64,000 nucleotides of DNA from Curvibacter lanceolatus ATCC 14669 (lineage in GTDB: Bacteria; Pseudomonadota; Gammaproteobacteria; Burkholderiales; Burkholderiaceae_C): positions 1 to 64,000 of the forward strand of contig NZ_KB906275.1 in assembly GCF_000381265.1 (NCBI RefSeq), given 5' to 3'. The notes under the pieces were generated by a model. It ran no database searches and was not told the DNA's origin. It saw nothing but the letters and a program-made list of their open reading frames with translations. The translations under genes were made by a program, and so were the position numbers. How positions within the stretch are numbered: position 1 is the stretch's first letter; every line of letters begins with the position of its first letter. This document shows positions 1-64,000 of this stretch, piece after piece.

Positions 1-293
1 GATGCAGAACGGATACATCGAAAGCTTCAATGGCAAGTTCCGCGACGAGCACCTCAACGAGAGCTGGTTTGAGACCTTGCACCAGGCCAGAACATCCGTG
101 GCCATCTGGCGCACGGACTACAACGAAGTCAGACCACACAGCAGCCTGGGCCGCATACCACCGGCTCGTTTTGCCGAGCTGCATCGCCAGCGCGCTGGCG
201 ATGCAGCTCAACAACCTTCAATTCAAAAACAAATCGATTAACCTTGAACTTGGACTTCCACTTTTGATTGGTACGTCTGTAGGGGGCAGGTCA
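1..293 (+). mobile_element. Right end of an IS3-family insertion sequence (left part outside window)
   Basis: The segment holds the end of an IS3-type transposase followed by a short non-coding tail. It closes at 293 with the element end. Read outward-in on the minus strand this end starts TGACCTGCCCCCTACAGACG, the TGA-initiated terminus typical of IS3-family elements. Beyond 293 the sequence belongs to an unrelated minus-strand gene, whose stop codon is supplied by the terminal TGA. The other IS end and the target duplication lie outside the window, so the subgroup and duplication cannot be checked here. Confidence 0.8.
2..241 (+). CDS. IS3-family transposase OrfB, C-terminal fragment (5' end outside window)
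   Basis: The visible 79 residues carry the last part of the DDE integrase core. The stretch GYIESFNGKFRDEHLNE contains the third catalytic acid, and the NEVRPHSSLG motif typical of IS3 OrfB C-termini follows. The coding frame is open to the window edge, so the gene begins upstream. OrfB is normally made as an OrfAB fusion by frameshifting and cuts and joins the element ends. The stop lies about 50 bp before the IS terminus, as expected. It belongs to a different IS3 subgroup from the decayed transposase near 5750-6170. Confidence 0.85.
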   Translation: MQNGYIESFNGKFRDEHLNESWFETLHQARTSVAIWRTDYNEVRPHSSLGRIPPARFAELHRQRAGDAAQQPSIQKQID

Positions 294-740
294 CTGCAAA
301 TTGACTTTGTCGACGGCGTCGTAAAACGGCTTGTCATAGCCGTTGTCATGGTTGTGAACAAATAGTAGCCCGCGGACTTCATGGGCCTCGCCGTCGTCGA
401 CCGAATATTTGGCTCTCCACGAATCAGAACATCGCGCGCAGTCGATCGTCATGCACAACGACTTGAAAGCGCCCCGTAGTCGTGTCGACGTGATCGAATC
501 TTCTGCGTAACTCTTCAAGTCGGTGTGCAGATACACCGTCTTCCCCAGATACGGGTCTCGGTAGTGAAAGACAACATCGCCCGGATGTGTCCCTTTCGGC
601 TTCCCTCCATCCCCGACGTGCTTTTCGTTCGAGCACTCGAAGTTGTCGTCGGTCTTGGGATGCGTTTTCCAAAGGAAATGCTTGAAGATGTCCCTCGAAA
701 GGCGCGCTGCAATCTCGCCAATGTTTATGGTCTCCGCCAC
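291..740 (-). CDS. Hypothetical nuclease-like protein, 3' end truncated by IS insertion
   Basis: I do not recognise a named family. Translation starts at a GTG preceded by a near-perfect Shine-Dalgarno (AAGGAGGAG, about 2-5 nt spacing), which argues for a real gene. Around residues 53-80 the pattern PGDVVF, then a short insert, then VYLHTDLKSY resembles the acidic and D-x-K motifs of PD-(D/E)XK nucleases; this is inference from pattern only. A CxxC-like pair (C95, then CARC) could bind metal. The last codon before the stop abuts the IS3 end at 293 and the stop itself is the TGA of the IS terminus. The natural C-terminus has therefore been lost and the product may be inactive. It points the same way as the methyltransferase-helicase-AlkB operon, 740 bp downstream of it. 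Confidence 0.6.
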   Translation of the reverse strand: MAETINIGEIAARLSRDIFKHFLWKTHPKTDDNFECSNEKHVGDGGKPKGTHPGDVVFHYRDPYLGKTVYLHTDLKSYAEDSITSTRLRGAFKSLCMTIDCARCSDSWRAKYSVDDGEAHEVRGLLFVHNHDNGYDKPFYDAVDKVNLQ

Positions 741-1480
741 AACTCCTCCTTATTCCACAACTGCGGCTGATCGGAATGCCAGCTACGCCTGTCGTAGATA
801 GTCAAGACAATCTAGCACATCGCCCCGAGCCGTTACATATCAGCAGCCAGGCGACCGCCGTGCTGCCCCTCGCGGGTCCAACATGTCAGGCGCAGGCTCG
901 CCAGAAGGCTCATTCCCCTATGACTGGAACGCGGCGGATACCGCGAGTAGGGTAACCAAGACCGACTGACCGAGATCGCTGCAGAGCCGACATCCACAGT
1001 CGAACGGCGGCTCTAGGCTGGATGCAGACCCTCAGTTTTTTGAGGCTGGGTGTCGGCAACTGCCGATTCCTGTCGTTCAGCGCTCGCTAGGGCGGCCGGC
1101 CGGAGTGCACTGAAACCTGCCAGTCATCCACAGGATTGACGAAGCACGGCAAGGCGGCCGGTCAACGATTGCTCCCTAGCGTGGCGAACAGGCGCTGCCG
1201 ACCCGTTGCAGTCCGTCAGGCAACGACAAGGCGACCATAGACCATCGGATTCCTGGTCTTGATCTTTCAAAGACCGACTCTGGACGGCCCCGGCCAACGG
1301 GAGAAAAACTCTAACGTTCGTTGGCGTTCTGAACGCCTTGTCGCTGAAAGCGCAGGCCCTGGAGGCCGCGGACCGCTTTGGCTACCTGCACGTCTCATTG
1401 GCATCGACGCGATAAAGCCGGACGACTTTCTCGCGAGGCCTCCATCAAAGACGTCTCGTCGGAAGTGACGGATACGAGCC
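741..1480. other. Intergenic stretch without a recognisable gene
   Basis: Only short overlapping open frames on both strands occur here, with no start-site or family support. One T-rich inverted repeat (CTCA, T-rich loop, TGAG near 1031-1044) might act as a weak transcription stop for the minus-strand operon on its right. The rest looks like decayed intergenic DNA of the accessory island. Confidence 0.5.
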
Positions 1481-3751
1481 TCAGCGAAGGCCCTCTGGCG
1501 CATCGGCGTCGACCTTCCTAAAGGTCACCGAAATTCGACGAACCCGAGGCCTCTTGTACTCCGTCTGACGCATAGGAATTTCGTGGAGCCAGCGACTCCG
1601 CGCTTCTCCGGCTAGCAAGGCAACGCTTCGACGAGGGAGTGGCTGAACGAACTTCAAGGTCTCGCCCGGGACCTTGCGCGTGAAGATCATGTCCCAGGTC
1701 TCAAGCAGGCTGATGGTCGCAACTGGTCCACGGAAACAATCGGGACAGTCGATGTGCTTGGATATGCCCTGCGGACCGTCGTAGTTGTTGACGATGACCT
1801 GGTCAGGAACCTCAGGGAAAAGCCCTTCGTCGAAGAGCTTCTGCGCAAGCTCTTCAGCCCACGATGGCAGCGGTCCGAGGTAGTCCTTCTGCGCTATGCC
1901 TCTTGCCTTGTAGTCATACCGCCACCCGTAATGCTGGACGCGTCGCCTCAGCTCCGTACTCCAGTCGCCGGAGTCGATGGCCTCAACGAGCTCAAGCTCT
2001 TGAGAAGCCGAGATGAAGTCCTCGAGCATTTCCAGCCCCGCAGGAGGCGTCTCGACCACGCGCATTGCGGAGGCGCGCTTTGGCTTGTCCACTGAAGCAG
2101 CCTTTTTGTGGCTTGCGTCTGTGAGGTTGCGGCCCTCAGCATCGCCAATCGGGAGTTGAAGGTCAGCCCGAGGCTCCTCGGGGAGGCCTCCGACCGGCGC
2201 TATTTTCGGAAGCTTCGATTTGATGGAAGCAGTAGCCAGCCACTCTTGGAAGCGCTCTACGTCGAGTCGCTCCTCAAACTGCAGGTCACGACCGACCTGC
2301 AAGTCCACGCGTCCCTTGACGGTGAGCTCGCGCTTCTTCGTATCGACAGCAAGGGAGCCGGTCCCGAAGTAAGGAACGGCAGTGTCGACAAGGGTCAGCA
2401 CCGACGAGACTGCCTGGGGAACTGCTTCTCGAGCCAGCAGAAGGGCGCGCTGCCTGACCGCCTCACTGTCGAAATCTGCCTGGTACCACCGTCCACGAGT
2501 ACCAATCTTGTGGGCCAGAAGATGCATAGGACCTGCTTCAATCGAGAACGACTCGCCCCGCATCTGCCAGTCGGCCCGTTCCGGCGCCAACAGCCGCCAT
2601 GGTCCAGACCCGTCAGGCGCCCCGTACTCCCAGGTGCTCAGCGCGACGAACAATCGGCTATCGGGCGTGCCTCTGAACTGCTTTGGCAGAGCACGGAAGC
2701 CCTGCAGGTACCCCGAGAGAATCATCCCTGTCCACCAGGCACCAGGAGGGATAGCTGGGAAGTCCTCACGCCAACTGGCGAACCTCTCTGGAGACGAGCG
2801 AAGCAGCAGCAGTTGGAGGGAAAGTGCGAGGTCGTCGTCGCGTGCGCCGCACTCAGCGACCGTGCCAAGGTCGTTCAGCAGCTTTATCGCGCCGTCATAG
2901 AAGCTTTGCAACCGCTTCGGAGCTTCGTCCAGCGACATCGCTCGGTCGCAGATGGCGGAGAGGACGTTCTTAGGTCGCCATTCCCTGAGCCGGCCGGGCG
3001 CCGAGAACTCCTCAACCGCGGCGCGCCAAAGTCCTGGAAGCGAATTCCGAACTTCCTCCGCCGCTGTCCACGGCGCAGCACGCAACCACGGAACCCTGAG
3101 CCGGTCGGTCAGCTCAGGATGGGCCACCCCGTCTCGAAACCACTGGCAAAGCAGTTCAACCCAGGGGTCGATTGCCGGCACGGCGAAGGCTGCGGTCGCC
3201 GCAGCGCCTCGAAGGGCATCCCAATTCTCTGGAGGCTGCCAACGGACCGACAACTGCGGCTTCTCCGCCGGAGGCTCAACGTGTCGAGACAAGGCGACTT
3301 CGAAAGGCTGGACCGGAACATTGATGTCCGCGAAGCTCCTGGAAAAGGCCAACAGCTTCATGCGAACGTTCTCCGACCCGACGCTGAAGTGATGAACAGC
3401 GAACAGGGGGAGCTGACAGGCCAACGCGACGACGCTGTCGTTTGGCGTCCAACTCCTGGTCGACGCCTCGTGCCACTCACGTCCCCGCCACACCATGACG
3501 GTGGTGGCTGGAAGCCTGGTGGGGTCAAACCAAACGGTGACCGAGTCTGCATCTACTGGCCCGGTTGAGCAGCCGGCGTCGGCCCCGAGCATGAACAGGT
3601 TTCCCTCGGACAGAGGCAACCACTCTTCCGCAAGGAACTTTAGGAAAGCATCCTGGGACATCGTCAACCCTAGCAAAACCTCGGCGCGTTGGTCGTCCTT
3701 AGCTCCGCCTGTTGCGAGCAAGTCAAGTTGGCCGTTGGAGGTTGAGGTCAT
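1481..3751 (-). CDS. AlkB-type 2OG-Fe(II) dioxygenase fused to a large unknown N-terminal region
   Basis: This 756-aa protein ends in an AlkB-fold dioxygenase of about 190 residues. Visible signatures are NNYDGPQGISKHID (iron ligands H666 and D668), the third iron ligand H723 in WLHEIP, and the 2-oxoglutarate-binding arginines in RRISVTFR (R739 and R745). The HxD region and the following ISLLETWDMIF strand resemble ALKBH8-type AlkB proteins more than E. coli AlkB, in my reading. AlkB enzymes oxidatively demethylate nucleic-acid bases or modify RNA. Residues 1 to about 560 match nothing I know; they are tryptophan-rich with no membrane segment or signal peptide. The start overlaps the helicase stop by 4 nt (ATGA), implying translational coupling. 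E. coli AlkB has about 216 residues, so this is a major fusion. Substrate unknown. Confidence 0.85.
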   Translation of the reverse strand: MTSTSNGQLDLLATGGAKDDQRAEVLLGLTMSQDAFLKFLAEEWLPLSEGNLFMLGADAGCSTGPVDADSVTVWFDPTRLPATTVMVWRGREWHEASTRSWTPNDSVVALACQLPLFAVHHFSVGSENVRMKLLAFSRSFADINVPVQPFEVALSRHVEPPAEKPQLSVRWQPPENWDALRGAAATAAFAVPAIDPWVELLCQWFRDGVAHPELTDRLRVPWLRAAPWTAAEEVRNSLPGLWRAAVEEFSAPGRLREWRPKNVLSAICDRAMSLDEAPKRLQSFYDGAIKLLNDLGTVAECGARDDDLALSLQLLLLRSSPERFASWREDFPAIPPGAWWTGMILSGYLQGFRALPKQFRGTPDSRLFVALSTWEYGAPDGSGPWRLLAPERADWQMRGESFSIEAGPMHLLAHKIGTRGRWYQADFDSEAVRQRALLLAREAVPQAVSSVLTLVDTAVPYFGTGSLAVDTKKRELTVKGRVDLQVGRDLQFEERLDVERFQEWLATASIKSKLPKIAPVGGLPEEPRADLQLPIGDAEGRNLTDASHKKAASVDKPKRASAMRVVETPPAGLEMLEDFISASQELELVEAIDSGDWSTELRRRVQHYGWRYDYKARGIAQKDYLGPLPSWAEELAQKLFDEGLFPEVPDQVIVNNYDGPQGISKHIDCPDCFRGPVATISLLETWDMIFTRKVPGETLKFVQPLPRRSVALLAGEARSRWLHEIPMRQTEYKRPRVRRISVTFRKVDADAPEGLR

Positions 3752-4851
3752 CGTTCGAGGAGAGGCGGAGGGGGTAGGGCTGCCAATTGTGCCGCCGAAA
3801 GGGTCACCGGCCCGTTGACAAGAATCAGCGTATCTCGAGCTCGAGAGCAGAGCATGTACATCCGCCGGTAGTCTACGTCCTGCGCCATCGGCAAGGACCG
3901 ATTCAGGTCCTGCAGGAAGACCGTCTCGAACTCCAGTCCTATCGCAGATTGGCCCGAGATGATGGTAACCCCGCGGTCTCGCATCTTGATGGCCTGCTCA
4001 GCACTTGGTTCAGCCTGGCTGGTGTAGTAGTCGACCCGGTCGTTGGGCAGCAACGCGGTCAGAAGTCCGCGGAAGGACGTGATGTGACTCTGCTTGTACA
4101 GAATCACGCCGACCGCCGCGCCGACGTTTTGGTATCGCACCGCCACCCGTTGGGCCAACTCCTGCCAGGTCGCCACTTGCATCAACCGCGGCGCGTCGCC
4201 CGAGCGTCCTCGCTTCGCCGGCGCGTGTGGGACCTTTCCCTTGACATGGAAGGTCGCCACCAGGTCTGCTATCTCCTCGGTGTTGCGATGGTTCAGGGTC
4301 AGCGGAATGGCTGTCTTGTAGCCAGCGCGGAGAAGTTCGCCAACCCGGCACCCATCGACATCCGTGGTCTGGTTTTCATCGGCGAAGACGGACATCTCCT
4401 TGGCAAGGAACCGCTTCGCCCAGATGAAGAACTCGATGGGAAGGTTCTGCCCCTCATCAACAATCAAGTGGTCGACCGATGGCTGTACATCCTCAGCCTC
4501 GTATAACTCCATGATTTCGTCCCACTTGTGGTGGTACTGAGCCTGCGGGATGGGGTACGAAAACTTGTTGCGGTAGTAGTCGTTGGACACGCACTTGTGC
4601 ATGGTGAGGCTCTTCACCGGAGCTCCGCCATGGTCCTTCGAAATTTGGACTGCGAGCGCGGCAAGCATGCGGTTTCGCGTCACGACGACAACGTTCAGGC
4701 CGTAGTTCTCGGCCAGCATCCGTGCTTTCCAGAGCGCGCAAGAGGTCTTGCCGGTGCCCGGTGGGCCTACCACCAAGATGGATTTCAAGGGGTCCTGCAG
4801 GAAAACCCCTTTTTGCTCCTCGGTAAGCTCGGTGAATGACGGCAGCTTCAT
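3748..4851 (-). CDS. Compact superfamily 1 (UvrD/Rep-like) helicase/ATPase
   Basis: The 367-aa protein has the full set of SF1 motifs. These are a Q-motif glutamine (Q13), Walker A GPPGTGKTS with K35, motif Ia near VVVVTRNRM, Walker B LIVDEGQ (D132, E133), motif III in FADENQ, motif IV in LTLNHRN, motif V near IISGQSAIGLEFE, and motif VI in CSRARDTLILV. It is about half the length of UvrD (720 aa) and lacks room for the 1B and 2B insertions, so it is a minimal motor that could use partners for specificity. It begins 2 nt after the methyltransferase stop and overlaps the AlkB-fusion start by 4 nt, so the three are almost certainly one transcript. Unwinding activity is inferred; an ATP-driven switch is equally possible. 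Confidence 0.88.
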   Translation of the reverse strand: MKLPSFTELTEEQKGVFLQDPLKSILVVGPPGTGKTSCALWKARMLAENYGLNVVVVTRNRMLAALAVQISKDHGGAPVKSLTMHKCVSNDYYRNKFSYPIPQAQYHHKWDEIMELYEAEDVQPSVDHLIVDEGQNLPIEFFIWAKRFLAKEMSVFADENQTTDVDGCRVGELLRAGYKTAIPLTLNHRNTEEIADLVATFHVKGKVPHAPAKRGRSGDAPRLMQVATWQELAQRVAVRYQNVGAAVGVILYKQSHITSFRGLLTALLPNDRVDYYTSQAEPSAEQAIKMRDRGVTIISGQSAIGLEFETVFLQDLNRSLPMAQDVDYRRMYMLCSRARDTLILVNGPVTLSAAQLAALPPPPLLER

Positions 4852-4853
4852 CG

Positions 4854-5681
4854 TCAGAACTCTCCCAGTGGAATTTCTCGGCCGCCCAGTCGAACGAACA
4901 GGGCGTAGTGGAGCTTGCGTTCCTTACCTTCGAGGTTAAGCACTTCCTTGTCTTCAATCTTCACGTTGAAGCCCGCCTTGGTCATCGCCTGCTGGAAGGC
5001 CGGGTAGGCCTCGGTCGCCTCCTTGCGAGACGTGTTGGTGTACAGCAGAGCTACCGGCCCGGGACCGATGCGATCGCAGGCATCAACAATCTGCCGCACC
5101 AGCACGTCGACGTCGATGGACTGGCTGGCCAGCAGGTAGGAAAGCACCATGATGGTCCATGTCGACCTCTGCGCACCGAAGTCGATGTCGTCGGTGGACG
5201 AGAAGAACCTGACCGTGGTCTCGGGGCTCAGACCGCCGGCGGCTTTTGCTCCCTCGGCAAGTTCTCCACCGAAGGAGCACATCATCTGGGATGTGTCGAC
5301 GCCGAAGTAGCGGAACGGAGTTGCGTTCCCAACTACCTCCGCCAGCGCCAATCCGGAGGTGAACGGGCCACAGCCGATATCGACCACCGTCGCCCTGTAC
5401 AGGTCTCGGGGGTTGTTCAGCAGCTTCTCGAAGGCATGAACCAGCTCGTTGACATGCGACTTCTGGTTGAAAAAAGCATAGAGCAGGACGCGGTCCCTGG
5501 CGGAAAGAACCCCTATAGGCTCATCGAAGCTCGCTTGCCCGCCGCCGATTGCTTGATTGAAAACCCACGACGTCGGGAGACCAAGCCTGGTATCCGGCTT
5601 CCTCGACTCTCTGGGGTCATCCATGACAGGGTCGACGATGTGCGACCGACGCAAGCTCTCCAACCATTGGCTTCTTGCCAT
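4854..5681 (-). CDS. SAM-dependent methyltransferase, Rossmann fold (Rsm22-like pattern)
   Basis: The 275-aa product has class I methyltransferase motif I as VVDIGCGPFTSG (residues 99-110), motif II at YFGVDTSQMM (about 125-134) and a motif IV-like strand TIMVLSYLL. The motif I/II spacing and the helical N-terminal 90 residues recall the Rsm22-like group, but the substrate cannot be read from sequence. No DNA-methylase catalytic motif (DPPY or PCQ) is visible, so RNA, protein or a small molecule are all possible. The ATG has a clear GAGGTG Shine-Dalgarno about 7 nt upstream. It is the first gene of the operon with the helicase and the AlkB fusion. An AT-rich ATTAATTAACTAAC stretch just upstream may contain the promoter. 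Confidence 0.82.
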   Translation of the reverse strand: MARSQWLESLRRSHIVDPVMDDPRESRKPDTRLGLPTSWVFNQAIGGGQASFDEPIGVLSARDRVLLYAFFNQKSHVNELVHAFEKLLNNPRDLYRATVVDIGCGPFTSGLALAEVVGNATPFRYFGVDTSQMMCSFGGELAEGAKAAGGLSPETTVRFFSSTDDIDFGAQRSTWTIMVLSYLLASQSIDVDVLVRQIVDACDRIGPGPVALLYTNTSRKEATEAYPAFQQAMTKAGFNVKIEDKEVLNLEGKERKLHYALFVRLGGREIPLGEF

Positions 5682-5749
5682 TGTGAAACACCTCGGCCTC
5701 CGCGGGGGCCCGTTAGTTAATTAATGCAGCCACCTCGGCGACCTGACTG

Positions 5750-6170
5750 GCGATATGCCGATATTAGCTTGCCGCGCCTACAGCGCCTTCTCTACCGCTT
5801 CGAGGACAAAGTCGGTGGTCATCGAGCTGCTCACGCGCCAGCCCACGATGCTTCGGACGAACACTTCCATCATGAAGGCCACATACAGCCAGCCCTGCTA
5901 GGTAGAGATGTACGTGAAGTCCGATACCCACGACTGCTTTGGCCGGTCAGCTCGTAACTGCCGGTTCATCGCGTCAGCGGGCAAGGCGCCTTGGCGTCGC
6001 TGGCGGTGGTGAGCACGACCTTGCCACGCTCGACGCCGCGCAGTCCCATGCGGCGCATCTGGCGCTCCACCGTGCCGGCTTATCTGCTTCCAGCGCTTGT
6101 CGTCGCCGTTGACCTGCGGGGCGGCGTTCCAGACTTGCTTGACCACCGGCATCAACGCCTTGGTGGTGTG
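5750..6170 (-). pseudogene. Decayed IS3-family transposase OrfB fragment
   Basis: Minus-strand translation gives recognisable pieces of an IS3 integrase core: NRQLRADRPKQSWVSDFTYIST, then an in-frame TAG, then QGWLYVAFMMEVF and IVGWRVSSSMTTDFVLEA. An upstream part matches only after a frame change. The in-frame stop and frameshift show it is inactive. It differs in subgroup from the element at 1-293. Together they bracket the methyltransferase-helicase-AlkB operon, supporting the view that the block is a mobile or scrap-rich island. Boundaries are approximate. Confidence 0.75.
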
Positions 6171-6597
6171 GGCTTTGTGCGGCGGCCAGTCGTGACGAAA
6201 TTCTGTTGAACTGCCTTGCCCTTGACGAACGGCATTCGGAAACGCCTGCTATGCAGTCTGCGGTTTCATCGACCCACGGACAGCTCAGGGTCGAAAGCGT
6301 TAGGACGCCAATGGAGGGAGCGGTCGTACGAGGTTCCTTTGTCGGCGTTCTGGCTCCCAAAGTTACCTGCGCCTCGATGGGCGGTCATTGATGGAAGCAC
6401 GTCATCGCCGAGTCGATGACTCCGGTGTGGCAGACAGCAGTCATCGATGCCTCCACTGCGAAGGACCGCCCCCTCTGCAAAGCAACCTTCCAACTTGACG
6501 ACCCATCGCCCCGGATGAAGAGAAGGTCACCGGGGTCAGCAGAACCAAGACCGGCAGCCAATCAGGAAAATGCCCGCCGCGCGACGAAGTCCCCCCC
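6171..6597. other. Intergenic remnant between IS fragment and Bug gene
   Basis: No gene with family support is seen. Short frames occur on both strands but none has a plausible ribosome site or conserved motif. The region probably marks the edge between the island and the catabolic backbone, since composition becomes clearly more GC-rich from about 6600 onward. Confidence 0.4.
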
Positions 6598-7599
6598 TCA
6601 ATCAATCCTAGCCCCCGACTCCTTAGCCACCACCCCCCACTTCGTCGTCTCACTGCGAATGAAGCCCACCAACCGTTCCCCCTCCAAATCCCCCGCAGTC
6701 ACCCCCAGCTCTTCAAACCGCCGGGTCACCTCAGCCAGCCCCAGCACCCGGTGCAGAGCTTCACGCAGGCGCTTGCTGATGGCCTGCGGGGTGGCGCGGG
6801 GGGCCATCAGGGCGAACCAGGTGTTGACCTCGTAGCCTTTGACGCCGGCCTCGTCTAGCGTGGGCACGCCGGGGTACAGGGCGGAGCGCTGCAGCGAGGT
6901 GACGGCCAAAGCCCGCACCTTGCCTGAGCGCACGGGTTGCGAGGCGGAGGGGCTGGTTTCGATGGCCATCTGGATCTGGCCGGCCATCAGGTCGCCCATC
7001 ATGGGGGCGCCGCCTTTGTAGGGCACGTGGGTCATGGGGGCGCCGATGCGGGCGCTGAACAGGGCACCCGACAGGTGCTCGGTGCTGCCGGGGCCGGCCG
7101 AGCCGTAGTTGACCTCGCCGGGGTGGGCCTTGATGTAGGCCAGCAGCTCGGGCACCGATTTGACGGGCAGTGAGGGGTGCACCAGCAGCACATTGGGCGT
7201 GGTGGCCACCAGGCCGATGGGCTCGAAATCTTTGATGAAGTCGTACGACAGGTTTTTGTACAGGCCCGGGGCCATGGCGTGGGCCACGGTGGCCATGAAC
7301 AGGGTCTGGCCATCGGCCGGGGCGCGGGCCACGGCGGCGGCGCCCAGGGTGCCGCCGGCGCCGGCGCGGTTGTCGACCACCACGGGCTGGCCCAGGTTCT
7401 CAGACAGCTTTTGGCCGATCACGCGGGCCAGGATGTCGGTGGTGCCGCCGGCGGCAAAGGGCACCACCAGGGTGATGGGGCGGGTGGGCCAGTCGGCCGC
7501 CTGGGCAGCGCCACAGGGGGCAAGTGGGGCCAGGGCGGCCAGCGTGGCCAGCAGGCCGGTTTGCAGCAGGCAACGCCGCGACGTGCGTGTTTGTTTCAT
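6598..7599 (-). CDS. Bug/TctC-family periplasmic solute receptor
   Basis: A 333-aa tripartite tricarboxylate transporter receptor. A signal peptide of about 34 residues ends at AQA-AD; its SRRCLL start could suit Tat export but Sec is possible. The mature part has the family pattern ITLVVPFAAGGTTD, VVVDNRAGAGGT, HVPYKGGAPMM and the usual C-terminal helix pair. Such receptors bind carboxylates (tricarboxylates, aromatic or nicotinic acids) in the periplasm, and many in Burkholderiales are orphans without adjacent membrane subunits, as here. It follows tcuB on the same strand after 93 bp, so its ligand is probably the substrate of TcuAB (tricarballylate or a related acid). No TctA or TctB subunit is in the window. 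Confidence 0.9.
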   Translation of the reverse strand: MKQTRTSRRCLLQTGLLATLAALAPLAPCGAAQAADWPTRPITLVVPFAAGGTTDILARVIGQKLSENLGQPVVVDNRAGAGGTLGAAAVARAPADGQTLFMATVAHAMAPGLYKNLSYDFIKDFEPIGLVATTPNVLLVHPSLPVKSVPELLAYIKAHPGEVNYGSAGPGSTEHLSGALFSARIGAPMTHVPYKGGAPMMGDLMAGQIQMAIETSPSASQPVRSGKVRALAVTSLQRSALYPGVPTLDEAGVKGYEVNTWFALMAPRATPQAISKRLREALHRVLGLAEVTRRFEELGVTAGDLEGERLVGFIRSETTKWGVVAKESGARID

Positions 7600-7692
7600 G
7601 GTGAGGTCTCCGTTAGGTCAATGAGTTGCCTGGCGGCCACGCGCCGCCTCAGGCCACAGGGGCGGCCCGGGCGCAGGCCCGCGGCCGCGGGA

Positions 7693-8856
7693 TCAGTCCG
7701 AACCCAGTTGCAGGCGGCTGGGCTGCCGCTTTTCCACCGCGTTGCGCAGCAGGGCCGCGCTGCGGAACACGCCGTGGGCAAACTTGCCGTAGGGCAAGGT
7801 GGCAAACAAGGCCATCACCGCACCCAGGTGCAGCACCAGCACGCTGGGCAAGGCCGAGGTGGCGCGGGCCAGCAGCAGGCCCAGGCCCGTGGCGGCCACC
7901 AGCCACAGCAGGGCGATGAAGCCCAGGTCCATGGGCTTTTGCGCGGCGTCGCCATGCAGCGGGTGGCGGCGCAGGCGCAGCCAGCCCAGGCCGGTGGTGC
8001 CCGCCAGCAGGGCCAGCCCGCCGCCCACGCCAAACAGCTTGGGCAGGCTGAACCAGCCGTAGGGCGCGGCCTGGCCCAGCCCGTAGTGGTACAGCGTGGC
8101 CAGCGAGGTGGCCGCAAAGCAGGCCATGAAGCCGTAGAAGGTCAGGTGGTGAAAGCGCCGGCGCCAATGGGTGTGGGCGTCATCTTCGTTGTGGCAGCCG
8201 TCGCCGTGGCCGCCGTCCAGGTAGCGCAGGGTCAGGGCCTGTTGGGCAGCCTCCAGGCCGGGGCCGACGCTGGCCGGGGCGCTGCCGGTGCCGGGCCGCA
8301 GCTCGCTCAGAAAGCGCCGCACGCCCAGCCCCAGGGCCAGGGCCGCAAAACAGAACACGGGGGCAAACAAAGACACCAGCAGGTTGTGCGGAAACACGCC
8401 ATAAAAGCCCTGCTCGGGCACCATCCACAGGGTGCCGCGCGCGGCCAGTGCCAGCGCCATGAACAGGGCCAGCCCCAAGGCCAGCGCCACGCACAGGGTC
8501 AAGCCGTTGCGCTGGTACAGGCGCCCCAGGCCGGGCGGCCAGGCGTAGTCGACATAGGTCTGGCCGCGCACCACGGCCATGGCCTGCGGCACGTTGACGG
8601 CAAACTCGTGCGGCGGCGCGTACTGGCAGGCGTGCAGGCAGGCGCCGCAGTTGTGGCACAGGTTGGCCAGAAAGTGCACGTCCACCGGCTCAAAGCTCAG
8701 GCGGCGCGTCATGGCCGGGAAGACGGCACAAAAGCCCTCGCAGTAGCGGCAGGCGTTGCAGATCTGCATCTGGCGGGCCCCCTCAGCCTCGGCCTGTGTG
8801 GGCTCGCCGTTGGCCAGTGCGCGGGCCTGGCGGGTGAGTTCGTCAAGCGTTTGCAT
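7693..8856 (-). CDS. tcuB: Tricarballylate utilization protein TcuB (Fe-S membrane electron carrier)
   Basis: The 387-aa protein has two CxxCxxCxxxC clusters near the N-terminus (C33, C36, C39, C43 and C67, C70, C73, C77), each able to hold a 4Fe-4S centre. About six hydrophobic segments follow from residue 105, with histidines typical of the CitB/TcuB cytochrome-like family. In Salmonella, TcuB reoxidises the flavin of tricarballylate dehydrogenase TcuA and passes electrons to the quinone pool. Its start lies inside the end of tcuA (14-nt overlap), consistent with coupled translation of the two partners. Confidence 0.9.
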
Positions 8857-10270
8857 GGGCGGCCCCTTTCTCGTTTTGCTTTTGTGCCAGGGCGCCCAGG
8901 GCGGCCTGCTGGCCGGCGATGCGCCCGAAGGCGGTGCCGATCGACATGCCCACGCCGGCGGTGTAGCCCTTGCCCAGCACGTTGCCGGCCATCATCTCGC
9001 CGGCCACATACAGGTTGCGGCTGGGCTGGCCGCCAAAGTGGGCGCGGGCCTGCGCGTCCACCTTCAGGCCCAGGTAGGTGAAGGTGATGCCGGGCCGCAG
9101 CGCGTAGCCATAGAAGGGCGGCGTGTCGATGGGCCGGGCCCAGTGGGTTTTGGCGGGGCTCAGGCCCTCGGTGCGGCAGTCGTCCAGCGCGGTGTGGTCA
9201 AAGTGGCCTGGCCGGCAGGCGGCGTTGTAGGCCCCCAGGGTTTGCAGGAAGGTGGCCGGGTCCAGCCCCAGTTGACGGGCCAGGTCTTCCAGCGTGTCGG
9301 CACGTACGCCGGGGAACACCGGTGGCATGAAGCGGCCCACGGCCTTGGCGTCGATGATCGAGTAGCCGATCTGCCCCGGCTGCTGGGCCACCAGGCGGCC
9401 CCAGATGGCGTAGCGCTTGGGCCAGAAGTCTTCGCCCTCGTCATAAAAGCGCTGGCCGAGCTGGTTCACCACCACCCCCAGGCTCACGCAGTCGATGCGG
9501 GTGCAGATGCCGCCGTCGTACAGCGGGGCGCGCGCGTCAATGGCCACGCAGTGCGACTGCGAGGGGTCGCCCACCATGTCGGCGCCCTGCTCGTCTTGCA
9601 GGTGCTTGAGCAGCACGCCGCGGTTGAAACGCGTGCCACGGATCAGAAAGTTGTCGGCCGGCCAGCTGCCGTCGGGGTTCTGGCCCCAGGCCTCGCGCAG
9701 CCATTCGCGGTTCGATTCAAAGCCGCCGGCTGCCAGCACGCAGGCCCGGGCCGTGATGCGCTGGCCGCCCTGCCAGGCGGCCACAAAGCGGCCGTCTTCC
9801 AGCTCCAGCCGCTCCACCGGGGCTTCGTAGCGGATCTGCACGCCCAGCTTCTCGGCGCTGCGGTAGTAGGCGTTCACCAAGGCCTTGCCGCCGCCCATGA
9901 AGAAGGCATTGGTGCGGGCCACGTGCAGCGCCCCCGACAGCGGCGGCTGAAAATGCACGCCATGCGAGCGCATCCAGTCGCGGCAGTTGGATGAGGCGCG
10001 GATGGTCAGGCGCGCCAGCGCCTCGTTGGTGATGCCCCCGGTGACCTTGAGCAGGTCTTGCCAGTACTCTTCTTCAGGGTAGGCGTCGACCAGCACATCC
10101 TGCGGGGCATCGTGCATGCAGCGCAGGTTGCGGGTGTGGGCCGAGTTGCCGCCGCGCCAGGCGCGCGGTGCGGCTTCGAGCAAAAGCACACTGGCCCCTG
10201 CTTCGCGTGCCATCAATGCGGCACACAGGGCGGCGTTGCCGCCACCGATGACCAGGACGTCCAGGTCCAT
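8843..10270 (-). CDS. tcuA: FAD-dependent tricarballylate dehydrogenase TcuA
   Basis: The 475-aa flavoprotein begins with a dinucleotide-binding motif [20 protein letters not shown] and ends with a typical fumarate-reductase/succinate-dehydrogenase flavoprotein C-terminus ([16 protein letters not shown], then [12 protein letters not shown]-like segment). TcuA oxidises tricarballylate to cis-aconitate, which enters the citric acid cycle. Pairing with tcuB and an upstream LysR gene matches the known tcuRABC layout, except that the TcuC permease is absent and a Bug receptor sits downstream. A different polycarboxylate substrate remains possible. Confidence 0.88.
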
Positions 10271-10408
10271 GGCTGTCTCCTTGCAAAACGGTCGCTTGCG
10301 CGATGAGTTGCCACTTTAGGAAGACAGCGCCCTGCCGTGCAGGCCCCGGCGGGCATGGGGCCATCAGTTTTTGTGATGGGTGGGGGGGTCTTGAGCTCAA
10401 AAGAGCGC

Positions 10409-11365
10409 TCAAAGCGCCAGTGTGGCGCCCACCCACAGGCCCTGCTGCACCAGTTGGCGCACACAGTCGGCCAGCACCACGCGGGTGGCCAGGGCCACGG
10501 GCGAGAGCTCGTCTTCGGCCAGGCTGCACAGCAGGTTCACGCGGCACACGGCCGGGCCGGTGATGCGCGCCAGCTCAAAGCGCTCGGCCGCATCGGCAAA
10601 GCGGCCCACCGCGGCCCAGGGCTGCAGGGTGGCGCCCAGGCCGGCGTCCACCGCGGCCATCAGCATCGAGAGCGAATCCACCTCCAGCACCACGTTCGGG
10701 CTGACGCGGGCCTGGGCAAAGGCGGTGTCCAGGGTGCTGCGCAGGCCGTGCGGGCCGGTGGGCAGGATCAGGCCGATGTCGCCCAGCTCGGCCAGGCCCA
10801 TCTCGGCGGGCAGGGCCGGGCGGCCGGCCCGGGGGCCGCCGCGGATCAGAAACAGGGCCTCTTCGATCAGGGGCTGGATCTGCCAGCGGCGCCCGCCGGG
10901 GCCGTCGCCATTGGCGTACAGGCGCGAATCGAACAGCACCGCCAGATCGAGCTGGCGGGCATTGAGCATGCCGGCCAGGTGGCCCGACAGGCTCTCGACC
11001 ATGTGCAGGCGCACCTCGGGGTAGCGCTCGCGCATGGCGCGCATCAGGGGCAGGCCCAGCAGCGCCGCCGTGGTGGGGGCCAGGCCCACGCTGACGGTGC
11101 CCGACAGCCGTGCCTGCTGGGCCACGCGCACGGCCTGGTCAGCGTGGCGCAGGGTCAGCTGGGCCTCGCGAAAAAAGGCCAGGCCGGCCTCGGTGGCCTG
11201 CACGCCGCGCGGGCTGCGCTGCAGCAGGCGGGTGCACAGCTCGCCCTCCAGCCGGCTGATCTGCTGGCTCAGGGCCGACTGCACCAGGTTCAGGTCGAGT
11301 GCCGCGCGCCCCATCGAGCCCAGTTCCACCACGCGCACAAAGTAGCGCAGCTGTCTCAATTCCAT
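10409..11365 (-). CDS. tcuR: LysR-family regulator, probably TcuR-like
   Basis: The 318-aa protein has an N-terminal winged helix (MELRQLRYFVRVVELGSM..., helix-turn-helix about residues 18-60) and a LysR co-inducer domain beginning near GTVSVGLAPTTAALLG. It lies 138 bp upstream of tcuA on the same strand and is the natural regulator of the operon, as TcuR is in Salmonella. The family call is firm; the assignment to tcu is from position. Codirectional rather than divergent placement is a little unusual for a LysR regulator. Confidence 0.85.
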   Translation of the reverse strand: MELRQLRYFVRVVELGSMGRAALDLNLVQSALSQQISRLEGELCTRLLQRSPRGVQATEAGLAFFREAQLTLRHADQAVRVAQQARLSGTVSVGLAPTTAALLGLPLMRAMRERYPEVRLHMVESLSGHLAGMLNARQLDLAVLFDSRLYANGDGPGGRRWQIQPLIEEALFLIRGGPRAGRPALPAEMGLAELGDIGLILPTGPHGLRSTLDTAFAQARVSPNVVLEVDSLSMLMAAVDAGLGATLQPWAAVGRFADAAERFELARITGPAVCRVNLLCSLAEDELSPVALATRVVLADCVRQLVQQGLWVGATLAL

Positions 11366-11591
11366 CTTGGGTCTTTCGGTTGGGTGGGCCGGTCGGGCCG
11401 CCGGCTCGGCTGCGAATATAGCGTGTGGGCCAGCCCTGGGGCTGGCGGGGCGGGCCCGCTTGGGTGCGGGTGAATGCGCTGAAGCATGGGCTCAAGAGTG
11501 CGACAGCAAGGGCGCTGTTTTCAGTTACGCTCAAGCCCGCCCGCGGCCCCGCTTGCCGGGGCTTTTTCTCAGACACCACCGCCTGCCCTCC
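11366..11591. other. Divergent intergenic region between the LysR and TetR genes
   Basis: The two regulators are transcribed away from each other, so both promoters should lie here. The frame of the TetR gene is open through this stretch, but its translation lacks any family similarity, so I treat it as non-coding. No clear operator was recognised. Confidence 0.4.
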
Positions 11592-12248
11592 GTGCCAAGC
11601 CAGCCCCCTGCCCCGGCGCCCGAACTGCGCAAATACCGCCCCTCAGCCAAACGCGATGCGCTGCGCGCCGAACTGCGCGACCGCCTGAAGGCCCAGGCCT
11701 GGCAGGTGTTTGCCGAGGTGGGGCTGGACGGGGCCACGGTGGCCGCCATCGTGGCGGGCAGCGGCGCCTCGAACGGCACCTTCTACAACTACTTCGGCAC
11801 CCAGCAGGCCGTGTTTGCAGAGCTGCTGGGCGAGCTGCTGGGCGAGATCCGCAGCGCCACGCGCGAGGCGCGCCAGAGCGAGCCCGAGCTGGTGGGGATG
11901 ATGGTGCAGTCGTTCCGGGCCTTCTTTGAGCTGGTGCTGCAACGGCCCGGGGCCACCGATTTCTGCCTGCGCAACCAGCACCACATCCGCGCCTACCTGC
12001 ATGGCTTTGCCGACACCAATGGCCTGCTGGACGATCTGCGCGCCGACCTGCGCCGCGCCCTGCCCAACAAAGGCCTGAGCGATGGCGAGCTGGCCTTGCT
12101 GGCCTCGGTGGTGGTGGCCATCGGCCTGGAGGCGCTGATGCTGATGAGCCGGGGCGACCCGGTCGATCTGGAGGGGCTGTGCCAGGGCGTGGCCACCTTG
12201 ATTGCCCACGGCGCCAGCCAGTGGCCGGGCTGCCGAACAAATATTTGA
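11592..12248 (+). CDS. TetR/AcrR-family transcriptional regulator
   Basis: From the GTG chosen here the product is 218 aa. The TetR DNA-binding domain is plain: helix-turn-helix GATVAAIVAGSGASNGTFYNYF near residues 40-62, followed by a helical ligand domain. The open frame extends 75 codons upstream to 11367 but that part has no TetR similarity. The GTG gives a normal TetR length, yet it lacks a clear ribosome site, so the start is uncertain. It precedes the GMC/aldehyde dehydrogenase operon by 48 bp on the same strand. A perfect palindrome overlaps its stop codon and is a candidate operator. The likely inducer is the alcohol or aldehyde handled downstream. Confidence 0.85.
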   Translation: MPSQPPAPAPELRKYRPSAKRDALRAELRDRLKAQAWQVFAEVGLDGATVAAIVAGSGASNGTFYNYFGTQQAVFAELLGELLGEIRSATREARQSEPELVGMMVQSFRAFFELVLQRPGATDFCLRNQHHIRAYLHGFADTNGLLDDLRADLRRALPNKGLSDGELALLASVVVAIGLEALMLMSRGDPVDLEGLCQGVATLIAHGASQWPGCRTNI

Positions 12249-12261
12249 CGAATTCGTCAAA
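12244..12261. promoter_or_regulatory. 18-bp perfect palindrome, candidate TetR operator
   Basis: TTTGACGAATTCGTCAAA is a perfect two-fold repeat. It overlaps the tetR stop codon (12246-12248) and lies 36 bp before the GMC start codon. Size, symmetry and place fit an operator for a TetR dimer controlling the downstream pair. No run of T follows, so a terminator is less likely. Confidence 0.6.
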
Positions 12262-12296
12262 AATCCTAAACTGCGCACTCCTACACGGAGACAAAC

Positions 12297-13928
12297 ATGG
12301 CGCAGACCACCCCCAACACCACATCGCTTCAGGCTGACTACATCGTGGTCGGCGCCGGCCCGGCCGGCAGCGCGCTGGCCACCCGGCTGGCCGAAGGCGA
12401 CCCCGCAGCCCAGGTGCTGCTGATCGAAGCCGGGCCGGCCAAGCCCTCGTTTCTGTCGGTGATGCCGGCCGGCCTGGCCCTGCTGGTGCCCAGCCGCAAC
12501 CGCCACAACTACGCCTACCAGACCGTGCCCCAGGCCGGCCTGGGCGGGCGCACGGGCTATGTGCCGCGCGGGCGCGGCCTGGGCGGCTCCAGCCTGATCA
12601 ACGCCATGATCTACGTGCGCGGCCAGCGCGAAGACTACGACGGCTGGGCCGCCCTGGGCTGCCCGGGTTGGGGCTGGTCCGATGTGCTGCCCTTCTTCCG
12701 CCGCAGCGAGGCCAACCAGCGCCCGGGCGGCCTGGACGAGGCCCTGCACGGCCGCCAGGGCCCGCTGGTGGTGAGCGACCTGGCCTCGCCCAGCCCCGTG
12801 AGCCAGGCCTTTGTGGCCGCCGCCCAGGCCTGCGGCCTGCCGGCCAATGCCGACTTCAACGGCGCCCGGCAAGAGGGCGTGGGCCTGTACCAGGTGTTTC
12901 AGCAAGGGGGCCGGCGCCTGGATGCCTCGCGCGCCTACCGGGGCCGGGCCCCGCAGCCCAACCTGCAGGTGCTGGCCGAGGTGCGCGTGAACCGCGTGTG
13001 CTTCGAGGGGCGCCGCGCCACCGGGGTGGAGGTGGCCGACCGCGACGGGGTGCGCGTGCTGACGGCCCGCCGCGAAGTGATCCTGAGCGCCGGGGCCATT
13101 GCCTCGCCCCAGTTGCTGTGCCTGTCGGGCATCGGGCCGGCCGACGAGCTGGCCCGCCTGGGCATCCCCCTGGTGGCCGATGCGCCGCAGGTGGGGCAAA
13201 ACCTGCAAGACCACCTCGACTACTCGCTGAACCTGCGGCTCAACGGCCCGGGCCTGTTCGGCTGGGGGCCGCGGGGCACGCTGCGCTCGCTGGCGGCCCT
13301 GCCGGCCTTCCGCCAGGGCCGTGGATTTTTGACCACCAACGGGGCCGAGGCGGGCGGCTTTGTGCGCAGCTCGCCCCAGTTGGAGCGGCCCGACCTGCAA
13401 CTGCATTTCTGCGTGAGCAATGTGGACGACCACGGCCGCCGCAAGCACCTGGCCACCGGGGTGGCGCTGCATGTGTGCGCACTGCGCCCGCACAGCCGCG
13501 GCTCGGTGCGCCTGGCCAGCGCCAACCCGGCCGACATGCCCTTGATCGACCCGGCCTTTCTGTCGCACCCCGACGACCTGCCGCTGCTGATCCAGGGGGT
13601 GCGCCTGGCGCGGCGCATTCTGCGCAGCCCGCCCTTCGCCGGCCTGGGCGGGCGGCCGATCTATGGCACGCTGGACGACGAGAGCGACGACGCGCTGGCG
13701 GCCCTGATCCGGGCCCAGTCCGACACCATCTACCACCCGGTAGGCACCTGCCGCATGGGCACCGACCCCGCCTCGGTGCTGGACCCGGCCCTGCGGGTGC
13801 GCGGCGTGAGCGGCCTGCGCGTGGCCGACGCCTCCATCATGCCCACCCTGGTCAGCGGCAACACCCAGGCCCCCAGCGCCATGATCGGCGAACGGGCCGC
13901 CGACCTGATCCTGAAAGGCCGGGCATGA
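12297..13928 (+). CDS. GMC-family FAD alcohol dehydrogenase (choline dehydrogenase-like)
   Basis: The 543-aa product has the FAD-binding GAGPAGSALATRL near residue 19-31, GMC signature 1 around PRGRGLGGSSLINAM, signature 2 around ILSAGAIASPQLL, and the catalytic histidine in YHPVGTCRMG with the C-terminal VSGNTQAPSAMIGERAA. Members oxidise primary alcohols (choline, medium-chain alcohols, polyethylene glycol) to aldehydes with a membrane-linked acceptor. The stop overlaps the aldehyde dehydrogenase start by 4 nt, so alcohol-to-acid oxidation in two coupled steps is the likely role. The substrate is not evident; a short SD-like ACGGAG precedes the ATG. Confidence 0.92.
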   Translation: MAQTTPNTTSLQADYIVVGAGPAGSALATRLAEGDPAAQVLLIEAGPAKPSFLSVMPAGLALLVPSRNRHNYAYQTVPQAGLGGRTGYVPRGRGLGGSSLINAMIYVRGQREDYDGWAALGCPGWGWSDVLPFFRRSEANQRPGGLDEALHGRQGPLVVSDLASPSPVSQAFVAAAQACGLPANADFNGARQEGVGLYQVFQQGGRRLDASRAYRGRAPQPNLQVLAEVRVNRVCFEGRRATGVEVADRDGVRVLTARREVILSAGAIASPQLLCLSGIGPADELARLGIPLVADAPQVGQNLQDHLDYSLNLRLNGPGLFGWGPRGTLRSLAALPAFRQGRGFLTTNGAEAGGFVRSSPQLERPDLQLHFCVSNVDDHGRRKHLATGVALHVCALRPHSRGSVRLASANPADMPLIDPAFLSHPDDLPLLIQGVRLARRILRSPPFAGLGGRPIYGTLDDESDDALAALIRAQSDTIYHPVGTCRMGTDPASVLDPALRVRGVSGLRVADASIMPTLVSGNTQAPSAMIGERAADLILKGRA

Positions 13929-15313
13929 CCCTCGACACCTTGTTCATGCGCCAGCACGAGGCCTCGCGGCGCCAGCCGGCCCCCGACCTGCAGGCGCGGC
14001 GCGCCTCGCTGCTGCGGCTGGAGCAACTCGTCAGCCGCAACGCCGAGGCCCTGATCAGCGCCATCGACCATGATTTTGGCGGCCGCTCCCGCACCGAGAC
14101 CGAGCTGCTGGAGATGCTGCCCACACTGCGCGCACTGCGCCACGCGCGGGCCCATGTGGGCCGCTGGATGCGCCCCCGGCGCCAGGCGGTGGAGTGGCTG
14201 TTCCTGCCCGGGCGCAACCAGCTGCGCCACGAGCCCCTGGGCGTGATCGGCATCATGGCGCCCTGGAACTACCCGCTGCTGCTGACGCTGGGGCCGCTGT
14301 GCGACGCCCTGGCGGCGGGCAACCGGGCCTTGCTCAAGCCCTCGGAGCTGACGCCGGCGTTTTCAGACCTGCTGCAGCGGCTCATTGCCGAGGCCTTTGA
14401 CCCGGCCGAGGTGGCCGTGGCCACCGGCGGGGGGGAGGGGGGCCAGGCCTTTGCCAGCCTGCCGTTCGACCACCTGGTGTTCACCGGCTCGACCGCCGTG
14501 GGCCGCAAGGTGATGCAGGCCGCCGCCGCCAACCTGACCCCCGTGACGCTGGAGCTGGGCGGCAAGTCGCCCGCCATCGTGGCCCCTGATCACGCGATCG
14601 ACGCCGCGGCGCGCTCGATCGCCTTCGGCAAGTTCGTCAACGCGGGGCAGACCTGCATCGCCCCCGACTACGCCCTGGTGCCGGCCCACCAGCTGGAGGC
14701 CTTTGCCAACGCCGTGCTGCAACACGCCCGCCGCACCCTGCCCGACCCGGGCCGCAACCCCGACTACAGCGCCATCATCAGCCCCGCCCACCGCGCCCGC
14801 CTGCATGCCCTGCTGGACGAGGCCCGGGCCAGCGGCGCCCGCGTGCTGAGCAGCGCCGAGCTGCCGCGCGACGACCCGCATGTGGCCCCCACCGTGGTGC
14901 TGGCCCCCGGGCAGCACCTGCGGCTGATGCAGGAGGAGATCTTTGGCCCCATCCTGCCCATCGTGCCCTACCAGACCCTGGACGAGGCCCTGGCCCTGGT
15001 GGCCCGCCACGAACGCCCGCTGGCCCTGTACCTGTTCACCCACCAGGGCAGCACGCGCCAGCAGGTGCTGGCCGCGGCCCCCTCGGGCGGCGTGACGCTG
15101 AACGGCACCTTGCTGCACATTGCCCAGCACAGCCTGCCCTTTGGCGGCATCGGCCCCAGCGGCACCGGCGCCTACCACGGCCACGCCGGCTTTCTGCGCT
15201 TCAGCCACGCGCGTGGGGTGCACCAGGTGGGCCCCATCAACCCCTTTGAAACCCTGGGGCCGCCCTGGGGGCGCTTGGCGCGCTGGATGGGGCGCTGGCA
15301 GCGGGGTGGGTGA
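13925..15313 (+). CDS. NAD(P)-dependent aldehyde dehydrogenase (coniferyl aldehyde dehydrogenase-like)
   Basis: Starting at the ATG that overlaps the GMC stop, the product is 462 aa. The open frame runs on upstream for 419 codons, but that part is the antisense-free shadow of the GMC gene. Catalytic residues are C244 in FVNAGQTC and E210 in LELGGKSP, with the cofactor region IMAPWNYPLLL. The missing N-terminal extension and the hydrophobic/basic C-terminal tail (PPWGRLARWMGRW) resemble CalB/fatty aldehyde dehydrogenases of class 3. It should oxidise the aldehyde made by the GMC enzyme to an acid. Confidence 0.92.
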   Translation: MTLDTLFMRQHEASRRQPAPDLQARRASLLRLEQLVSRNAEALISAIDHDFGGRSRTETELLEMLPTLRALRHARAHVGRWMRPRRQAVEWLFLPGRNQLRHEPLGVIGIMAPWNYPLLLTLGPLCDALAAGNRALLKPSELTPAFSDLLQRLIAEAFDPAEVAVATGGGEGGQAFASLPFDHLVFTGSTAVGRKVMQAAAANLTPVTLELGGKSPAIVAPDHAIDAAARSIAFGKFVNAGQTCIAPDYALVPAHQLEAFANAVLQHARRTLPDPGRNPDYSAIISPAHRARLHALLDEARASGARVLSSAELPRDDPHVAPTVVLAPGQHLRLMQEEIFGPILPIVPYQTLDEALALVARHERPLALYLFTHQGSTRQQVLAAAPSGGVTLNGTLLHIAQHSLPFGGIGPSGTGAYHGHAGFLRFSHARGVHQVGPINPFETLGPPWGRLARWMGRWQRGG

Positions 15314-15350
15314 CGGGCACCGACGCGCCCAGCGCCAGGCCACGCGCTGA

Positions 15351-16115
15351 TCAACCCAGCACAAAGCGCTCCAGCAGCGCGGCAAAGGCCTGCGGCTGCT
15401 CCACCGCACTCAGGTGGGCTGCGTTCAGGCTTTGCAGCTGCGCTCCCGGGATGGCTTGCGCGATGGCCTCGGACAAGGCCGGGGGCGTGGCCTCATCGCG
15501 CTCGCCCGCGATGACGAGTGCGGGGCAGGTGATGGTGCGATTGCCTTCGTCCAAGGCGATGTGGGCCACGGCCAGGCAGGCCTCGGCATACGGGGCGGGC
15601 TGGGTGCCGACCAGCACCTGACGCAGGGCCGCCACCCGCTCGCGCCCCAGGCTGTCGGCGCGGAACTCGGGCGTGAACCAGCGCTGCAGGGCGCCGTCGG
15701 CAATCACCTCCATGCCGCGTTCCCGCACGGTGTCGACCCGGGTCTGCCACAGGGCTCTGGCCGCCTCGCCGTACTGGCTGGCCGAGTTCGCAATGCAGAC
15801 CGAACGCACTGTGCCAGGGTGGCGCGCTGCCAGGGCCTGCGCCGTCATGCCCCCCATCGAAAGGCCGACAAAGTGCACCGGCCCGCTGGCGTGCTGCGCG
15901 ATGAACTGCGCCGCATCATCGGCCAGATCGTCCATGCTGAAAGGCCCCGGCAGGGCGGGCGAGCGACCGTGCCCGCGGTGGTCATAGCGCAGCACGGTGA
16001 AGCGCTGTTGCAGGCATTGGGCGAGTTCGTCCCACATCGTCAGGTCGCAACCCAAGGCATGGCTCAGCACGATTTCGGGGCCGCGGCCCTGGCGGACAAA
16101 GTGAAAGGAAGGCAT
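15351..16115 (-). CDS. pcaD: 3-oxoadipate enol-lactonase
   Basis: From the ATG giving MPSFHFVRQG the product is 254 aa, the usual PcaD length; the frame is open 33 codons further upstream but without similarity. It has an alpha/beta-hydrolase fold with the nucleophile S86 in VGLSMGGM, an oxyanion strand LSHALGCDLTMW, an acid in GERDEATPP and a terminal histidine in NAAHLSAVEQP. The enzyme hydrolyses 3-oxoadipate enol-lactone to 3-oxoadipate, the step after CatC. It lies beside catR and the catBCA operon on the opposite strand. Confidence 0.88.
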   Translation of the reverse strand: MPSFHFVRQGRGPEIVLSHALGCDLTMWDELAQCLQQRFTVLRYDHRGHGRSPALPGPFSMDDLADDAAQFIAQHASGPVHFVGLSMGGMTAQALAARHPGTVRSVCIANSASQYGEAARALWQTRVDTVRERGMEVIADGALQRWFTPEFRADSLGRERVAALRQVLVGTQPAPYAEACLAVAHIALDEGNRTITCPALVIAGERDEATPPALSEAIAQAIPGAQLQSLNAAHLSAVEQPQAFAALLERFVLG

Positions 16116-16286
16116 CAAGGAGTGACTGAAGAAAAAGGGGGAAGGGTCATCGGCAAAGGAGGTCGACCATAGCGCCCCTGCGCTGCCGCGACCAATGAAA
16201 TTTGTTGGATCCATTGTTCGAAGCGGTCGTTTGATGCAGCCGCCCCCTGGGGGGCCAAGCCCGCGGGCACGGCGCAGGGCGCCACT

Positions 16287-17165
16287 TCAGGCGATCAGGG
16301 CGGCCCGCAGCAGGACGGCAAACTCGCGCGCGGCCACGCTGCGCGAGGCGGAGCGCCGCCACAGCAGGCCGGCGTGGCGCACCACCTCGGGCGCGGTGAG
16401 CGCCATCGCATGCAGATCAGGCATCTGCAGGGCGGCCCGCTCGGGCACGATGGTGGCCAGGGGGCCGTGCCGGCACACGCCGAGCAAGGCCTCGACCGAC
16501 TCCATTTCGACCCGCACCTGGGGTTCGGCCCCGGCCTGCCTGAATTTCTCGTCGAGCATGCGCCGCGTGGCAAAACTGCGCGGCAGCAGGGCCATGGGCA
16601 ATTGGGCCGCCCGCTTCAGCGTGATGTGCTGGCCCCGGGCTTGCGGAGCGGTCTTGCGCAGCACCACCATCATGCGTTCTTCGAACAGCGGCTCGGTTTC
16701 GATCTCGCCATGGCGGGGGGGGGGAAATGCGATGCCCAGATCCAGCTCACCGCTCATCAATTGGTCCTCGATCGGGCCGGCGCGCAGATCCCGCACCTCG
16801 AGCTGCACCTTGGGGTAGCGCTCGCAGAAAGCGGCCACGGTGGCCGGCAGCACGGTGTTGAGGAAGGTGGGGATGGCGCCAATGGTCAGGCGGCCCGACT
16901 GCAGGCCGCTCAGGTCGGCCAGGGCCATGCGGCCGGCCTCGATCTCCTTGAGGGCACGCGTGGCATAGGCCCTGAATTCAGCCCCCGCCTGCGACAGCTT
17001 CAGGCCTCGCCCGAGGCGGTCGAACAGGGCGGTGTCCAGCTCTTCCTCGAGCTGCCTCAGGCCGTGCGACAGCGTGGACTGGGTGACGAACAGGTTCTGC
17101 GCCGACTGCGTCAGGTGCTCGGTCTGCGCGATGTCGAGAAAGTAACGAAGCTGCCGGATTTCCAT
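16287..17165 (-). CDS. catR: LysR-family regulator of the catechol operon (CatR-like)
   Basis: The 292-aa protein (start MEIRQLRYFLDIAQ; another ATG lies 6 codons upstream) has a LysR helix-turn-helix over residues 17-55 and a co-inducer domain from GRLTIGAIPTFLN. It is divergent from catB with a 127-bp shared promoter region that contains a TCGAT-N3-ATCGA dyad of LysR type. CatR/BenM proteins respond to cis,cis-muconate. The family call is firm and the role follows from position. Confidence 0.85.
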   Translation of the reverse strand: MEIRQLRYFLDIAQTEHLTQSAQNLFVTQSTLSHGLRQLEEELDTALFDRLGRGLKLSQAGAEFRAYATRALKEIEAGRMALADLSGLQSGRLTIGAIPTFLNTVLPATVAAFCERYPKVQLEVRDLRAGPIEDQLMSGELDLGIAFPPPRHGEIETEPLFEERMMVVLRKTAPQARGQHITLKRAAQLPMALLPRSFATRRMLDEKFRQAGAEPQVRVEMESVEALLGVCRHGPLATIVPERAALQMPDLHAMALTAPEVVRHAGLLWRRSASRSVAAREFAVLLRAALIA

Positions 17166-17186
17166 GCCTGTGCCCCAGGTCAATCA

Positions 17187-17201
17187 TTCGATGAGATCGA
17201 A
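17187..17201. promoter_or_regulatory. LysR-type dyad in the catR-catB intergenic region
   Basis: TTCGATGAGATCGAA is a perfect dyad with 6-bp arms and contains a T-N11-A core, the usual recognition pattern of LysR regulators. It lies about 20 bp from the catR start and 92 bp before catB, where a recognition half-site for CatR activation is expected. The adjacent AT-rich stretch (17202-17222) could hold the activation half-site and promoter. Confidence 0.55.
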
Positions 17202-17292
17202 CATTTGAACATAAATACTTCATTGGAATGCGGTGGGGCTTCCTCGTAACCTTGGCCATCCATTGCACAGAAGCACAGAAAAAAGGTCATTC

Positions 17293-18474
17293 ATGTCGAG
17301 TCGTTTCGTGGTTGAGCGCATTGAGGCGAGGATTCTGGACATCCCCACCATCCGGCCGCACAAGCTGGCATTCGGTGCCATCAACCGCCAGAGCCCGGTG
17401 GTGGTGCAGCTGTGGCTGCGCAACGGGGCCTGCGGCTTCGGCGAGGCCGCCACCATCGGCGGGCCGTCGTGGAACGAAGAGTCGCCAGAGAGCATCCGGC
17501 ACGCCATCGAGGCCTACCTGGCGCCCTGCCTGCTGGGGCAGGACGGCGCCGCCTTCGGCCACGCACTGGCCCGCATGGACACCTTCTGCCGCGGCAATGC
17601 CTTTGCCAAGAGCGCCGTCGAAATGGCGCTGATCGACGCCGTCAGCCGCAGCCTGGCCCTGCCGGCCTACCAATTGCTGGGGGGCAAGCGCCACGCCAGC
17701 CTGCCCCTGGCCTGGACCCTGGCCAGCGGCGATGTGCGCAAGGACCTCGAAGAGGCCCAACTGCGCCTGGAACAACGGCGCCACCGCATCTTCAAGATGA
17801 AGATCGGGGCACGCAGCCCGGCCGACGATGTGGCCCACGTGAGCCAGATCGCCCGCGGCCTGGAAGGCCAGGCCACGCTCACGGTCGACGTCAACCAGGC
17901 CTGGGACGGCAGCACCGCCAGGCGCTTCCTGCCGCAGTTGATCGACGCCGGTGTCACGCTGATCGAGCAGCCGGTGGCCAAGTGGAACCGGGAAGCCCTC
18001 AAGGTGTTGAGCGCCACGCTGGGTTCGCGGGCCTGCATCATGGCCGACGAATCGGTGTGCACCCCCCAGGATGCGATGGCGCTGGCCCGCGACCAGGCCA
18101 GCCAGGTGTTCTCGCTGAAGGTGGCCAAGCATGGCGGGCTGTTGCGCACGCTTCAGGTGGCCGCAGTCGCCGAGGCCGCCGACATCGGCTGGTACGGCGG
18201 CACCATGCTGGAGACCTCGATCGGCAGCGCCGCCTCCGCCCATGTCTTTGCCACCCTCGGAGACCAGCACCATGGCTGCGAGCTGTTCGGCCCTCAATTG
18301 CTGGTGGACGACATCGTGACCGAGCGCATGGCCATCATCGACTTTGAACTGCAACTGCCCGACGGGCCCGGCTTCGGCGTCGAAGTCGACCTGGGCCAAC
18401 TCGACCGATTCGACCGGGCCCGCACGGGCCTGAATGCCGTGCACATCGACCTGGGCCAACGCCCCCACCCCTGA
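17293..18474 (+). CDS. catB: Muconate cycloisomerase
   Basis: A 393-aa enolase-superfamily enzyme. The catalytic KMK pair (K168, K170), metal ligands D199 in TVDVNQAW, E225 in IEQPVA and D252 in ADESV, and K276 in FSLKVAKHGG are all present. It converts cis,cis-muconate to (+)-muconolactone. The ATG used gives MSSRFVVERI; the frame opens 20 codons earlier without similarity. It is first in catBCA, with catC 11 bp downstream. Confidence 0.93.
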   Translation: MSSRFVVERIEARILDIPTIRPHKLAFGAINRQSPVVVQLWLRNGACGFGEAATIGGPSWNEESPESIRHAIEAYLAPCLLGQDGAAFGHALARMDTFCRGNAFAKSAVEMALIDAVSRSLALPAYQLLGGKRHASLPLAWTLASGDVRKDLEEAQLRLEQRRHRIFKMKIGARSPADDVAHVSQIARGLEGQATLTVDVNQAWDGSTARRFLPQLIDAGVTLIEQPVAKWNREALKVLSATLGSRACIMADESVCTPQDAMALARDQASQVFSLKVAKHGGLLRTLQVAAVAEAADIGWYGGTMLETSIGSAASAHVFATLGDQHHGCELFGPQLLVDDIVTERMAIIDFELQLPDGPGFGVEVDLGQLDRFDRARTGLNAVHIDLGQRPHP

Positions 18475-18485
18475 GGAGACAAGAC

Positions 18486-18764
18486 ATGCTGTACCTGGTC
18501 CGCATGGACGTGAACCTGCCCGCCGACCTGCCCCCTGCGCAGGCCGAGGCCATCAAGACCCGAGAGAAGGCCTACTCGCAAGAGCTGCAGCGCGATGGGC
18601 GCTGGCGTCATCTCTGGCGCGTGGTGGGCGAGTATGCAAACTACAGCGTCTTTGACGTGGCGTCCAACGATGAGCTGCACACCCTGCTGTCGCAACTGCC
18701 GCTGTTCCCGTACATGAAGATTTCGGTGACCCCGCTGGCGCAACACCCCTCGGCCATCGCCTGA
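18486..18764 (+). CDS. catC: Muconolactone delta-isomerase
   Basis: A complete 92-aa protein of normal family length (P. putida CatC is 96 aa). It begins MLYLVRMDVNLPADLP and contains the conserved EKAYSQELQRDGRWRHLWR and FDVASNDELHTLLS segments and the final LPLFPYMKISVTPL strand. It isomerises muconolactone to 3-oxoadipate enol-lactone as a ring-shaped decamer. A GAGGAGAC ribosome site precedes the ATG. It lies between catB and catA in the same operon. Confidence 0.95.
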   Translation: MLYLVRMDVNLPADLPPAQAEAIKTREKAYSQELQRDGRWRHLWRVVGEYANYSVFDVASNDELHTLLSQLPLFPYMKISVTPLAQHPSAIA

Positions 18765-18807
18765 GCGCCGGCCTGCAACCCCTTTCCCCCAACCTTCGGA
18801 GACAAAA

Positions 18808-19746
18808 ATGAGCACCTCAAAAAATGAATTCACCCAGCAAAGCCTGCTGGAGCGCGTCAACAGCGTGAAGATGGCCGAGGGCAACCCGCGCGCCCGCGCC
18901 ATCGTGGCCCGCATCGTGAGCGACCTGTTCAAGACGATTGACGAGCTGGATGTGTCGCCTGACGAGTTCTGGGCCGCCGCCGATTGGCTGAGCCGCCTGG
19001 GCGCCTCGGGCCAGATCGGTCTGATCACCGCCGGCCTGGGCTTTGACCGCCTGCTGGACATCCGCATGGACGAGGCCGATGCCAAGGCCGGCATCGCGGC
19101 CGGCACGCCGCGCGCCATCGAAGGGCCGCTGTATGTGGCCGGCGCCCCGCTGTTCCAGGGCGAGGCCGTGCTCGACGACGACAGCGACACCCGTGGCACC
19201 GGCAAGGTGCTGGTCATGGAGGGCCGGGTGCTGGACCACACCGGTCAGCCCGTGGCCAATGCCATCATGGACGCTTGGCATGCCAACAAGAGCGGCGGCT
19301 ACTCGCACTTCTTCCCGGGCCTCAAAGAGTTCGAACTGCGTCGCAAGATCGAAACCGATGCCCAGGGCAACTACCGCTTCCGCACCACGCTGCCGCCGGG
19401 CTATGCGATCCCGCCGAACAGCCCGACCTCCGAGCTGTTCCAGGTGCTGGGCCGCCACGGCCACCGCCCGGCCCACATCCACTTCCACATCGTCAAGGAG
19501 GGGCATCGCACCCTGACGACCCAGATCAACATCCCAGGCGACACCTACATCGACGACGACTTTGCCTTTGCCACCCGCGATGGCCTGGTGCTGAAGATCG
19601 AACACGACGTTGCCCCGGCCGGCTATGAATCCCTGGGTGTGGAGGCTCCGTTTGAGCGCGCCCGCTTCGACTTCGTGATGCAGCAAGCCGTGACCGAACG
19701 CGACACCGATCCGCGCACCCGGATCGCACGCGCCGTCGGGGCCTGA
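18808..19746 (+). CDS. catA: Catechol 1,2-dioxygenase
   Basis: The 312-aa intradiol dioxygenase has the non-haem Fe(III) ligands Y165 (GGYSHF), Y199 (PPGYAIP), H223 and H225 (RPAHIHFH), almost exactly where they stand in Pseudomonas CatA. The N-terminal helical dimer domain is complete. It cleaves catechol between the hydroxyls to cis,cis-muconate. A GGAGAC ribosome site precedes the ATG. It is the last gene of catBCA, followed by a strong terminator. Confidence 0.95.
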   Translation: MSTSKNEFTQQSLLERVNSVKMAEGNPRARAIVARIVSDLFKTIDELDVSPDEFWAAADWLSRLGASGQIGLITAGLGFDRLLDIRMDEADAKAGIAAGTPRAIEGPLYVAGAPLFQGEAVLDDDSDTRGTGKVLVMEGRVLDHTGQPVANAIMDAWHANKSGGYSHFFPGLKEFELRRKIETDAQGNYRFRTTLPPGYAIPPNSPTSELFQVLGRHGHRPAHIHFHIVKEGHRTLTTQINIPGDTYIDDDFAFATRDGLVLKIEHDVAPAGYESLGVEAPFERARFDFVMQQAVTERDTDPRTRIARAVGA

Positions 19747-19795
19747 TCTCCGGGCCTGAAGAGGCCTGCCCCTTCAAGCACCGACCCCCGCACCA

Positions 19796-19831
19796 GGGCG
19801 GCCACGCAAGCACTGCGGGCCGCCCTTTTTT
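19796..19831 (+). terminator. Rho-independent terminator after catA
   Basis: Arms GGGCGGCC and GGCCGCCC form an 8-bp GC stem, followed at once by six T. It lies 50 bp after the catA stop and separates catBCA from antABC. Confidence 0.85.
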
Positions 19832-19988
19832 CATGGCGCCGCACGCGCTGTCTGGGCCACGACGCGCTCACCCGCTCATCCGCATGCCCTCTGCGAGGCG
19901 CATCAACACCCAGCTGGCAACCCAGGCCTGCACACCCCAGGGCCTGAGGCTTAGACACCGTGCCGGGCAACGTGCACGCCGGTGGCAA

Positions 19989-20017
19989 GCGGATAAAGAA
20001 CGCGCGAAATGTGGATA
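19989..20017 (+). promoter_or_regulatory. Direct repeats GCGGATA / GTGGATA upstream of antA
   Basis: Two heptamers (19989-19995 and 20011-20017) repeat with a 22-bp period, close to two helical turns. They end about 60 bp before antA. XylS/BenR/AntR-type AraC activators bind direct repeats containing GGNTA at about 21-bp spacing near the -35 region. The TGCA half of the classical motif is not seen, so this is tentative. Confidence 0.35.
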
Positions 20018-20077
20018 GCCGTTTCTGGGGCGGCTGGGCCTAATCGAGTTCATCGATCCACCCCACAGGAATTGCCC

Positions 20078-21478
20078 ATGAACCCCTCACGCAGCCCCCA
20101 ACAATGGCGCGACTTCATCGACGGCTGTCTGGACTTCAGACCCGAAGACGAGGTCTATCGCGTCCGTCGCTCCATGTTCACCGAGCCCGAGCTGTTCGAT
20201 CTCGAAATGGAGTTGATCTTCGAGAAGACCTGGATCTACGCCTGCCACGAAAGCGAGATCAGCCAGCCCAATGACTTCATCACCCTGAACGCGGGCCGCC
20301 AACCCCTGATCGTGACCCGCGACGCACAGGGCGAGCTGCACGCCCTGGTGAACGCCTGCGCGCATCGCGGCACCACGCTGACACGGGTGTGCAAAGGGCG
20401 GCAAGCCGCCTTCACCTGCCCCTTCCACGCCTGGACCTACAAGCCCGACGGGCGCCTGATCAAGGTGAAGGCGCCCGGCGAATACGGCCCAGGCTTCGAC
20501 CTGCATCAGCATGGCCTGAAGAAGGCCAAGGTCGCAAGCTACAAGGGCTTTGTGTTCATCAACCTCGATCTGAGCACCCCGCTGAGCCTGGAAGACTACC
20601 TGGGCGACGCCAAGGTGTTTCTGGACCTGATGGTGGAACAGTCTCCGACTGGCGAGCTCGAAGTGCTGCCCGGGCGCTCCACCTACACCTTTGACGGCAA
20701 CTGGAAGCTGCAGACCGAGAACGGCCTGGACGGCTACCACGTGAGCACCGTGCACTACAACTACGTGGCCACGGTGGTGCACCGGCACGAGCTCGACAGC
20801 GCTCAGGGCAGCACCGACTTCAAGACCCTGGACTACCGCAAGCTCGGGGCCGGCGACGCCACCACCGACGACGGCTGGTTCTCGTTCAAACACGGGCACT
20901 CGGTGCTCTTCAGCGAAATGCCCAACCCCGAAGTGCGCCCTGGCTACGCCAGCGTGATGCCCCGGGCGCAGGCCGAATACGGCACCGAAAGAGCGCACTG
21001 GATGATGCACCGCCTGCGCAACCTCAACCTGTACCCCAGCCTGTTCTTCATGGACCAGATCAGTTCGCAGCTGCGCATCATCCGCCCGGTGGCCTGGAAC
21101 AAGACGGAAATCGTCAGCCAGTGCATCGGCGTGAAGGGCGAGTCGGCCGCGGATCGCGAAAACCGCATCCGCCAGTTCGAAGACTTCTTCAACGTGAGCG
21201 GCATGGGCACGCCCGATGACCTGGTCGAGTTCCGCGAAGCGCAACGCGGCTTCCAGGGCCGCGCCGAGCCCTGGAACGACATTTCTCGGGGTTGCCAGGC
21301 CTGGACCCGCGAACAGACCGGCAACGCCAAGACCCTGGGCATCCAGCCCGTGCTCACCGGCACGGAAATCACCCACGAGGGCCTGTTCGTGAACCAGCAC
21401 AGCGCCTGGCGCCAGCTGATGCTGGACGGACTGGCACAACAGGAACAGGCCTCCACCCAGAAGGAGGTGCAAGCATGA
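20078..21478 (+). CDS. antA: Anthranilate 1,2-dioxygenase, large (alpha) subunit
   Basis: The 466-aa Rieske oxygenase has the cluster ligands C94-x-H96 and C114-xx-H117, and mononuclear iron ligands H221 and H226 in GLDGYHVSTVHYNY. From memory of the families, this GLDGYHVSTVHYNY form and the CHESEI, PNPEVRPGY and NLNLYPSLFFMDQ segments match AntA, while BenA has GADGYHVSTVHWNYAAT. AntA/B convert anthranilate directly to catechol with loss of ammonia and CO2. The lack of a benD-like diol dehydrogenase downstream agrees. The ATG has ACAGGA upstream; an ATG 23 codons earlier is less likely. Confidence 0.88.
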   Translation: MNPSRSPQQWRDFIDGCLDFRPEDEVYRVRRSMFTEPELFDLEMELIFEKTWIYACHESEISQPNDFITLNAGRQPLIVTRDAQGELHALVNACAHRGTTLTRVCKGRQAAFTCPFHAWTYKPDGRLIKVKAPGEYGPGFDLHQHGLKKAKVASYKGFVFINLDLSTPLSLEDYLGDAKVFLDLMVEQSPTGELEVLPGRSTYTFDGNWKLQTENGLDGYHVSTVHYNYVATVVHRHELDSAQGSTDFKTLDYRKLGAGDATTDDGWFSFKHGHSVLFSEMPNPEVRPGYASVMPRAQAEYGTERAHWMMHRLRNLNLYPSLFFMDQISSQLRIIRPVAWNKTEIVSQCIGVKGESAADRENRIRQFEDFFNVSGMGTPDDLVEFREAQRGFQGRAEPWNDISRGCQAWTREQTGNAKTLGIQPVLTGTEITHEGLFVNQHSAWRQLMLDGLAQQEQASTQKEVQA

Positions 21479-21969
21479 ACACCCTTGAGCTGCAACACGC
21501 CGTCGAACAATTCCTGTATGCCCAGGCTGAGCTGTGCGATCGCCAGCAGTGGGATGAGTACCTGGCCTGCTTCGACCCGACGGCCGAATTCCATGTGCCG
21601 CAGTGGGACTCGGAGCACGTGGCCACCACCGACCCGAAGCGCGAGATGTCGATGATCTACTACGCCAACCGGGGCGGCCTGGAGGACCGCATCTTCCGTC
21701 TGCGCACCGGCAAATCGGCCGCCAGCCACCCGATGCCGCGCACGCTGCACCAGATCAGCAATGTGCGCATCCAGGACCGGGGCCAGGGGCTGCTCCAGGT
21801 CGGTGCCAAATGGAACACGCATTACACCCGCCACGGCCAGGCCGACTGCTACTTCGGCGAGGTGAGCTACGAGCTGCGTCAGGTTGACGGTGGCTTCAGC
21901 ATCCTGCGCAAGCATGTGCTGCTGCTCAATGATCGGATCAATGCGGTGCTGGACTTCTACCACCTGTGA
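21475..21969 (+). CDS. antB: Anthranilate 1,2-dioxygenase, small (beta) subunit
   Basis: A 164-aa ring-hydroxylating dioxygenase beta subunit (cystatin-like fold). It begins MNTLELQHAVEQFLYAQAEL and has the family pattern WDEYLACFDPTAEFHVPQW and the C-terminal LLLNDRINAVLDFYHL. It is structural, forming a hexamer with AntA. Its ATG overlaps the antA stop (ATGA), so the subunits are translationally coupled; AAGGAGG just upstream is a strong ribosome site. The frame opens 61 codons earlier within antA without similarity. Confidence 0.9.
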   Translation: MNTLELQHAVEQFLYAQAELCDRQQWDEYLACFDPTAEFHVPQWDSEHVATTDPKREMSMIYYANRGGLEDRIFRLRTGKSAASHPMPRTLHQISNVRIQDRGQGLLQVGAKWNTHYTRHGQADCYFGEVSYELRQVDGGFSILRKHVLLLNDRINAVLDFYHL

Positions 21970-21983
21970 TCAAGGGCGAGACC

Positions 21984-22997
21984 ATGGAACATCAGATTGG
22001 CCTTCGCTTTGAAGACGGTGCCACACGCTTCATCCAGGTGCGCTCCGGCGAGACCCTGGCGGATGCCTCGATCCGCCAGGGGGTGCGCTTTCCGGTGGAC
22101 TGCCGCGAGGGTGCCTGCGGCACCTGCCGCTGCCAGGTGGAATCGGGCAGCTACGACCCGGGCGACTGCGCCGAAGACGCGCTGAGTGCAGAAGACGCCC
22201 GACTCGGCTGGGCCCTGGGTTGCCAGATGCGCCCACGTTCCAGCGGTGTGGTGCACGTGCCCATTGACGCATCGGCCTGCCTGCACAAGCCGCTGGAGCA
22301 GGCGGTGCAAATCGGTGCGCTGAGGCGCCTGGGCCCGCGCATGGTCTCGCTGACGCTGGAGCACCCGGATCTGATGGCCTTGCGCTTTCTGCCCGGCCAG
22401 TACCTGCGCCTGTGGCTGCCCGACGGCAGCGCCAGCCGAGCCTACTCCTTCAGCTCGCTGGTGCGCGCACCCGGCCAGGTCGACCTGCTGGTGCGCCTGC
22501 TGCCAGACGGGCGCATGAGCCAGTGGCTGAACGACACGGCCCAGGTGGGCGACACGCTGAAGCTGACCGCGCCCTATGGCGGCTTCTACCTGCGCCCCGC
22601 ACAGCGGCCCTTGCTGATGCTGGCCGGTGGCACGGGCCTGGGCCCGATGCTGGCCATGCTGGAGCTGCTGGCCCAGGCACCGGACCAGGCGCCGCCTTGC
22701 CACCTGGTGCTGGGCCTGGCCGACGACCAGGACCTGCCCGTGCTGGACCTGCTGAGCCCCTTGAAAGAGCGCTTGCCGCAGCTGACGCTCACCGTGTGCG
22801 TGTCGGATCCGCAATCCACACAGGGCTTGCGCGGGCATCTGGTCACGCATCTGCAGCCGGCCATGCTGAACCAGGGCGATGTGGACCTGTATGTCTGCGG
22901 CCCGCCACCCATGGTGCAGGCCCTGAACGACTGGCTGGCCGCCGCACCGTGCCAACCGGCCGGCTTTCACATCGAACGCTTCACGCCGGGCGCATGA
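21984..22997 (+). CDS. antC: Anthranilate 1,2-dioxygenase reductase component
   Basis: A 337-aa three-domain electron-transfer protein. It has a plant-type 2Fe-2S ferredoxin (C40, C45, C48, C80; CREGACGTCRC), an FAD domain with SRAYSFSS, and an NAD domain with LMLAGGTGLGPMLAML and the C-terminal YVCGPPPMVQAL. It passes electrons from NADH to the Rieske centre of AntA. The ATG lies 14 nt after antB. No cis-diol dehydrogenase gene follows, which supports anthranilate rather than benzoate as substrate. Confidence 0.92.
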   Translation: MEHQIGLRFEDGATRFIQVRSGETLADASIRQGVRFPVDCREGACGTCRCQVESGSYDPGDCAEDALSAEDARLGWALGCQMRPRSSGVVHVPIDASACLHKPLEQAVQIGALRRLGPRMVSLTLEHPDLMALRFLPGQYLRLWLPDGSASRAYSFSSLVRAPGQVDLLVRLLPDGRMSQWLNDTAQVGDTLKLTAPYGGFYLRPAQRPLLMLAGGTGLGPMLAMLELLAQAPDQAPPCHLVLGLADDQDLPVLDLLSPLKERLPQLTLTVCVSDPQSTQGLRGHLVTHLQPAMLNQGDVDLYVCGPPPMVQALNDWLAAAPCQPAGFHIERFTPGA

Positions 22998-23023
22998 ATG
23001 CAGGGCGCCCTGGCGCCCTGCAT
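22998..23023. terminator. Perfect 12-bp stem hairpin after antC
   Basis: Arms ATGCAGGGCGCC and GGCGCCCTGCAT are perfectly complementary with a 2-nt centre, starting at the base after the antC stop. The T-tract after it is weak (a GTTTG run about 14 bp on), so it may stabilise or attenuate the antABC transcript rather than end it fully. A binding site for the next LysR protein is an alternative. Confidence 0.5.
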
Positions 23024-23096
23024 TGCGCGAAGGCTTGTTTGCCCCCTATAGTGAACGCGCCTGGCGACGCCTGGCGCGGACGGTCCGTCAACCGGT

Positions 23097-24098
23097 ATGT
23101 TCTGCATGAACCCCATGGCTGCAAAAGAAAAATCCGGCGGCACCGACCTGGCCAAGAACGCGCCCGGCCTGATGGCCACGGTCGAGGAGTTGCTGCTGCT
23201 GGTCGAAGTGGTGGAGTCCGGCGGCTACCGGGCCGCGAGCGAGCGCACAGGCATCCCGCTGTCGAGCATGAGTCGGCGCGTGTCGGCCCTGGAAGATCGC
23301 CTGGGCGTGTGCGTGATCATGCGCAATTCGCGGCGCTTCGAGGTGACCGACATCGGGCGCCAGTTGTTCGAGCAAGGCATCAAGATCCGCGAGGCGGCCC
23401 ATGCGGCGGTCTCGGTGGCACAAGATAACGCCAAAGAGCCGGCCGGGGACCTGCGCATCGCCTGCCCCATGGCGCTGTCGACGCTGCTGGTGTGCTCGGT
23501 GGCCGTCAGGTTCGGGTGCCAGTACCCGCGCGTGCGCCTGTTCCTGAGCACCACCCGGGGCACGCCCGAGGCCTTGGCGCAGAACTTCGACATCGTGATC
23601 CACCCCAGCTCCCAGGCGCTGCCCGATTCGGATGTGGTGGCCCAGCAATTGGTCCAGGCGCCCTATGGCCTGTATGCCTCGCCTCAGCTGCTGCAGGGCA
23701 GGGAAAGCAGCGATGAGCCCTCGGCCTTGGCCGGGCTGGAGTCGATCGGCTGGAACTCGGGCGAATCCCAGACTTGCTGGACCTTGCAAGACCCGCAAGG
23801 CCGCACCGAGGAACTGCGCCTGGCCGTGCGCTTCGTGACCGACAACCTGCTGGCCGTCAAGGAAGCGGCCATCGCTGGCCTGGGCATCACCCGGCTGCCC
23901 ACGGCCCTCGCAGCCCCGTGCGTGGCGGAAGGCAGCCTGCGCCAGGTGTTGCCACGCTGGTCACTGGCGCCCATGACCATCTATGCACTGTACCCCTCGC
24001 GGCGCCGGCTCAGCCTGGCGGGGCAAGAGTTTCTGCAATGGGCCAAGCCGGCCTTGCAGGCCCTGGTGGACGGCAGCAACACCGAAGCCCTGAATTGA
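23097..24098 (+). CDS. LysR-family transcriptional regulator (CrgA-like)
   Basis: The 333-aa protein has a LysR helix-turn-helix at about residues 38-78 (SGGYRAASERTGIPLSSMSR) and a CrgA-type effector domain (GDLRIACPMALSTLL). It starts 99 bp after antC on the same strand. Three ATG codons within the first 19 bp make the exact start uncertain, and none has a strong ribosome site. Target and ligand are unknown; position suggests a role in the aromatic block, or simply autoregulation. Confidence 0.85.
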   Translation: MFCMNPMAAKEKSGGTDLAKNAPGLMATVEELLLLVEVVESGGYRAASERTGIPLSSMSRRVSALEDRLGVCVIMRNSRRFEVTDIGRQLFEQGIKIREAAHAAVSVAQDNAKEPAGDLRIACPMALSTLLVCSVAVRFGCQYPRVRLFLSTTRGTPEALAQNFDIVIHPSSQALPDSDVVAQQLVQAPYGLYASPQLLQGRESSDEPSALAGLESIGWNSGESQTCWTLQDPQGRTEELRLAVRFVTDNLLAVKEAAIAGLGITRLPTALAAPCVAEGSLRQVLPRWSLAPMTIYALYPSRRRLSLAGQEFLQWAKPALQALVDGSNTEALN

Positions 24099-24111
24099 GC
24101 TGGGCCAGGCC

Positions 24112-25113
24112 TCAGGACTTGACCCGGTGCCGCTCTGCCGTGGCCGACGGCGACTCGCCAAAAGCCTCCCGGTAGGCCTCGGCAAAGCGGCCCAGGTGGC
24201 TGAAGCCCCAGGCCAGCGCAATTTCCGAAATGTAACGGGTGGAGGCGTTGCGGACGATGTCGAGGCGCGCCTGCTGCAGGCGGTGTTGGCGCAGGAACTG
24301 CATCGGCGTCAGGCCCAGGTGGGTGCGGAAGTCGGCCACCATGCGCCTCGGGCTGAGCCCCTGGGCAGACACCAGGGCGTCGACATCCACCTCTTCACGG
24401 GCGCGCGCCATCAACGCGCTCTTCAGGTTCTCGACATGCCGGGGCAGCTCTGGCGAACCCTGGCGGGCCAACTCGGCCGAGTAGTTGTGCGGCTGAAAGC
24501 TCAGCAGACCGCGGATCAAGGAGGTTTCGACCCCTTGGGCCAGTCCGTTGTAGTGCATGAGGTTGCCGTTGTGCCCCATGTCCTCCCACAGCAATCGCAC
24601 CCAGCGCCACCAGGTCAGCGCCGCCCCCTGGTCGAGCGCCATGCTGGGCTCGAAGGTGATAGCTGAATGCACCGGCCGGCCCAGCATCTGCTCCAGGGCC
24701 GTGCGCATGGCACCGCGATCGATGGCCACCAGCAGCTTGCGGCAATCGCCGCTGATCGAAAGCTCCTGGTAGGCAGAGGGGTCGATGATCAGGCCGTGCT
24801 CGGGGTCGGAGCCGAACACGGCACCGCCCAGGCGCAGCTCCTGATCGCCCATCAAGGGCAGGCTGATGCTGTAGCTGTCCAGAGGGCGGCTGTCATTGAT
24901 GCCGATGCGCACATCGGCCCCGTATTCGATGCAGCCAATGGCGGTGGACAGGGCGCCCAGGCGGTCTCCCGCATGGACAAACCGCAGTGAACGCCCTGGC
25001 TGCACCATCAGATCATGCGGGCCGCAGACCCGCCGCATCCAATCCTGAGCGCCGGACACATCGGTGAATGCGCCACACAGGCGGTGATGCAGCACGGAAT
25101 TTTGCTCATTCAT
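24112..25113 (-). CDS. antR: AraC/XylS-family regulator, AntR-like
   Basis: The 333-aa protein has an N-terminal AraC-binding-like domain (residues about 20-200) and a C-terminal double helix-turn-helix with the consensus ISEIALAWGFSHLGRFAEAYREAF. Regulators of this type (AntR, BenR, XylS) activate aromatic dioxygenase operons in response to the acid substrate. It is convergent with the LysR gene and divergent from the porin. The family is certain; the link to antABC is inferred from proximity. Confidence 0.82.
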   Translation of the reverse strand: MNEQNSVLHHRLCGAFTDVSGAQDWMRRVCGPHDLMVQPGRSLRFVHAGDRLGALSTAIGCIEYGADVRIGINDSRPLDSYSISLPLMGDQELRLGGAVFGSDPEHGLIIDPSAYQELSISGDCRKLLVAIDRGAMRTALEQMLGRPVHSAITFEPSMALDQGAALTWWRWVRLLWEDMGHNGNLMHYNGLAQGVETSLIRGLLSFQPHNYSAELARQGSPELPRHVENLKSALMARAREEVDVDALVSAQGLSPRRMVADFRTHLGLTPMQFLRQHRLQQARLDIVRNASTRYISEIALAWGFSHLGRFAEAYREAFGESPSATAERHRVKS

Positions 25114-25719
25114 GTACGTTCAATTCCAATAAGAGCATTTTAAAAATCGGGCTTCCGAGATCAACAGGAATATCCCACCATATTCAAAAATACCGAGCCA
25201 AATTCGTGCCATCGAAAAATGCCGGAAATCATTCAAAACCACCCTGAACGCGCAATCAGCGCACCAAATCAGCGCAGATTCTTTTATTTGAATGACGCGG
25301 CATTCCAAAATCGTGCACCTTCTGCCCCAATATGCGACATCCATCACCGGGCGGCCCTGACTGATGCTCGGCCATCAGAAGCCGCTTGAGCCCAGGCCGA
25401 TCAGGGATGACCCGGATTCAGGGCCCGAGAAAGGCCGTTTTCATGGGCTGATGCTGGCCATCTGCTGATTTGGCGCGGCTTGCGGGGTCGTCGTGAGCGT
25501 ACACCAGACTGCCCGAAAAAGAGCTTCCAGGGCTGCAAATTGCGTGAAAACCCCAATAAGAAAACCCCAACCGGGGCGACAAGCCATGCCAGACAAAGTG
25601 CCCAACATCTCAAGAAAATGACAGATTTGTTTTGAGACGGAGCGTTCCACGAAACCCCATCGACGCTTGGCAAATACTGAAACTATATTCAGCCGTCACC
25701 CCCACTCACAAAACAAACC
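25114..25719. other. Long AT-rich divergent intergenic region
   Basis: About 600 bp separate the divergent antR-like and porin genes. The stretch 25120-25350 is strikingly less GC-rich than its surroundings and holds no supported gene. A short hairpin (CCCCAACCGGGG, about 25565-25576) is present. Promoters for both genes must lie here, but no clear -35/-10 pair was assigned. Confidence 0.5.
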
Positions 25720-26808
25720 ATGCAATACCCTCTGAAAAAACTGACTCTGGGAATCATTACCGGCACGGCTCTTGGTGGATTATGCAGCCCGTCCCAGGCG
25801 CAATCGCAGGCGCAAATATATGGCTTGCTGGACGTCAGCACGGGCAGCACGCAATTGGCAGGGGCCGCCAAGACGGCCGGTGTGTTCAACGGGTCCATGA
25901 CCACCTCGTTCTGGGGCATCAAGACCCAGGAGGACCTGGGCGGCGGCTGGGGCGCCCTCTCGCAGATGGAGTCGTTCATGCAGGTGAACAACGGCTCGGC
26001 GGGACGCAGCAGCGCAGACCCGTACTGGGCCCGCACCGCCTGGGTGGGGCTCTCCAACCCCTGGGGCGTGCTTCAGCTGGGGCGTGCCGTGACGCCGGGC
26101 TTTCTGATGGCCATCAAACTGAACCCCTTCGGTTCGGCGTCTGCCCTGGGGCCATTCATCATGCACACCTACCTGCCGAGCGCGACCCAGCCCTTCATGA
26201 CCAGTGAAGGCGCCAGCGATTCGGCCTGGTCCAACAGCGTGGCCTTCACGAGCACCGACATGAGCGGCTGGCGCTTCACCGTTCAAAGCGCCTTGGCCCA
26301 GGGCGGCACCACGGGCAAGCGCAACACGGCGGGCCTGAGCTATACCCAGGGTGCGTTCTACGGCGGGCTGGTTTACGAGAAGATGGACCAGATGAGCATG
26401 AACTGGGGCGCCCCCGTGGCCCCGCTGGCCACCGCGGCACGCCCCTTGATCACAGCCAGCAGCGTGCAGAACGTCCAGACCGGGGCCAGTTACGACCTGG
26501 GGCCGGCCAAGCTGTATGCCCAGAACCTGAAGTCACGCATCGATGCGGCCAGCGGGGCCGAAGCCCGCTTGAACACCTCGCAGCTCGGCACCTCCGTGGT
26601 TGCAGGCCCCGGGCGGGTTCTGTTCTCCGTGGCACACACCGCCCAGACACAAAGCGCCAAAGCCAGCCTGGCCCGCACCACGGTGTCGGTGGGCTATGAC
26701 CAGTGGCTGTCGAAACGCACCGACGTCTATGTGGCGCTGCTGCGTGACCGGGTCACGGGCATCAACCCCGGCACCTCGGTGCTGGTCGGCCTGCGGCACA
26801 CCTTCTGA
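25720..26808 (+). CDS. Gram-negative trimeric porin
   Basis: A 362-aa outer-membrane protein. The signal peptide of about 28 residues ends near SQAQSQA, and the mature start AQIYGLLDVSTG is typical of burkholderial porins. The KTQEDLGGGWGALSQMESF segment and the terminal aromatic residue of VLVGLRHTF, needed for outer-membrane assembly, are present. It probably forms the uptake channel for aromatic acids handled by the neighbouring genes; specificity cannot be read. It is divergent from the AraC gene and followed by its own terminator. Confidence 0.92.
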   Translation: MQYPLKKLTLGIITGTALGGLCSPSQAQSQAQIYGLLDVSTGSTQLAGAAKTAGVFNGSMTTSFWGIKTQEDLGGGWGALSQMESFMQVNNGSAGRSSADPYWARTAWVGLSNPWGVLQLGRAVTPGFLMAIKLNPFGSASALGPFIMHTYLPSATQPFMTSEGASDSAWSNSVAFTSTDMSGWRFTVQSALAQGGTTGKRNTAGLSYTQGAFYGGLVYEKMDQMSMNWGAPVAPLATAARPLITASSVQNVQTGASYDLGPAKLYAQNLKSRIDAASGAEARLNTSQLGTSVVAGPGRVLFSVAHTAQTQSAKASLARTTVSVGYDQWLSKRTDVYVALLRDRVTGINPGTSVLVGLRHTF

Positions 26809-26819
26809 ATCTCATGCAG

Positions 26820-26846
26820 CCGGCCCTTGCGGGCCGGGCGATTTTT
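26820..26846 (+). terminator. Rho-independent terminator after the porin
   Basis: A 7-bp GC stem (CCGGCCC / GGGCCGG) with loop TTGC is followed by GCGATTTTT. It begins 11 bp after the porin stop, so the esterase downstream is likely read from its own promoter or by read-through. Confidence 0.75.
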
Positions 26847-26884
26847 CCATCACACACCTCCACCACACACCACGCCTCTATTCC

Positions 26885-28252
26885 ATGTCGACTGTTGACC
26901 ATCCCATTGCCCACGCCCCCTGCGGTACCTTTGCAGGCCTGGCCCTGGAAGGTGTTCAGGCCTTCCGAGGCCTGCCTTACGCCCAAGCCCCGGTGGGCGC
27001 ACTGCGCTTTCAACCGCCCGCACCTCGGCCGGCCCCCGTGCCGACGGATGCCCCGCCCGCACAGGCCCGCGCAGCGGGCGCCGTCTCGCTGCAAGCGCCC
27101 TCCCGCCTCAGCCGGGTCATGGGGGACTCTCAGAGCCCGGCCTCCGAAGACTGTCTGCGCCTGAGCGTGTGGACCCCGGCGGCCGATGGCAAACGGCGCC
27201 CGGTGATGATCTGGCTGCATGGCGGCGCCTTCATGACGGGTGCAGGCGACCTGCCCTGGTACGACGGCGCCCGGCTGGCCCGCGAAGGCGACATCGTGGT
27301 GGTGGGTGTGAACTACCGCCTGGGCGCCCTGGGCTTTCTGTGCGGCCCCGGCGTCTCGCCCGGCAACCTGGGCCTGATGGACCAGGCCCTGGCGGTGTCG
27401 TGGGTGAAGGACAACATCGCGGCGTTTGGCGGCAACCCGGAACAGCTGACGCTGATGGGGCAATCGGCTGGCGGGCTCTCCATCGCACTGCTGTTGTGTG
27501 CCTGCCCCCAGTTGCCGATACAGCGCGCCATCATGATGAGTGCCCCCCTGGGCCTGGAGCTGGCCACGCCCGAGGATGCGGCCCCCATGGCCGCGGCCTA
27601 TGCGCGCTCGCTGGAGCCCTTCCGGCTGCAGTCGGCCTTGCTGCCCGGCCAGTTGATGGCGGCGCAGGGCGCTGCAGCCAAATTCTTCATCGAGAACCAG
27701 GCCAAGGCGGGCGACGTGGCGCCACCGTTTGTTCCGGTGGCCGATGGCGCCTTCCTGCCCACACCGGCCGGACTCCAGGCCGCGCTGGCGCAAGCAGCCA
27801 CCCGGGTCGACGTGATGATCGGCACCACACGCGATGAATCGACGGCGTTCTTTGAGCGCGGCCCATACGATGCCATGACCCAGAATGTGTTTGAAACGCC
27901 GTCACTGCAGTGGGCGCGCCAGGCGGCCGAAGCCGGGCGTGGGTCCTACGTCTACCGCTTTGACCACACGCCCGGTGGTGAAGCCTTGGGCGCCACGCAT
28001 TGCATCGAACTGCCGTTTGTGTTCGGCAACCGCGAGGCCTTTGCGACGGCACCGATGCTGGGGGGCTTGGATGAAGAGGCGTTCGAGCAGATCTCCCGCC
28101 CCATGCGGCAGGCCTTTCTGGGCTTCATCCGCGATGGGCGCCCCGCAGCCGAGACCCTGCCCGACTGGCCCGCGGTGCAAGCGGATCGGCCGATCCAGCG
28201 CCTGCACTTCGCCCCCCGCACAGCGTTGCAGCAGGTGGCCGGCACACCCTGA
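26885..28252 (+). CDS. Type B carboxylesterase
   Basis: The 455-aa product has the carboxylesterase/lipase B layout. There is SEDCLRLSVWTP (conserved EDCL near residue 88), oxyanion-hole HGG at 112-114, nucleophile S194 in MGQSAGG, an acid in the DESTAFFERG area, and a histidine in GATHCIELPFVFG. It hydrolyses esters, possibly aryl esters or amides that release the aromatic acid used here. The ATG follows the porin terminator by 38 bp. The aromatic-acid transporter gene starts 56 bp downstream, so these two are likely co-transcribed. Confidence 0.9.
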   Translation: MSTVDHPIAHAPCGTFAGLALEGVQAFRGLPYAQAPVGALRFQPPAPRPAPVPTDAPPAQARAAGAVSLQAPSRLSRVMGDSQSPASEDCLRLSVWTPAADGKRRPVMIWLHGGAFMTGAGDLPWYDGARLAREGDIVVVGVNYRLGALGFLCGPGVSPGNLGLMDQALAVSWVKDNIAAFGGNPEQLTLMGQSAGGLSIALLLCACPQLPIQRAIMMSAPLGLELATPEDAAPMAAAYARSLEPFRLQSALLPGQLMAAQGAAAKFFIENQAKAGDVAPPFVPVADGAFLPTPAGLQAALAQAATRVDVMIGTTRDESTAFFERGPYDAMTQNVFETPSLQWARQAAEAGRGSYVYRFDHTPGGEALGATHCIELPFVFGNREAFATAPMLGGLDEEAFEQISRPMRQAFLGFIRDGRPAAETLPDWPAVQADRPIQRLHFAPRTALQQVAGTP

Positions 28253-28308
28253 CCACCGCACCGGCCCGCCCTGACCTCTGACCCCCATCCCCTTCTGCGG
28301 AGTACCCC

Positions 28309-29517
28309 ATGCGCAAGATCAGCTTGCTAGCGTTCCTGACCATTCTGGTCGATGGCTTCGACACGACCTCCATCGGCTTTGTCGTCCCGACCCTGGCGGC
28401 CCAATGGCAGCTTCCGCTGTCGGCCTTCACCCCGGTCTTCGTGGCCACCAGCCTGGGCGCGGCCCTGGGCTATGCCCTCAGCGGTCGACTGGCGGTGAGC
28501 CTGCAGCGCCGCGACATCGTGCTCGGTTCGGTGTTTCTGTTTGCGCTGGGCTCTTGCCTGGGCGCGCTGGCCGGGTCGGTGCCCGTTCTGGCCGCCATCC
28601 GCCTGCTGTCCGGGATCGGCCTGGGCGCGGCCATCCCGGCGGTCGTGTCGCTGGCCGTGGAGGGCACCGCGCCGGAGCGCAGAGAATCCGTGACGGTGGG
28701 TGTGACGTCCGGCCTGTCCCTGGGCGCCGCGCTGGGGGGCGTCATCGGCGGCAAGCTGATCCTGAGCTGGGGTTGGGGCTCGGTGTTCCTGCTGGGCGGC
28801 ATCGCCCCCTTGCTGCTGCTGCCAGCACTCTGGGCGCACCTGCCCGCCGATGCACCGGCGCCGGCCGGCATGGCGAACACAGGCTCTGCGGGGCACCCTC
28901 ACGCCGCGCGGGTCAGCGCCCTGTTCGGTGCGGGCCTGGCACCCCAGACGATGCTGCTGTGGGCGTTTTCGTTTTTGATTTTCACGGCCGTCTATGCCTT
29001 GACCTTCTGGGTTCCGTCCATGCTCCATCGCTTGGGCTTTGACACCTCTGGCGTGGCCTTCGGCTCGGCGGCCATGGGCATCGGTGGCGTGGTGGCCGCA
29101 CTGGCGTTGATCCCGCTGAGCTATCGCTTCCATGTGCGCAAGATCCTGCTGGCCTGCTCGCTGCTGGGCGCCGTCGCCTTGGTGCTGGGCTGGTCTCTGG
29201 CCGCAACGCCAGGCCTGCTTCTGGCGCTGATCGTGGTGGTGGGTGCCTGCCTGATTGCGGGCACCATCGGGCAGGTTGCGCTGGCGGTGAGCCTGTACCC
29301 CCCGGCCCTGCGCACGGCAGGGATTGGCTGGAGCGCCGCCATCGGCCGCCTGGGATCGGTTCTGGGCCCGGGCCTGATGGGCGCCTTTGTGGCCAGCGAA
29401 CTGCCCGCCCCGCAGTGGTTGCTGCTGCCGGTGGCCCCGATTCTGCTGGCCGCCGTGGCCCTCTGGGTGGCACAAAGAATGACCTCCCGCAAGCCGGTCG
29501 GTCTTGGCAGGGCCTGA
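28309..29517 (+). CDS. MFS aromatic acid:H+ symporter (AAHS family, BenK/PcaK-like)
   Basis: A 402-aa permease with 12 predicted membrane segments and no signal peptide. The AAHS hallmark DGFD sits in the first helix (residues 15-18), and [11 protein letters not shown] in loop 2-3 is a variant of the MFS motif. PcaK and BenK import 4-hydroxybenzoate or benzoate with protons; next to antABC and catBCA an anthranilate or benzoate role is likely. GCGGAG precedes the ATG. The chemoreceptor gene lies 80 bp downstream. Confidence 0.88.
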
Positions 29518-29597
29518 GTGAAACGACAGCCCCCTATCGCCCTATCGCCCCCTCACCATGGCCGCCTTGCCATTCATTCACGCCCAAAGGTGCTGAC

Positions 29598-30785
29598 ATG
29601 AGCCTCACCATCCGAGCCAAGATCGTGCTCACCTTCGGGCTGTTGATCGTGACGCAGCTCGCCGGGCTGCTGGCGGACCTGCTGGCGAACACCACGACCG
29701 CTTCCACCAACGGGGCGTTCGTGGGCACCTTCAACCGCGCCCAGCAAGGGGTCTCGATCCTGATCTGTCTGGTGGCGGGCCACCACTTCTACCAGGTCAT
29801 CTGCGGCGGCCTGAACCGGCAGGGCCTCAAGTTCAAGGCCCTGACCGAGTCGCTGGATCTCAGCATGCGCGCCAACAGCCCGCGGCCGGATGAGTTTGGC
29901 ACCTCGGCCAAAGCCTTCGACCGGCTTCTGGACAGCCTGGAACAAGCCCTGGCGAACATCCGGACGGCCACCGAATGGGTGAGCCTTGCGACACAGGAGA
30001 TCTCGGCCGGCAACCTGGACCTCTCTGCTCGCACAGAGCAGCAGGCCGCGGCCCTGGAGCAGACCTCGGCCAGCATGAGCCAGGTCGCCGAGGCCGTGAA
30101 AACGAATGCCGCTCGAGCCCAGGAGGTTTGTGGCTTGGCTGAGGCGTCCCGGCTCATCACGCAACAGGGCTGGACGGCCGCCCACCAGATGAGGAACACG
30201 CTGGACAGCCTGAGTGGCAATTCAGAGAAGATCACGGAGATCACCAGCGTGATCGAAGGCATCGCCTTCCAGACCAACATCCTGGCCTTGAACGCGGCCG
30301 TCGAAGCCGCCCGCGCCGGAGAGCAGGGGCGGGGCTTCGCGGTGGTGGCGGCAGAGGTGCGCAACCTGGCCCAGCGCTCTGCCAGCGCAGCCCAGGACAT
30401 CAAGAACGTCATCGCCTCGTCGGTGTCCGATATCCGGGACGGGGCGCAACAGGCGCAACAGGTCCAGACCCTGGTTGAGAAGATCCAGGCCTCTGTGAAA
30501 CAGGTGACCGAACTCACGGCAAGCATCGCCAGCTCATCGTCCGAACAAAGCCTGAACATCGACCAGATCCATGAAGCGATCCGGTTGATGGACCAGAGCA
30601 CGCAGCAGAACTCGGCCTTTGTGGAGGAGATCGCCGCAGCCGCCAGCTCCCTGGACGAGCAATCGAAAAGTCTGTTGCACACCGTGGGCATCTTCAAGCT
30701 GAGCGCCACCGTGCCGACACCTGGGGGCCCGGCCACCAGCCCACCGGGATCTTTGAGGCAGCTTCAAAGCGTCGTGGCCGCCTGA
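29598..30785 (+). CDS. Methyl-accepting chemotaxis protein without a periplasmic sensor domain
   Basis: The 395-aa receptor has two close hydrophobic segments (about residues 10-30 and 48-65) with only a short loop between them. A helical linker and the MA signalling hairpin follow, with tip [20 protein letters not shown] and [14 protein letters not shown]. Classical receptors have about 150 periplasmic residues, so this one cannot bind ligand in the usual way. It might sense membrane state, carrier activity or cytoplasmic signals. Its place after an aromatic-acid carrier recalls receptor/transporter pairings, but that is inference. The C-terminus is proline/glycine-rich and lacks a NWETF-type pentapeptide. 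Confidence 0.9.
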
Positions 30786-31284
30786 ATGGCGGTGCCGGTT
30801 CAGCCAAAGAAAGTCCGTGACAGATCCTCATGGACCTTGAACACCCCTGGAACGCACACCTGCGACACCGCTCAGGCGGCTGCGACGCAACTGTCAACAC
30901 CATCGCGGTGATGAACCTGCAGGGGAGCAATGGCCTGGCGTTTCGAGTGGCGACCGGACAGGGCACCTTTGGGCTGTGCTGAGTGCCTGAGGCCAGCAAG
31001 ACGGCGGCTTGGCAGGGCGCGCACCTCGGCGATTTCAGGCCGAATGGCCCCAATCCAGTGCGTTTTCGTCTTTTTCCATCCACAAACCCTGTCGAAAATC
31101 AGGGAATGAAAAAAAAAGAGCGGTGCGACCCCTGATTGATGGTTTTTTGGACCCGTATGCGCGTTTAATCGGTTGGCGCGGATTTTTTATCCAAGCAATT
31201 TGCGGTGAATGGCCAGGTTTTCGTCTGATGTGTGCGTTTTTCGGGACTCCATCGCTTTGTCAATGTGTTTTTTAGGAGTCCCAA
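30786..31284. other. Intergenic region and leader of the RRM gene
   Basis: No gene is supported. From about 31080 the sequence turns AT-rich with several T runs (31143-31149, 31182-31187), typical of the long untranslated leader of cold-inducible RNA-binding protein genes. AGGAGT just before 31285 is a strong ribosome site. I could not fix a promoter. Confidence 0.45.
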
Positions 31285-31692
31285 ATGGGCAACAAACTGT
31301 ATGTCGGCAACCTGCCTTATCAGGTTCGTGACAACGATCTGGAACAAGCTTTCAGCGAATTCGGCACTGTCACCAGCGCCAAGGTCATGATGGAACGTGA
31401 CACCGGTCGCTCCAAGGGTTTCGGCTTTGTCGAAATGGGCAGCGACGCTGAAGCGCAAGCCGCCATCAACGGCATGAACGAACAATCCCTGGGTGGCCGC
31501 AGCATCACTGTGAACGAAGCCCGCCCGATGGAACCCCGCCCGCCCCGTAGCGGTGGCTTTGGCGGCGGTGGTGGTGGCGGCGGCTACGGCGGTGGCCGCA
31601 GCGGTGGCGGCGGCGGCTACGGTGGTGGCGGCGGCGGCGGTTACGGCGGTGGCCGTAGCGGCGGCGGCTACGGCGGCGGCAACAGCTACTGA
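31285..31692 (+). CDS. Glycine-rich RRM RNA-binding protein
   Basis: The 135-aa product has one RNA recognition motif (residues 3-80) with RNP2 LYVGNL (5-10) and RNP1 KGFGFVEM (44-51). A tail of about 50 residues follows, made almost only of glycine with tyrosine and RS steps. Such small proteins are common in Burkholderiales and cyanobacteria, bind single-stranded RNA, and are often cold-induced. It stands alone with a strong ribosome site and its own terminator. Codon use and composition are compatible with high expression. Confidence 0.92.
   Translation: MGNKLYVGNLPYQVRDNDLEQAFSEFGTVTSAKVMMERDTGRSKGFGFVEMGSDAEAQAAINGMNEQSLGGRSITVNEARPMEPRPPRSGGFGGGGGGGGYGGGRSGGGGGYGGGGGGGYGGGRSGGGYGGGNSY
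31552..31690 (+). repeat. Glycine-codon repeat in the RRM gene
   Basis: GGC/GGT runs interrupted by TAC and CGC-AGC units form imperfect copies of GGYGGGRSGGGGGYGGG. Length change here in multiples of three would alter the low-complexity tail without a frameshift. Confidence 0.7.
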
Positions 31693-31726
31693 TTCTCAAC
31701 AGGCCTCTGGCCTGTGAATTGAAAAG

Positions 31727-31752
31727 ATACCCCTCTTGCAGGGGTATTTTTT
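31727..31752 (+). terminator. Rho-independent terminator after the RRM gene
   Basis: Arms ATACCCCT and AGGGGTAT enclose a 5-nt loop and are followed by a T run. It begins 34 bp after the stop codon. Confidence 0.85.
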
Positions 31753-31849
31753 CGTCTGTACGGTGTCAGATGGGCTGCGTTCGGGGCGCCCCAACTCGGC
31801 ACGGGCAATTCAGCAATCCGAAACCGCACCCCCTATCAGGCTCGGCGCC

Positions 31850-32611
31850 TCAGGCTGACGCCGGAGCGCGCCGCCCCAGCCCGGCGCCAACCTCAAGTTC
31901 TGAAAACCAGTTGATAAAACGCTGTACATCCGCGCCCTGGTAGATTGAACCGTGCTGCGGGCAGAGCATGTCCAGGCCCAGCGCGCTAGCGCGATCGCAC
32001 CAGTCAAGCACAGCCTCGCGCGAGCCCATCCAACGCTGGTGGAAGCCACGCGCATAGCGGCAGTGCCGATCGAAGTCGTGCACAAACAGGGTGTCTTCCT
32101 CCGGGGGCAACATGGCAGCACCGACGTCACCCGTGAACAGGATGCGGGCCACCGGATCGTGCAGATGAAAATTCCCCGACGAGTGTAGGTAGTGCGCCGG
32201 CATTGCCTGCAGCGTGAGGGTACCCACCTGCAGCGTTTGGCCCTCGTCTGGCAGGCAGATAAAAGTATCCGCATTGCCGCCATAGTGCGGCAAGAAGGTA
32301 TGCCAGATCTTCGAGGCATAGCACTTGAGCGCCGGGTTGAACTCCAGCCACAACGCCAGCGAGCTGACCACGTCGGGATCCTGGTGCGAAGAGAAGATCC
32401 AGCGCAAAGTGCTGGCGTCGGCGCCATTGGCCAGCGCGGCGAACACGGCCGGGAAGATCTCCATACCACCCGGGTCGGTCAGTAAGGACTCGCGCCCATG
32501 GCTAACCAAATATTCATTGGTGTCGATCAGGGCCGAAGCGCGTTCCGGATCTCGCGCGATCACCGCCCAGCGGTGCGGGCCTTGCTCGAAAAGGGTTTCC
32601 ATTCGCTTCAT
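31850..32611 (-). CDS. ODP-type diiron metallo-beta-lactamase-fold protein
   Basis: From the ATG that overlaps the upstream gene by 4 nt, the product is 253 aa, with GGAGAA as ribosome site. Metal-ligand motifs are SSHQDPD (H76, D78, D80), H140 in MPAHYLHSSG, D162 in LFTGDVG and H220 in CPQHG. The HxDxD form and the PAHYLHSSGNF segment mark the oxygen-binding diiron (ODP) group related to flavodiiron proteins but without flavodoxin. In Treponema denticola an ODP protein acts as an oxygen sensor for the chemotaxis kinase. Here it sits with a helical partner close to a chemotaxis operon, so sensing rather than hydrolysis is likely. Substrate hydrolysis cannot be excluded. Confidence 0.82.
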   Translation of the reverse strand: MKRMETLFEQGPHRWAVIARDPERASALIDTNEYLVSHGRESLLTDPGGMEIFPAVFAALANGADASTLRWIFSSHQDPDVVSSLALWLEFNPALKCYASKIWHTFLPHYGGNADTFICLPDEGQTLQVGTLTLQAMPAHYLHSSGNFHLHDPVARILFTGDVGAAMLPPEEDTLFVHDFDRHCRYARGFHQRWMGSREAVLDWCDRASALGLDMLCPQHGSIYQGADVQRFINWFSELEVGAGLGRRAPASA

Positions 32612-33270
32612 GACGCAAGTTTCTCCAGAGATGTTTTCATGCCGACCAGCACTTCGATGATGCCGGCGACGGCCTGGCCCAGATCGATCGCCACCTGGGT
32701 CAATTGGGGAGCCATGTCTTCTGCATGGGCCGCTTCGATGAGGGCACAGCGCGCCAGATTGCGCCCGGCATCGCACAAGCGCAGCGCCTGAACCATCGCA
32801 TGGTTCAGGCGCTGGCGTTGTCGGCTCTGGCGCTCGCAGGCCAGGACGACGTCGCGGTTCATAACGCTCACGAGCGCCATCAGCCGGGCATCAGGCCGCT
32901 CCAGACCAGCCGCGGCCTGGCGCAGCTGGCCTTCCAGGCGCCCACGCTGGCACAGCCGCCCTACCTCGTCGCTCAACTCAGCCACGGCTGCGGCCACACG
33001 CACCATCAGGCTGGCCAATTCGGTAGAGAACACCCGCATCTGTGCGGCCGCGGTGCGAAAGCCGCGCGCCTTGCGACGGGCCCTGTGCGCGCTCAGCATG
33101 GCGTTGAGTGCCGCCAGATCGACCGCGGCAGCGCCTTCGGCCACGCGCTGAGTGCACAAGCCGAGTTGCACCACAGCCTCGAGCCGGCGCTGACTGTCCG
33201 CCAACGGCGCGACAGGGGCCTGGGCAGCCCTGGCCGAGCCGGGCCGGGGGACGGCAGAAGAATCAAACAT
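32608..33270 (-). CDS. All-helical receptor-like protein coupled to the ODP gene
   Basis: I know no named family for this 220-aa protein. It is predicted almost wholly helical and soluble, with no signal peptide or membrane segment. Near residues 170-185 the sequence NLARCALIEAAHAED resembles the tip of chemoreceptor hairpins ([16 protein letters not shown]), suggesting a degenerate MCP-like signalling helix. It overlaps the ODP start by 4 nt, so the two proteins are made together and probably interact. It is divergent from the large sensor kinase gene, sharing a 170-bp promoter region. Function is inferred only. Confidence 0.7.
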   Translation of the reverse strand: MFDSSAVPRPGSARAAQAPVAPLADSQRRLEAVVQLGLCTQRVAEGAAAVDLAALNAMLSAHRARRKARGFRTAAAQMRVFSTELASLMVRVAAAVAELSDEVGRLCQRGRLEGQLRQAAAGLERPDARLMALVSVMNRDVVLACERQSRQRQRLNHAMVQALRLCDAGRNLARCALIEAAHAEDMAPQLTQVAIDLGQAVAGIIEVLVGMKTSLEKLAS

Positions 33271-33400
33271 GACCGAATCCTAGGGAAACCCGCTGGCGCA
33301 CGATATCGGTGCGGCACTGATTCGAGCCTCAGCGCGCTCTGATCCCGACTCAGGAAAGCCTGAGCATGGGGTCGCTCAGTCGCTCTGCTGGGCGACATAA

Positions 33401-33428
33401 TTGACACTTTTGCTAACAAATAGATAAG
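33401..33428 (+). promoter_or_regulatory. Possible sigma-70 promoter for the NarX-like kinase
   Basis: TTGACA at 33401 matches the -35 consensus exactly and GATAAG at 33423 is a 4/6 match to -10 with a 16-bp spacer. The GTG start at 33441 would then leave a very short leader, so translation might begin at the ATG at 33459 instead. Confidence 0.35.
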
Positions 33429-33440
33429 CGAGTAGCGCGA

Positions 33441-36400
33441 GTGTTCGACCTGCGAAAGATGTCCCTGCTGGGCCGACTCGGTCACATCGGGGCCTGGGCC
33501 GCGTTGCTCTGGATCGTGGTGCTGATGCTGCTCCAGTTCAGCACGTCGCTGCGCGCTCTGTGGCCCGCGCTGGCTGCGCCCGAACTGAATCCGGTGTCAT
33601 TGCTGGCGCTCGGCCTGCCACCATTGGCCCAGGTCTTGCGCCCTCATGCGCAGCGCCTTGCTGCCCTGGCGATCCAGGCCGGCCTGGGCCTGGTCGGGCT
33701 GATGCTGCTGGAATGGGGCATGCGGCTCGACAGCGCCGTCTTGCTCTCCAACAGCGTGGTCGATGGGGTATCAATGGCCGGTCGTTATGCACTGGCCGGC
33801 TGGTTGCTGCTCAGCGGCCTGGCCACCTGGGCTTTGCAGCGCCCGGGCCACACCCGTCTGACCGTGGCGCTGTCTTTGCTAGCCCTGCTCAGTATGGGCG
33901 ACAGTGCTCTGGCCGTTTTCACGATCACCTGCTGGCTGGTCTTCGGAGACGTCCCCGGGGCCTCGCTGCTGTTCAGCCTGCCGGTGCTGCTGGCGCTGCT
34001 GTGGTTCGGTCTGGCGCTGGTGATGATCGCTTTGGGCGAAATTGACCGCCAGGGCCGGTCGGCGCCCGACCAGGGCTACCGCTGGGTGTTCGCACGCAAT
34101 TTAGGCCTGTTGCTGACCACCAGCGTGCTGGCCGGCCTAGCCGCCGCGGCGGTGGTGTCGGCGCAGTCGGCCGACCTGCTGACAGAGGGCCTGCGTGCCC
34201 GGGCCGAACGCCAGGCACGGGTGCTGGAGCGCCACGTGGGGAGAGCCGCGGCCCTGGTTGCGGGGGCTTACCAGCAAGCCTGGGCACAACCGGCTGCCGC
34301 CACCACAGCAGGCTGGGATCGGGACGGTTTTCTGCGCACGCTACAGAGCCAGGGCGAGCACATCGAACTGGCAGCAGACGCTCGTGAGGCAGCCCGTCGA
34401 CACTGGGTCGCCGCAGCGCCGGTTCTGCGCACGGCGGAACTGACGGCCAGCGTGCTGGCCGATGGCCGGGTACGCATCGAGCTGCCCGCAAAGGGGCGCC
34501 GAAGTAGTCTACAAGTGCAGCTGAAACTGTGGTCAGAAACGGGCAAAAGCCGAACTGAGAGCGATCGACAACTGCGGCAGCCCTTGCTGATCTGCCAAGC
34601 TGGTGAACAAGACCTTCTTTTGTGCTCGGAGTTCGATCCGGGCAGCGATGGTGCACCGGCTACCGCCGAACGATTCAGCGTAGCAGCGCCAGGCTGGCGT
34701 GAGCAGGGACACCGCCTGGTCGAATTGTCGAGTGAGGGTCAGCGCCTGGGCCTGGGGGCGCAGGCGCCGATCGGTGACGAAGGCAGCTACCTGATGCTGC
34801 GTGTCGGCGCCGCGAGCCTGTTCCGCTCGGTGGGTGGGCCCATGTTGCTGGCCATGCTGCTGCTCAGTGGCCTGGCATTGCTCGGAGCCGCATGGAGCTA
34901 CTGGCGCCAGTTGCCGCGGCTGCGCAAGCTCTACTTGTCCCATGCCCAGTCTCAGGCCACGCTGCACCACCTGCCGCTGGCCACGCTGGTGCTGGATGCC
35001 CAACAGCGCGTGATCCGAGTCAATCCGGCGGCCGAGCATTTGCTCGGGGCGCCGGCGTCGCATTGGCTGGGCCTGCCGGTGGCTGGATTGCTGCCCGACT
35101 GGCCACGCCGCATCGACCTCAGCCCCCTGGCAGACGGCACGTCACAAAGCCATAACCTGGATCTGCTGACGGCAGCCAGCACGCGTGTTCCGGTCGAGGT
35201 GCTGCTGGCAAGCTACACCTTGCTCGGGCGGCGCGGCATCTTGGTCATGCTGCGCGATCTTCGCGCTGAGCTGGACGCTGCGCGTACCATGAGGCGCTGG
35301 ACTCGCGTATTCGAGGACTCGGGCTGGGGCGTGGTGATCGGCTCGGTCGGCCCATGGCCGGTGCTGGAGCTGGTCAACCCTGCCTATGCCCGGATGCTGG
35401 GCTACCGACCCGAGGAACTGGTAGGCCAGCCGGTGCGCCAGCACGTGCCGGTATCGCATTGGGAGACGCTGACACAGCTGCGGCGCGATGCCGAGCTGGG
35501 AGGCAGTGTCCAGGGTGAAATGCGCCACCAGCGCCGTGACGGCAGCGAGATCCCGACCCTGGTGAGCATCTCGGCGGTGCGCGATGACTCGGGGGCACTG
35601 CTGCACTTCGTTGTCAGTGTGCAGGACATCAGCCCTCTCAAGAATGCAGAGCAGACCGCCACCCGCCACGCTTTGCACCTGCGCGCCGTGCTGGACGCGC
35701 TGCCGGTGGGCGTGTGGATCGGCGATCTGCACGGCCAGACAACACAGACCAACCCGGCCGCCCGCCAGTTGTGGCTAGGCGACTCGGCACAGCAGATGCC
35801 CGACTGGCGCGGTTCTGGAGCGCTGCCGATACAACACGACTCGCTGATGCGCCGCGCGGTCGTCCTCCGCGGCACCCTTGACAGCGGCCTGGTCGACTTC
35901 GATCGTGCACCCGGTGAACGGCGCAGTCTGCTGACCACCGCGAGCCCGATGTTCGACCCACAAGGCGAGGTGATCGGCGCCATCGCGATCGACGAGGATC
36001 TGAGCTCGCTGCGCCGCAGCGAGTTGGCAGCCCGCGCCGCACACGACCTTCTGGAGCGCATCCTGGACGCTGGCGTGGTCGGCGTGGCACTGTGTGATGC
36101 GGTTGGCAGGGTGCTCCGCCACAACCTGGCCTGGAACCTGTTGATCGGGCCAGACGCCGAGGCCGATGTGCTGCGCAGCTGCCTGGAGCCCGACGATGCG
36201 CTGTTGCAGAAGAACCTGATCGCGCGCGTGGCGCGCGGTGAACTGCCAACCTATGTGAGCGAACATCGCATGCACCGGGTGGGGGGCAGCCTGGGCTGGA
36301 CCTTGCTGATCGTGTGCCGACTGCCGGCGAACCTGGGCGAGGAAGACCGCGTGCTCGTGCAGGTGCTCGATGTTGATGAGCGGCGCCGCAATGCCGAAGA

Positions 36401-37469
36401 ACTGGCCAGCAACCACCTTCGCCTGGCAGCGGCGCAGAAGCTGGCTGGCATCGGTGACTGGCAGTGGGACAGGGACAGTGGCCTGTTCAGCTGCTCAGAT
36501 CAGATGCTACGCATGTTGGACAAGAGCCTGGCCGCCTCACGCGAACTCTCGCGCGAGCAATTGCTGGCCCACGTGTACCCGGATGACCGCACAAGCCTGG
36601 CCAAGGCATTGGACCAGGCGTGGCGCCATGGTGAGGGCCTGGCACTGGACATGCGCCTGATCCGCAGCGAAGGCCCCGAGTTGATCGTGCACATGCACGG
36701 CACGGTGCAGCGCGCACGGGGCACTATGAGCATGAGCGGAACAATGCAGGACATCAGCGAACGCAAGCGCATCGAATCCGAACTGCGCGATTCGCGCGAG
36801 CGACTGCGCGAACTGGTGGCCTACGAGAGCGAGGTGATCGAGCAGGAGCGCAAGCGCATCGCACGCGAGGTACATGACGAACTGGGCCAGTTGCTGACGG
36901 CGCTGCGAATGGACCTGTCGATGCTGCGCGGCCAGTTGGAACCCGATGGCGCCAGCGCCCAGCGCGCTGCCCAGATGCGCGAAACCATGGTCACCATGAC
37001 CGAGGTGGTACGCCACATCGCCTCCAATCTGCGACCGGCTGCGCTGGACCTCGGCCTGGTGGCCGCCATCGAGTGGCTGGCCGAAGACTTCTCGCTGCGC
37101 TGGGAAACACGGTGCGTGCTGCAGTTGCCACGAGCTGAGGAAGGGGACCTGACCAGCTTGTCCGAGGCCGCCTCACTGGCCCTGTTCAGGGCCGTGCAAG
37201 AATCATTGACCAATATCGCGAAGTACGCGCGCGCCAACGAGGTGGTGATTGCACTGTCCTGCGAGTCGGGGCAACTGCGCCTGTGCGTGAGCGACAACGG
37301 CTGCGGCTTCGACCTGGCCGAAGTGGCCGCGCGCCGTGGCGGCGGCCTGGGCCTGCTGGGCATGCGCGAGCGCATGCACGCGCTGGGCGCCCGGCTGCAC
37401 ATCGAGTCTGGCTCCGGCGGCACCCTCATCGACATCAGCTACAACATCGGCAGGAGTCCTGATTCATGA
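33441..37469 (+). CDS. Multi-PAS membrane sensor histidine kinase, NarX/NarL class
   Basis: This 1342-aa kinase has about seven N-terminal membrane segments (residues 10-240), an extracytoplasmic part (about 240-460), another membrane helix (462-488) and roughly five PAS modules (about 500-1115). A HisKA_3 dimerisation domain carries the phospho-acceptor H1145 in IAREVHDELGQLL, and a HATPase ends the protein (DNGCGFD, GGLGLLGMRERM). HisKA_3 kinases pair with LuxR-type regulators, and the next gene, overlapping by 4 nt, is exactly that. The start codon is GTG; an ATG 18 bp downstream is possible. The signal is unknown; the PAS array could bind haem, flavin or small ligands. Confidence 0.9.
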   Translation: MFDLRKMSLLGRLGHIGAWAALLWIVVLMLLQFSTSLRALWPALAAPELNPVSLLALGLPPLAQVLRPHAQRLAALAIQAGLGLVGLMLLEWGMRLDSAVLLSNSVVDGVSMAGRYALAGWLLLSGLATWALQRPGHTRLTVALSLLALLSMGDSALAVFTITCWLVFGDVPGASLLFSLPVLLALLWFGLALVMIALGEIDRQGRSAPDQGYRWVFARNLGLLLTTSVLAGLAAAAVVSAQSADLLTEGLRARAERQARVLERHVGRAAALVAGAYQQAWAQPAAATTAGWDRDGFLRTLQSQGEHIELAADAREAARRHWVAAAPVLRTAELTASVLADGRVRIELPAKGRRSSLQVQLKLWSETGKSRTESDRQLRQPLLICQAGEQDLLLCSEFDPGSDGAPATAERFSVAAPGWREQGHRLVELSSEGQRLGLGAQAPIGDEGSYLMLRVGAASLFRSVGGPMLLAMLLLSGLALLGAAWSYWRQLPRLRKLYLSHAQSQATLHHLPLATLVLDAQQRVIRVNPAAEHLLGAPASHWLGLPVAGLLPDWPRRIDLSPLADGTSQSHNLDLLTAASTRVPVEVLLASYTLLGRRGILVMLRDLRAELDAARTMRRWTRVFEDSGWGVVIGSVGPWPVLELVNPAYARMLGYRPEELVGQPVRQHVPVSHWETLTQLRRDAELGGSVQGEMRHQRRDGSEIPTLVSISAVRDDSGALLHFVVSVQDISPLKNAEQTATRHALHLRAVLDALPVGVWIGDLHGQTTQTNPAARQLWLGDSAQQMPDWRGSGALPIQHDSLMRRAVVLRGTLDSGLVDFDRAPGERRSLLTTASPMFDPQGEVIGAIAIDEDLSSLRRSELAARAAHDLLERILDAGVVGVALCDAVGRVLRHNLAWNLLIGPDAEADVLRSCLEPDDALLQKNLIARVARGELPTYVSEHRMHRVGGSLGWTLLIVCRLPANLGEEDRVLVQVLDVDERRRNAEELASNHLRLAAAQKLAGIGDWQWDRDSGLFSCSDQMLRMLDKSLAASRELSREQLLAHVYPDDRTSLAKALDQAWRHGEGLALDMRLIRSEGPELIVHMHGTVQRARGTMSMSGTMQDISERKRIESELRDSRERLRELVAYESEVIEQERKRIAREVHDELGQLLTALRMDLSMLRGQLEPDGASAQRAAQMRETMVTMTEVVRHIASNLRPAALDLGLVAAIEWLAEDFSLRWETRCVLQLPRAEEGDLTSLSEAASLALFRAVQESLTNIAKYARANEVVIALSCESGQLRLCVSDNGCGFDLAEVAARRGGGLGLLGMRERMHALGARLHIESGSGGTLIDISYNIGRSPDS

Positions 37470-38110
37470 ACCCGATCGACGTCATCGTCACCGACGACCA
37501 CAGCATCGTGCGCAGCGGTTTGCGCCAGCTCCTCAGCAGTGCCCCCAACCTGCGGGTGGCTGGCGAGGCCGCCGATGGCCATGCGCTGCTGGAGTTGCTG
37601 CGCCACACCGGTGCCGACGTGGTGCTGCTCGACCTGTCGATGCCCGGCCTAAGCGGGGTAGACCTGATCAAGCGGCTTCAGCTCGACCACCCGGACCTGC
37701 CGGTGCTGGTGCTGTCCATGCACGTTGAGGCGCAGATCGTGGCCCGGGTGCTGCGCGCCGGCGCAGCCGGCTACGTGACCAAGGACTGCGAGCCCACCGC
37801 GTTGATCGGGGCGGTGCGCAAGGTGGCGGCCAAGGGCCGCTACATTGATCCGGCCCTGGTCGATTCTGTGGTCTTCCACGGCGCACTCAACCCGGGCTCC
37901 GACTCTCCGCATGAACAACTGTCGCCGCGCGAACTGCAGGTTCTGGAGCGAATTGCCGCCGGCCAGCCCCTGGGCCAGATCGCCGACGCGCTGCACCTGA
38001 GCCCGAAGACGGTGAGCACCCACAAGATGCGGTTGATGCAGAAGCTGGCGTTGCAGACCAATGCCGACCTACTGAAATACGCTCTGCGCCATGGCATCAC
38101 CAGCCACTGA
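37466..38110 (+). CDS. NarL/FixJ-family response regulator
   Basis: The 214-aa protein has a receiver domain with phospho-acceptor D56 in VVLLDLSMPG and the acidic pocket VTDDHS. Its C-terminal LuxR helix-turn-helix reads LSPRELQVLERIAAGQPLGQ and LSPKTVSTHKMRLMQKL. Its start overlaps the kinase stop (ATGA), making them a cognate pair. Targets are unknown; the adjacent HD-GYP and chemotaxis genes are plausible. Confidence 0.93.
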   Translation: MNPIDVIVTDDHSIVRSGLRQLLSSAPNLRVAGEAADGHALLELLRHTGADVVLLDLSMPGLSGVDLIKRLQLDHPDLPVLVLSMHVEAQIVARVLRAGAAGYVTKDCEPTALIGAVRKVAAKGRYIDPALVDSVVFHGALNPGSDSPHEQLSPRELQVLERIAAGQPLGQIADALHLSPKTVSTHKMRLMQKLALQTNADLLKYALRHGITSH

Positions 38111-38271
38111 GGCCAGGGTCAGGATTTCCCGACAGCGAATCCGGCATGACTGAACGGGGCGTGAGGCCGGGCCCGACAGACCACCACGGCAGGCTCAGGC
38201 AGCATCGGATGCCGTAGCGTGCCGCATGGCGGCCCTTTGCGCACATCAGGTCCCCAGCGATAACCCCAGGA

Positions 38272-39354
38272 ATGCCCATGGATCAGAACGAACTCATTCG
38301 CCGGCTGTCGGGCGAGTATCCCTACCGAGTGCTGATGATCGACGACGATCCGCTGCAACGTCTGCTGATCGAGGAGATCCTGGAGCCGCCGCAATACCAC
38401 CTCACTTATGCGCCGGGCGGCCAGGATGGCCTGGACTGGCTGTGCCGGGCCGAATTCGATGTGGTGCTGACCGACCGTCGCATGCCCGGCATGGACGGTG
38501 ACGAGTTCTGCCGCCGGGTCCGCAGCGACCTCGGCCTGGCGGTGCAGCCCATCCTGATGATCACCGGCAGCACGGCGGCGGAAGACTTGATGGGCGGCCT
38601 GTCTTCAGGTGCCGACGACCTGTTGCGCAAGCCCTACCACCCAATGGAGCTGCGCGCCCGCGTGCAGGCCGCGGTGCATCGCAAGCGCATCACCGACCAG
38701 CTCGACAGCACGGAATCCACCCTGTTCGCCCTGGCCCGCATGGTCGAGGCCAAGGACGAAAACACCGGCGATCACTGCTCACGCCTGGCGCACAAGGCCG
38801 TGTTGCTGGGCCTGGAGTTGGGCCTGTCGACGGCCGAACTGATGGCGCTGCGCCGCGGCGGCGTACTGCACGACATTGGCAAGCTCGGCATCCCGGACGC
38901 GATCCTACTCAAGCCAGGCCACCTCACCCCCGAAGAATGGGTTGTGATGCGGGAACACACCACCATTGGCCACCAACTGGTGTCGCAGCTCAAGAGCATG
39001 CGCCTGACCGCGCCGATCATCCGGCACCACCACGAACGCTGGGACGGCAGCGGCTATCCCGACGGCCTGGCCGGCGAATCCATTCCCTTGCTGGCGCGGG
39101 TATTCCAGTTGGTCGACATCCACGACGCGCTGATATCGCCTCGCCCCTACAAGGAGGGCATGAGTGCCGAGCAGGCCTCAGCCATCCTGGCTGATGAGGC
39201 CGAGCGCGGCTGGCGTGACCCCTACATGACGCGTCGCTTCCTCGATCTGGTGCGGCGGCGCCCCGAACTGGCCAGCATGAGCACGCCCCAGGCCGATCCA
39301 GCCAACGACGACCTGGGTGTGCGGCTATATGCCAGCATGACACGCCGCAACTGA
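38272..39354 (+). CDS. Response regulator with HD-GYP domain (c-di-GMP phosphodiesterase, RpfG-like)
   Basis: The 360-aa protein has an N-terminal receiver (phospho-acceptor D68 in VVLTDRRMPGMDG) and a C-terminal HD-GYP domain. Catalytic H200-D201 lie in GGVLHDIGKLGIPD, with downstream metal histidines in IIRHHHERWDGSGYP and the GYP triad at 261-263. HD-GYP enzymes hydrolyse cyclic di-GMP to GMP. Two ATG codons 6 bp apart could start it. It sits between two sensor kinases, so phosphorylation by the downstream hybrid kinase or the upstream one is likely. The role would be to tie these sensors to motility or biofilm choice. Confidence 0.93.
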   Translation: MPMDQNELIRRLSGEYPYRVLMIDDDPLQRLLIEEILEPPQYHLTYAPGGQDGLDWLCRAEFDVVLTDRRMPGMDGDEFCRRVRSDLGLAVQPILMITGSTAAEDLMGGLSSGADDLLRKPYHPMELRARVQAAVHRKRITDQLDSTESTLFALARMVEAKDENTGDHCSRLAHKAVLLGLELGLSTAELMALRRGGVLHDIGKLGIPDAILLKPGHLTPEEWVVMREHTTIGHQLVSQLKSMRLTAPIIRHHHERWDGSGYPDGLAGESIPLLARVFQLVDIHDALISPRPYKEGMSAEQASAILADEAERGWRDPYMTRRFLDLVRRRPELASMSTPQADPANDDLGVRLYASMTRRN

Positions 39355-39391
39355 AGCCCGTGCGGCCCGCCTTCCTCGATTTTTGCCATTC

Positions 39392-42300
39392 ATGCCAACC
39401 TTCCAAGTATTTGTTGCCAACTCCCGTGCCGAATGGCGGCGCGCCCTGCCCCTGCTGGTGCTGATCCCGCTGGTCTGGCTACTGGAGCAGACCTCGCTGA
39501 GTGCCCTGCCCCAATTTGCCCGGATGGGCTTTCTGGCCGCTCATACCAGCGTGGAGGTCGTGGCAGTTGTTCTGGCCTCGCTGAGCTTTGGCCTGCTCTG
39601 GATGGCCCCCGACAGCCCCCGCCGGCCTGCCTCCGTGCTGCTGGCGGCCGTGATGGGTGGAGCGGCTGTGCTGGACTTCCTTCACATGCTGTCCTACGAC
39701 GGCATGCCGCCTTTGGTGACGCCCTCGGGGGTGGAAAAAAGCATCGGCTTCTGGCTTGCCGGGCGAGCACTGGTCGCCTTCGGTCTGTTGGTGATGGCCA
39801 TCACCCCACCGGCCTCCCGCCCGCAACGCGGGTACCCCCGCCTGTCGCTGGGCCTTGTGGGCTGTCTGGTAGCGCTCAGCAGCGCCATGATCCTCTTCTG
39901 GCCCGATCTGCTGCCGCGCACCTTCGAACCCGGCCAAGGCTTGACCGCGGCTAAGGTAGGCAGCGAAATGGCCCTGATCGCCCTGCTGCTGACGACAGCC
40001 CTGCGCCTGGAATACCTCTGCCGACGTGGCGCCGGCGTACCGATGACGGCCATGGCCATCGCGGCGGTACTCTCGGCCATCGCCGAAGGCTGCTTCGCCA
40101 CCTACAGCAGCCCGACGGACATCTTCAATGCACTGGGGCACATCGCCAAGATCGCGGCCTATGGCTACCTCACCCGCGCAGCCTACCTGCTGGCCGTGCG
40201 CCAGCCGCTGCAGGCGGCCGGTGGCATTGCCGACGCCTTGCAAGCCACACTCAACCCAGCCCTGATCTGTGACGAGGACGGCACCATCGTCTGGATGAAC
40301 CCAGCCTTTGTACAGGTTACCGGCTACGAAGCACAGGCCTTGCTGGGCCGCGAGCTCGACGTGCTGCGAGTGGCCGGCGACGAGCAGGCCTGGGCCCAGA
40401 TGCGTGAGGCGATGATCCAGGCCCAGCCCTGGAAGGGACAGGTTCAGGTGCGGCGCCACAACGGCAGCATCTACCTCGATGATCGCAGCGTGACACCGAT
40501 GCGGGGCTCGCAAGGCCATCTGAACGGGTTTGTGATCCTGGGCGACGACGTCACCGAGCGGCATCGGATCGAGCGCGAACTGATCGCCAGCGAGGAACGC
40601 ATGCGAGCCCTCCTGAGTTCGGCCCCTGACGCCGTGGTGGTGATCGACGCGCAGGGCCACATCCAGATGGTCAACCACGCGGTGGAACGAATGTTTGGCT
40701 TCAGCAGCGACGAACTGCTAGGCGCCAATGTCAATCTGCTGATGCCCGACGGGGTGGCGCGCCTGCACGACGGATTTGTACAGCACTACATGGACACCGG
40801 TGAACGCCACATCATTGGCGTGGGCCGCGACATGCTGGCGCGCAGGCGCGACGGGCGCGAATTGCATGTGCAACTCACCGTCGGTGAGGCCCGCCTGAGC
40901 GAAGGCTTGGTGTTCATCGGCTTCATGCGCGACATCAGCGAGCGGGTGCAGGTGCAAAAAGAGCTGGCCGAGCGCGAGGCGCGCTACCGCGCGTTGATGG
41001 ACACCGCACTCGATGGCGTCTGGATCTGTGACGAACAGGGCCGCTTTCTGGAAGTCAACGATGCCTATGTGCGGATGTCGGGCTACAGCCGCGCCGAACT
41101 GTTGCGTATGCGCATCCCCGACGTCAATGCCGACGACCAACCCGGCCATGTGAGCCGCCACATCCAGATCACACTGGTGTCGGGGCACGACCGCTTTGAG
41201 ACCCGGCACCGACGCAAGCACGGTGACCACTGGCCGGTGGAGATCACCACCAGCCGCTCGCCTTTGGGCGATGGGCACTTCTTTGTCTTCGTGCGCGACC
41301 TGTCCGAGCGCCGTGCTGCCGCACAAGCACTGCGACAGAGCGAGGAACGCTTTGAACTGGCCTTGCGCGGCACCAATGACGGGCTGTGGGACCGCAACCT
41401 GATCGACGGCAGCGTCTACCTTTCACCGCGCTGCGAGGAAATGCTGGGTTACCAGGAAGGCGAACTCAAGCTCAATGCCGAGACCGCCTCGCGCCTCATC
41501 CATCCCAGCGACGCACTGGCGCTGCACCTTGCGCTGGGTGACGTGTTGGCAGGTCGCAGCGACGAACGCTTCGAAATTGAAACCCGCCTGCGACACAAGC
41601 ACGGCCATTGGGTCGATGTGTTGTCTCGGGGCCAGCTGTTACGGGATGGCGCCGGCACACCGGCGCGCATGATCGGGACTGTACGCGACCTGACCGAGCG
41701 CAAACGCGCCGAGCAGGCCCTGTTCGAGAGCGAAAACAAGCTGCGCTCGCTGTTCGAGCTGTCGCCACTGGGCATTGCGCTGTGCACACTGGATGGCAAT
41801 CTGGTCGAATTCAACGAAGCCTATCGAACCCTGACCGGCTACAGCGCCGAGGCCTTGCAAGGCCTGTCGTACTGGGACCTCACGCCGTCAGAGTACATGC
41901 GCGCCGAGGCCGAACAGCTGAAGATGGTGGCACGCATCGGACGCTACGGCCCCTATGAAAAGGAGTACGTGCGCGCCGACGGCAGTCGCGTTCCGGTACG
42001 CCTCAATGGTGTTCGCATCGAACTCGGTGGCCAAGCTTATCTGTGGTCGATCAGCGAAGACCTCACGGTACAGCGCCGCATCGAAGCCGAGCGCCAGGCC
42101 GTACAGCAGCAGCAGATGCAGTCGCAAAAGCTGGAGGCTCTGGGTCACCTCACGGGCGGCATCGCACACGACTTCAACAACATGTTGGCCGGCATCATGG
42201 GCCTGGCCAGTCTGGGGCTGGAGCGCTATATCAGCGATCCTGGTGGCAAGCTGGCTGGCTACCTGCGCGAGATTGTGCGCACCAGCGAGCGCGGGCGCGA

Positions 42301-43282
42301 TCTGGTCGCCAAGATGCTGGCCTACGTGCGCACCGAGGAACCCGAGGACGTTGCGCCACGCCAGCTCGGCGCCATGGTCGGCGAGATGTTCGACATGCTC
42401 AAGTCCTCCATTCCAAGCGGCATCCTGCTGAGCTACGGGGCCGATCACCCGCTGCCCGCGGTGCGAATCTCGGCGGTCGACGTGCAACAGATCGTGATGA
42501 ACCTGGTGATCAACGCGCGCGATGCACTGGGGGCCAGCGGCAACATCGACATCCGCCTGCTCAACGCCCAACTGGCCGCGGAATCCTGCAGCAACTGCCA
42601 GGGAATCGCACACGGCCGTTTCGTGGTGCTGGAGGTGGCTGACGACGGCCCGGGCATTGCGCCCGAGGTGCTGCCCAAGATCTTTGACCCTTTCTTCACC
42701 ACCAAGGGTGTGGGCAAGGGCACCGGCCTGGGGCTGTCCTCGGTAGTGGGTCTGGTTCACAAGGCAGGCGGCCACATTCAGGTGCATGACAGAACGCCGC
42801 ATGGCACTGCCATGCGGGTGCTTTTGCCGGCGGCGCAGGATGTGCCGGTGGACGAAGTGGCGCCACGCCCCACCCTCGAGTTCGTGTCCGGCGAGGCGAT
42901 CTGGGTGGTCGACGACGACCCGGCGGTACTGGTGTTCCTGAGCGAACTGTTACGCGAACACGGCTTCACCGTGTCGGCCTTTGCCGACCCTCGGCAGGCG
43001 CTGGCGGCCCTGGGCCAGGCACTGCGCCCAGGACAGGGCGCAGCACCGCCTGCAGCCTTGATCACCGATCAGACCATGCCCGGCATGTCGGGCGTGGCCC
43101 TGTTCAAGGCGGCCCAGTCGCTGTGTCCCTCGCTGGGCGTGATCATCTGCACAGGCTACAGCGAGTACATTGATGCCGAATCGGCGCGCCAGATGGGAGT
43201 GCGCCACTTTCTGCGCAAGCCTTTCGACTCACACGAACTGCTGGAAAAAATCGCTGACATGCTGGGCCGCGGCAAAGCCTGA
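39392..43282 (+). CDS. MASE3 multi-PAS hybrid sensor histidine kinase
   Basis: The 1296-aa protein starts with about eight membrane helices forming a MASE3-like sensor (DFLHMLSYDGMPPLVTPSG near residues 90-110). Five PAS modules follow (about 270-890), one with the FixL-like segment RALLSSAPDAVVVID...NHAVERMFGFS. Then come HisKA with H926 in GGIAHDFNNMLAG, a HATPase (NARDALG, GTGLGLSSVVGLVHKAGG) and a C-terminal receiver with D1226 in LITDQTMPGMSG. It lacks a DNA-binding output, so the phosphate is probably relayed to another protein such as the HD-GYP regulator just upstream. A TTG 9 bp before the ATG is an alternative start. Confidence 0.9.
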   Translation: MPTFQVFVANSRAEWRRALPLLVLIPLVWLLEQTSLSALPQFARMGFLAAHTSVEVVAVVLASLSFGLLWMAPDSPRRPASVLLAAVMGGAAVLDFLHMLSYDGMPPLVTPSGVEKSIGFWLAGRALVAFGLLVMAITPPASRPQRGYPRLSLGLVGCLVALSSAMILFWPDLLPRTFEPGQGLTAAKVGSEMALIALLLTTALRLEYLCRRGAGVPMTAMAIAAVLSAIAEGCFATYSSPTDIFNALGHIAKIAAYGYLTRAAYLLAVRQPLQAAGGIADALQATLNPALICDEDGTIVWMNPAFVQVTGYEAQALLGRELDVLRVAGDEQAWAQMREAMIQAQPWKGQVQVRRHNGSIYLDDRSVTPMRGSQGHLNGFVILGDDVTERHRIERELIASEERMRALLSSAPDAVVVIDAQGHIQMVNHAVERMFGFSSDELLGANVNLLMPDGVARLHDGFVQHYMDTGERHIIGVGRDMLARRRDGRELHVQLTVGEARLSEGLVFIGFMRDISERVQVQKELAEREARYRALMDTALDGVWICDEQGRFLEVNDAYVRMSGYSRAELLRMRIPDVNADDQPGHVSRHIQITLVSGHDRFETRHRRKHGDHWPVEITTSRSPLGDGHFFVFVRDLSERRAAAQALRQSEERFELALRGTNDGLWDRNLIDGSVYLSPRCEEMLGYQEGELKLNAETASRLIHPSDALALHLALGDVLAGRSDERFEIETRLRHKHGHWVDVLSRGQLLRDGAGTPARMIGTVRDLTERKRAEQALFESENKLRSLFELSPLGIALCTLDGNLVEFNEAYRTLTGYSAEALQGLSYWDLTPSEYMRAEAEQLKMVARIGRYGPYEKEYVRADGSRVPVRLNGVRIELGGQAYLWSISEDLTVQRRIEAERQAVQQQQMQSQKLEALGHLTGGIAHDFNNMLAGIMGLASLGLERYISDPGGKLAGYLREIVRTSERGRDLVAKMLAYVRTEEPEDVAPRQLGAMVGEMFDMLKSSIPSGILLSYGADHPLPAVRISAVDVQQIVMNLVINARDALGASGNIDIRLLNAQLAAESCSNCQGIAHGRFVVLEVADDGPGIAPEVLPKIFDPFFTTKGVGKGTGLGLSSVVGLVHKAGGHIQVHDRTPHGTAMRVLLPAAQDVPVDEVAPRPTLEFVSGEAIWVVDDDPAVLVFLSELLREHGFTVSAFADPRQALAALGQALRPGQGAAPPAALITDQTMPGMSGVALFKAAQSLCPSLGVIICTGYSEYIDAESARQMGVRHFLRKPFDSHELLEKIADMLGRGKA

Positions 43283-43409
43283 TGCGCCAAGCCGGCGTCT
43301 CGCCCGGTATGGGGGTCAGGTTTTACTGACGCGATTTCAGTGCGCTCTGAGGACATTAAAAGCCCTCGCCTTATAGCGGCGCCAACCGGTCCTCCCTAGC
43401 ATCGGTTGC

Positions 43410-44564
43410 ATGAAGTCAGAACCTTCTCGAAACACTCTGCCTGGCCTGGATGCGGGCGCCGTGGTCTGGTTGGCCTGGCCCCTGATCGTGGGCGCCATCG
43501 GCGCCCTGGCCTGCCTGCAACTGGGCCGGCCGCTGTGGGCAGGGGGCCTGATGCTGATGGGTCTGCTCGGCGTGGGCGGAGGCTGGCGCGTGCTACGCCG
43601 ACCCCCACCGCCCCCGCTGGCAAAAGACCTGTTGCACGACCTGGAATCCCTTTGTGCACAGGCCCTGCCGATCTGGAGCCGGCAGATCGACAGTTCGGCC
43701 TCGCAAAGCGAAGTGGCCATCGGCGCACTGGCACGCCAGTTCGGTGCCATCAAGGAGCGCCTGCAGCAGACGCTGGGCCTGTTTGCCCAGGTGGGGGGCG
43801 AAGACGGGGGCAGCGCGGCCGTGTTCGCCTCAGCCCAAAGCGAACTGCGGCAGATGGCCAGCGGCCTGCAGCTGGCGATGCAGGCCAAGGAAGAGATGCT
43901 TTCAGGCATACAAGGCCTGGGCGGTATTGCCACCGAGCTGCGCGAGATGGCAGAACTGGTCGGCTCGATCGCCCACCAGACCAATCTGCTGGCCATCAAC
44001 GCGGCCATCGAGGCGGCACGCGCCGGTGAGCAGGGGCGGGGTTTCGCGGTGGTGGCGCACGAGGTACGGCGCCTGTCAGCCCTGTCCGCAGACACGGGCC
44101 GCCAGATCACCAGCAAGGTCGGCTCGGTAGGTCAGGCCATCGGCCAGATCATCGAGGCCTCAGACCGCTTTGCAGAACGGGACAAGCAATTGCTGCAAAG
44201 CTCCGAGGCCACGATCGAAGGCGTGCTGACCCAGCTGCGCGGCGCCGTTCAGCAACTGGAGCAGCGCAACGACGTCCTGCAGCACGAGACCTCGGCCATC
44301 GACGGCGACATCAGCGAGGTGATGGTGGCGCTGCAGTTCCAGGACCGCACGGGTCAGATCCTGCGCCACGTGCAAAGCGACCTGCTGCGGCTGGAGTCCG
44401 ACCTGCAGTCACGCGCCCTGCAGCCCGACACGCGGCTGGACCCGCAGGCCTGGCTGGACCAATCGCGGAACAGCTACACGATGCAGGACCAGCTGGACAA
44501 CCACGGCCAGACCGGCGACGCAGTCGCGTCCGCACCGGCCAGCGAAGAGATCACTTTTTTCTGA
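43410..44564 (+). CDS. MCP-like signalling protein with a CheZ-like D-x-x-x-Q motif
   Basis: The 384-aa protein has two adjacent membrane helices (about 18-60), no periplasmic domain, and a signalling hairpin tip ([20 protein letters not shown], 192-211) with [14 protein letters not shown]. Beyond the hairpin, residues 305-322 read [18 protein letters not shown]. This matches the CheZ catalytic helix (E. coli D143-LTG-Q147) with D312 and Q316 in place. The tail ends in acidic-hydrophobic EEITFF, recalling the CheY-binding tail of CheZ. The next gene, 15 bp on, encodes CheY and no separate cheZ exists in the operon. A receptor with built-in CheY-P phosphatase activity is thus plausible; that activity is inference. 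Confidence 0.82.
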
Positions 44565-44579
44565 GGGAGCGAATAGGCA

Positions 44580-44948
44580 ATGGCAAAGACAGTCTTGATC
44601 GTGGATGACTCCATCAGCGTGCGCCAGGTAGTCGGCATGGCGCTGCGCGGCGCAGGCTACGAGGTAGTCGAGGCCACCGACGGGCACGACGCGTTGCGCA
44701 AGCTTGACGGCCGGAAGATCCACCTCGTCATCAGCGACGTGAACATGCCCCAGATGGATGGGCTGACCCTGCTGCGCCACATCAAGGCGCTGCCGGCCTA
44801 CAAGTTCACACCGGTGATCATCCTGACCACAGAAACCGATGCGGCCAAAAAGCTGGCCGGCCAGCAGGGTGGCGCCAAGGCCTGGGTGGTCAAGCCCTTC
44901 CGCCCCGATCAGCTGCTGGCCGCCGTGGCCAAGCTGATCCTGCCCTGA
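44580..44948 (+). CDS. cheY: Single-domain response regulator, CheY-like
   Basis: A 122-aa receiver domain with acidic pocket D9-D10 (LIVDDS), phospho-acceptor D53 (VISDVNMPQMDG), switch threonines in IILTTETD and the conserved lysine in VVKPFRP. With no output domain it should act by binding partners, such as the flagellar motor switch or another target. It lies between the CheZ-motif receptor and the STAS-CheA gene, 10 bp from the latter, so it is the obvious phosphate acceptor of this CheA. GAGGGAGCG precedes the ATG. Confidence 0.93.
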   Translation: MAKTVLIVDDSISVRQVVGMALRGAGYEVVEATDGHDALRKLDGRKIHLVISDVNMPQMDGLTLLRHIKALPAYKFTPVIILTTETDAAKKLAGQQGGAKAWVVKPFRPDQLLAAVAKLILP

Positions 44949-44958
44949 GGAGCGCAGC

Positions 44959-47457
44959 ATGGACATCCTTACCGAAGCCGGCGCAGACACCCTGCGCCTG
45001 CGCCTGCAAGGTGACTGCAACATCTACAGCGTCGGCGAACTGCGCAACACCTTGCTGGAGCGTCTGCGCGAACAGGCGGCGCTGGAGCTCGACCTGTCGG
45101 CGGTGACCGAATTCGACACCGCGGGGCTCCAGGTGCTGATGGCGGCCAAGAACTTCGCCCGCCTGGGTGGTCAGTCACTGCGCCTGAGTGGCCATAGCCC
45201 GGCCGTGCTTTCGCTGATCGCTCTATACGACCTCGCAGACTGGCTCGGCGACCCGCTGGTGGGCACCGATGGCGAGGCCGCAGGCCTCAGCCGAGAAAGG
45301 GACCCCATGGAATTCAACGATGTGCTGCACACCTTCTTCGCCGAGAGCCGCGGCCTGCTCGGCGAGATGGAGAGCGCGCTGATGAGCCTGGAGCGAGAGC
45401 CCGGCGATGCGGAGGCGATTCACGCGGTATTCCGCGCCGCACACACCATCAAGGGCTCGGCCGGCCTGTTCGGGCTGGACGATATCGTTGGCTTCACCCA
45501 CCACGTGGAGACCCTGCTGGACCGGGTGCGCTCGGGGAGTCTGAACCTCCAGGGTGACATGGTCGGCCTGCTGCTGCAGTGCGGCGACCACATTCACCGC
45601 CTGATTGACGTCGCCGGCGACGCGGCCGGCGAACGCGACGACGGTCTGCCGATGCTAGGCCAGACCCTGGTCGAGCGCCTGCGGGCCCTGGCCCCGCTAG
45701 ACGCGGCCGCGTCACCGGCCCGCGCCACCGACCCCATGGCGCAAGCCAGCACCCGCGATGACCAGGACCTGTGGCATCTGTCACTGCGCTTCTCGACCGG
45801 CCTGTTCCAGGAGGGCTTCGACCCCGCCCCCTTCATTCATCACCTGCGCACCCTGGGTCGCGTGGTGCACATCAGCACCCTCAGCACCCAGTTGCCAGCG
45901 CTTGAGACGATGGACCCAGAATCCTGCTACCTGGGCTTCGAGATCCGTCTGGCCAGTGCCGCCAGCAAGCTTGAGATCGAGTCGGTGTTCGAGTTCGTGA
46001 GCCAGGACTGTGAGCTTCGCATCCTGCCGCCCGACAGCCGGGTCGACGACTACCTGCGCCTGATCGAGGCCCTGCCGGCCGATCGGCTGCGCCTGGGTGA
46101 AATCCTGCAGGCCTGTGGTGCGCTGACCGCCCACGAGCTGAGTCGGGCGCTGGCGGAACAGCAGGCAGAGCCCGATGCAGAACGGGCCCCACTGGGCGAG
46201 ATCCTGGTCGAGGAGCGCGCGGTGCAAGCCGAGTTGGTGCAAGGCGCCATCGGGCGCCAGACCGAACTGCGCCAACGCCAGTCGCAAGAAGCCAAGATGA
46301 TCCGCGTGCACTCAGACAAGCTCGACGCGCTGATCAACCGGGTGGCTGAGCTGATCATTGCCAGCGCTTCGGTGAGTGTGCATGCCACACGCAACCAGGA
46401 CCGCGCGCTGCGCGAGGCGGTGTCGGTGATGTCACGCCTGACAGAAGACGTGCGCGACGGCGCAATGCGCCTGCGCATGGTGGAAGTCGGCGACACCTTC
46501 AACCGGTTCCGCCGCGTGGTGCGCGACGTGTCCAAGGATCTGGGCAAGGAAATCGAGTTGCACATCCATGGCGGCGACACAGAACTCGACAAGTCGATGG
46601 TCGATCGTCTGGGAGACCCTTTGACCCATCTGATGCGCAATGCCATGGACCATGGCCTGGAAGCACCCATGGACCGACTGGCAGCCGGCAAGCCTGCAGC
46701 CGGGCGACTGGAGCTGCGCGCCCGCCATGAGGCGGGTGGCATCGTGATCGAGGTGGCGGACGACGGGGCCGGGCTGAACCGCGAACGCATCCTGACCAAG
46801 GCGCGCGAGAAGGGCCTGCTCAGCAGCGAGGCCCACCTCAGCGACGCCGAGGTCTGGGCGCTGATCTTCGAGCCTGGCTTTTCGACTGCCGAGCAGATCA
46901 GCAAGTTGTCGGGGCGGGGTGTAGGCATGGACGTCGTACGACGCAGCATCGAGGCACTGCGCGGCACGCTGGACATCGAAAGCGTGGCGGGCCGGGGGAC
47001 ACAGTTTCGCATCCGCCTACCACTCACCCTGGCCATCATCGACGGCTTTCTGATGGCCGTGGGCGAAGCCCATTACGTGGTGCCACTGGACGCGGTGCTG
47101 GAATGCGTGCAGCTCGGCGCCGAGGCGCAGGACTACATGAATCTGCGCGGCGAGGTCCTGCCACTGCTGCGGCTGAGGCGCCATTTCGGGCTGCCGGGCC
47201 GGGCGACGCGGCGCGAGAACGTGGTCGTGGTTCAAATTGGCACACGCAAGGCAGGCCTGGTGGTGGACCAACTCAAGGGCGAATTCCAGGCGGTGATCAA
47301 ACCTCTCGGGCCCTTGATGGAGGGCCTGCCTGGCATCTCGGGCTCAACCATCCTGGGCAGCGGCGAAGTGGCGCTGATGCTGGACATACCGGCCCTGGTC
47401 AACCAGGCCTCATGGAGCGCCTCGCAAGAGGCCCGCTCGGTGTTTTCAACCCATTGA
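44959..47457 (+). CDS. cheA: STAS-CheA fusion histidine kinase
   Basis: The 832-aa protein is one continuous frame. Residues 1-100 form a STAS domain with the loop FDTAGLQVL, where T54 occupies the phosphorylation position of anti-sigma antagonists. A P1 Hpt domain follows (about 117-235, phosphorylated H162 in [10 protein letters not shown]), then a charged linker with a helical MshEN-like unit (about 365-435, [14 protein letters not shown] and [12 protein letters not shown]). After these come the P3 dimerisation region, P4 ATPase ([35 protein letters not shown]) and P5 CheW-like domain. In related operons, as I recall, STAS and CheA are often separate genes, so the fusion is unusual. It feeds CheY and CheB in this operon. 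Confidence 0.92.
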
Positions 47458-47474
47458 TTCTCGGAGCATTCCTT

Positions 47475-49100
47475 ATGTTGAACAATTTTCGCATCGGCCT
47501 GCGCATGGGCCTGGGCTTCTTTCTGGTGATTGCGGTTTTGCTGGCCACGCTGGCCATGGCCGTGTTCAAGATGAGCCAGATCAACGACGACATGCAGACC
47601 ATCGTCAACCGGCGCTTCCCCAACACCATCACGGCCAACGCGCTGATCGATTCGCTCAATGTGGCCAACCTCGCCATGCGCAACATCGTTCTGTCTCGCG
47701 AGCCCACGGTGGTCAAGGCAGAGCTGGAAAAGATCGCCAAGATTCGCAGCAACTTCACCGAATTACTGGACACCCTCGACAAGGGCATCAACACCGAGAC
47801 CGGAAAGATGCTCCTGTCGCGCATCAAGGAGAAACGAGCCAAGTTCGGTCAGGGCCTGGTTCAGTACCTGAGTCTGGTTGAGGCCGGCAAATTCGATGCC
47901 GCCACAGTACTGATGGTGACGGAGATGCGCGACGCCCAACGCGAGTACGAGGGCGTGGTCAATGAAATGATTCAATTCCAGGTGAGCATGGTGAAAAAGG
48001 CTGGCGAACAGGCCGACGCCCAATATCAGGCCACGCGCGAGTTGATGGCCATCCTCGCGCTGGCTTCGGTCTTGGTGGCCCTGGCGGTGGCGTATGGCGT
48101 GACACGCAGCGTGACGCGCCCCCTGGGCGAAGCAACGGTGGCAGCGCGGCGTCTGGCTGAGGGGGATCTGAGCGCCCGCATCGAGGTGCGTGGGCGCGAC
48201 GAGGTGGGTCAGTTGCTGCAGGCCATGGGCGAGATGGTGGCCAAGCTGGCACAGATCATTGGAGAGGTGCGCGCCGCCTCCAACAGCCTGTCCAGCGCAT
48301 CCGAGCAGGTCTCGTCTACGGCGCAGTCGCTGTCTCAGGGGGCCACGGAACAGGCGGCCGGCGTCGAAGAAATGTCGGCCACCATCGAACAAGCCAGCGC
48401 CTCGATCCAGCAAAACGCAGAGAACGCGCGCGTCACGGACGGCATGGCGGCCCACGCAGCCCGGGATGCCGGTGAGGGCGGCGAGGCCGTGAAGCTGACC
48501 GTTGGCGCCATGAAGAGCATCGCCGGCAAGATCGGCATCATCGACGACATTGCCTACCAGACCAATCTGCTGGCACTGAATGCAGCCATCGAGGCCGCGC
48601 GCGCCGGTGAACATGGCAAGGGCTTTGCCGTGGTGGCCGACGAGGTGCGCAAGCTCGCCGAGCGCAGCCAGGAGGCGGCACAAGAGATCGGCGAACTGGC
48701 CACCAACTCGGTCGAACAGGCTGAACGGGCAGGCAAGCTGCTGGAGGAGATGGTTCCTTCGATCCGCAAGACTTCTGACCTCGTGAAAGAGATCGCCGCA
48801 GCCAGCGAGGAGCAGAACACCGGTGTCGCCCAGATCAACACCGCCGTCAACCAGCTCAACCAGACCACCCAACAAAGCGCATCGGCCAGCGAAGAGCTCG
48901 CCGCAACGGCCGAGGAAATGAGCTCCCAGGCTGAGCAACTGCAAAGCCTGATGGCCTTTTTCAAGCTCGGTGCCAGCGAGGTCGCGCCTGCGGCACAGCC
49001 ACCCGAGAACCGCGCCACGCCCCGCCCGGCCGCGGTGCCTGCGCTGCGTCGGAATGCGGTGGCGGTCACCTCGCCGGGCCCTGACTTCGTGCGTTTCTGA
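47475..49100 (+). CDS. Methyl-accepting chemotaxis protein with four-helix-bundle sensor
   Basis: A standard 541-aa receptor. TM1 spans about 9-32, a helical periplasmic domain of about 155 residues (4HB_MCP-like) follows, then TM2 about 190-210, HAMP ([11 protein letters not shown]...) and the MA hairpin with [20 protein letters not shown] and [13 protein letters not shown]. Methylation-site segments flank the tip. The C-terminus ends in DFVRF after a proline/alanine linker, a possible variant of the xWxxF tether for CheR/CheB. It lies between CheA and CheW and is likely the main receptor of the operon; the ligand is unknown. TTATTCTCGGAG-type sequence precedes the ATG. Confidence 0.93.
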
Positions 49101-49113
49101 ACAAGGGGTTGCG

Positions 49114-49647
49114 ATGAGTACAGCCTTGGCCGCACGTGACCGCGGGGCCCTCACCGGCACCCACAAGTACCTGAGCTTCACCCTGCAGGGTGAGGTCTAT
49201 GCCATGGGCATCGAGCAGGTGAAGGAGATCATCGAATTCAGGCCTATCACCCTGGTGCCGATGATGCCGGCCTTCATGCGCGGGGTGATCAATCTGCGCG
49301 GCACGGTGGTGCCGGTGATCGACCTATCGCGCCGCTTCGGTGGCGGGCCCAGCGTGGTCGGCCGGCGCACCTGCGTGGTGATCCTGGAGCTGCCCGCCGA
49401 TGAGGCGTCGGAGGTCGGCCCACAGGTGATCGGGGTGATCGTCGATGCCGTCAACGCGGTGCTGGACATCGCCGCCGGCGCCATTGAGCCGCCGCCAAGC
49501 TTCGGTACCGGCATCCGGCCTGACTTTCTGCAGGGAATGGGCAAAGTCAAGGAACGCTTTGTGCTGATCCTGAACGTGCACAAAGCCTTGTCGCTCGAAG
49601 AGCTCAAAGAACTGCGCAACGCCCCGACCCACGAGGCCCTCACCTGA
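49114..49647 (+). CDS. cheW: Chemotaxis coupling protein CheW
   Basis: A 177-aa CheW-like protein: YLSFTLQGEVYAMGIEQVKEII, the conserved RGVINLRGTVVPVIDLSRRF and the final RFVLILNVHKALS strand. It links receptors to CheA-P5. It starts 13 bp after the receptor stop, with AAGGGG as ribosome site. The frame runs upstream into the receptor gene without similarity, so the ATG MSTALAARD is chosen. Confidence 0.94.
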   Translation: MSTALAARDRGALTGTHKYLSFTLQGEVYAMGIEQVKEIIEFRPITLVPMMPAFMRGVINLRGTVVPVIDLSRRFGGGPSVVGRRTCVVILELPADEASEVGPQVIGVIVDAVNAVLDIAAGAIEPPPSFGTGIRPDFLQGMGKVKERFVLILNVHKALSLEELKELRNAPTHEALT

Positions 49648-49773
49648 TCGCGCAAGCCGCCTGCTCACCCCCCGCACGCAGGCGGTGCACCGCGCCGCCA
49701 AATGGAGATGGCAGCACATGCACAGTCACAGTAGCCACAGCACCAACTCGCATCGCACCGCGGAGGCCGGGCC

Positions 49774-50607
49774 ATGAGCCGCGCCCTGCAACCGGGCGCC
49801 GCGCCCGCAGGATGGGTACTGGGCGACACCGAGTTCGGCCTGTTCCAGCACTGGATACACCGGGTGGCCGGCATCACCATGGGCCCGGCCAAGAAGGCGC
49901 TGGTGGCCGGTCGGCTGGCACGACGTGTGTCCCAGCATGGCTTGGGGAGCTTCGAGGCCTACTTCGAGCTGCTTCAGCGCGATCCTCAGGAACACCAGTT
50001 GGCAGTCGACCTGCTGACCACCAACGAGACCCACTTCTTTCGCGAGCCGCGGCATTTCGAGCTGATGCGCGGCACGGTGCTGCCCCAGCACCCGGCAGGC
50101 CGCCCGCTGCGCGTGTGGAGCGCCGCCTGCTCTACAGGGCAGGAACCCTACAGCCTGGCCATGCTGATGGCCCATGTGCTGGGCGCCGCGCCCTGGGAGG
50201 TGCTCGGCACCGACTTGTCGACCCGTGTGCTGGAACGGGCCCGCCAGGGCTTGTACGACACGGCACTGGCACGCGAGATACCTGAGCCCTTTCTGCGCGC
50301 GTTCTGCTTCAAAGGTGTAGGGGCACAGCACGGGCGCTTTCTGATTGCCCCCGAACTGCGGCGCCGGGTCCGCTTCGAGCAGGTCAACCTCAACGAGGCC
50401 TTGCCCGACTTGGGCGAGTTCGACGTGATCTTCCTGCGCAACGTGATGATCTACTTCAACGATGTCACCAAGCGTGGCGTGATCGAACGCCTGCTGCGTG
50501 CACTGCGGCCCCGGGGCTGGCTGGTGGTCGGTCATTCGGAAAGCCTCAACGGGATCAGCCCGCTGCTGCAGGCGCATTCGCCGTCGGTCTATCGCAAGCA
50601 CGCATGA
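49774..50607 (+). CDS. cheR: Chemotaxis protein methyltransferase CheR
   Basis: The 277-aa protein has the CheR N-terminal helical domain and the SAM-binding domain with VWSAACSTGQEPYSLAML, TNETHFFREPRHFE and FLRNVMIYFND. It methylates receptor glutamates in adaptation. It is separated from cheW by 126 bp that I see as non-coding. Its stop overlaps the cheD start by 4 nt. The beta-subdomain that binds a receptor pentapeptide appears present. Confidence 0.94.
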   Translation: MSRALQPGAAPAGWVLGDTEFGLFQHWIHRVAGITMGPAKKALVAGRLARRVSQHGLGSFEAYFELLQRDPQEHQLAVDLLTTNETHFFREPRHFELMRGTVLPQHPAGRPLRVWSAACSTGQEPYSLAMLMAHVLGAAPWEVLGTDLSTRVLERARQGLYDTALAREIPEPFLRAFCFKGVGAQHGRFLIAPELRRRVRFEQVNLNEALPDLGEFDVIFLRNVMIYFNDVTKRGVIERLLRALRPRGWLVVGHSESLNGISPLLQAHSPSVYRKHA

Positions 50608-51149
50608 CCGCCACGCAATGGACCCCGAGGCCAGAGAAGATGGTCATGCCCGGCGAGGTCTGGTTCGGCCAGGGCGCGCAACGGGTCGGCACCCTGCTGG
50701 GTTCATGCGTGGCTATCACGCTGTGGCATCCCAAAGCCAAGGCGGGCGGGCTGTGCCATTACATGCTGCCCGAACGAGGCCCGGCCGCTCGCGGCCTGGA
50801 GCGGCGCGTGCTCGATGGCCGATACGGGGACGAAGCCCTGGCCCTGCTGCTGGCCGCAGCCCGGCGCGCTGGCTGCATGCCGACCGAGTGTGAGGTCAAG
50901 CTGTTTGGAGGCGGACGCATGTTCGCCAGCACGGCGGGCGGCGGCGAGACGCTGCAGGTGCACCTGCGCAATGTCGAGCAGGCCCACCGGCTGGTGCGCC
51001 ACCACGGGCTGCGCGTGGTGGCGCAGCACCTGGGTGGACAGGGGTATCGGCAACTGCGGCTCGACCTGAGCAGCGGCGATGTCTGGGTGCGGTTCTCGCC
51101 TTGCGAGGGATTCGACGAAGGCGTGGCGACAACAGGAGTACAGGCATGA
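50604..51149 (+). CDS. cheD: Chemoreceptor glutamine deamidase CheD
   Basis: The 181-aa protein has the catalytic pair C35 ([11 protein letters not shown]) and H52 ([10 protein letters not shown]) and the conserved KLFGGGRMF segment. CheD converts receptor glutamines to glutamates before methylation and in some species interacts with CheC. No CheC is in the operon. Both ends overlap neighbours by 4 nt (cheR stop, cheB start), a tight translational chain. Confidence 0.93.
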
Positions 51150-52243
51150 AGCAAATACGCGTGATGGTGGTGGACGACTCGGCAACAGTGCGCAAGGTGC
51201 TCACCCAGGTGCTGTCGGCGGTGCCGGACATCCAGGTGATCGCCACAGCGCCTGATCCGCTGTTCGCGCTCGACAAGATGAAGCGTGACTGGCCCGACGT
51301 GCTGGTGCTTGACGTGGAAATGCCGCGCATGGACGGCATCACCTTCTTGCGCCGCATCATGGCCGAACGGCCCACGCCGGTGGTGATCTGCTCCACGCTC
51401 ACCGAAGCCGGAGCGCAGACCACCTTGCAGGCACTGGCAGCCGGCGCCGCTGGCATCGTGACCAAGCCCCGAAGCGATGTGAGCGGCTATCTGGTCGATG
51501 CCTCTGATGACGTGATCTCGGCCGTCCGAGCGGCCAGCCGAGTCAACCTGAGCCGATTGCGCAGCACGCCAGCACGCACGCCCCTGAAGCCCCTTCACTC
51601 GGCCGCGGTACCTGCCCTGGCCGCCCGCCCGTTGCTGGGGCCCAACCTGCAAGATGCCCTGCATGAAACCACCGACCGCGTGGTGGCCATCGGTACCTCT
51701 ACGGGTGGAACCCAGGCCCTGGAAGAGATTCTGGTCGCACTGCCTCCGACTGCGCCTGGTATCGTGGTGGTGCAGCACATGCCCGAGAAGTTCACAGCGG
51801 CCTTTGCCGCCCGGCTCAACAGCCTGTGCGCCGTCGAGGTGCGCGAGGCACGGCCCGGTGACCGGGTACTGAATGGGCGGGTGTTGATCGCGCCGGGGCG
51901 TCAGCACATGCAACTGCGCCGTAGCGGCGCCCAATACCACGTGGATGTGGCGCCCGGCCCGCCAGTGAACCGCCATTGCCCCAGCGTGGACGTGCTGTTT
52001 CGCTCGGTAGCCGCAGTAGCGCGTAACAACGCCCTGGGCATGATCCTCACCGGCATGGGCGACGATGGGGCGCGCGGCCTGCTGCAGATGCGTGAGGCCA
52101 AGGCTGACACCATCGCCCAAGACGAGGCCAGCTGCGTGGTCTATGGTATGCCGCGAGAAGCAGTGCAGTTGGGCGCGGCACGGCGTGTACTGGGGCTGGA
52201 GGCCATGGCGAGCGCGATCATCGAGTTTGGGCGCAGGCACTGA
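51146..52243 (+). CDS. cheB: Chemotaxis protein-glutamate methylesterase CheB
   Basis: The 365-aa protein has a receiver domain (phospho-acceptor D56 in [12 protein letters not shown]) and a C-terminal methylesterase with the catalytic triad S185 (IGTSTGGTQ), H211 (VVQHMPEKF) and D307 ([10 protein letters not shown]). Phosphorylation by CheA releases the esterase to remove receptor methyl groups. It is the last gene of the chemotaxis operon. No clear terminator follows; a short CCCCACTGGGG repeat lacks a T run. Confidence 0.95.
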
Positions 52244-52321
52244 CCCCACTGGGGATACCGTTGCCCTACGGGCTTCAGACGACTGAGCGGTCGCCCTGCG
52301 CCACCCCTAACAAGTCAAATA

Positions 52322-53326
52322 TCACATGGCAGCCAGCACCCGCGCCACCAGGCCCTGCACCGACCCATCGTGCACAAAGCCTGCGGCTTCGGCCAGCGGC
52401 GTGAGCAGCGGCGGCTGGCGGCCGAACAGGGCTTCGATGCGGCTGTCGGGGCGGTGCTGGATCAGCGCAGCGGCCGGGCGTCCCAGGTGCTGGGCGGTGG
52501 CCTCGATGACGCTGGCCACCGGCAGGCACAGCACCGGCAGTTGCCAGCAGCGCGAGGCCGGCATGGCCGAGGCGCTGAGGCTGGCCGCGTGCAGCAGGTT
52601 GTCGAGGCAGCCATCGAGCGACATCCACCAGGCGCTGGCCTCGGGTGACACGGGGCACTCGTAGGGGCGGCCTTCGCGCAGGGCATGGAAGATCTGGCTC
52701 ATGAAGGCCGAGCCATGACCGCTCTCGGTGGCCGGGCGGGCCACGATGCCGGGCAGACGCAGGCTGCAGCCGTCCAGCTCGCCACGGCGGCTGAAGTCGG
52801 CCAGCAGAAGCTCACTCATCCACTTGTGGGCGCCGTAGCTGAGCTCGGGCTGGGGCAGTTGCTGCTCGGTGACGGGCTCGGGCCCGAGGGCGCCGTAGAC
52901 GGCCACCGAGCTGGCCAGCACCACGCGGGGTGGCGAGGTACGCCCCTGGCGCCCCTGACGTGTCAGGCCGGCCAGGTGCTCCAGCAGCTGCACGGTGGCC
53001 AGCAGGTTGGCCTGGATACCGGCCTCGGGCTCGCGCTCGGCCAGGGCGCCGGGCATGCTGGCCAGGTGGAACACCTGTTGCGGCGGGTCGTCCGACAAAT
53101 GCTGAAGCAAGGCCGGATCGGCAAAGCTGCCGGTGTAGTGGCGATGCTGGGGCCCCGGCGGGCCTTGGCGAAAATGCCGGTCAACCAAGGTGAGGCGTAT
53201 GTCACCCTGCCCGGCCCCGCCCTGCACCACCCCGCCCTGCCCTGCCCCTGTGGGCGGCCCCTGCAACAGGCGTCGCACCAGCGCCGCGCCCACAAAGCCG
53301 TCCGCCCCGGTGATCAGCACATGCAT
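52322..53326 (-). CDS. NAD-dependent epimerase/dehydratase (DenD-like)
   Basis: The 334-aa extended short-chain dehydrogenase starts with LITGADGFVG (Rossmann glycine motif 7-13). It has the catalytic S and Y-xxx-K pattern in LASSVAVYG and LSYGAHKWMSE. The overall pattern resembles D-erythronate dehydrogenase DenD, but the natural substrate is not clear in this ring-degradation setting. An extra glycine-rich insert (about residues 23-43) follows the first helix. Its ATG shares one base with the cupin stop (TGATG), so it is translated with the cupin. It is the last gene of the minus-strand operon and convergent with cheB. Confidence 0.85.
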   Translation of the reverse strand: MHVLITGADGFVGAALVRRLLQGPPTGAGQGGVVQGGAGQGDIRLTLVDRHFRQGPPGPQHRHYTGSFADPALLQHLSDDPPQQVFHLASMPGALAEREPEAGIQANLLATVQLLEHLAGLTRQGRQGRTSPPRVVLASSVAVYGALGPEPVTEQQLPQPELSYGAHKWMSELLLADFSRRGELDGCSLRLPGIVARPATESGHGSAFMSQIFHALREGRPYECPVSPEASAWWMSLDGCLDNLLHAASLSASAMPASRCWQLPVLCLPVASVIEATAQHLGRPAAALIQHRPDSRIEALFGRQPPLLTPLAEAAGFVHDGSVQGLVARVLAAM

Positions 53327-53940
53327 CAGGCGGCTCCTGCGGCGTGGGCCGCGCGGCCGGCCAGGCTGCGCGCGATGCCGGCGTCGTAGTGCCCATCGAC
53401 CAGCACGAACAACATGCGGCACGGCCGGCCCGAGCGGTTGGCCCAGGCGTGGTTGGTGCCGCGCTGCACCACCACGCTGCCCGGGCGCAGCAGCACCTCG
53501 GAGTCGTCCAGCACCAGGGTCATCTCGCCTTCGATGACCACGCCGTAGTCCACCGATTCGGTGCGGTGCATCAGGGGGTGGGGCGAATCGGCGGCCACGG
53601 TGGAGGCGGCGGCGTCGCCGATCTGGGTGAAGGCCTCTTTCATGCGGCCGGCCCCGGTGGCCAGGTAGTCGGCGGTGTCGGGCGGGATGTCGACAAAGCG
53701 CATGCGCGTGCCCTGGGCCGGCGGCGGCAGGCGCAGGGCGCCCAGGGTGGGATCGGCGCCGTTGTCCACGCGGGCGGGGCTGGCGTCGGTGCTCCAGACC
53801 TCATGGAAGACGGTGCCCGGAATGGCCTCGATGGCCACCACGGTGGGCAGCGGGCCCTGGCTGCTGATGATGGCCCGACCCTGGTCGTCGTGGCCGGTGA
53901 CCACGCGGTGGATGGGCGGGAAAGAGGGGGTGGTGCTCAT
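53326..53940 (-). CDS. Cupin-domain protein
   Basis: A 204-aa protein with one cupin barrel in its C-terminal half: HRTESVDYGVVIEGEMTLVL and PGSVVVQRGTNHAWANRS supply the metal-type histidines. The N-terminal half shows a second, weaker beta-rich unit (VFHEVWSTD). Cupins of this kind are isomerases, dioxygenases or decarboxylation helpers; no specific reaction can be assigned. It lies between the cyclase and the epimerase-like genes in the same transcript. Confidence 0.82.
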   Translation of the reverse strand: MSTTPSFPPIHRVVTGHDDQGRAIISSQGPLPTVVAIEAIPGTVFHEVWSTDASPARVDNGADPTLGALRLPPPAQGTRMRFVDIPPDTADYLATGAGRMKEAFTQIGDAAASTVAADSPHPLMHRTESVDYGVVIEGEMTLVLDDSEVLLRPGSVVVQRGTNHAWANRSGRPCRMLFVLVDGHYDAGIARSLAGRAAHAAGAA

Positions 53941-54007
53941 GGTGTGCAGACGCTGGGTTCGTGTGGAGGGTTTTTGCGGAAGCTTCGTTCGGATGGAAAG
54001 AGGCGGA

Positions 54008-54811
54008 TCAGACCGGGTCGAAGATGGCCACGGCCCGGGTCCAGCCGGCCGAGGCGCCGCGGATCTTGTGCGGAAAGCAGCTGATGGTGAAGCCGTGCGG
54101 GGGCAGCACCTCCAGCTGGTGCAGCTTCTCGAGGTGGCAGTAGCCGATGTCGCGCCCGGCCTTGTGGCCTTCCCAGATCAGGGCCTTGTTGCCGGTCTCT
54201 GCGATGCGCTGGGCGGTGTACGAAAAGGGGGCGTCCCAGCTCCAGGCGTCGGTGCCGGTGAGGCGCACGCCGCGCTCGAGCAGGTACATGGTGGCCTCGT
54301 AGCCCATGCCACAGCCGGCGTTCAGGTAGTCGCTGTGGCCGTAGCGCTCGCCCGCGCGGGTGTTGACCAGCACGATGTCGAGCGGCTGCAGGCTGTAGCC
54401 GATGCGGGCCAGTTCGGCCTCGACATCGGCGGCGGTGGCCACGTAGCCGTCGGGGAAATGCCGGAAGTCGAGCTTCACACCGGGCTGGAAACACCACTCC
54501 AGCGGCACCTGGTCGATGGTGATGGCGGGCCGGGCCTCGCCCAGGCGGGCGTCCATGGTGGCGTGGAAGTGGTAGGGCGCGTCCAGGTGGGTGCCGTTGT
54601 GGGTGGTGAGGGTGACCCACTCGGCTGCGGCGGCCTGGCCGTCGGGGTAGTCCGCCGGCACGGTGCCCGGCAGCATATGCATGAACTCGGGCAGGGTGTC
54701 GGCGTGGGTCTGGTAGGTGATGCGCGGCGCCAGCGGCGGTGGGTCGGACAGCACATCGTTTTCGAGGTAGATCGACAGGTCGACCAGGCGGCGGGTGGGT
54801 TTGGTACTCAT
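54008..54811 (-). CDS. Cyclase-family amidohydrolase (kynurenine formamidase-like fold)
   Basis: From the ATG giving MSTKPTRRLVDLS the product is 267 aa. The metal-binding motif HNGTHLDAPYH (residues 71-81) is that of the cyclase/KynB family. The members hydrolyse formyl-amides, lactams or ring-opened intermediates. Together with the ring-cleavage enzymes upstream, it may act on an opened-ring lactone or amide; this is inference. It follows the MFS gene by 34 bp. Confidence 0.85.
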   Translation of the reverse strand: MSTKPTRRLVDLSIYLENDVLSDPPPLAPRITYQTHADTLPEFMHMLPGTVPADYPDGQAAAAEWVTLTTHNGTHLDAPYHFHATMDARLGEARPAITIDQVPLEWCFQPGVKLDFRHFPDGYVATAADVEAELARIGYSLQPLDIVLVNTRAGERYGHSDYLNAGCGMGYEATMYLLERGVRLTGTDAWSWDAPFSYTAQRIAETGNKALIWEGHKAGRDIGYCHLEKLHQLEVLPPHGFTISCFPHKIRGASAGWTRAVAIFDPV

Positions 54812-54845
54812 GGGGTGCTTGGCTAAGACTTGAAGGGAGGCGCGC

Positions 54846-56096
54846 TCAGACAGGCTGCGCTGGATGGGCTGGCGTGCGCTGGCGAGCCTGTGAGAAGCAG
54901 GCCACGGCACAGGCCGCCGTGAGCACGGCCGCCACGGCCAGGCTTTCGTAGCCGGCCCACTTGACCAGGGTGCCGCCCAGCACGGGGCCCAGGGCGGCGC
55001 CGGCCATCATCATGGCCGGGGTGGCGGCCAGGGCCCGGCCGCTGGGGTCGAGCCGGGCCAGCAGGCCGAAGGCAAAGGTGTGGGTGAAGATCATCACCGC
55101 GGCAAACACCGAGGCGGCGGCGGCATAGGGGGCAAACTGCTGGCTTTGGGTGATCACCAGCACCAGCACGGCCTGGGCCAGCGGGCCGCACAGCACCACG
55201 CGCTCGGCCGGCCAGCGCCGTTGCAGCAGCGCGGCCAGGCCGGCGGGCAGCAGGTTGACCAGGCCCAGCGCCACCAGCACCGCATTGACGGCCTGCAGGC
55301 CAAAGCCCCGGTCCATGCCGATGCGCTCCAGAAAGCTGAACATCATGGCCTGCACTACCGCCATGCAGCTGACCCCCAAGGCCCCCAGCCAGACGGCTCG
55401 GCCCAGGGCCACACGGGGGGCTGCGGCCTGGGTGCCCTGCCCTGCCACCGGCAGCGGGCCCCGCACGAGCTGCGGGAACGCCAGCCCGGTGGCCACACAG
55501 GCCACGGCCATGACGCCGGCAAACACCTGGAACAGCAGAGCCCCGCCCAGCTGGGCCAACAGGGGTGGCACCGCCGCAAAGAACAGCACGGCAAACACCC
55601 CCAGCGCGATGCCGACAAAGGCAAACAGCCGGTGCGGGTTGGCGCTGCGCGCAATGGTGCCGTGGGTGCAGCTGAGGGCGGCGGCCGAGGTGACGCCGGC
55701 CAGGACGTGCAGCACGGCCATGGTGGCATAGTCGGTGGTCTGCGACACGCCGGCAAAGGCCAGCGCGGCCAGGCCAAAACCCAGCGCGGCCACCAGCCGC
55801 CCGGGCAGGCGGTGCAGGCGCGGCGCCACGGCCAGGCTGCTGAACACCGCCCCCACCAGGAACAGGGTGGCCAGGCCCCCGGCCTGCTGCGGGTCCAGGT
55901 GGTAGGCCGAGACCAGGGTGCCCACCCAGACCGGCAGGGCCACCAAGTCGAGCATACCGGCGCAGTGCGCCAGCATCAGCGCCAGCCGGGCCGGCCAGCG
56001 CTCGGTGTCGGCCCGTTCTGCAAAAGCGGAAGCAGGAACAGAAGCCGCGGCGGTGGCCGCAGCCGGCGGGCGCGCGGTGGACACCGGCTGGCTCAT
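54846..56096 (-). CDS. Major facilitator superfamily transporter
   Basis: A 416-aa permease with 12 predicted helices after a polar alanine-rich N-terminal stretch of about 40 residues. It lacks the DGxD hallmark of the AAHS family, so its substrate class is open. Placed inside the catabolic operon, it probably imports the substrate or exports an intermediate. Its start overlaps the end of the FAD monooxygenase gene by 4 nt (ATGA). Confidence 0.85.
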   Translation of the reverse strand: MSQPVSTARPPAAATAAASVPASAFAERADTERWPARLALMLAHCAGMLDLVALPVWVGTLVSAYHLDPQQAGGLATLFLVGAVFSSLAVAPRLHRLPGRLVAALGFGLAALAFAGVSQTTDYATMAVLHVLAGVTSAAALSCTHGTIARSANPHRLFAFVGIALGVFAVLFFAAVPPLLAQLGGALLFQVFAGVMAVACVATGLAFPQLVRGPLPVAGQGTQAAAPRVALGRAVWLGALGVSCMAVVQAMMFSFLERIGMDRGFGLQAVNAVLVALGLVNLLPAGLAALLQRRWPAERVVLCGPLAQAVLVLVITQSQQFAPYAAAASVFAAVMIFTHTFAFGLLARLDPSGRALAATPAMMMAGAALGPVLGGTLVKWAGYESLAVAAVLTAACAVACFSQARQRTPAHPAQPV

Positions 56097-57244
56097 ACGG
56101 GCTCCGCCAGGCTCATCAGCGAGGCGCGCATGATGCGCGCGTGTTCGGCCTTGTCGCCGCCCGTGATCTCGATCTCGCCCAGGCGGCCCGAGTTCTCGAC
56201 CACCATGCGGCAGCGCTCCCAGCGCCGGTTCTCAAAGCGTTGCAGGGCGGCGTCCAAGCCGTCGCCGGGCTCCAGCTCCTGGGCCAGCACCAGGGCGTCT
56301 TCGATGCCGATGCAGGCGCCCGAGGCCAGGTGCGGCGTGGTGGCGTGCACGGTGTCGCCGATCAGCACCACCCGGCCCTGGTGCCAGGGGCGCGGCATGA
56401 GCAGGCCTTCGAGGGGGCGGAACACGATCTGCGACTCGGGCGTCAGCAGGCTGCGCAGCTGCTGCACCTGGGGGGCGCTGAAGGGGGCCAGCAAGGCGTC
56501 GAGCAGGCGATAAAAGTCGGCCGGCGGCACGTGGGTGTTGTGCTCGCGGTCTTCGGTCAGGAACAGGTACATCTCGGTCTTGGAGACCGGGTTGACGCCC
56601 ACCTTGATCTTGGGGCCCACCCACATCATGGCGTGGTCCACGCTGTCGGGGCGGGGCAGCACGGCGCGCCACACGGCCTGGCCGCTGTAGCGCGGGGTCG
56701 GGGCCTGCGGGAACACGGCCTGCCGCACCTTGGAGTACAGGCCGTCGGCACCGATGACCAGGTCGTAGCGGCGCTGGCTGCCGTCGGTGAAGCGCACGTC
56801 GACGCCTTCGGCGTCCTGGCGGATCTCGGTGAAGGTGCTGCCCAGAAACACCTGGGTGCCCGAGGCCCGGGTGGCCTCGGCCAGCAGGCGCGCCAGCACG
56901 GGGCGCATGATGGCGCCGCCGCCCGGCACATCGGCCCCGGCGATGCGGGGCGTGGGCAGCAGGGCCAGCGTGGCACCGTTGGGGGCCAGCAGCTCGACAC
57001 CATCCGAGGCATGGCCGACTTGCAGGAAGGGGTCCAGGATGCCCAGTTGCCGGAAGGCCCGCAGGGTGGCGCCACCCAGGCTGATGCCCGCGCCATAGGA
57101 GCGCCAGCCGGGGTCGATCTCGACCAGGTCAACCTGCTGGCCGCGTTTGCGCAGCTCGATGGCGGCCGCCATGCCGGAAAAGCCGCCGCCGATGATCAGG
57201 ATCTTGTGTTGCTGGGACGATGGTTGTGGGTGGGATGGGCTCAT
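56093..57244 (-). CDS. FAD-dependent aromatic monooxygenase (3-hydroxybenzoate 6-hydroxylase/salicylate hydroxylase-like)
   Basis: From the ATG overlapping the Rieske gene stop the product is 383 aa. It shows class A flavoprotein hydroxylase motifs: GxGxxG as IGGGFSGMAAAIEL, the DG motif in DLVIGADGLYSKVR, and the GD motif in VVLIGDTVHATTPHLASG. Such enzymes use NAD(P)H and O2 to hydroxylate phenolic acids. The neighbouring Rieske protein and extradiol dioxygenase suggest it prepares a catechol-like substrate for ring cleavage. The frame extends 117 codons upstream, but that is the shadow of the Rieske gene. Confidence 0.88.
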   Translation of the reverse strand: MSPSHPQPSSQQHKILIIGGGFSGMAAAIELRKRGQQVDLVEIDPGWRSYGAGISLGGATLRAFRQLGILDPFLQVGHASDGVELLAPNGATLALLPTPRIAGADVPGGGAIMRPVLARLLAEATRASGTQVFLGSTFTEIRQDAEGVDVRFTDGSQRRYDLVIGADGLYSKVRQAVFPQAPTPRYSGQAVWRAVLPRPDSVDHAMMWVGPKIKVGVNPVSKTEMYLFLTEDREHNTHVPPADFYRLLDALLAPFSAPQVQQLRSLLTPESQIVFRPLEGLLMPRPWHQGRVVLIGDTVHATTPHLASGACIGIEDALVLAQELEPGDGLDAALQRFENRRWERCRMVVENSGRLGEIEITGGDKAEHARIMRASLMSLAEPV

Positions 57245-57615
57245 GGGATGTCTCCGTTTTTTGAAATCAGTTGGTGGCGATGCAGGCTCAGCTCGCCCTG
57301 GGGGCTTTGCTCGATGGCCAGCCGCGCCAGGGCCTGCCCCAGGCAGGGGCCCAGGGTGCATTGCCCGGTGGCGATGTCGAACTGTGCGCCATGCGCGTGG
57401 CAGACGATGCTGTCGCCGGCCGCGTTGAGGTAGGCGTCTTTGCGCCAGGCCATGGGCGTGCCGCCGTGGTGGGGGCAGGCATCGCGGTAGGCATGGACCT
57501 GGCCCTGGCGGCGCACCAGCAGCACCGAGTCCTGCCCCTGCTGCAGGGGGTCGAAGCCACGCGAGCTGCCCTCGGGCAGATCGTCCAGGTGGCACAGGCG
57601 GATCCAGGGTGACAC
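57241..57615 (-). CDS. Rieske 2Fe-2S ferredoxin-type protein
   Basis: From a GTG with TGAGGCGAG upstream the product is 124 aa. Rieske ligands are C47-P-H49 (DACPHHGGTP) and C72-H-A-H75. It resembles the small ferredoxins of ring-hydroxylating oxygenases and the Rieske units paired with flavin hydroxylases. No dioxygenase alpha subunit lies in the visible part of the operon, so its electron partner is unknown. The GTG begins 13 bp after the extradiol dioxygenase stop; an ATG farther upstream would overlap that gene without similarity. Confidence 0.82.
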   Translation of the reverse strand: MSPWIRLCHLDDLPEGSSRGFDPLQQGQDSVLLVRRQGQVHAYRDACPHHGGTPMAWRKDAYLNAAGDSIVCHAHGAQFDIATGQCTLGPCLGQALARLAIEQSPQGELSLHRHQLISKNGDIP

Positions 57616-57628
57616 GGTGGCGCTCGCC

Positions 57629-58600
57629 TCAGTGTTCTGCCTGAGCGGAGTGAGCGGCCTGAGCTGCGCCGGGCGGCGGGCCGGAGGGGGCCCATTTCTC
57701 GCGGTGCTGGAACAGGAACAGCTGCGAGGCGTCGGCGCCCATGGGGGTCTCGCGGGCCTGCCATTGGTCGTCGTGCAGGTCCATGTCGGCGTCGTACTCG
57801 ACATGGCAGCCCAGGGGGCTGTTGAAGTACCAGAACCAGTTGGAGCCGAAGCGGTGCCGCCCCGGGCCCCAGAACGACTGGTAGCCCTGGTTGACGAAGC
57901 GCGTGCCGGCCTGCATCAGCTCGGACGGGCCGCCCAGGTGGAAGGTGAAGTGTTCCACCCCCTTCATGAACGGGGGGGTCTGGATCAGGAACAGGGTGTG
58001 GTGGTCCAGCGTGCCGGCGGGGCGCAGAAAGGGGCCCACGCCGGTGAAGCGGTCGGTGCAGCGAAAGCCCAGGCGCTGCACATAGAAGGCCTCAGCCCGG
58101 GCCGCATCGGGCACAAAGTACACCACGTGCGACAGGGTGCGCGGGCGGATGGCGGTGTCGTCGCTGGCCGCCACCTGGTTGGCCGGGCGCTGTGCCGGCG
58201 CACCGGGCGCGTTGACGGTTTCGGCCGGCAGGCCGATGGGGCGGCGCACGCTGAGCTGGAAGCCCAGGGCAAAGCCCATGTCGTCCTGGGTTTCGAGCGA
58301 GCCGTCGGGCAGACGGCGCACCTCGCGGTCGCGGCCCAGTTCAGCGGCAATGGCGTCCAGGGTGGCGGCATCGGCCACGCCGTAGACGGTCTTGCGCAGC
58401 TGGCTGGCCGTGCCCAGGGGGGCGGGCAAGTTGGGGTCGTCACGGCGGGCCAGCACGATGGCCGTGCCGTCCAGGGCTTCAAAGCGGCCGCCATCGGCGT
58501 TCAGCCCGACCGGCTGCAGGCCGTAGTCAGTGAGGTAGCGGCTGCAGGCGGCGAGGTCGTCCACGCCAAAGACCAGGGCATCGGGTCCGATGATGTTCAT
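57629..58600 (-). CDS. Extradiol ring-cleavage dioxygenase, VOC family (BphC-like)
   Basis: The 323-aa protein has two glyoxalase-fold modules. The C-terminal module has the Fe(II) ligands H158 (LSHVVYFVPD), H217 (VEHFTFHLGG) and E269 (CHVEYDAD). The layout fits type I extradiol dioxygenases that cleave catechols next to a hydroxyl. Next to a flavin hydroxylase and an alpha/beta hydrolase, it is the likely meta-cleavage step of the pathway. The substrate is unknown. Confidence 0.88.
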   Translation of the reverse strand: MNIIGPDALVFGVDDLAACSRYLTDYGLQPVGLNADGGRFEALDGTAIVLARRDDPNLPAPLGTASQLRKTVYGVADAATLDAIAAELGRDREVRRLPDGSLETQDDMGFALGFQLSVRRPIGLPAETVNAPGAPAQRPANQVAASDDTAIRPRTLSHVVYFVPDAARAEAFYVQRLGFRCTDRFTGVGPFLRPAGTLDHHTLFLIQTPPFMKGVEHFTFHLGGPSELMQAGTRFVNQGYQSFWGPGRHRFGSNWFWYFNSPLGCHVEYDADMDLHDDQWQARETPMGADASQLFLFQHREKWAPSGPPPGAAQAAHSAQAEH

Positions 58601-58630
58601 GCAATGTCTCCAGAAAAGGGGGCGGTTGAA

Positions 58631-59803
58631 TCAGAGGGGGGTGCCCTGCGCGGTGCGCCCGCCCAGGGTTTCGGCCACCCAGTCGGCGATGTAGGCGCCG
58701 GCGTTGGCCGAGTTGTCGAAGCTCGAGTGCTGCACGCCGCCTTCGCGGTCGGTGAAGACCTTGAGCTCGCGTTGGGGGCTGTTCACCAGCTGCTCGTAGG
58801 TGCGGTGGGCCCAGTGCAGCGGGATCTGCGAATCCTTCTCGCCATGGGTGACCAGGAAGGGCACGCGGATGCGGTCGAGCACGCCGTCCAGGTGCACGTT
58901 CTCGGCGATGCGCATGAAGTCGTCCTGGTCCTTGGCGCCCCAGACCCAGCGCACATGCTCCCAGTAGTGGGGCACGGGCAGGCTGCCCTCGCGGGCCAGG
59001 CGCTTTTTCTGCACGTCGCGCCAGTCGTGGTTGGCGCCCCACACCACGCCGCAGGCAAAGCGCGGCTCGAAGGCCACCGCACGCGGGCAGTAGTAGCCGC
59101 CCAGCGACACGCCTTCGAGGCCGATGCGCCGGGGATCGATGTCGCTGCGGGTTTCCAGCCAGTCCACCACGCGGCTGGCCCAGTGCTCGCTGTCGTAGCG
59201 GGCGGTGAGGCCCTGCAGGCGCAAGGCCTCGCCGGTGCCGGGCTGGTCGATGATCAGCGAGGCCACGCCGCGTTGCGCCAGCCAGGCCGGCAGGCCCACG
59301 CGGTATTTCATCTCCTTGGTCGAGTCCAGACCGTTGACCTGGACCAGGATGGGCGCCGGCCCGGTGACGCCGTGGGCGCGCACGAACAGGCCCGACAGGT
59401 GCTGGCCCTCGTAGGGGATGCGCACGAACTCGCAGTTCTCGCCGGTCAGCTCGACGCCGCGGCGGAAAGTCTGCAGAAACTGATGGTACAGGGCCAGCCG
59501 ACCCTCGCTGCCGTGCGCCAGCAGGCGCTCGGCCGTGATCAGGTAGGTGGCGGCGCGGTTGAGCTTGTCGCCGGCCGAGATCAGCCGGCCACGGGCCTCG
59601 TCTTCGGCGGCCAGTTCGCTGAGCTGGTTGGCCATGCGCACCCAGGTCTCGCGAAAGGCGGCGGTGCCGGCCGCGTCGGGTTGCTTGGCGGCCTCGGTCA
59701 GGGGCGCGCACATGGCCTGGATCTCACCCATGCGGGCGCCCATCTCGATGGCCAGGTTGATGGACAGATCCCAGACGTAGTTGGTGGGGAAGAAACGAAA
59801 CAT
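58631..59803 (-). CDS. Alpha/beta hydrolase (FrsA/2,6-dihydroxypseudooxynicotine hydrolase-like)
   Basis: The 390-aa protein has a long helical N-terminal part (1-125) and a hydrolase core with nucleophile S233 in GLEGVSLGGYY, the strand SLIIDQPGTGEALR, an acid in VTHGEKDSQIP and a histidine in GGVQHSSFDN. The build recalls 2,6-dihydroxypseudooxynicotine hydrolase, which breaks a C-C bond. After an extradiol dioxygenase, a C-C hydrolase for the ring-fission product is expected. The precise reaction is inferred. Confidence 0.86.
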   Translation of the reverse strand: MFRFFPTNYVWDLSINLAIEMGARMGEIQAMCAPLTEAAKQPDAAGTAAFRETWVRMANQLSELAAEDEARGRLISAGDKLNRAATYLITAERLLAHGSEGRLALYHQFLQTFRRGVELTGENCEFVRIPYEGQHLSGLFVRAHGVTGPAPILVQVNGLDSTKEMKYRVGLPAWLAQRGVASLIIDQPGTGEALRLQGLTARYDSEHWASRVVDWLETRSDIDPRRIGLEGVSLGGYYCPRAVAFEPRFACGVVWGANHDWRDVQKKRLAREGSLPVPHYWEHVRWVWGAKDQDDFMRIAENVHLDGVLDRIRVPFLVTHGEKDSQIPLHWAHRTYEQLVNSPQRELKVFTDREGGVQHSSFDNSANAGAYIADWVAETLGGRTAQGTPL

Positions 59804-59844
59804 GCAAGGTCCTCTTCAAAAATGCGGTGGGTGAGCTACCGGGC

Positions 59845-60348
59845 TCAGTGCGCGCCGGGCCCGATGCCCAGGCTGGCAAAGAAGCGGCGGGTGGGCTCGT
59901 CGGCAAAGTCGGGCACGAAGCGGAAGGCCACGATGCGGCCCTGGCGCACGCGCACCTCGTCGGTGCCCAGCGCCCGCTCCACCCCGGCGCGGCGGGTCAG
60001 GGCGCTGCGCAGCTCCAGCGTGGCGCGCACGGTGTCGCCCTGGACCTGGGTGCGCAGCAGGGTGATCTCGCCGGCCTGGCTGAGCACGGTGGCGTCGATG
60101 TACAGCGACAGGCACTGCTTGTTGCTCATCTCGGGGCGGCAGGCCGGGAAGTCGGAGCGCTCGACGTCGTCGGCGATCAGCGCCTCGACGGCCGCCTTGT
60201 CATGCGCCTTGACGGCGGCCAGGTACTGCTGGAACACCTGGTCGGGGGCGGTCTGGGCATGGGCAGCCACGGCAAGGCCGCTCATCAGGGCGGCGGCGAG
60301 CGCCGCGCGCAGGGGGTGGCGGCCGAAGAGCAGGTTGATCAGCTTCAT
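59845..60348 (-). CDS. Exported NTF2-like (SnoaL-fold) protein
   Basis: A 167-aa product with a signal peptide ending near AHAQT (about residue 32) and a single NTF2-like domain (DQVFQQYLAAVKAHDKAAVEALIADDVERSD split over two helices). Two cysteines (C69-type pair in PACRPEMSNKQC) could form a disulfide in the periplasm. Such domains can be enzymes or binding proteins. It lies between the hydrolase and the RND gene in the operon. Function unknown. Confidence 0.75.
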   Translation of the reverse strand: MKLINLLFGRHPLRAALAAALMSGLAVAAHAQTAPDQVFQQYLAAVKAHDKAAVEALIADDVERSDFPACRPEMSNKQCLSLYIDATVLSQAGEITLLRTQVQGDTVRATLELRSALTRRAGVERALGTDEVRVRQGRIVAFRFVPDFADEPTRRFFASLGIGPGAH

Positions 60349-60386
60349 AGGGTCCTTCTTTCGGGTTCAGGTGGTTTCACGCCAGG

Positions 60387-62834
60387 TCAGGCGGTTTGGG
60401 GCGGATTCGCGGCCGGGCCCGTGCCGGGTGTGCCGGGTGTGCCGGGTGTGCCGGATGCGGCGGGGCGCAGCAGAAAGTGGGCAAGTGCGGGCAGCAGCAC
60501 CAGGGCGCCGAGCATGTTCCAGAGGAACATGAAGGCCAGCAGCAGGCCCATGTCGGCCTGGAACTTGATGGGGCTGAACACCCAGGTGACCACCCCGATG
60601 GCCAGGGTGACGCCGGTCAGCATGACCACCTTGCCGGTGAACAGCAGGGCCTGGTAATAGGCCTGCGACAGCGTGGCACCGGCACGCAGCCGGGCCAGGG
60701 TGATGCTGAGGATGTACAGCGCGTAGTCCACCCCGATGCCCACGCCCAGGGCGATCACGGGCAGGGTAGCCACTTTCACGCCCATGCCCAGCCCCACCAT
60801 CAGGGCCTCGGCCAGCACCGAGGTCAGCATCAGGGGCAGCACGGCCACCAGCACGGCGCGCCAGGAGCGGAAGGTGATGAAGCACAGCAGCACCACCGCG
60901 GCATAGACCATGAGCAGCATGTCGTGCCAGGCGCTCTTGACCACGATGTTGGTGGCGGCCTCGATGCCGGCCGAACCTGCGGCCAGCAGAAACTCGCCCT
61001 GCGGGCCGTTGTTGTCGCGGGCGAAGGCCTCGACCTGGGCCACCACGCGGTTCAAGGTGTCGGCCTTGTGGTCGCGCAGGTACACATACACCGTGAGCAG
61101 GCTGCAGGCATCGTTGTAGAGGCCGCGTGGCGCGCCTGCGGTGACGGTGTTGAGCATGTCCTGGTTGGGCAGGAACTCATACCACTTGGGGCTGCCCTCG
61201 TTGAGGCCGGACAGCACGCGGCGGTTCAGCAGCGACAAGGTGTTGGTGGCTTCCACACCCTCGATCTGGCGCAGCTGCCACTCCAGCGCGTCCACCCGGT
61301 TGAGCACGGCGTAGTTGGCACACTGGCCCTCGGGGGTTTTGACCATCACGGCCAGCACATCGCTGGAGGCACCGTAGGCGGCGTTGACGTAGGCCACGTC
61401 GCGGTTGTAGCGGCTGTCGGCGCGCAGCTCGGGGGCGCCGGGGTCCAGGTCGCCGATCTGCAGCCGGGTGCTCCACTGGTAACCGACCGCGGCCAGGGCG
61501 GCGGCCACGGCCAGGGCCGCGAGGGCCCAGCGGCGCTGGGTGAAGCGGTCCAGCAGGGCCCAGGCCGGGTGGCGGGCGGCCCCGGCGGCATCGGCCAGCT
61601 CGCTGCGCAGGCTGCGCTCGGCTGCGGCCTGGCTGACGCCGGTGTAGCTGAGCAGAATGGGCAGCAGGATCAGGTTGGTGAAGATCAGCATGGCCACGCC
61701 CAGCGAGGCGGCGATGGCCAGCTCACGGATCACCTGGATGTCGATGACCAGCAGCACGGCAAAGCCCACGGCGTCGGCCAGCAAGGCGGTGAGGCCGGCG
61801 AGGAACAGCCTGCGGAAGGTGAAGCGGGCGGCCACCAGCGGGGGGATGCCGCGCCCGATGTCCTGCATGATGCCGTTCATCTTCTGGGCGCCATGGCTCA
61901 TGCCGATGGCGAACACCAGAAAGGGCACCAGGATGGAGTACGGATCCAGCGCATAGCCCAGGGTGGGCAGCAGGCCCAGTTGCCACACCACGGCCACCAG
62001 CGAGGCCAGCACCACCAGGGCGGTGGAGCGCACGCAGCGGGTGAAGCCATACACCATGCCGGCAGCAATGAGCACGGCCAGGGCGAAGAAGACCAGCACC
62101 ATGCGCACCCCGGCAATGAGGTCGCCGACGATCTTGGCAAAGCCCGTGATGTGCAGCGTGACGCCACGGCCCTCGTACTTGGTGCGCAAGGCCTCCAGGC
62201 GCTCGGAGAGCGCGGTGTAGTCCAGGCGCCGGCCGTCGGGGTCGCGCTCCAGCAGGGGCACGTACAAGGCGGTGGAGCGGCCATCGAGCGCCACCACCTG
62301 GCCCTGCTCGCCCGAGCGGGCGATGTTGGCCGCCAGCTGCTGCAGGCTGGCGGGCGAGCCGTCGTAGCCATCTGGGATCACGGGGCCGCCTTCCAGCCCG
62401 TCTTCGGTCACGCCGACCCAGCGGGTGCTGGGGGTCCAGAGTGACTTCATCTGGGTGCGGGCCACGCCGGGGATCAGGAACACCTCGTCGCTGATCTGGC
62501 GCAGGGTCTCCAGGTAGGCGGGGTCGTACAGGCTGCTGCCGCGCTCGTTGGCCACGACGATGCGCACCGCATTGCCCAGGCCGCTGAGCTCACCCTGGTG
62601 CTGCAGGTAGTTCTGGACATAGGGGTGGCTGGCGGGAATGGTCTTTTCGAAGCTGGCGTTGAGCTGCAGGCGCGTGGCCTGCCAGCCCAGCACCACGGTG
62701 GCCAGCGCACAGAGCAGGACCACCCACAGGCGGTTGTTGAACAGCAGGCGCTCGATGGCCGAGCCCGAGCGGGCATCGAAATCGGCCTGGGCCGGCGGGC
62801 TGGCCTGAGACAGGGAAGGGGCGATGGCGCTCAT
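60387..62834 (-). CDS. RND-superfamily transporter (MMPL/HpnN-like)
   Basis: The 815-aa protein has the RND topology: one N-terminal helix, a large periplasmic loop, five helices, a second periplasmic loop and five more helices. Acidic residues are visible in helix 4-like GVGIGVDYALYIL and GMSHGAQ. It resembles hopanoid/lipid-type RND carriers more than AcrB. In many Burkholderiales such a gene pairs with a YCF48-like gene and outer-membrane proteins near aromatic or steroid catabolism genes (recollection, not checked). The C-terminal TPG repeats are odd. It overlaps the propeller gene by 4 nt. Confidence 0.88.
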   Translation of the reverse strand: MSAIAPSLSQASPPAQADFDARSGSAIERLLFNNRLWVVLLCALATVVLGWQATRLQLNASFEKTIPASHPYVQNYLQHQGELSGLGNAVRIVVANERGSSLYDPAYLETLRQISDEVFLIPGVARTQMKSLWTPSTRWVGVTEDGLEGGPVIPDGYDGSPASLQQLAANIARSGEQGQVVALDGRSTALYVPLLERDPDGRRLDYTALSERLEALRTKYEGRGVTLHITGFAKIVGDLIAGVRMVLVFFALAVLIAAGMVYGFTRCVRSTALVVLASLVAVVWQLGLLPTLGYALDPYSILVPFLVFAIGMSHGAQKMNGIMQDIGRGIPPLVAARFTFRRLFLAGLTALLADAVGFAVLLVIDIQVIRELAIAASLGVAMLIFTNLILLPILLSYTGVSQAAAERSLRSELADAAGAARHPAWALLDRFTQRRWALAALAVAAALAAVGYQWSTRLQIGDLDPGAPELRADSRYNRDVAYVNAAYGASSDVLAVMVKTPEGQCANYAVLNRVDALEWQLRQIEGVEATNTLSLLNRRVLSGLNEGSPKWYEFLPNQDMLNTVTAGAPRGLYNDACSLLTVYVYLRDHKADTLNRVVAQVEAFARDNNGPQGEFLLAAGSAGIEAATNIVVKSAWHDMLLMVYAAVVLLCFITFRSWRAVLVAVLPLMLTSVLAEALMVGLGMGVKVATLPVIALGVGIGVDYALYILSITLARLRAGATLSQAYYQALLFTGKVVMLTGVTLAIGVVTWVFSPIKFQADMGLLLAFMFLWNMLGALVLLPALAHFLLRPAASGTPGTPGTPGTGPAANPPQTA
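60421..60456 (+). repeat. Four tandem 9-bp repeats in the RND gene
   Basis: GTGCCGGGT is repeated four times (the last copy ends GAT). On the minus strand it encodes a TPG-TPG-TPG tail segment. Period nine keeps the frame, so copy number may vary without truncating the protein. Confidence 0.85.
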
Positions 62835-64000
62835 GGCTGGGATCCGGCAGAGGGGGAGGACGTGGCGCGGGCGGTGGCCACGGAGGCCGTCGCAGCTGGG
62901 GTCGAAGGCGCGGTTGAAGGTTGGGTCACAGGCTGGTTGGCAGGCTGCTGGTTGGCAGGCTGCTTGGCAGGTTCACTGGCGGGCCTCGGCAAAGGCGCCC
63001 CATCAGGCGCCAGCAGTTGGGCCCCCTGAAAGCCGAGCGTGAGCCAGCGGCCGCCGGCCAGGGGCAGCACGGCACTCAGCGGGGCCAGGGGCTTGGCGTT
63101 GACGGGCTGCAGGGCCCCGTTGCGCTGCTGCAGCAGCAGGCCGGCCTGGTTGACCCACCCCAGTTGGCCGCCAGCGCCCTGGGCCGAGCCGGTGATGCTG
63201 GCGTGCACCGGGTTGGCGATGGGCTGCCAGTGCTGGCCGGCATCGCGGGTGTGCCAGATCTGGCCGCGCAGGCCGGCCACCACGAACTCGGTGGGGCTCA
63301 GCATCTCGGCCGTGAAGAAGCTGCCGGCGTAGGGGCTGGGCAGGCGCTGGAAATGCGCGCCCTCGTCACTGGAGTACAGCAACAGGCCTTGTTCACCGGC
63401 GAGCAGGATGGCGCCGCCCTGGTGGCGCACGGCGTACAGGTGCAGGCCCTTGGGGTTGTCCAGCCGGGCCGACCAGGGTGCCCAGTGCTGGCCACCGTCT
63501 TCGCTGGCCATGGCCAGGCCATAGGCGCCCACGGCAAGCGCCCGGCGCGACGACAGCAGGGCCACGTCGAGCAGGGGCTTGTCGGCACCGTCCTGGACCA
63601 GGCGCTCGGCCTGGTCCAGCGACATGGGTTGCGTGCCGGGCTGCGGTCGGCTCTGTTGGCTGGCCCGGGCTTCATCGAGCAGGGCCTGGGCGATCTGGCG
63701 GCCGTTGAGGCGCTGCTGCCAGCTCTGGCCGCCGTCGTCGGTGCTCAGCACCACGCCGGCATGGCCCACGGCGATGCCGTGGCGCTCGTCGGCAAAGCGC
63801 ACGGCCGTCAGGGTGACGCTGACCGGCACCTGGGCCTGGCGCCAGCTGCGGGCCGGGTCGGCGCTGAGCAGCACCAGCCCGCGCTCGCCCACGGCCACGG
63901 TGGTCGGGCCGGCCTGGGCCGCCGCCAGCAGCACCGAGGCGGGCCCCAGGCGGGTGGTGAGCGCGGGGCGGTCCAGGCTGTCGCCCACCGGAGCGGCCTG
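62831..64000 (-). CDS. YCF48-like beta-propeller protein (5' end outside window)
   Basis: The visible 390 residues show repeated propeller blades of the photosystem-stability/BNR type: STDDGGQSW, SEDGGQHW, SSDEGAHF, TRDAGQHW. The frame is open to the window edge, so the true start and a probable signal peptide lie outside. The C-terminal 60 residues are low-complexity, rich in P, A, T and Q, with short repeats (PANQ). Such proteins accompany RND carriers in catabolic clusters and probably act in the periplasm. Its stop overlaps the RND start. Confidence 0.82.
   Translation of the reverse strand, partial: QAAPVGDSLDRPALTTRLGPASVLLAAAQAGPTTVAVGERGLVLLSADPARSWRQAQVPVSVTLTAVRFADERHGIAVGHAGVVLSTDDGGQSWQQRLNGRQIAQALLDEARASQQSRPQPGTQPMSLDQAERLVQDGADKPLLDVALLSSRRALAVGAYGLAMASEDGGQHWAPWSARLDNPKGLHLYAVRHQGGAILLAGEQGLLLYSSDEGAHFQRLPSPYAGSFFTAEMLSPTEFVVAGLRGQIWHTRDAGQHWQPIANPVHASITGSAQGAGGQLGWVNQAGLLLQQRNGALQPVNAKPLAPLSAVLPLAGGRWLTLGFQGAQLLAPDGAPLPRPASEPAKQPANQQPANQPVTQPSTAPSTPAATASVATARATSSPSAGSQP
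62926..62977 (+). repeat. Imperfect GGTTGGCAGGCTGCT repeats in the propeller gene
   Basis: About three imperfect copies of a 12-15-bp unit encode the QPANQ-like low-complexity tail of the YCF48-like protein. They keep the reading frame. Confidence 0.6.

Follow-up and report, generated by a model that had tools for sequence, protein, structure and literature searches.

ALKBH8 is the closest solved relative of the AlkB domain considered here, and the human protein joins AlkB and a methyltransferase in one chain (PMC4051686). For bacterial ALKBH8-type proteins, the same paper describes an Agrobacterium mutant in which host tRNA-Gly(UCC) was unchanged, one protein that equalled the efficiency of E. 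coli AlkB on etheno-damaged phage, and two others with low or negligible repair (PMC4051686). Among defence systems, DISARM, ARMADA and other YprA-helicase systems combine helicases with a methylase (PMC12458937), as does the operon described here; they are not known to include an AlkB. The present operon, located in a 64-kb window (the whole stretch of DNA analysed), resembles ALKBH8 in coupling AlkB to a SAM methyltransferase. In contrast to ALKBH8, it encodes the methyltransferase, which comes from another family, in a gene of its own, a helicase and an additional N-terminal domain (N-domain) are present, and the RNA-binding and zinc domains of mammalian ALKBH8 were undetected by Pfam in the fusion protein. 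The features of the window are given below.

4854..5681, minus strand: methyltransferase P0003, class I SAM, 275 aa, first gene (ORF, ATG start)
3748..4851, minus strand: helicase P0002, SF1/UvrD-type, 367 aa (ORF, ATG start)
1481..3751, minus strand: fusion protein P0001, 756 aa, N-domain plus ALKBH8-like dioxygenase (ORF, ATG start)
2192..3751, minus strand: N-domain of P0001, residues 1-520
1484..2071, minus strand: AlkB domain of P0001, residues 561-756, ALKBH8-like
1..298, plus strand: terminal part of an insertion element at the edge of the contig, multi-copy, with 100% identity to four other places
291..740, minus strand: fragment of a GapS4a/Hp1-type defence gene, 149 aa, ending at the insertion element, outside the operon

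On the minus strand over 1481-5681, the gene order is methyltransferase, helicase and AlkB fusion, and the ORF coordinates give a 2-nt gap and a 4-nt ATGA overlap between the three genes, in agreement with the original prediction. Promoter-like sites were not found, and terminator-like sites were fewer than in shuffled sequence. The predicted assignment of a SAM methyltransferase, an SF1 helicase and an AlkB fusion is upheld by Pfam and predicted fold. For P0003, the Pfam family Methyltransf_25 was recorded at 0.032, below the cut-off; the predicted structure is a class I methyltransferase fold (pLDDT 93.5) whose fold-search matches are class I methyltransferases, and the SAM-motif residues are kept in 32 of 32 methyltransferase rows of the alignment. 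P0003 also matches the PADLOC model C3a159, 'methyl transferase' (2.6e-6), as do all 35 of the methyltransferases submitted. Searches with P0003 alone against genome contigs, and with the first methyltransferase alignment or a degenerate DNA pattern of the methyltransferase motif against viral contigs, were fruitless, and in 398 genomes of the phylum the first alignment matched only the window's own copy. A restriction-modification system was rejected, since the DNA methylase motif [DNS]PP[YFW] occurs in 0 of the 32 methyltransferases and Pfam assigns none of the operon's proteins to a nuclease family. P0002 is a complete SF1 helicase (Pfam AAA_19, 1.3e-6, with further helicase families), and 29-30 of the 30 aligned rows conserve its motif residues; it matches a HelD-like chain in the PDB (1.8e-5) and, weakly, generic helicase models in PADLOC.

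In P0001, Pfam places the AlkB family 2OG-FeII_Oxy_2 (1.1e-14) at residues 610-745, and H666, D668, H723, R739 and R745, which we take to be the Fe(II) and 2-oxoglutarate ligands, are kept in 30 of 30 aligned rows. A profile of six AlkB domains found human ALKBH8 as its best PDB match (4.1e-41, 144 bits), against 38 bits or less for E. coli AlkB, and the best Foldseek matches of the P0001 model are ALKBH8 chains; by profile and predicted fold, the domain is ALKBH8-like rather than E. coli-like. The structure predicted for P0001 (pLDDT 86.9) has an N-domain folded from about residue 23 and a disordered linker, residues 521-560, between it and the AlkB domain. The N-domain (~520 aa) belongs to no Pfam family, with Pfam seeing the AlkB domain alone in 30 of 30 members; its profile matches in 32 of the 80 relative loci, and all matches listed in the fold searches with P0001 (50 per search) seem to concern the AlkB part. 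It is a separate, conserved and undescribed domain. Weak likeness was observed between the N-domain and the gene that follows the helicase in DrmA-DrmB clusters (hhalign probability 46%; hmmsearch E 7e-4, 1.8 and none for three proteins, with a best reversed decoy of 0.05; 0.023 in the reverse direction, with a best decoy of 0.27). Profile comparisons yielded no link between the N-domain and a 594-aa protein at one relative locus (L075), and no link to a cyanobacterial kinase was obtained.

The recurrence of the three-gene set was surveyed in the best 80 of 501 AlkB-domain relatives obtained from an AlkB alignment search, a survey anchored on AlkB in which methyltransferases without AlkB fall outside the sample. 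All three families stand together at 29 of these 80 loci, which span about seven phyla as judged from record names; the set therefore recurs in unrelated genomes, and scattered homologues without co-occurrence are not what the loci show. Pairwise protein distances among the three families correlate at 0.87-0.92 (26 loci; none of 2000 permutations as high), and 26 of 30 loci show a 4-nt overlap between a start codon and the helicase stop. With the full set at 29 of 80 loci, the three genes co-occur beyond chance. A full three-gene copy was found on one contig classed as viral. Matches to P0001 occur in 6 of 299 genomes of the same family, namely the window's own genome and five matches to the AlkB region with 27-33% identity. 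The original expectation that no named system contains this set holds for what was searched: P0001 has no match up to E 1 in PADLOC 2.0.0, and no paper describing a methyltransferase-helicase-AlkB set was found in the literature searches.

The association of AlkB with a methyltransferase extends beyond the three-gene set. At 58 of the best 80 AlkB loci, which are partly related and therefore do not amount to 58 independent events, a methyltransferase lies in the same gene array; it is of the P0003 family at 34, BMT5-like at 23, and an Eco57I-type DNA methylase at 1. The P0003-type pairing is present in two separate AlkB clades, and at locus L084 a methyltransferase and AlkB are fused in one protein. 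The BMT5-like pairs share the AlkB class and carry the methyltransferase immediately upstream; they differ in a methyltransferase family unrelated to P0003 and in having neither the helicase nor the N-domain. In plasmid modules of Picosynechococcus, a homologue of the methyltransferase (phmmer about 1e-8) precedes an ALKBH8-like AlkB, with a kinase/WYL protein in place of the helicase and N-domain. Methyltransferase-AlkB coupling is well supported by these gene arrangements, and the pairing is general, involving unrelated methyltransferase families. At locus L090, a possible third methyltransferase type was noticed by eye beside AlkB; it has no Pfam match and was left out of the counts.

A possible mechanism, favoured tentatively and at somewhat less than an even chance, is that the operon encodes a single modification machine, accessory and perhaps anti-phage, in which the writing and oxidation of nucleic-acid methyl marks are coupled and the helicase serves as loader. 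The methyltransferase would put a methyl group on RNA or single-stranded DNA, and the SF1 helicase and N-domain could open or track this target and position the ALKBH8-type dioxygenase there. The dioxygenase would then oxidise its partner's methyl mark, with erasure as the simplest outcome, so that writer and eraser would be encoded in one operon. The unit would be accessory, mobile and most probably anti-phage; methylation may harm or mark the invader, and the eraser may shield the host. Recurrence of the set, the conserved catalytic residues, the ALKBH8-like class and the pairing with unrelated methyltransferases were counted for this proposal. We infer the substrate, a single target shared by both enzymes, removal rather than hypermodification as the outcome, a loading role for the helicase and N-domain, and the defence purpose; the methyltransferase and AlkB may also have different targets. 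Counted against the writer/eraser reading was that a BMT5-like partner was not found for 21 of 44 AlkBs without operon genes, as were the unchanged tRNA-Gly(UCC) of the bacterial mutant and the efficient DNA repair by one bacterial member (PMC4051686).

The nearest alternative, possible though rather unlikely, is sequential hypermodification as in ALKBH8, in which the methyltransferase would make an intermediate that AlkB hydroxylates to a stable mark. This final mark, carried by tRNA, another RNA or DNA, might guard its carrier against nucleases, and nothing would be erased. The ALKBH8-like AlkB class, the methyltransferase-AlkB fusion at L084 and the union of both activities in human ALKBH8 (PMC4051686) agree with it, but the unchanged tRNA-Gly(UCC) in the Agrobacterium mutant described in that paper does not. 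The methyltransferases found here belong to families other than that of ALKBH8. Furthermore, the BMT5-like partner is annotated as an rRNA uridine-N3 methyltransferase and thus suggests an N-methyl group; AlkB chemistry should release N-methyl groups such as that of uridine-N3, and the oxidation would then remove the mark.

DarTG-like systems, in which DarT is joined by an eraser, follow a writer/eraser logic with a different chemistry. In the operon, the methyltransferase alone could poison host RNA or DNA and AlkB neutralise the damage, with infection tipping the balance so that growth stops and abortive defence results. This toxin/antidote arrangement is unlikely. It accords with the writer/eraser layout and with locus L031, where the same fusion protein stands beside DarT, a base modifier, and an ADP-ribosylglycohydrolase, a remover, genes that are not in the window operon; at locus L048, the methyltransferase is split and the AlkB fusion is open, which settles neither way. 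Alkylation repair by AlkB and the helicase, with a separate function for the methyltransferase, is quite improbable: AlkBs without a recognised partner exist and one bacterial ALKBH8-type protein matched E. coli AlkB, but two others did not (PMC4051686), a chiefly repair-based role of the E. coli type was rejected on the 144 bits to ALKBH8 against 38 or less to E. coli AlkB, and pairing with two unrelated methyltransferase families would be left unexplained.

The surroundings of the operon partly follow the original prediction. Positions 1-7000 have a GC content of 0.55-0.64, and positions 7001-16000 one of 0.695-0.735. IS3 remnants had been proposed on both sides; on the left, the contig starts inside a repeat shared with four other places (100% identity over 274-298 bases), a multi-copy element that is presumably IS3, and on the right, an insertion element was not confirmed, the sole likenesses being 57 bases shared with three other places at 79% and a matching peptide of 22 residues. 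The predicted nuclease-like neighbour proved to be a truncated defence-family gene adjoining the operon (PADLOC Hp1, 6.8e-40; NCBIfam GapS4a, 3.9e-8, under the cut-off), and it is the only match of its family in the genome. DISARM membership was rejected, as DrmA and DrmB have no phmmer match in 279 window ORFs (one query each) and are absent from the best 80 relative loci.

An accessory, anti-phage setting is favoured by plasmid copies, which adjoin CRISPR or reverse transcriptase genes, by the viral-contig copy, by the helicase family of P0002, which also stands behind DrmA-DrmB on plasmids, and by rarity in the host family. The neighbours did not establish the defence role originally suggested, nor an excess of defence genes over a control: defence-family matches lie near several copies and likewise near control AlkBs without operon genes. 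At 1e-10, 130/154 operon neighbours match 122 PADLOC families and 130/227 control neighbours match 33 (25 families listed in each case, proteins uncounted); a scan of ten neighbours taken singly gave a PADLOC match for three of them and none for the other seven. A search of viral contigs with P0001 was fruitless. P0001 and a plasmid AlkB had no match in an annotated phage collection, which was counted against the anti-phage writer/eraser reading. No P0003-family or BMT5-like methyltransferase was found next to the AlkB of 22 out of 23 viral contigs. A broader and rather doubtful extension would be an unnamed class of prokaryotic immunity by reversible methylation. In it, the methyltransferase would attack or mark the RNA or single-stranded DNA of an invader, the helicase and N-domain would bring in an ALKBH8-type dioxygenase to clear the mark from self, and some viruses would respond with ALKBH8-type erasers that stand alone; different methyltransferase families would be combined with the same dioxygenase.

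As to the role of bacterial ALKBH8-type proteins, the tRNA tested was unchanged in the mutant of the 2014 paper (PMC4051686). The methyltransferase in the array at 58 of the best 80 loci names the likely maker of the substrate, and the role thereby becomes directly testable. If the defence purpose is true, a helicase-coupled methyl writer and oxidiser would be an anti-phage mode absent from the literature searched. If immunity by reversible methylation is true, prokaryotic conflict systems would contain relatives of the pairing of methyltransferase and AlkB seen in human ALKBH8.

The operon was confirmed as three open reading frames packed as tightly as the original prediction had claimed, with a 2-nt gap followed by a 4-nt ATGA overlap. 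Its genes and the adjacent defence-gene fragment are located in the window as follows:

4854-5681, minus strand, methyltransferase P0003 (gene 1)
3748-4851, minus strand, helicase P0002 (gene 2)
1481-3751, minus strand, AlkB fusion P0001
291-740, 149-aa fragment of a GapS4a/Hp1-type defence gene, adjoining the left insertion element and ending at it

The operon lies close to the edge of contig 23 of the 6.83-Mb genome, and the GC content is 0.55-0.64 across 1-7000 of the window versus 0.695-0.735 across 7001-16000. Of the insertion sequence remnants proposed on both sides, the left one was borne out, as the left end of the window is a multi-copy repeat found with 100% identity at four further places, and the right one could not be confirmed. 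No further piece of the GapS4a/Hp1-type family was found in the genome besides the fragment at 291-740. On contig 48 of the same genome (L104), the left insertion element recurs next to a 424-codon open frame.

In P0001 (756 aa), the AlkB-type dioxygenase at residues 610-745 is the sole Pfam family above the cut-off, and PADLOC gave no match to this protein up to an E-value of 1. The structure model of P0001 (pLDDT 86.9) comprises an N-domain folded from approximately residue 23, a low-confidence linker (521-560), and the AlkB domain. Gene 2 matched Pfam helicase families, and P0003 matched methyltransferase families only below the threshold. Foldseek places the predicted structure of P0003 (pLDDT 93.5) among class I enzymes; among the 50 rows listed, the top query-normalised TM-score (0.56) belongs to chain 7 of human mitochondrial small-subunit assembly intermediates, presumably METTL17. 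For P0001, the top Foldseek rows are ALKBH8 and ALKBH6 chains, and its best solved AlkB relative is human ALKBH8 (4.1e-41, 144 bits), with E. coli AlkB reaching 38 bits at most. The residues that we take to be catalytic are kept in 30 of 30 alignment rows for AlkB and in 29 or 30 of 30 for the helicase, and D101/G103/G105 of the presumed SAM motif are kept in 32 of 32 rows of the P0003 family.

Relatives were collected by scanning an alignment of six AlkB domains against one genome per species, and the best 80 of 501 loci were kept. Among these 80, profiles detected the methyltransferase at 34 loci, the helicase at 32, and the N-domain at 32. All three families occur together at 29, in the gene order of the window at 27 and with the methyltransferase last at L046 and L092, which upholds the expectation that the set would recur in unrelated genomes. 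By record label, the carriers are Burkholderiales, Pseudomonas, Defluviicoccus, other proteobacteria, Synechococcus, Bdellovibrionales, Vicinamibacterales and other Acidobacteria, Entotheonella, Gemmatimonadetes, and Enhygromyxa, that is, approximately seven phyla on our reading of labels that include many metagenome bins and may be wrong singly. Flanking genes are common to L034/L048, L046/L092, and L025/L035, so the independent contexts number fewer than 29, and no other family occurs in more than two loci among the neighbours. One gene is frame-split in three of the 29 (the helicase of L026, the fusion of L040, and the methyltransferase of L048). The 4-nt overlap of a start with the helicase stop recurs at 26 of 30 loci. 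Across 26 sets (the window plus 25; L026, L040, L048, and L074 are absent from one alignment), the distance correlations among the three proteins are 0.87, 0.88, and 0.92, a level that none of 2000 permutations reached. The operon has a rare and patchy distribution: a search with P0001 of 298 further genomes from the host family gave no match outside the AlkB region.

The pairing of AlkB with a methyltransferase extends beyond the three-gene unit. Besides the 29 units, a P0003-type methyltransferase lies directly upstream of an unfused AlkB at L056, L067, L075, and L085 and is fused to AlkB at L084. L075 additionally carries a gene-2-family helicase, and its array (5473-10585, Mucilaginibacter) consists of four genes encoding the helicase, a 594-aa protein, an N-terminally extended methyltransferase, and AlkB. 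The first search left 44 loci without operon genes, and 23 of these have a BMT5-like methyltransferase, of a family unrelated to P0003, upstream of AlkB; the 23 loci (L036, L042, L055, L066, and 19 others) carry a lone ALKBH8-like AlkB and are mostly alphaproteobacterial by label. Pfam named the family in the three scanned of the 23 (1e-28 to 3e-33), and the remaining matches come from a profile for which twelve of the 23 served as input, leaving eleven independent of it. The BMT5-like gene is split across two frames at L050, L060, and L080. Altogether, counting L031 with its Eco57I-type methylase, 58 of the best 80 of 501 loci have a methyltransferase in the AlkB array, and none of the 80 has both the P0003 and the BMT5-like family; the remaining 22 include truncated contigs and AlkBs for which no partner was recognised. 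Directly upstream of lone AlkBs at L063 (8604-10555), L052, and L008, a protein of approximately 153-164 aa was observed, preceded at L063 by an apparent phage head protein, as judged by eye.

In a midpoint-rooted FastTree phylogeny, one clade (support 0.95) unites the operon AlkBs with L031, L049, and L091, and a second (0.87) unites the unfused P0003-paired AlkBs with two unpaired AlkBs and one viral AlkB; the BMT5-paired AlkBs are spread across the rest of the tree. L031 (Vicinamibacterales) encodes on one strand (1466-10651) an Eco57I-type methylase, a UvrD-type helicase, DarT, an ADP-ribosylglycohydrolase, and an N-domain-AlkB fusion, and because its AlkB nests in the operon clade beside L029, its partners seem to have been exchanged. 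The association of one AlkB class with the P0003 family in two separate clades and with the other family elsewhere is taken as the best sign that AlkB acts on the product of the methyltransferase.

The methyltransferase would write a mark that the AlkB domain oxidises, with the helicase and N-domain serving as a loader for AlkB. Coupling of the methyltransferase with AlkB is probable; the full reading, in which one mark is written and oxidised with the help of such a loader in an accessory, perhaps anti-phage, role, is more tentative and somewhat less likely to hold than to fail. Oxidation could lead to hypermodification or to removal of the mark. AlkB oxidation should release an N-methyl group, and since the alternative partner is named for uridine-N3 methylation, an N-methyl, removal is the outcome that we favour. 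A 2014 study (PMC4051686) describes one bacterial AlkB group as resembling ALKBH8 without its RNA-binding, zinc, and methyltransferase domains; it reports lower or negligible repair by two bacterial members, good repair by the R. etli protein, and no alteration of tRNA-Gly(UCC) in an Agrobacterium mutant.

On three Picosynechococcus plasmids, the methyltransferase and AlkB lie behind a kinase/WYL protein. Two of the plasmids have CRISPR RAMP genes alongside, in one case annotated as type III-B, and one has a reverse transcriptase, an Abi gene, and a restriction endonuclease alongside. On four plasmids, a gene-2-family helicase follows a DrmA-type helicase and a DUF1998/DrmB gene (PADLOC was run for DrmA and DrmB of one of the four). 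Three arrays, on Photobacterium and Deinococcus plasmids, comprise these genes and a protein of approximately 470-580 aa after the helicase:

L012, 7065-14831
L013, 6874-14845
L014, 2734-10464

This last protein had no PADLOC match, and its gene is weakly similar to the N-domain in the three arrays, which is a lead only. Beside the operons, 130 of the 154 neighbouring proteins picked, at 26 of 30 loci, had a defence-family match, and the 25 families listed include LmuA/LmuB, type I restriction-modification, GajB, reverse transcriptase, and DrmD. Beside control AlkBs, from loci without operon genes, 130 of the 227 picked had such a match, and the 25 families listed include AbiE, SoFic, and IetA. 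Of ten neighbours scanned singly, one matched LmuA (L020), one a PD-T4-6-like kinase (L022), and one, weakly, mad3 (L024); seven matched no PADLOC family. AlkBs of this class also occur on 23 IMG/VR contigs. One, L134, carries the whole operon; the fetched flanks of the other 22 (L112-L133) contain neither methyltransferase family, although fewer than 700 bases are present upstream at L113, L114, and L116, where a partner could be missed. The annotated phage collection contained no match to P0001 or to a plasmid AlkB, which makes a phage counter-measure in common use less likely.

The three-gene unit has no PADLOC counterpart, in agreement with the earlier statement that no named system has this set, and no description of it was found in a literature search partly swamped by unrelated matches. 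AlkB is not mentioned in the accessible part of a recent survey of helicase-methylase defence systems (PMC12458937). We rate the operon as working like the methyltransferase-AlkB pair of ALKBH8, from which it differs by the extra helicase and undescribed domain. From its setting and rarity, the operon would have an accessory, perhaps anti-phage, role; its parts are individually known, and what appears new is their combination in accessory bacterial DNA.
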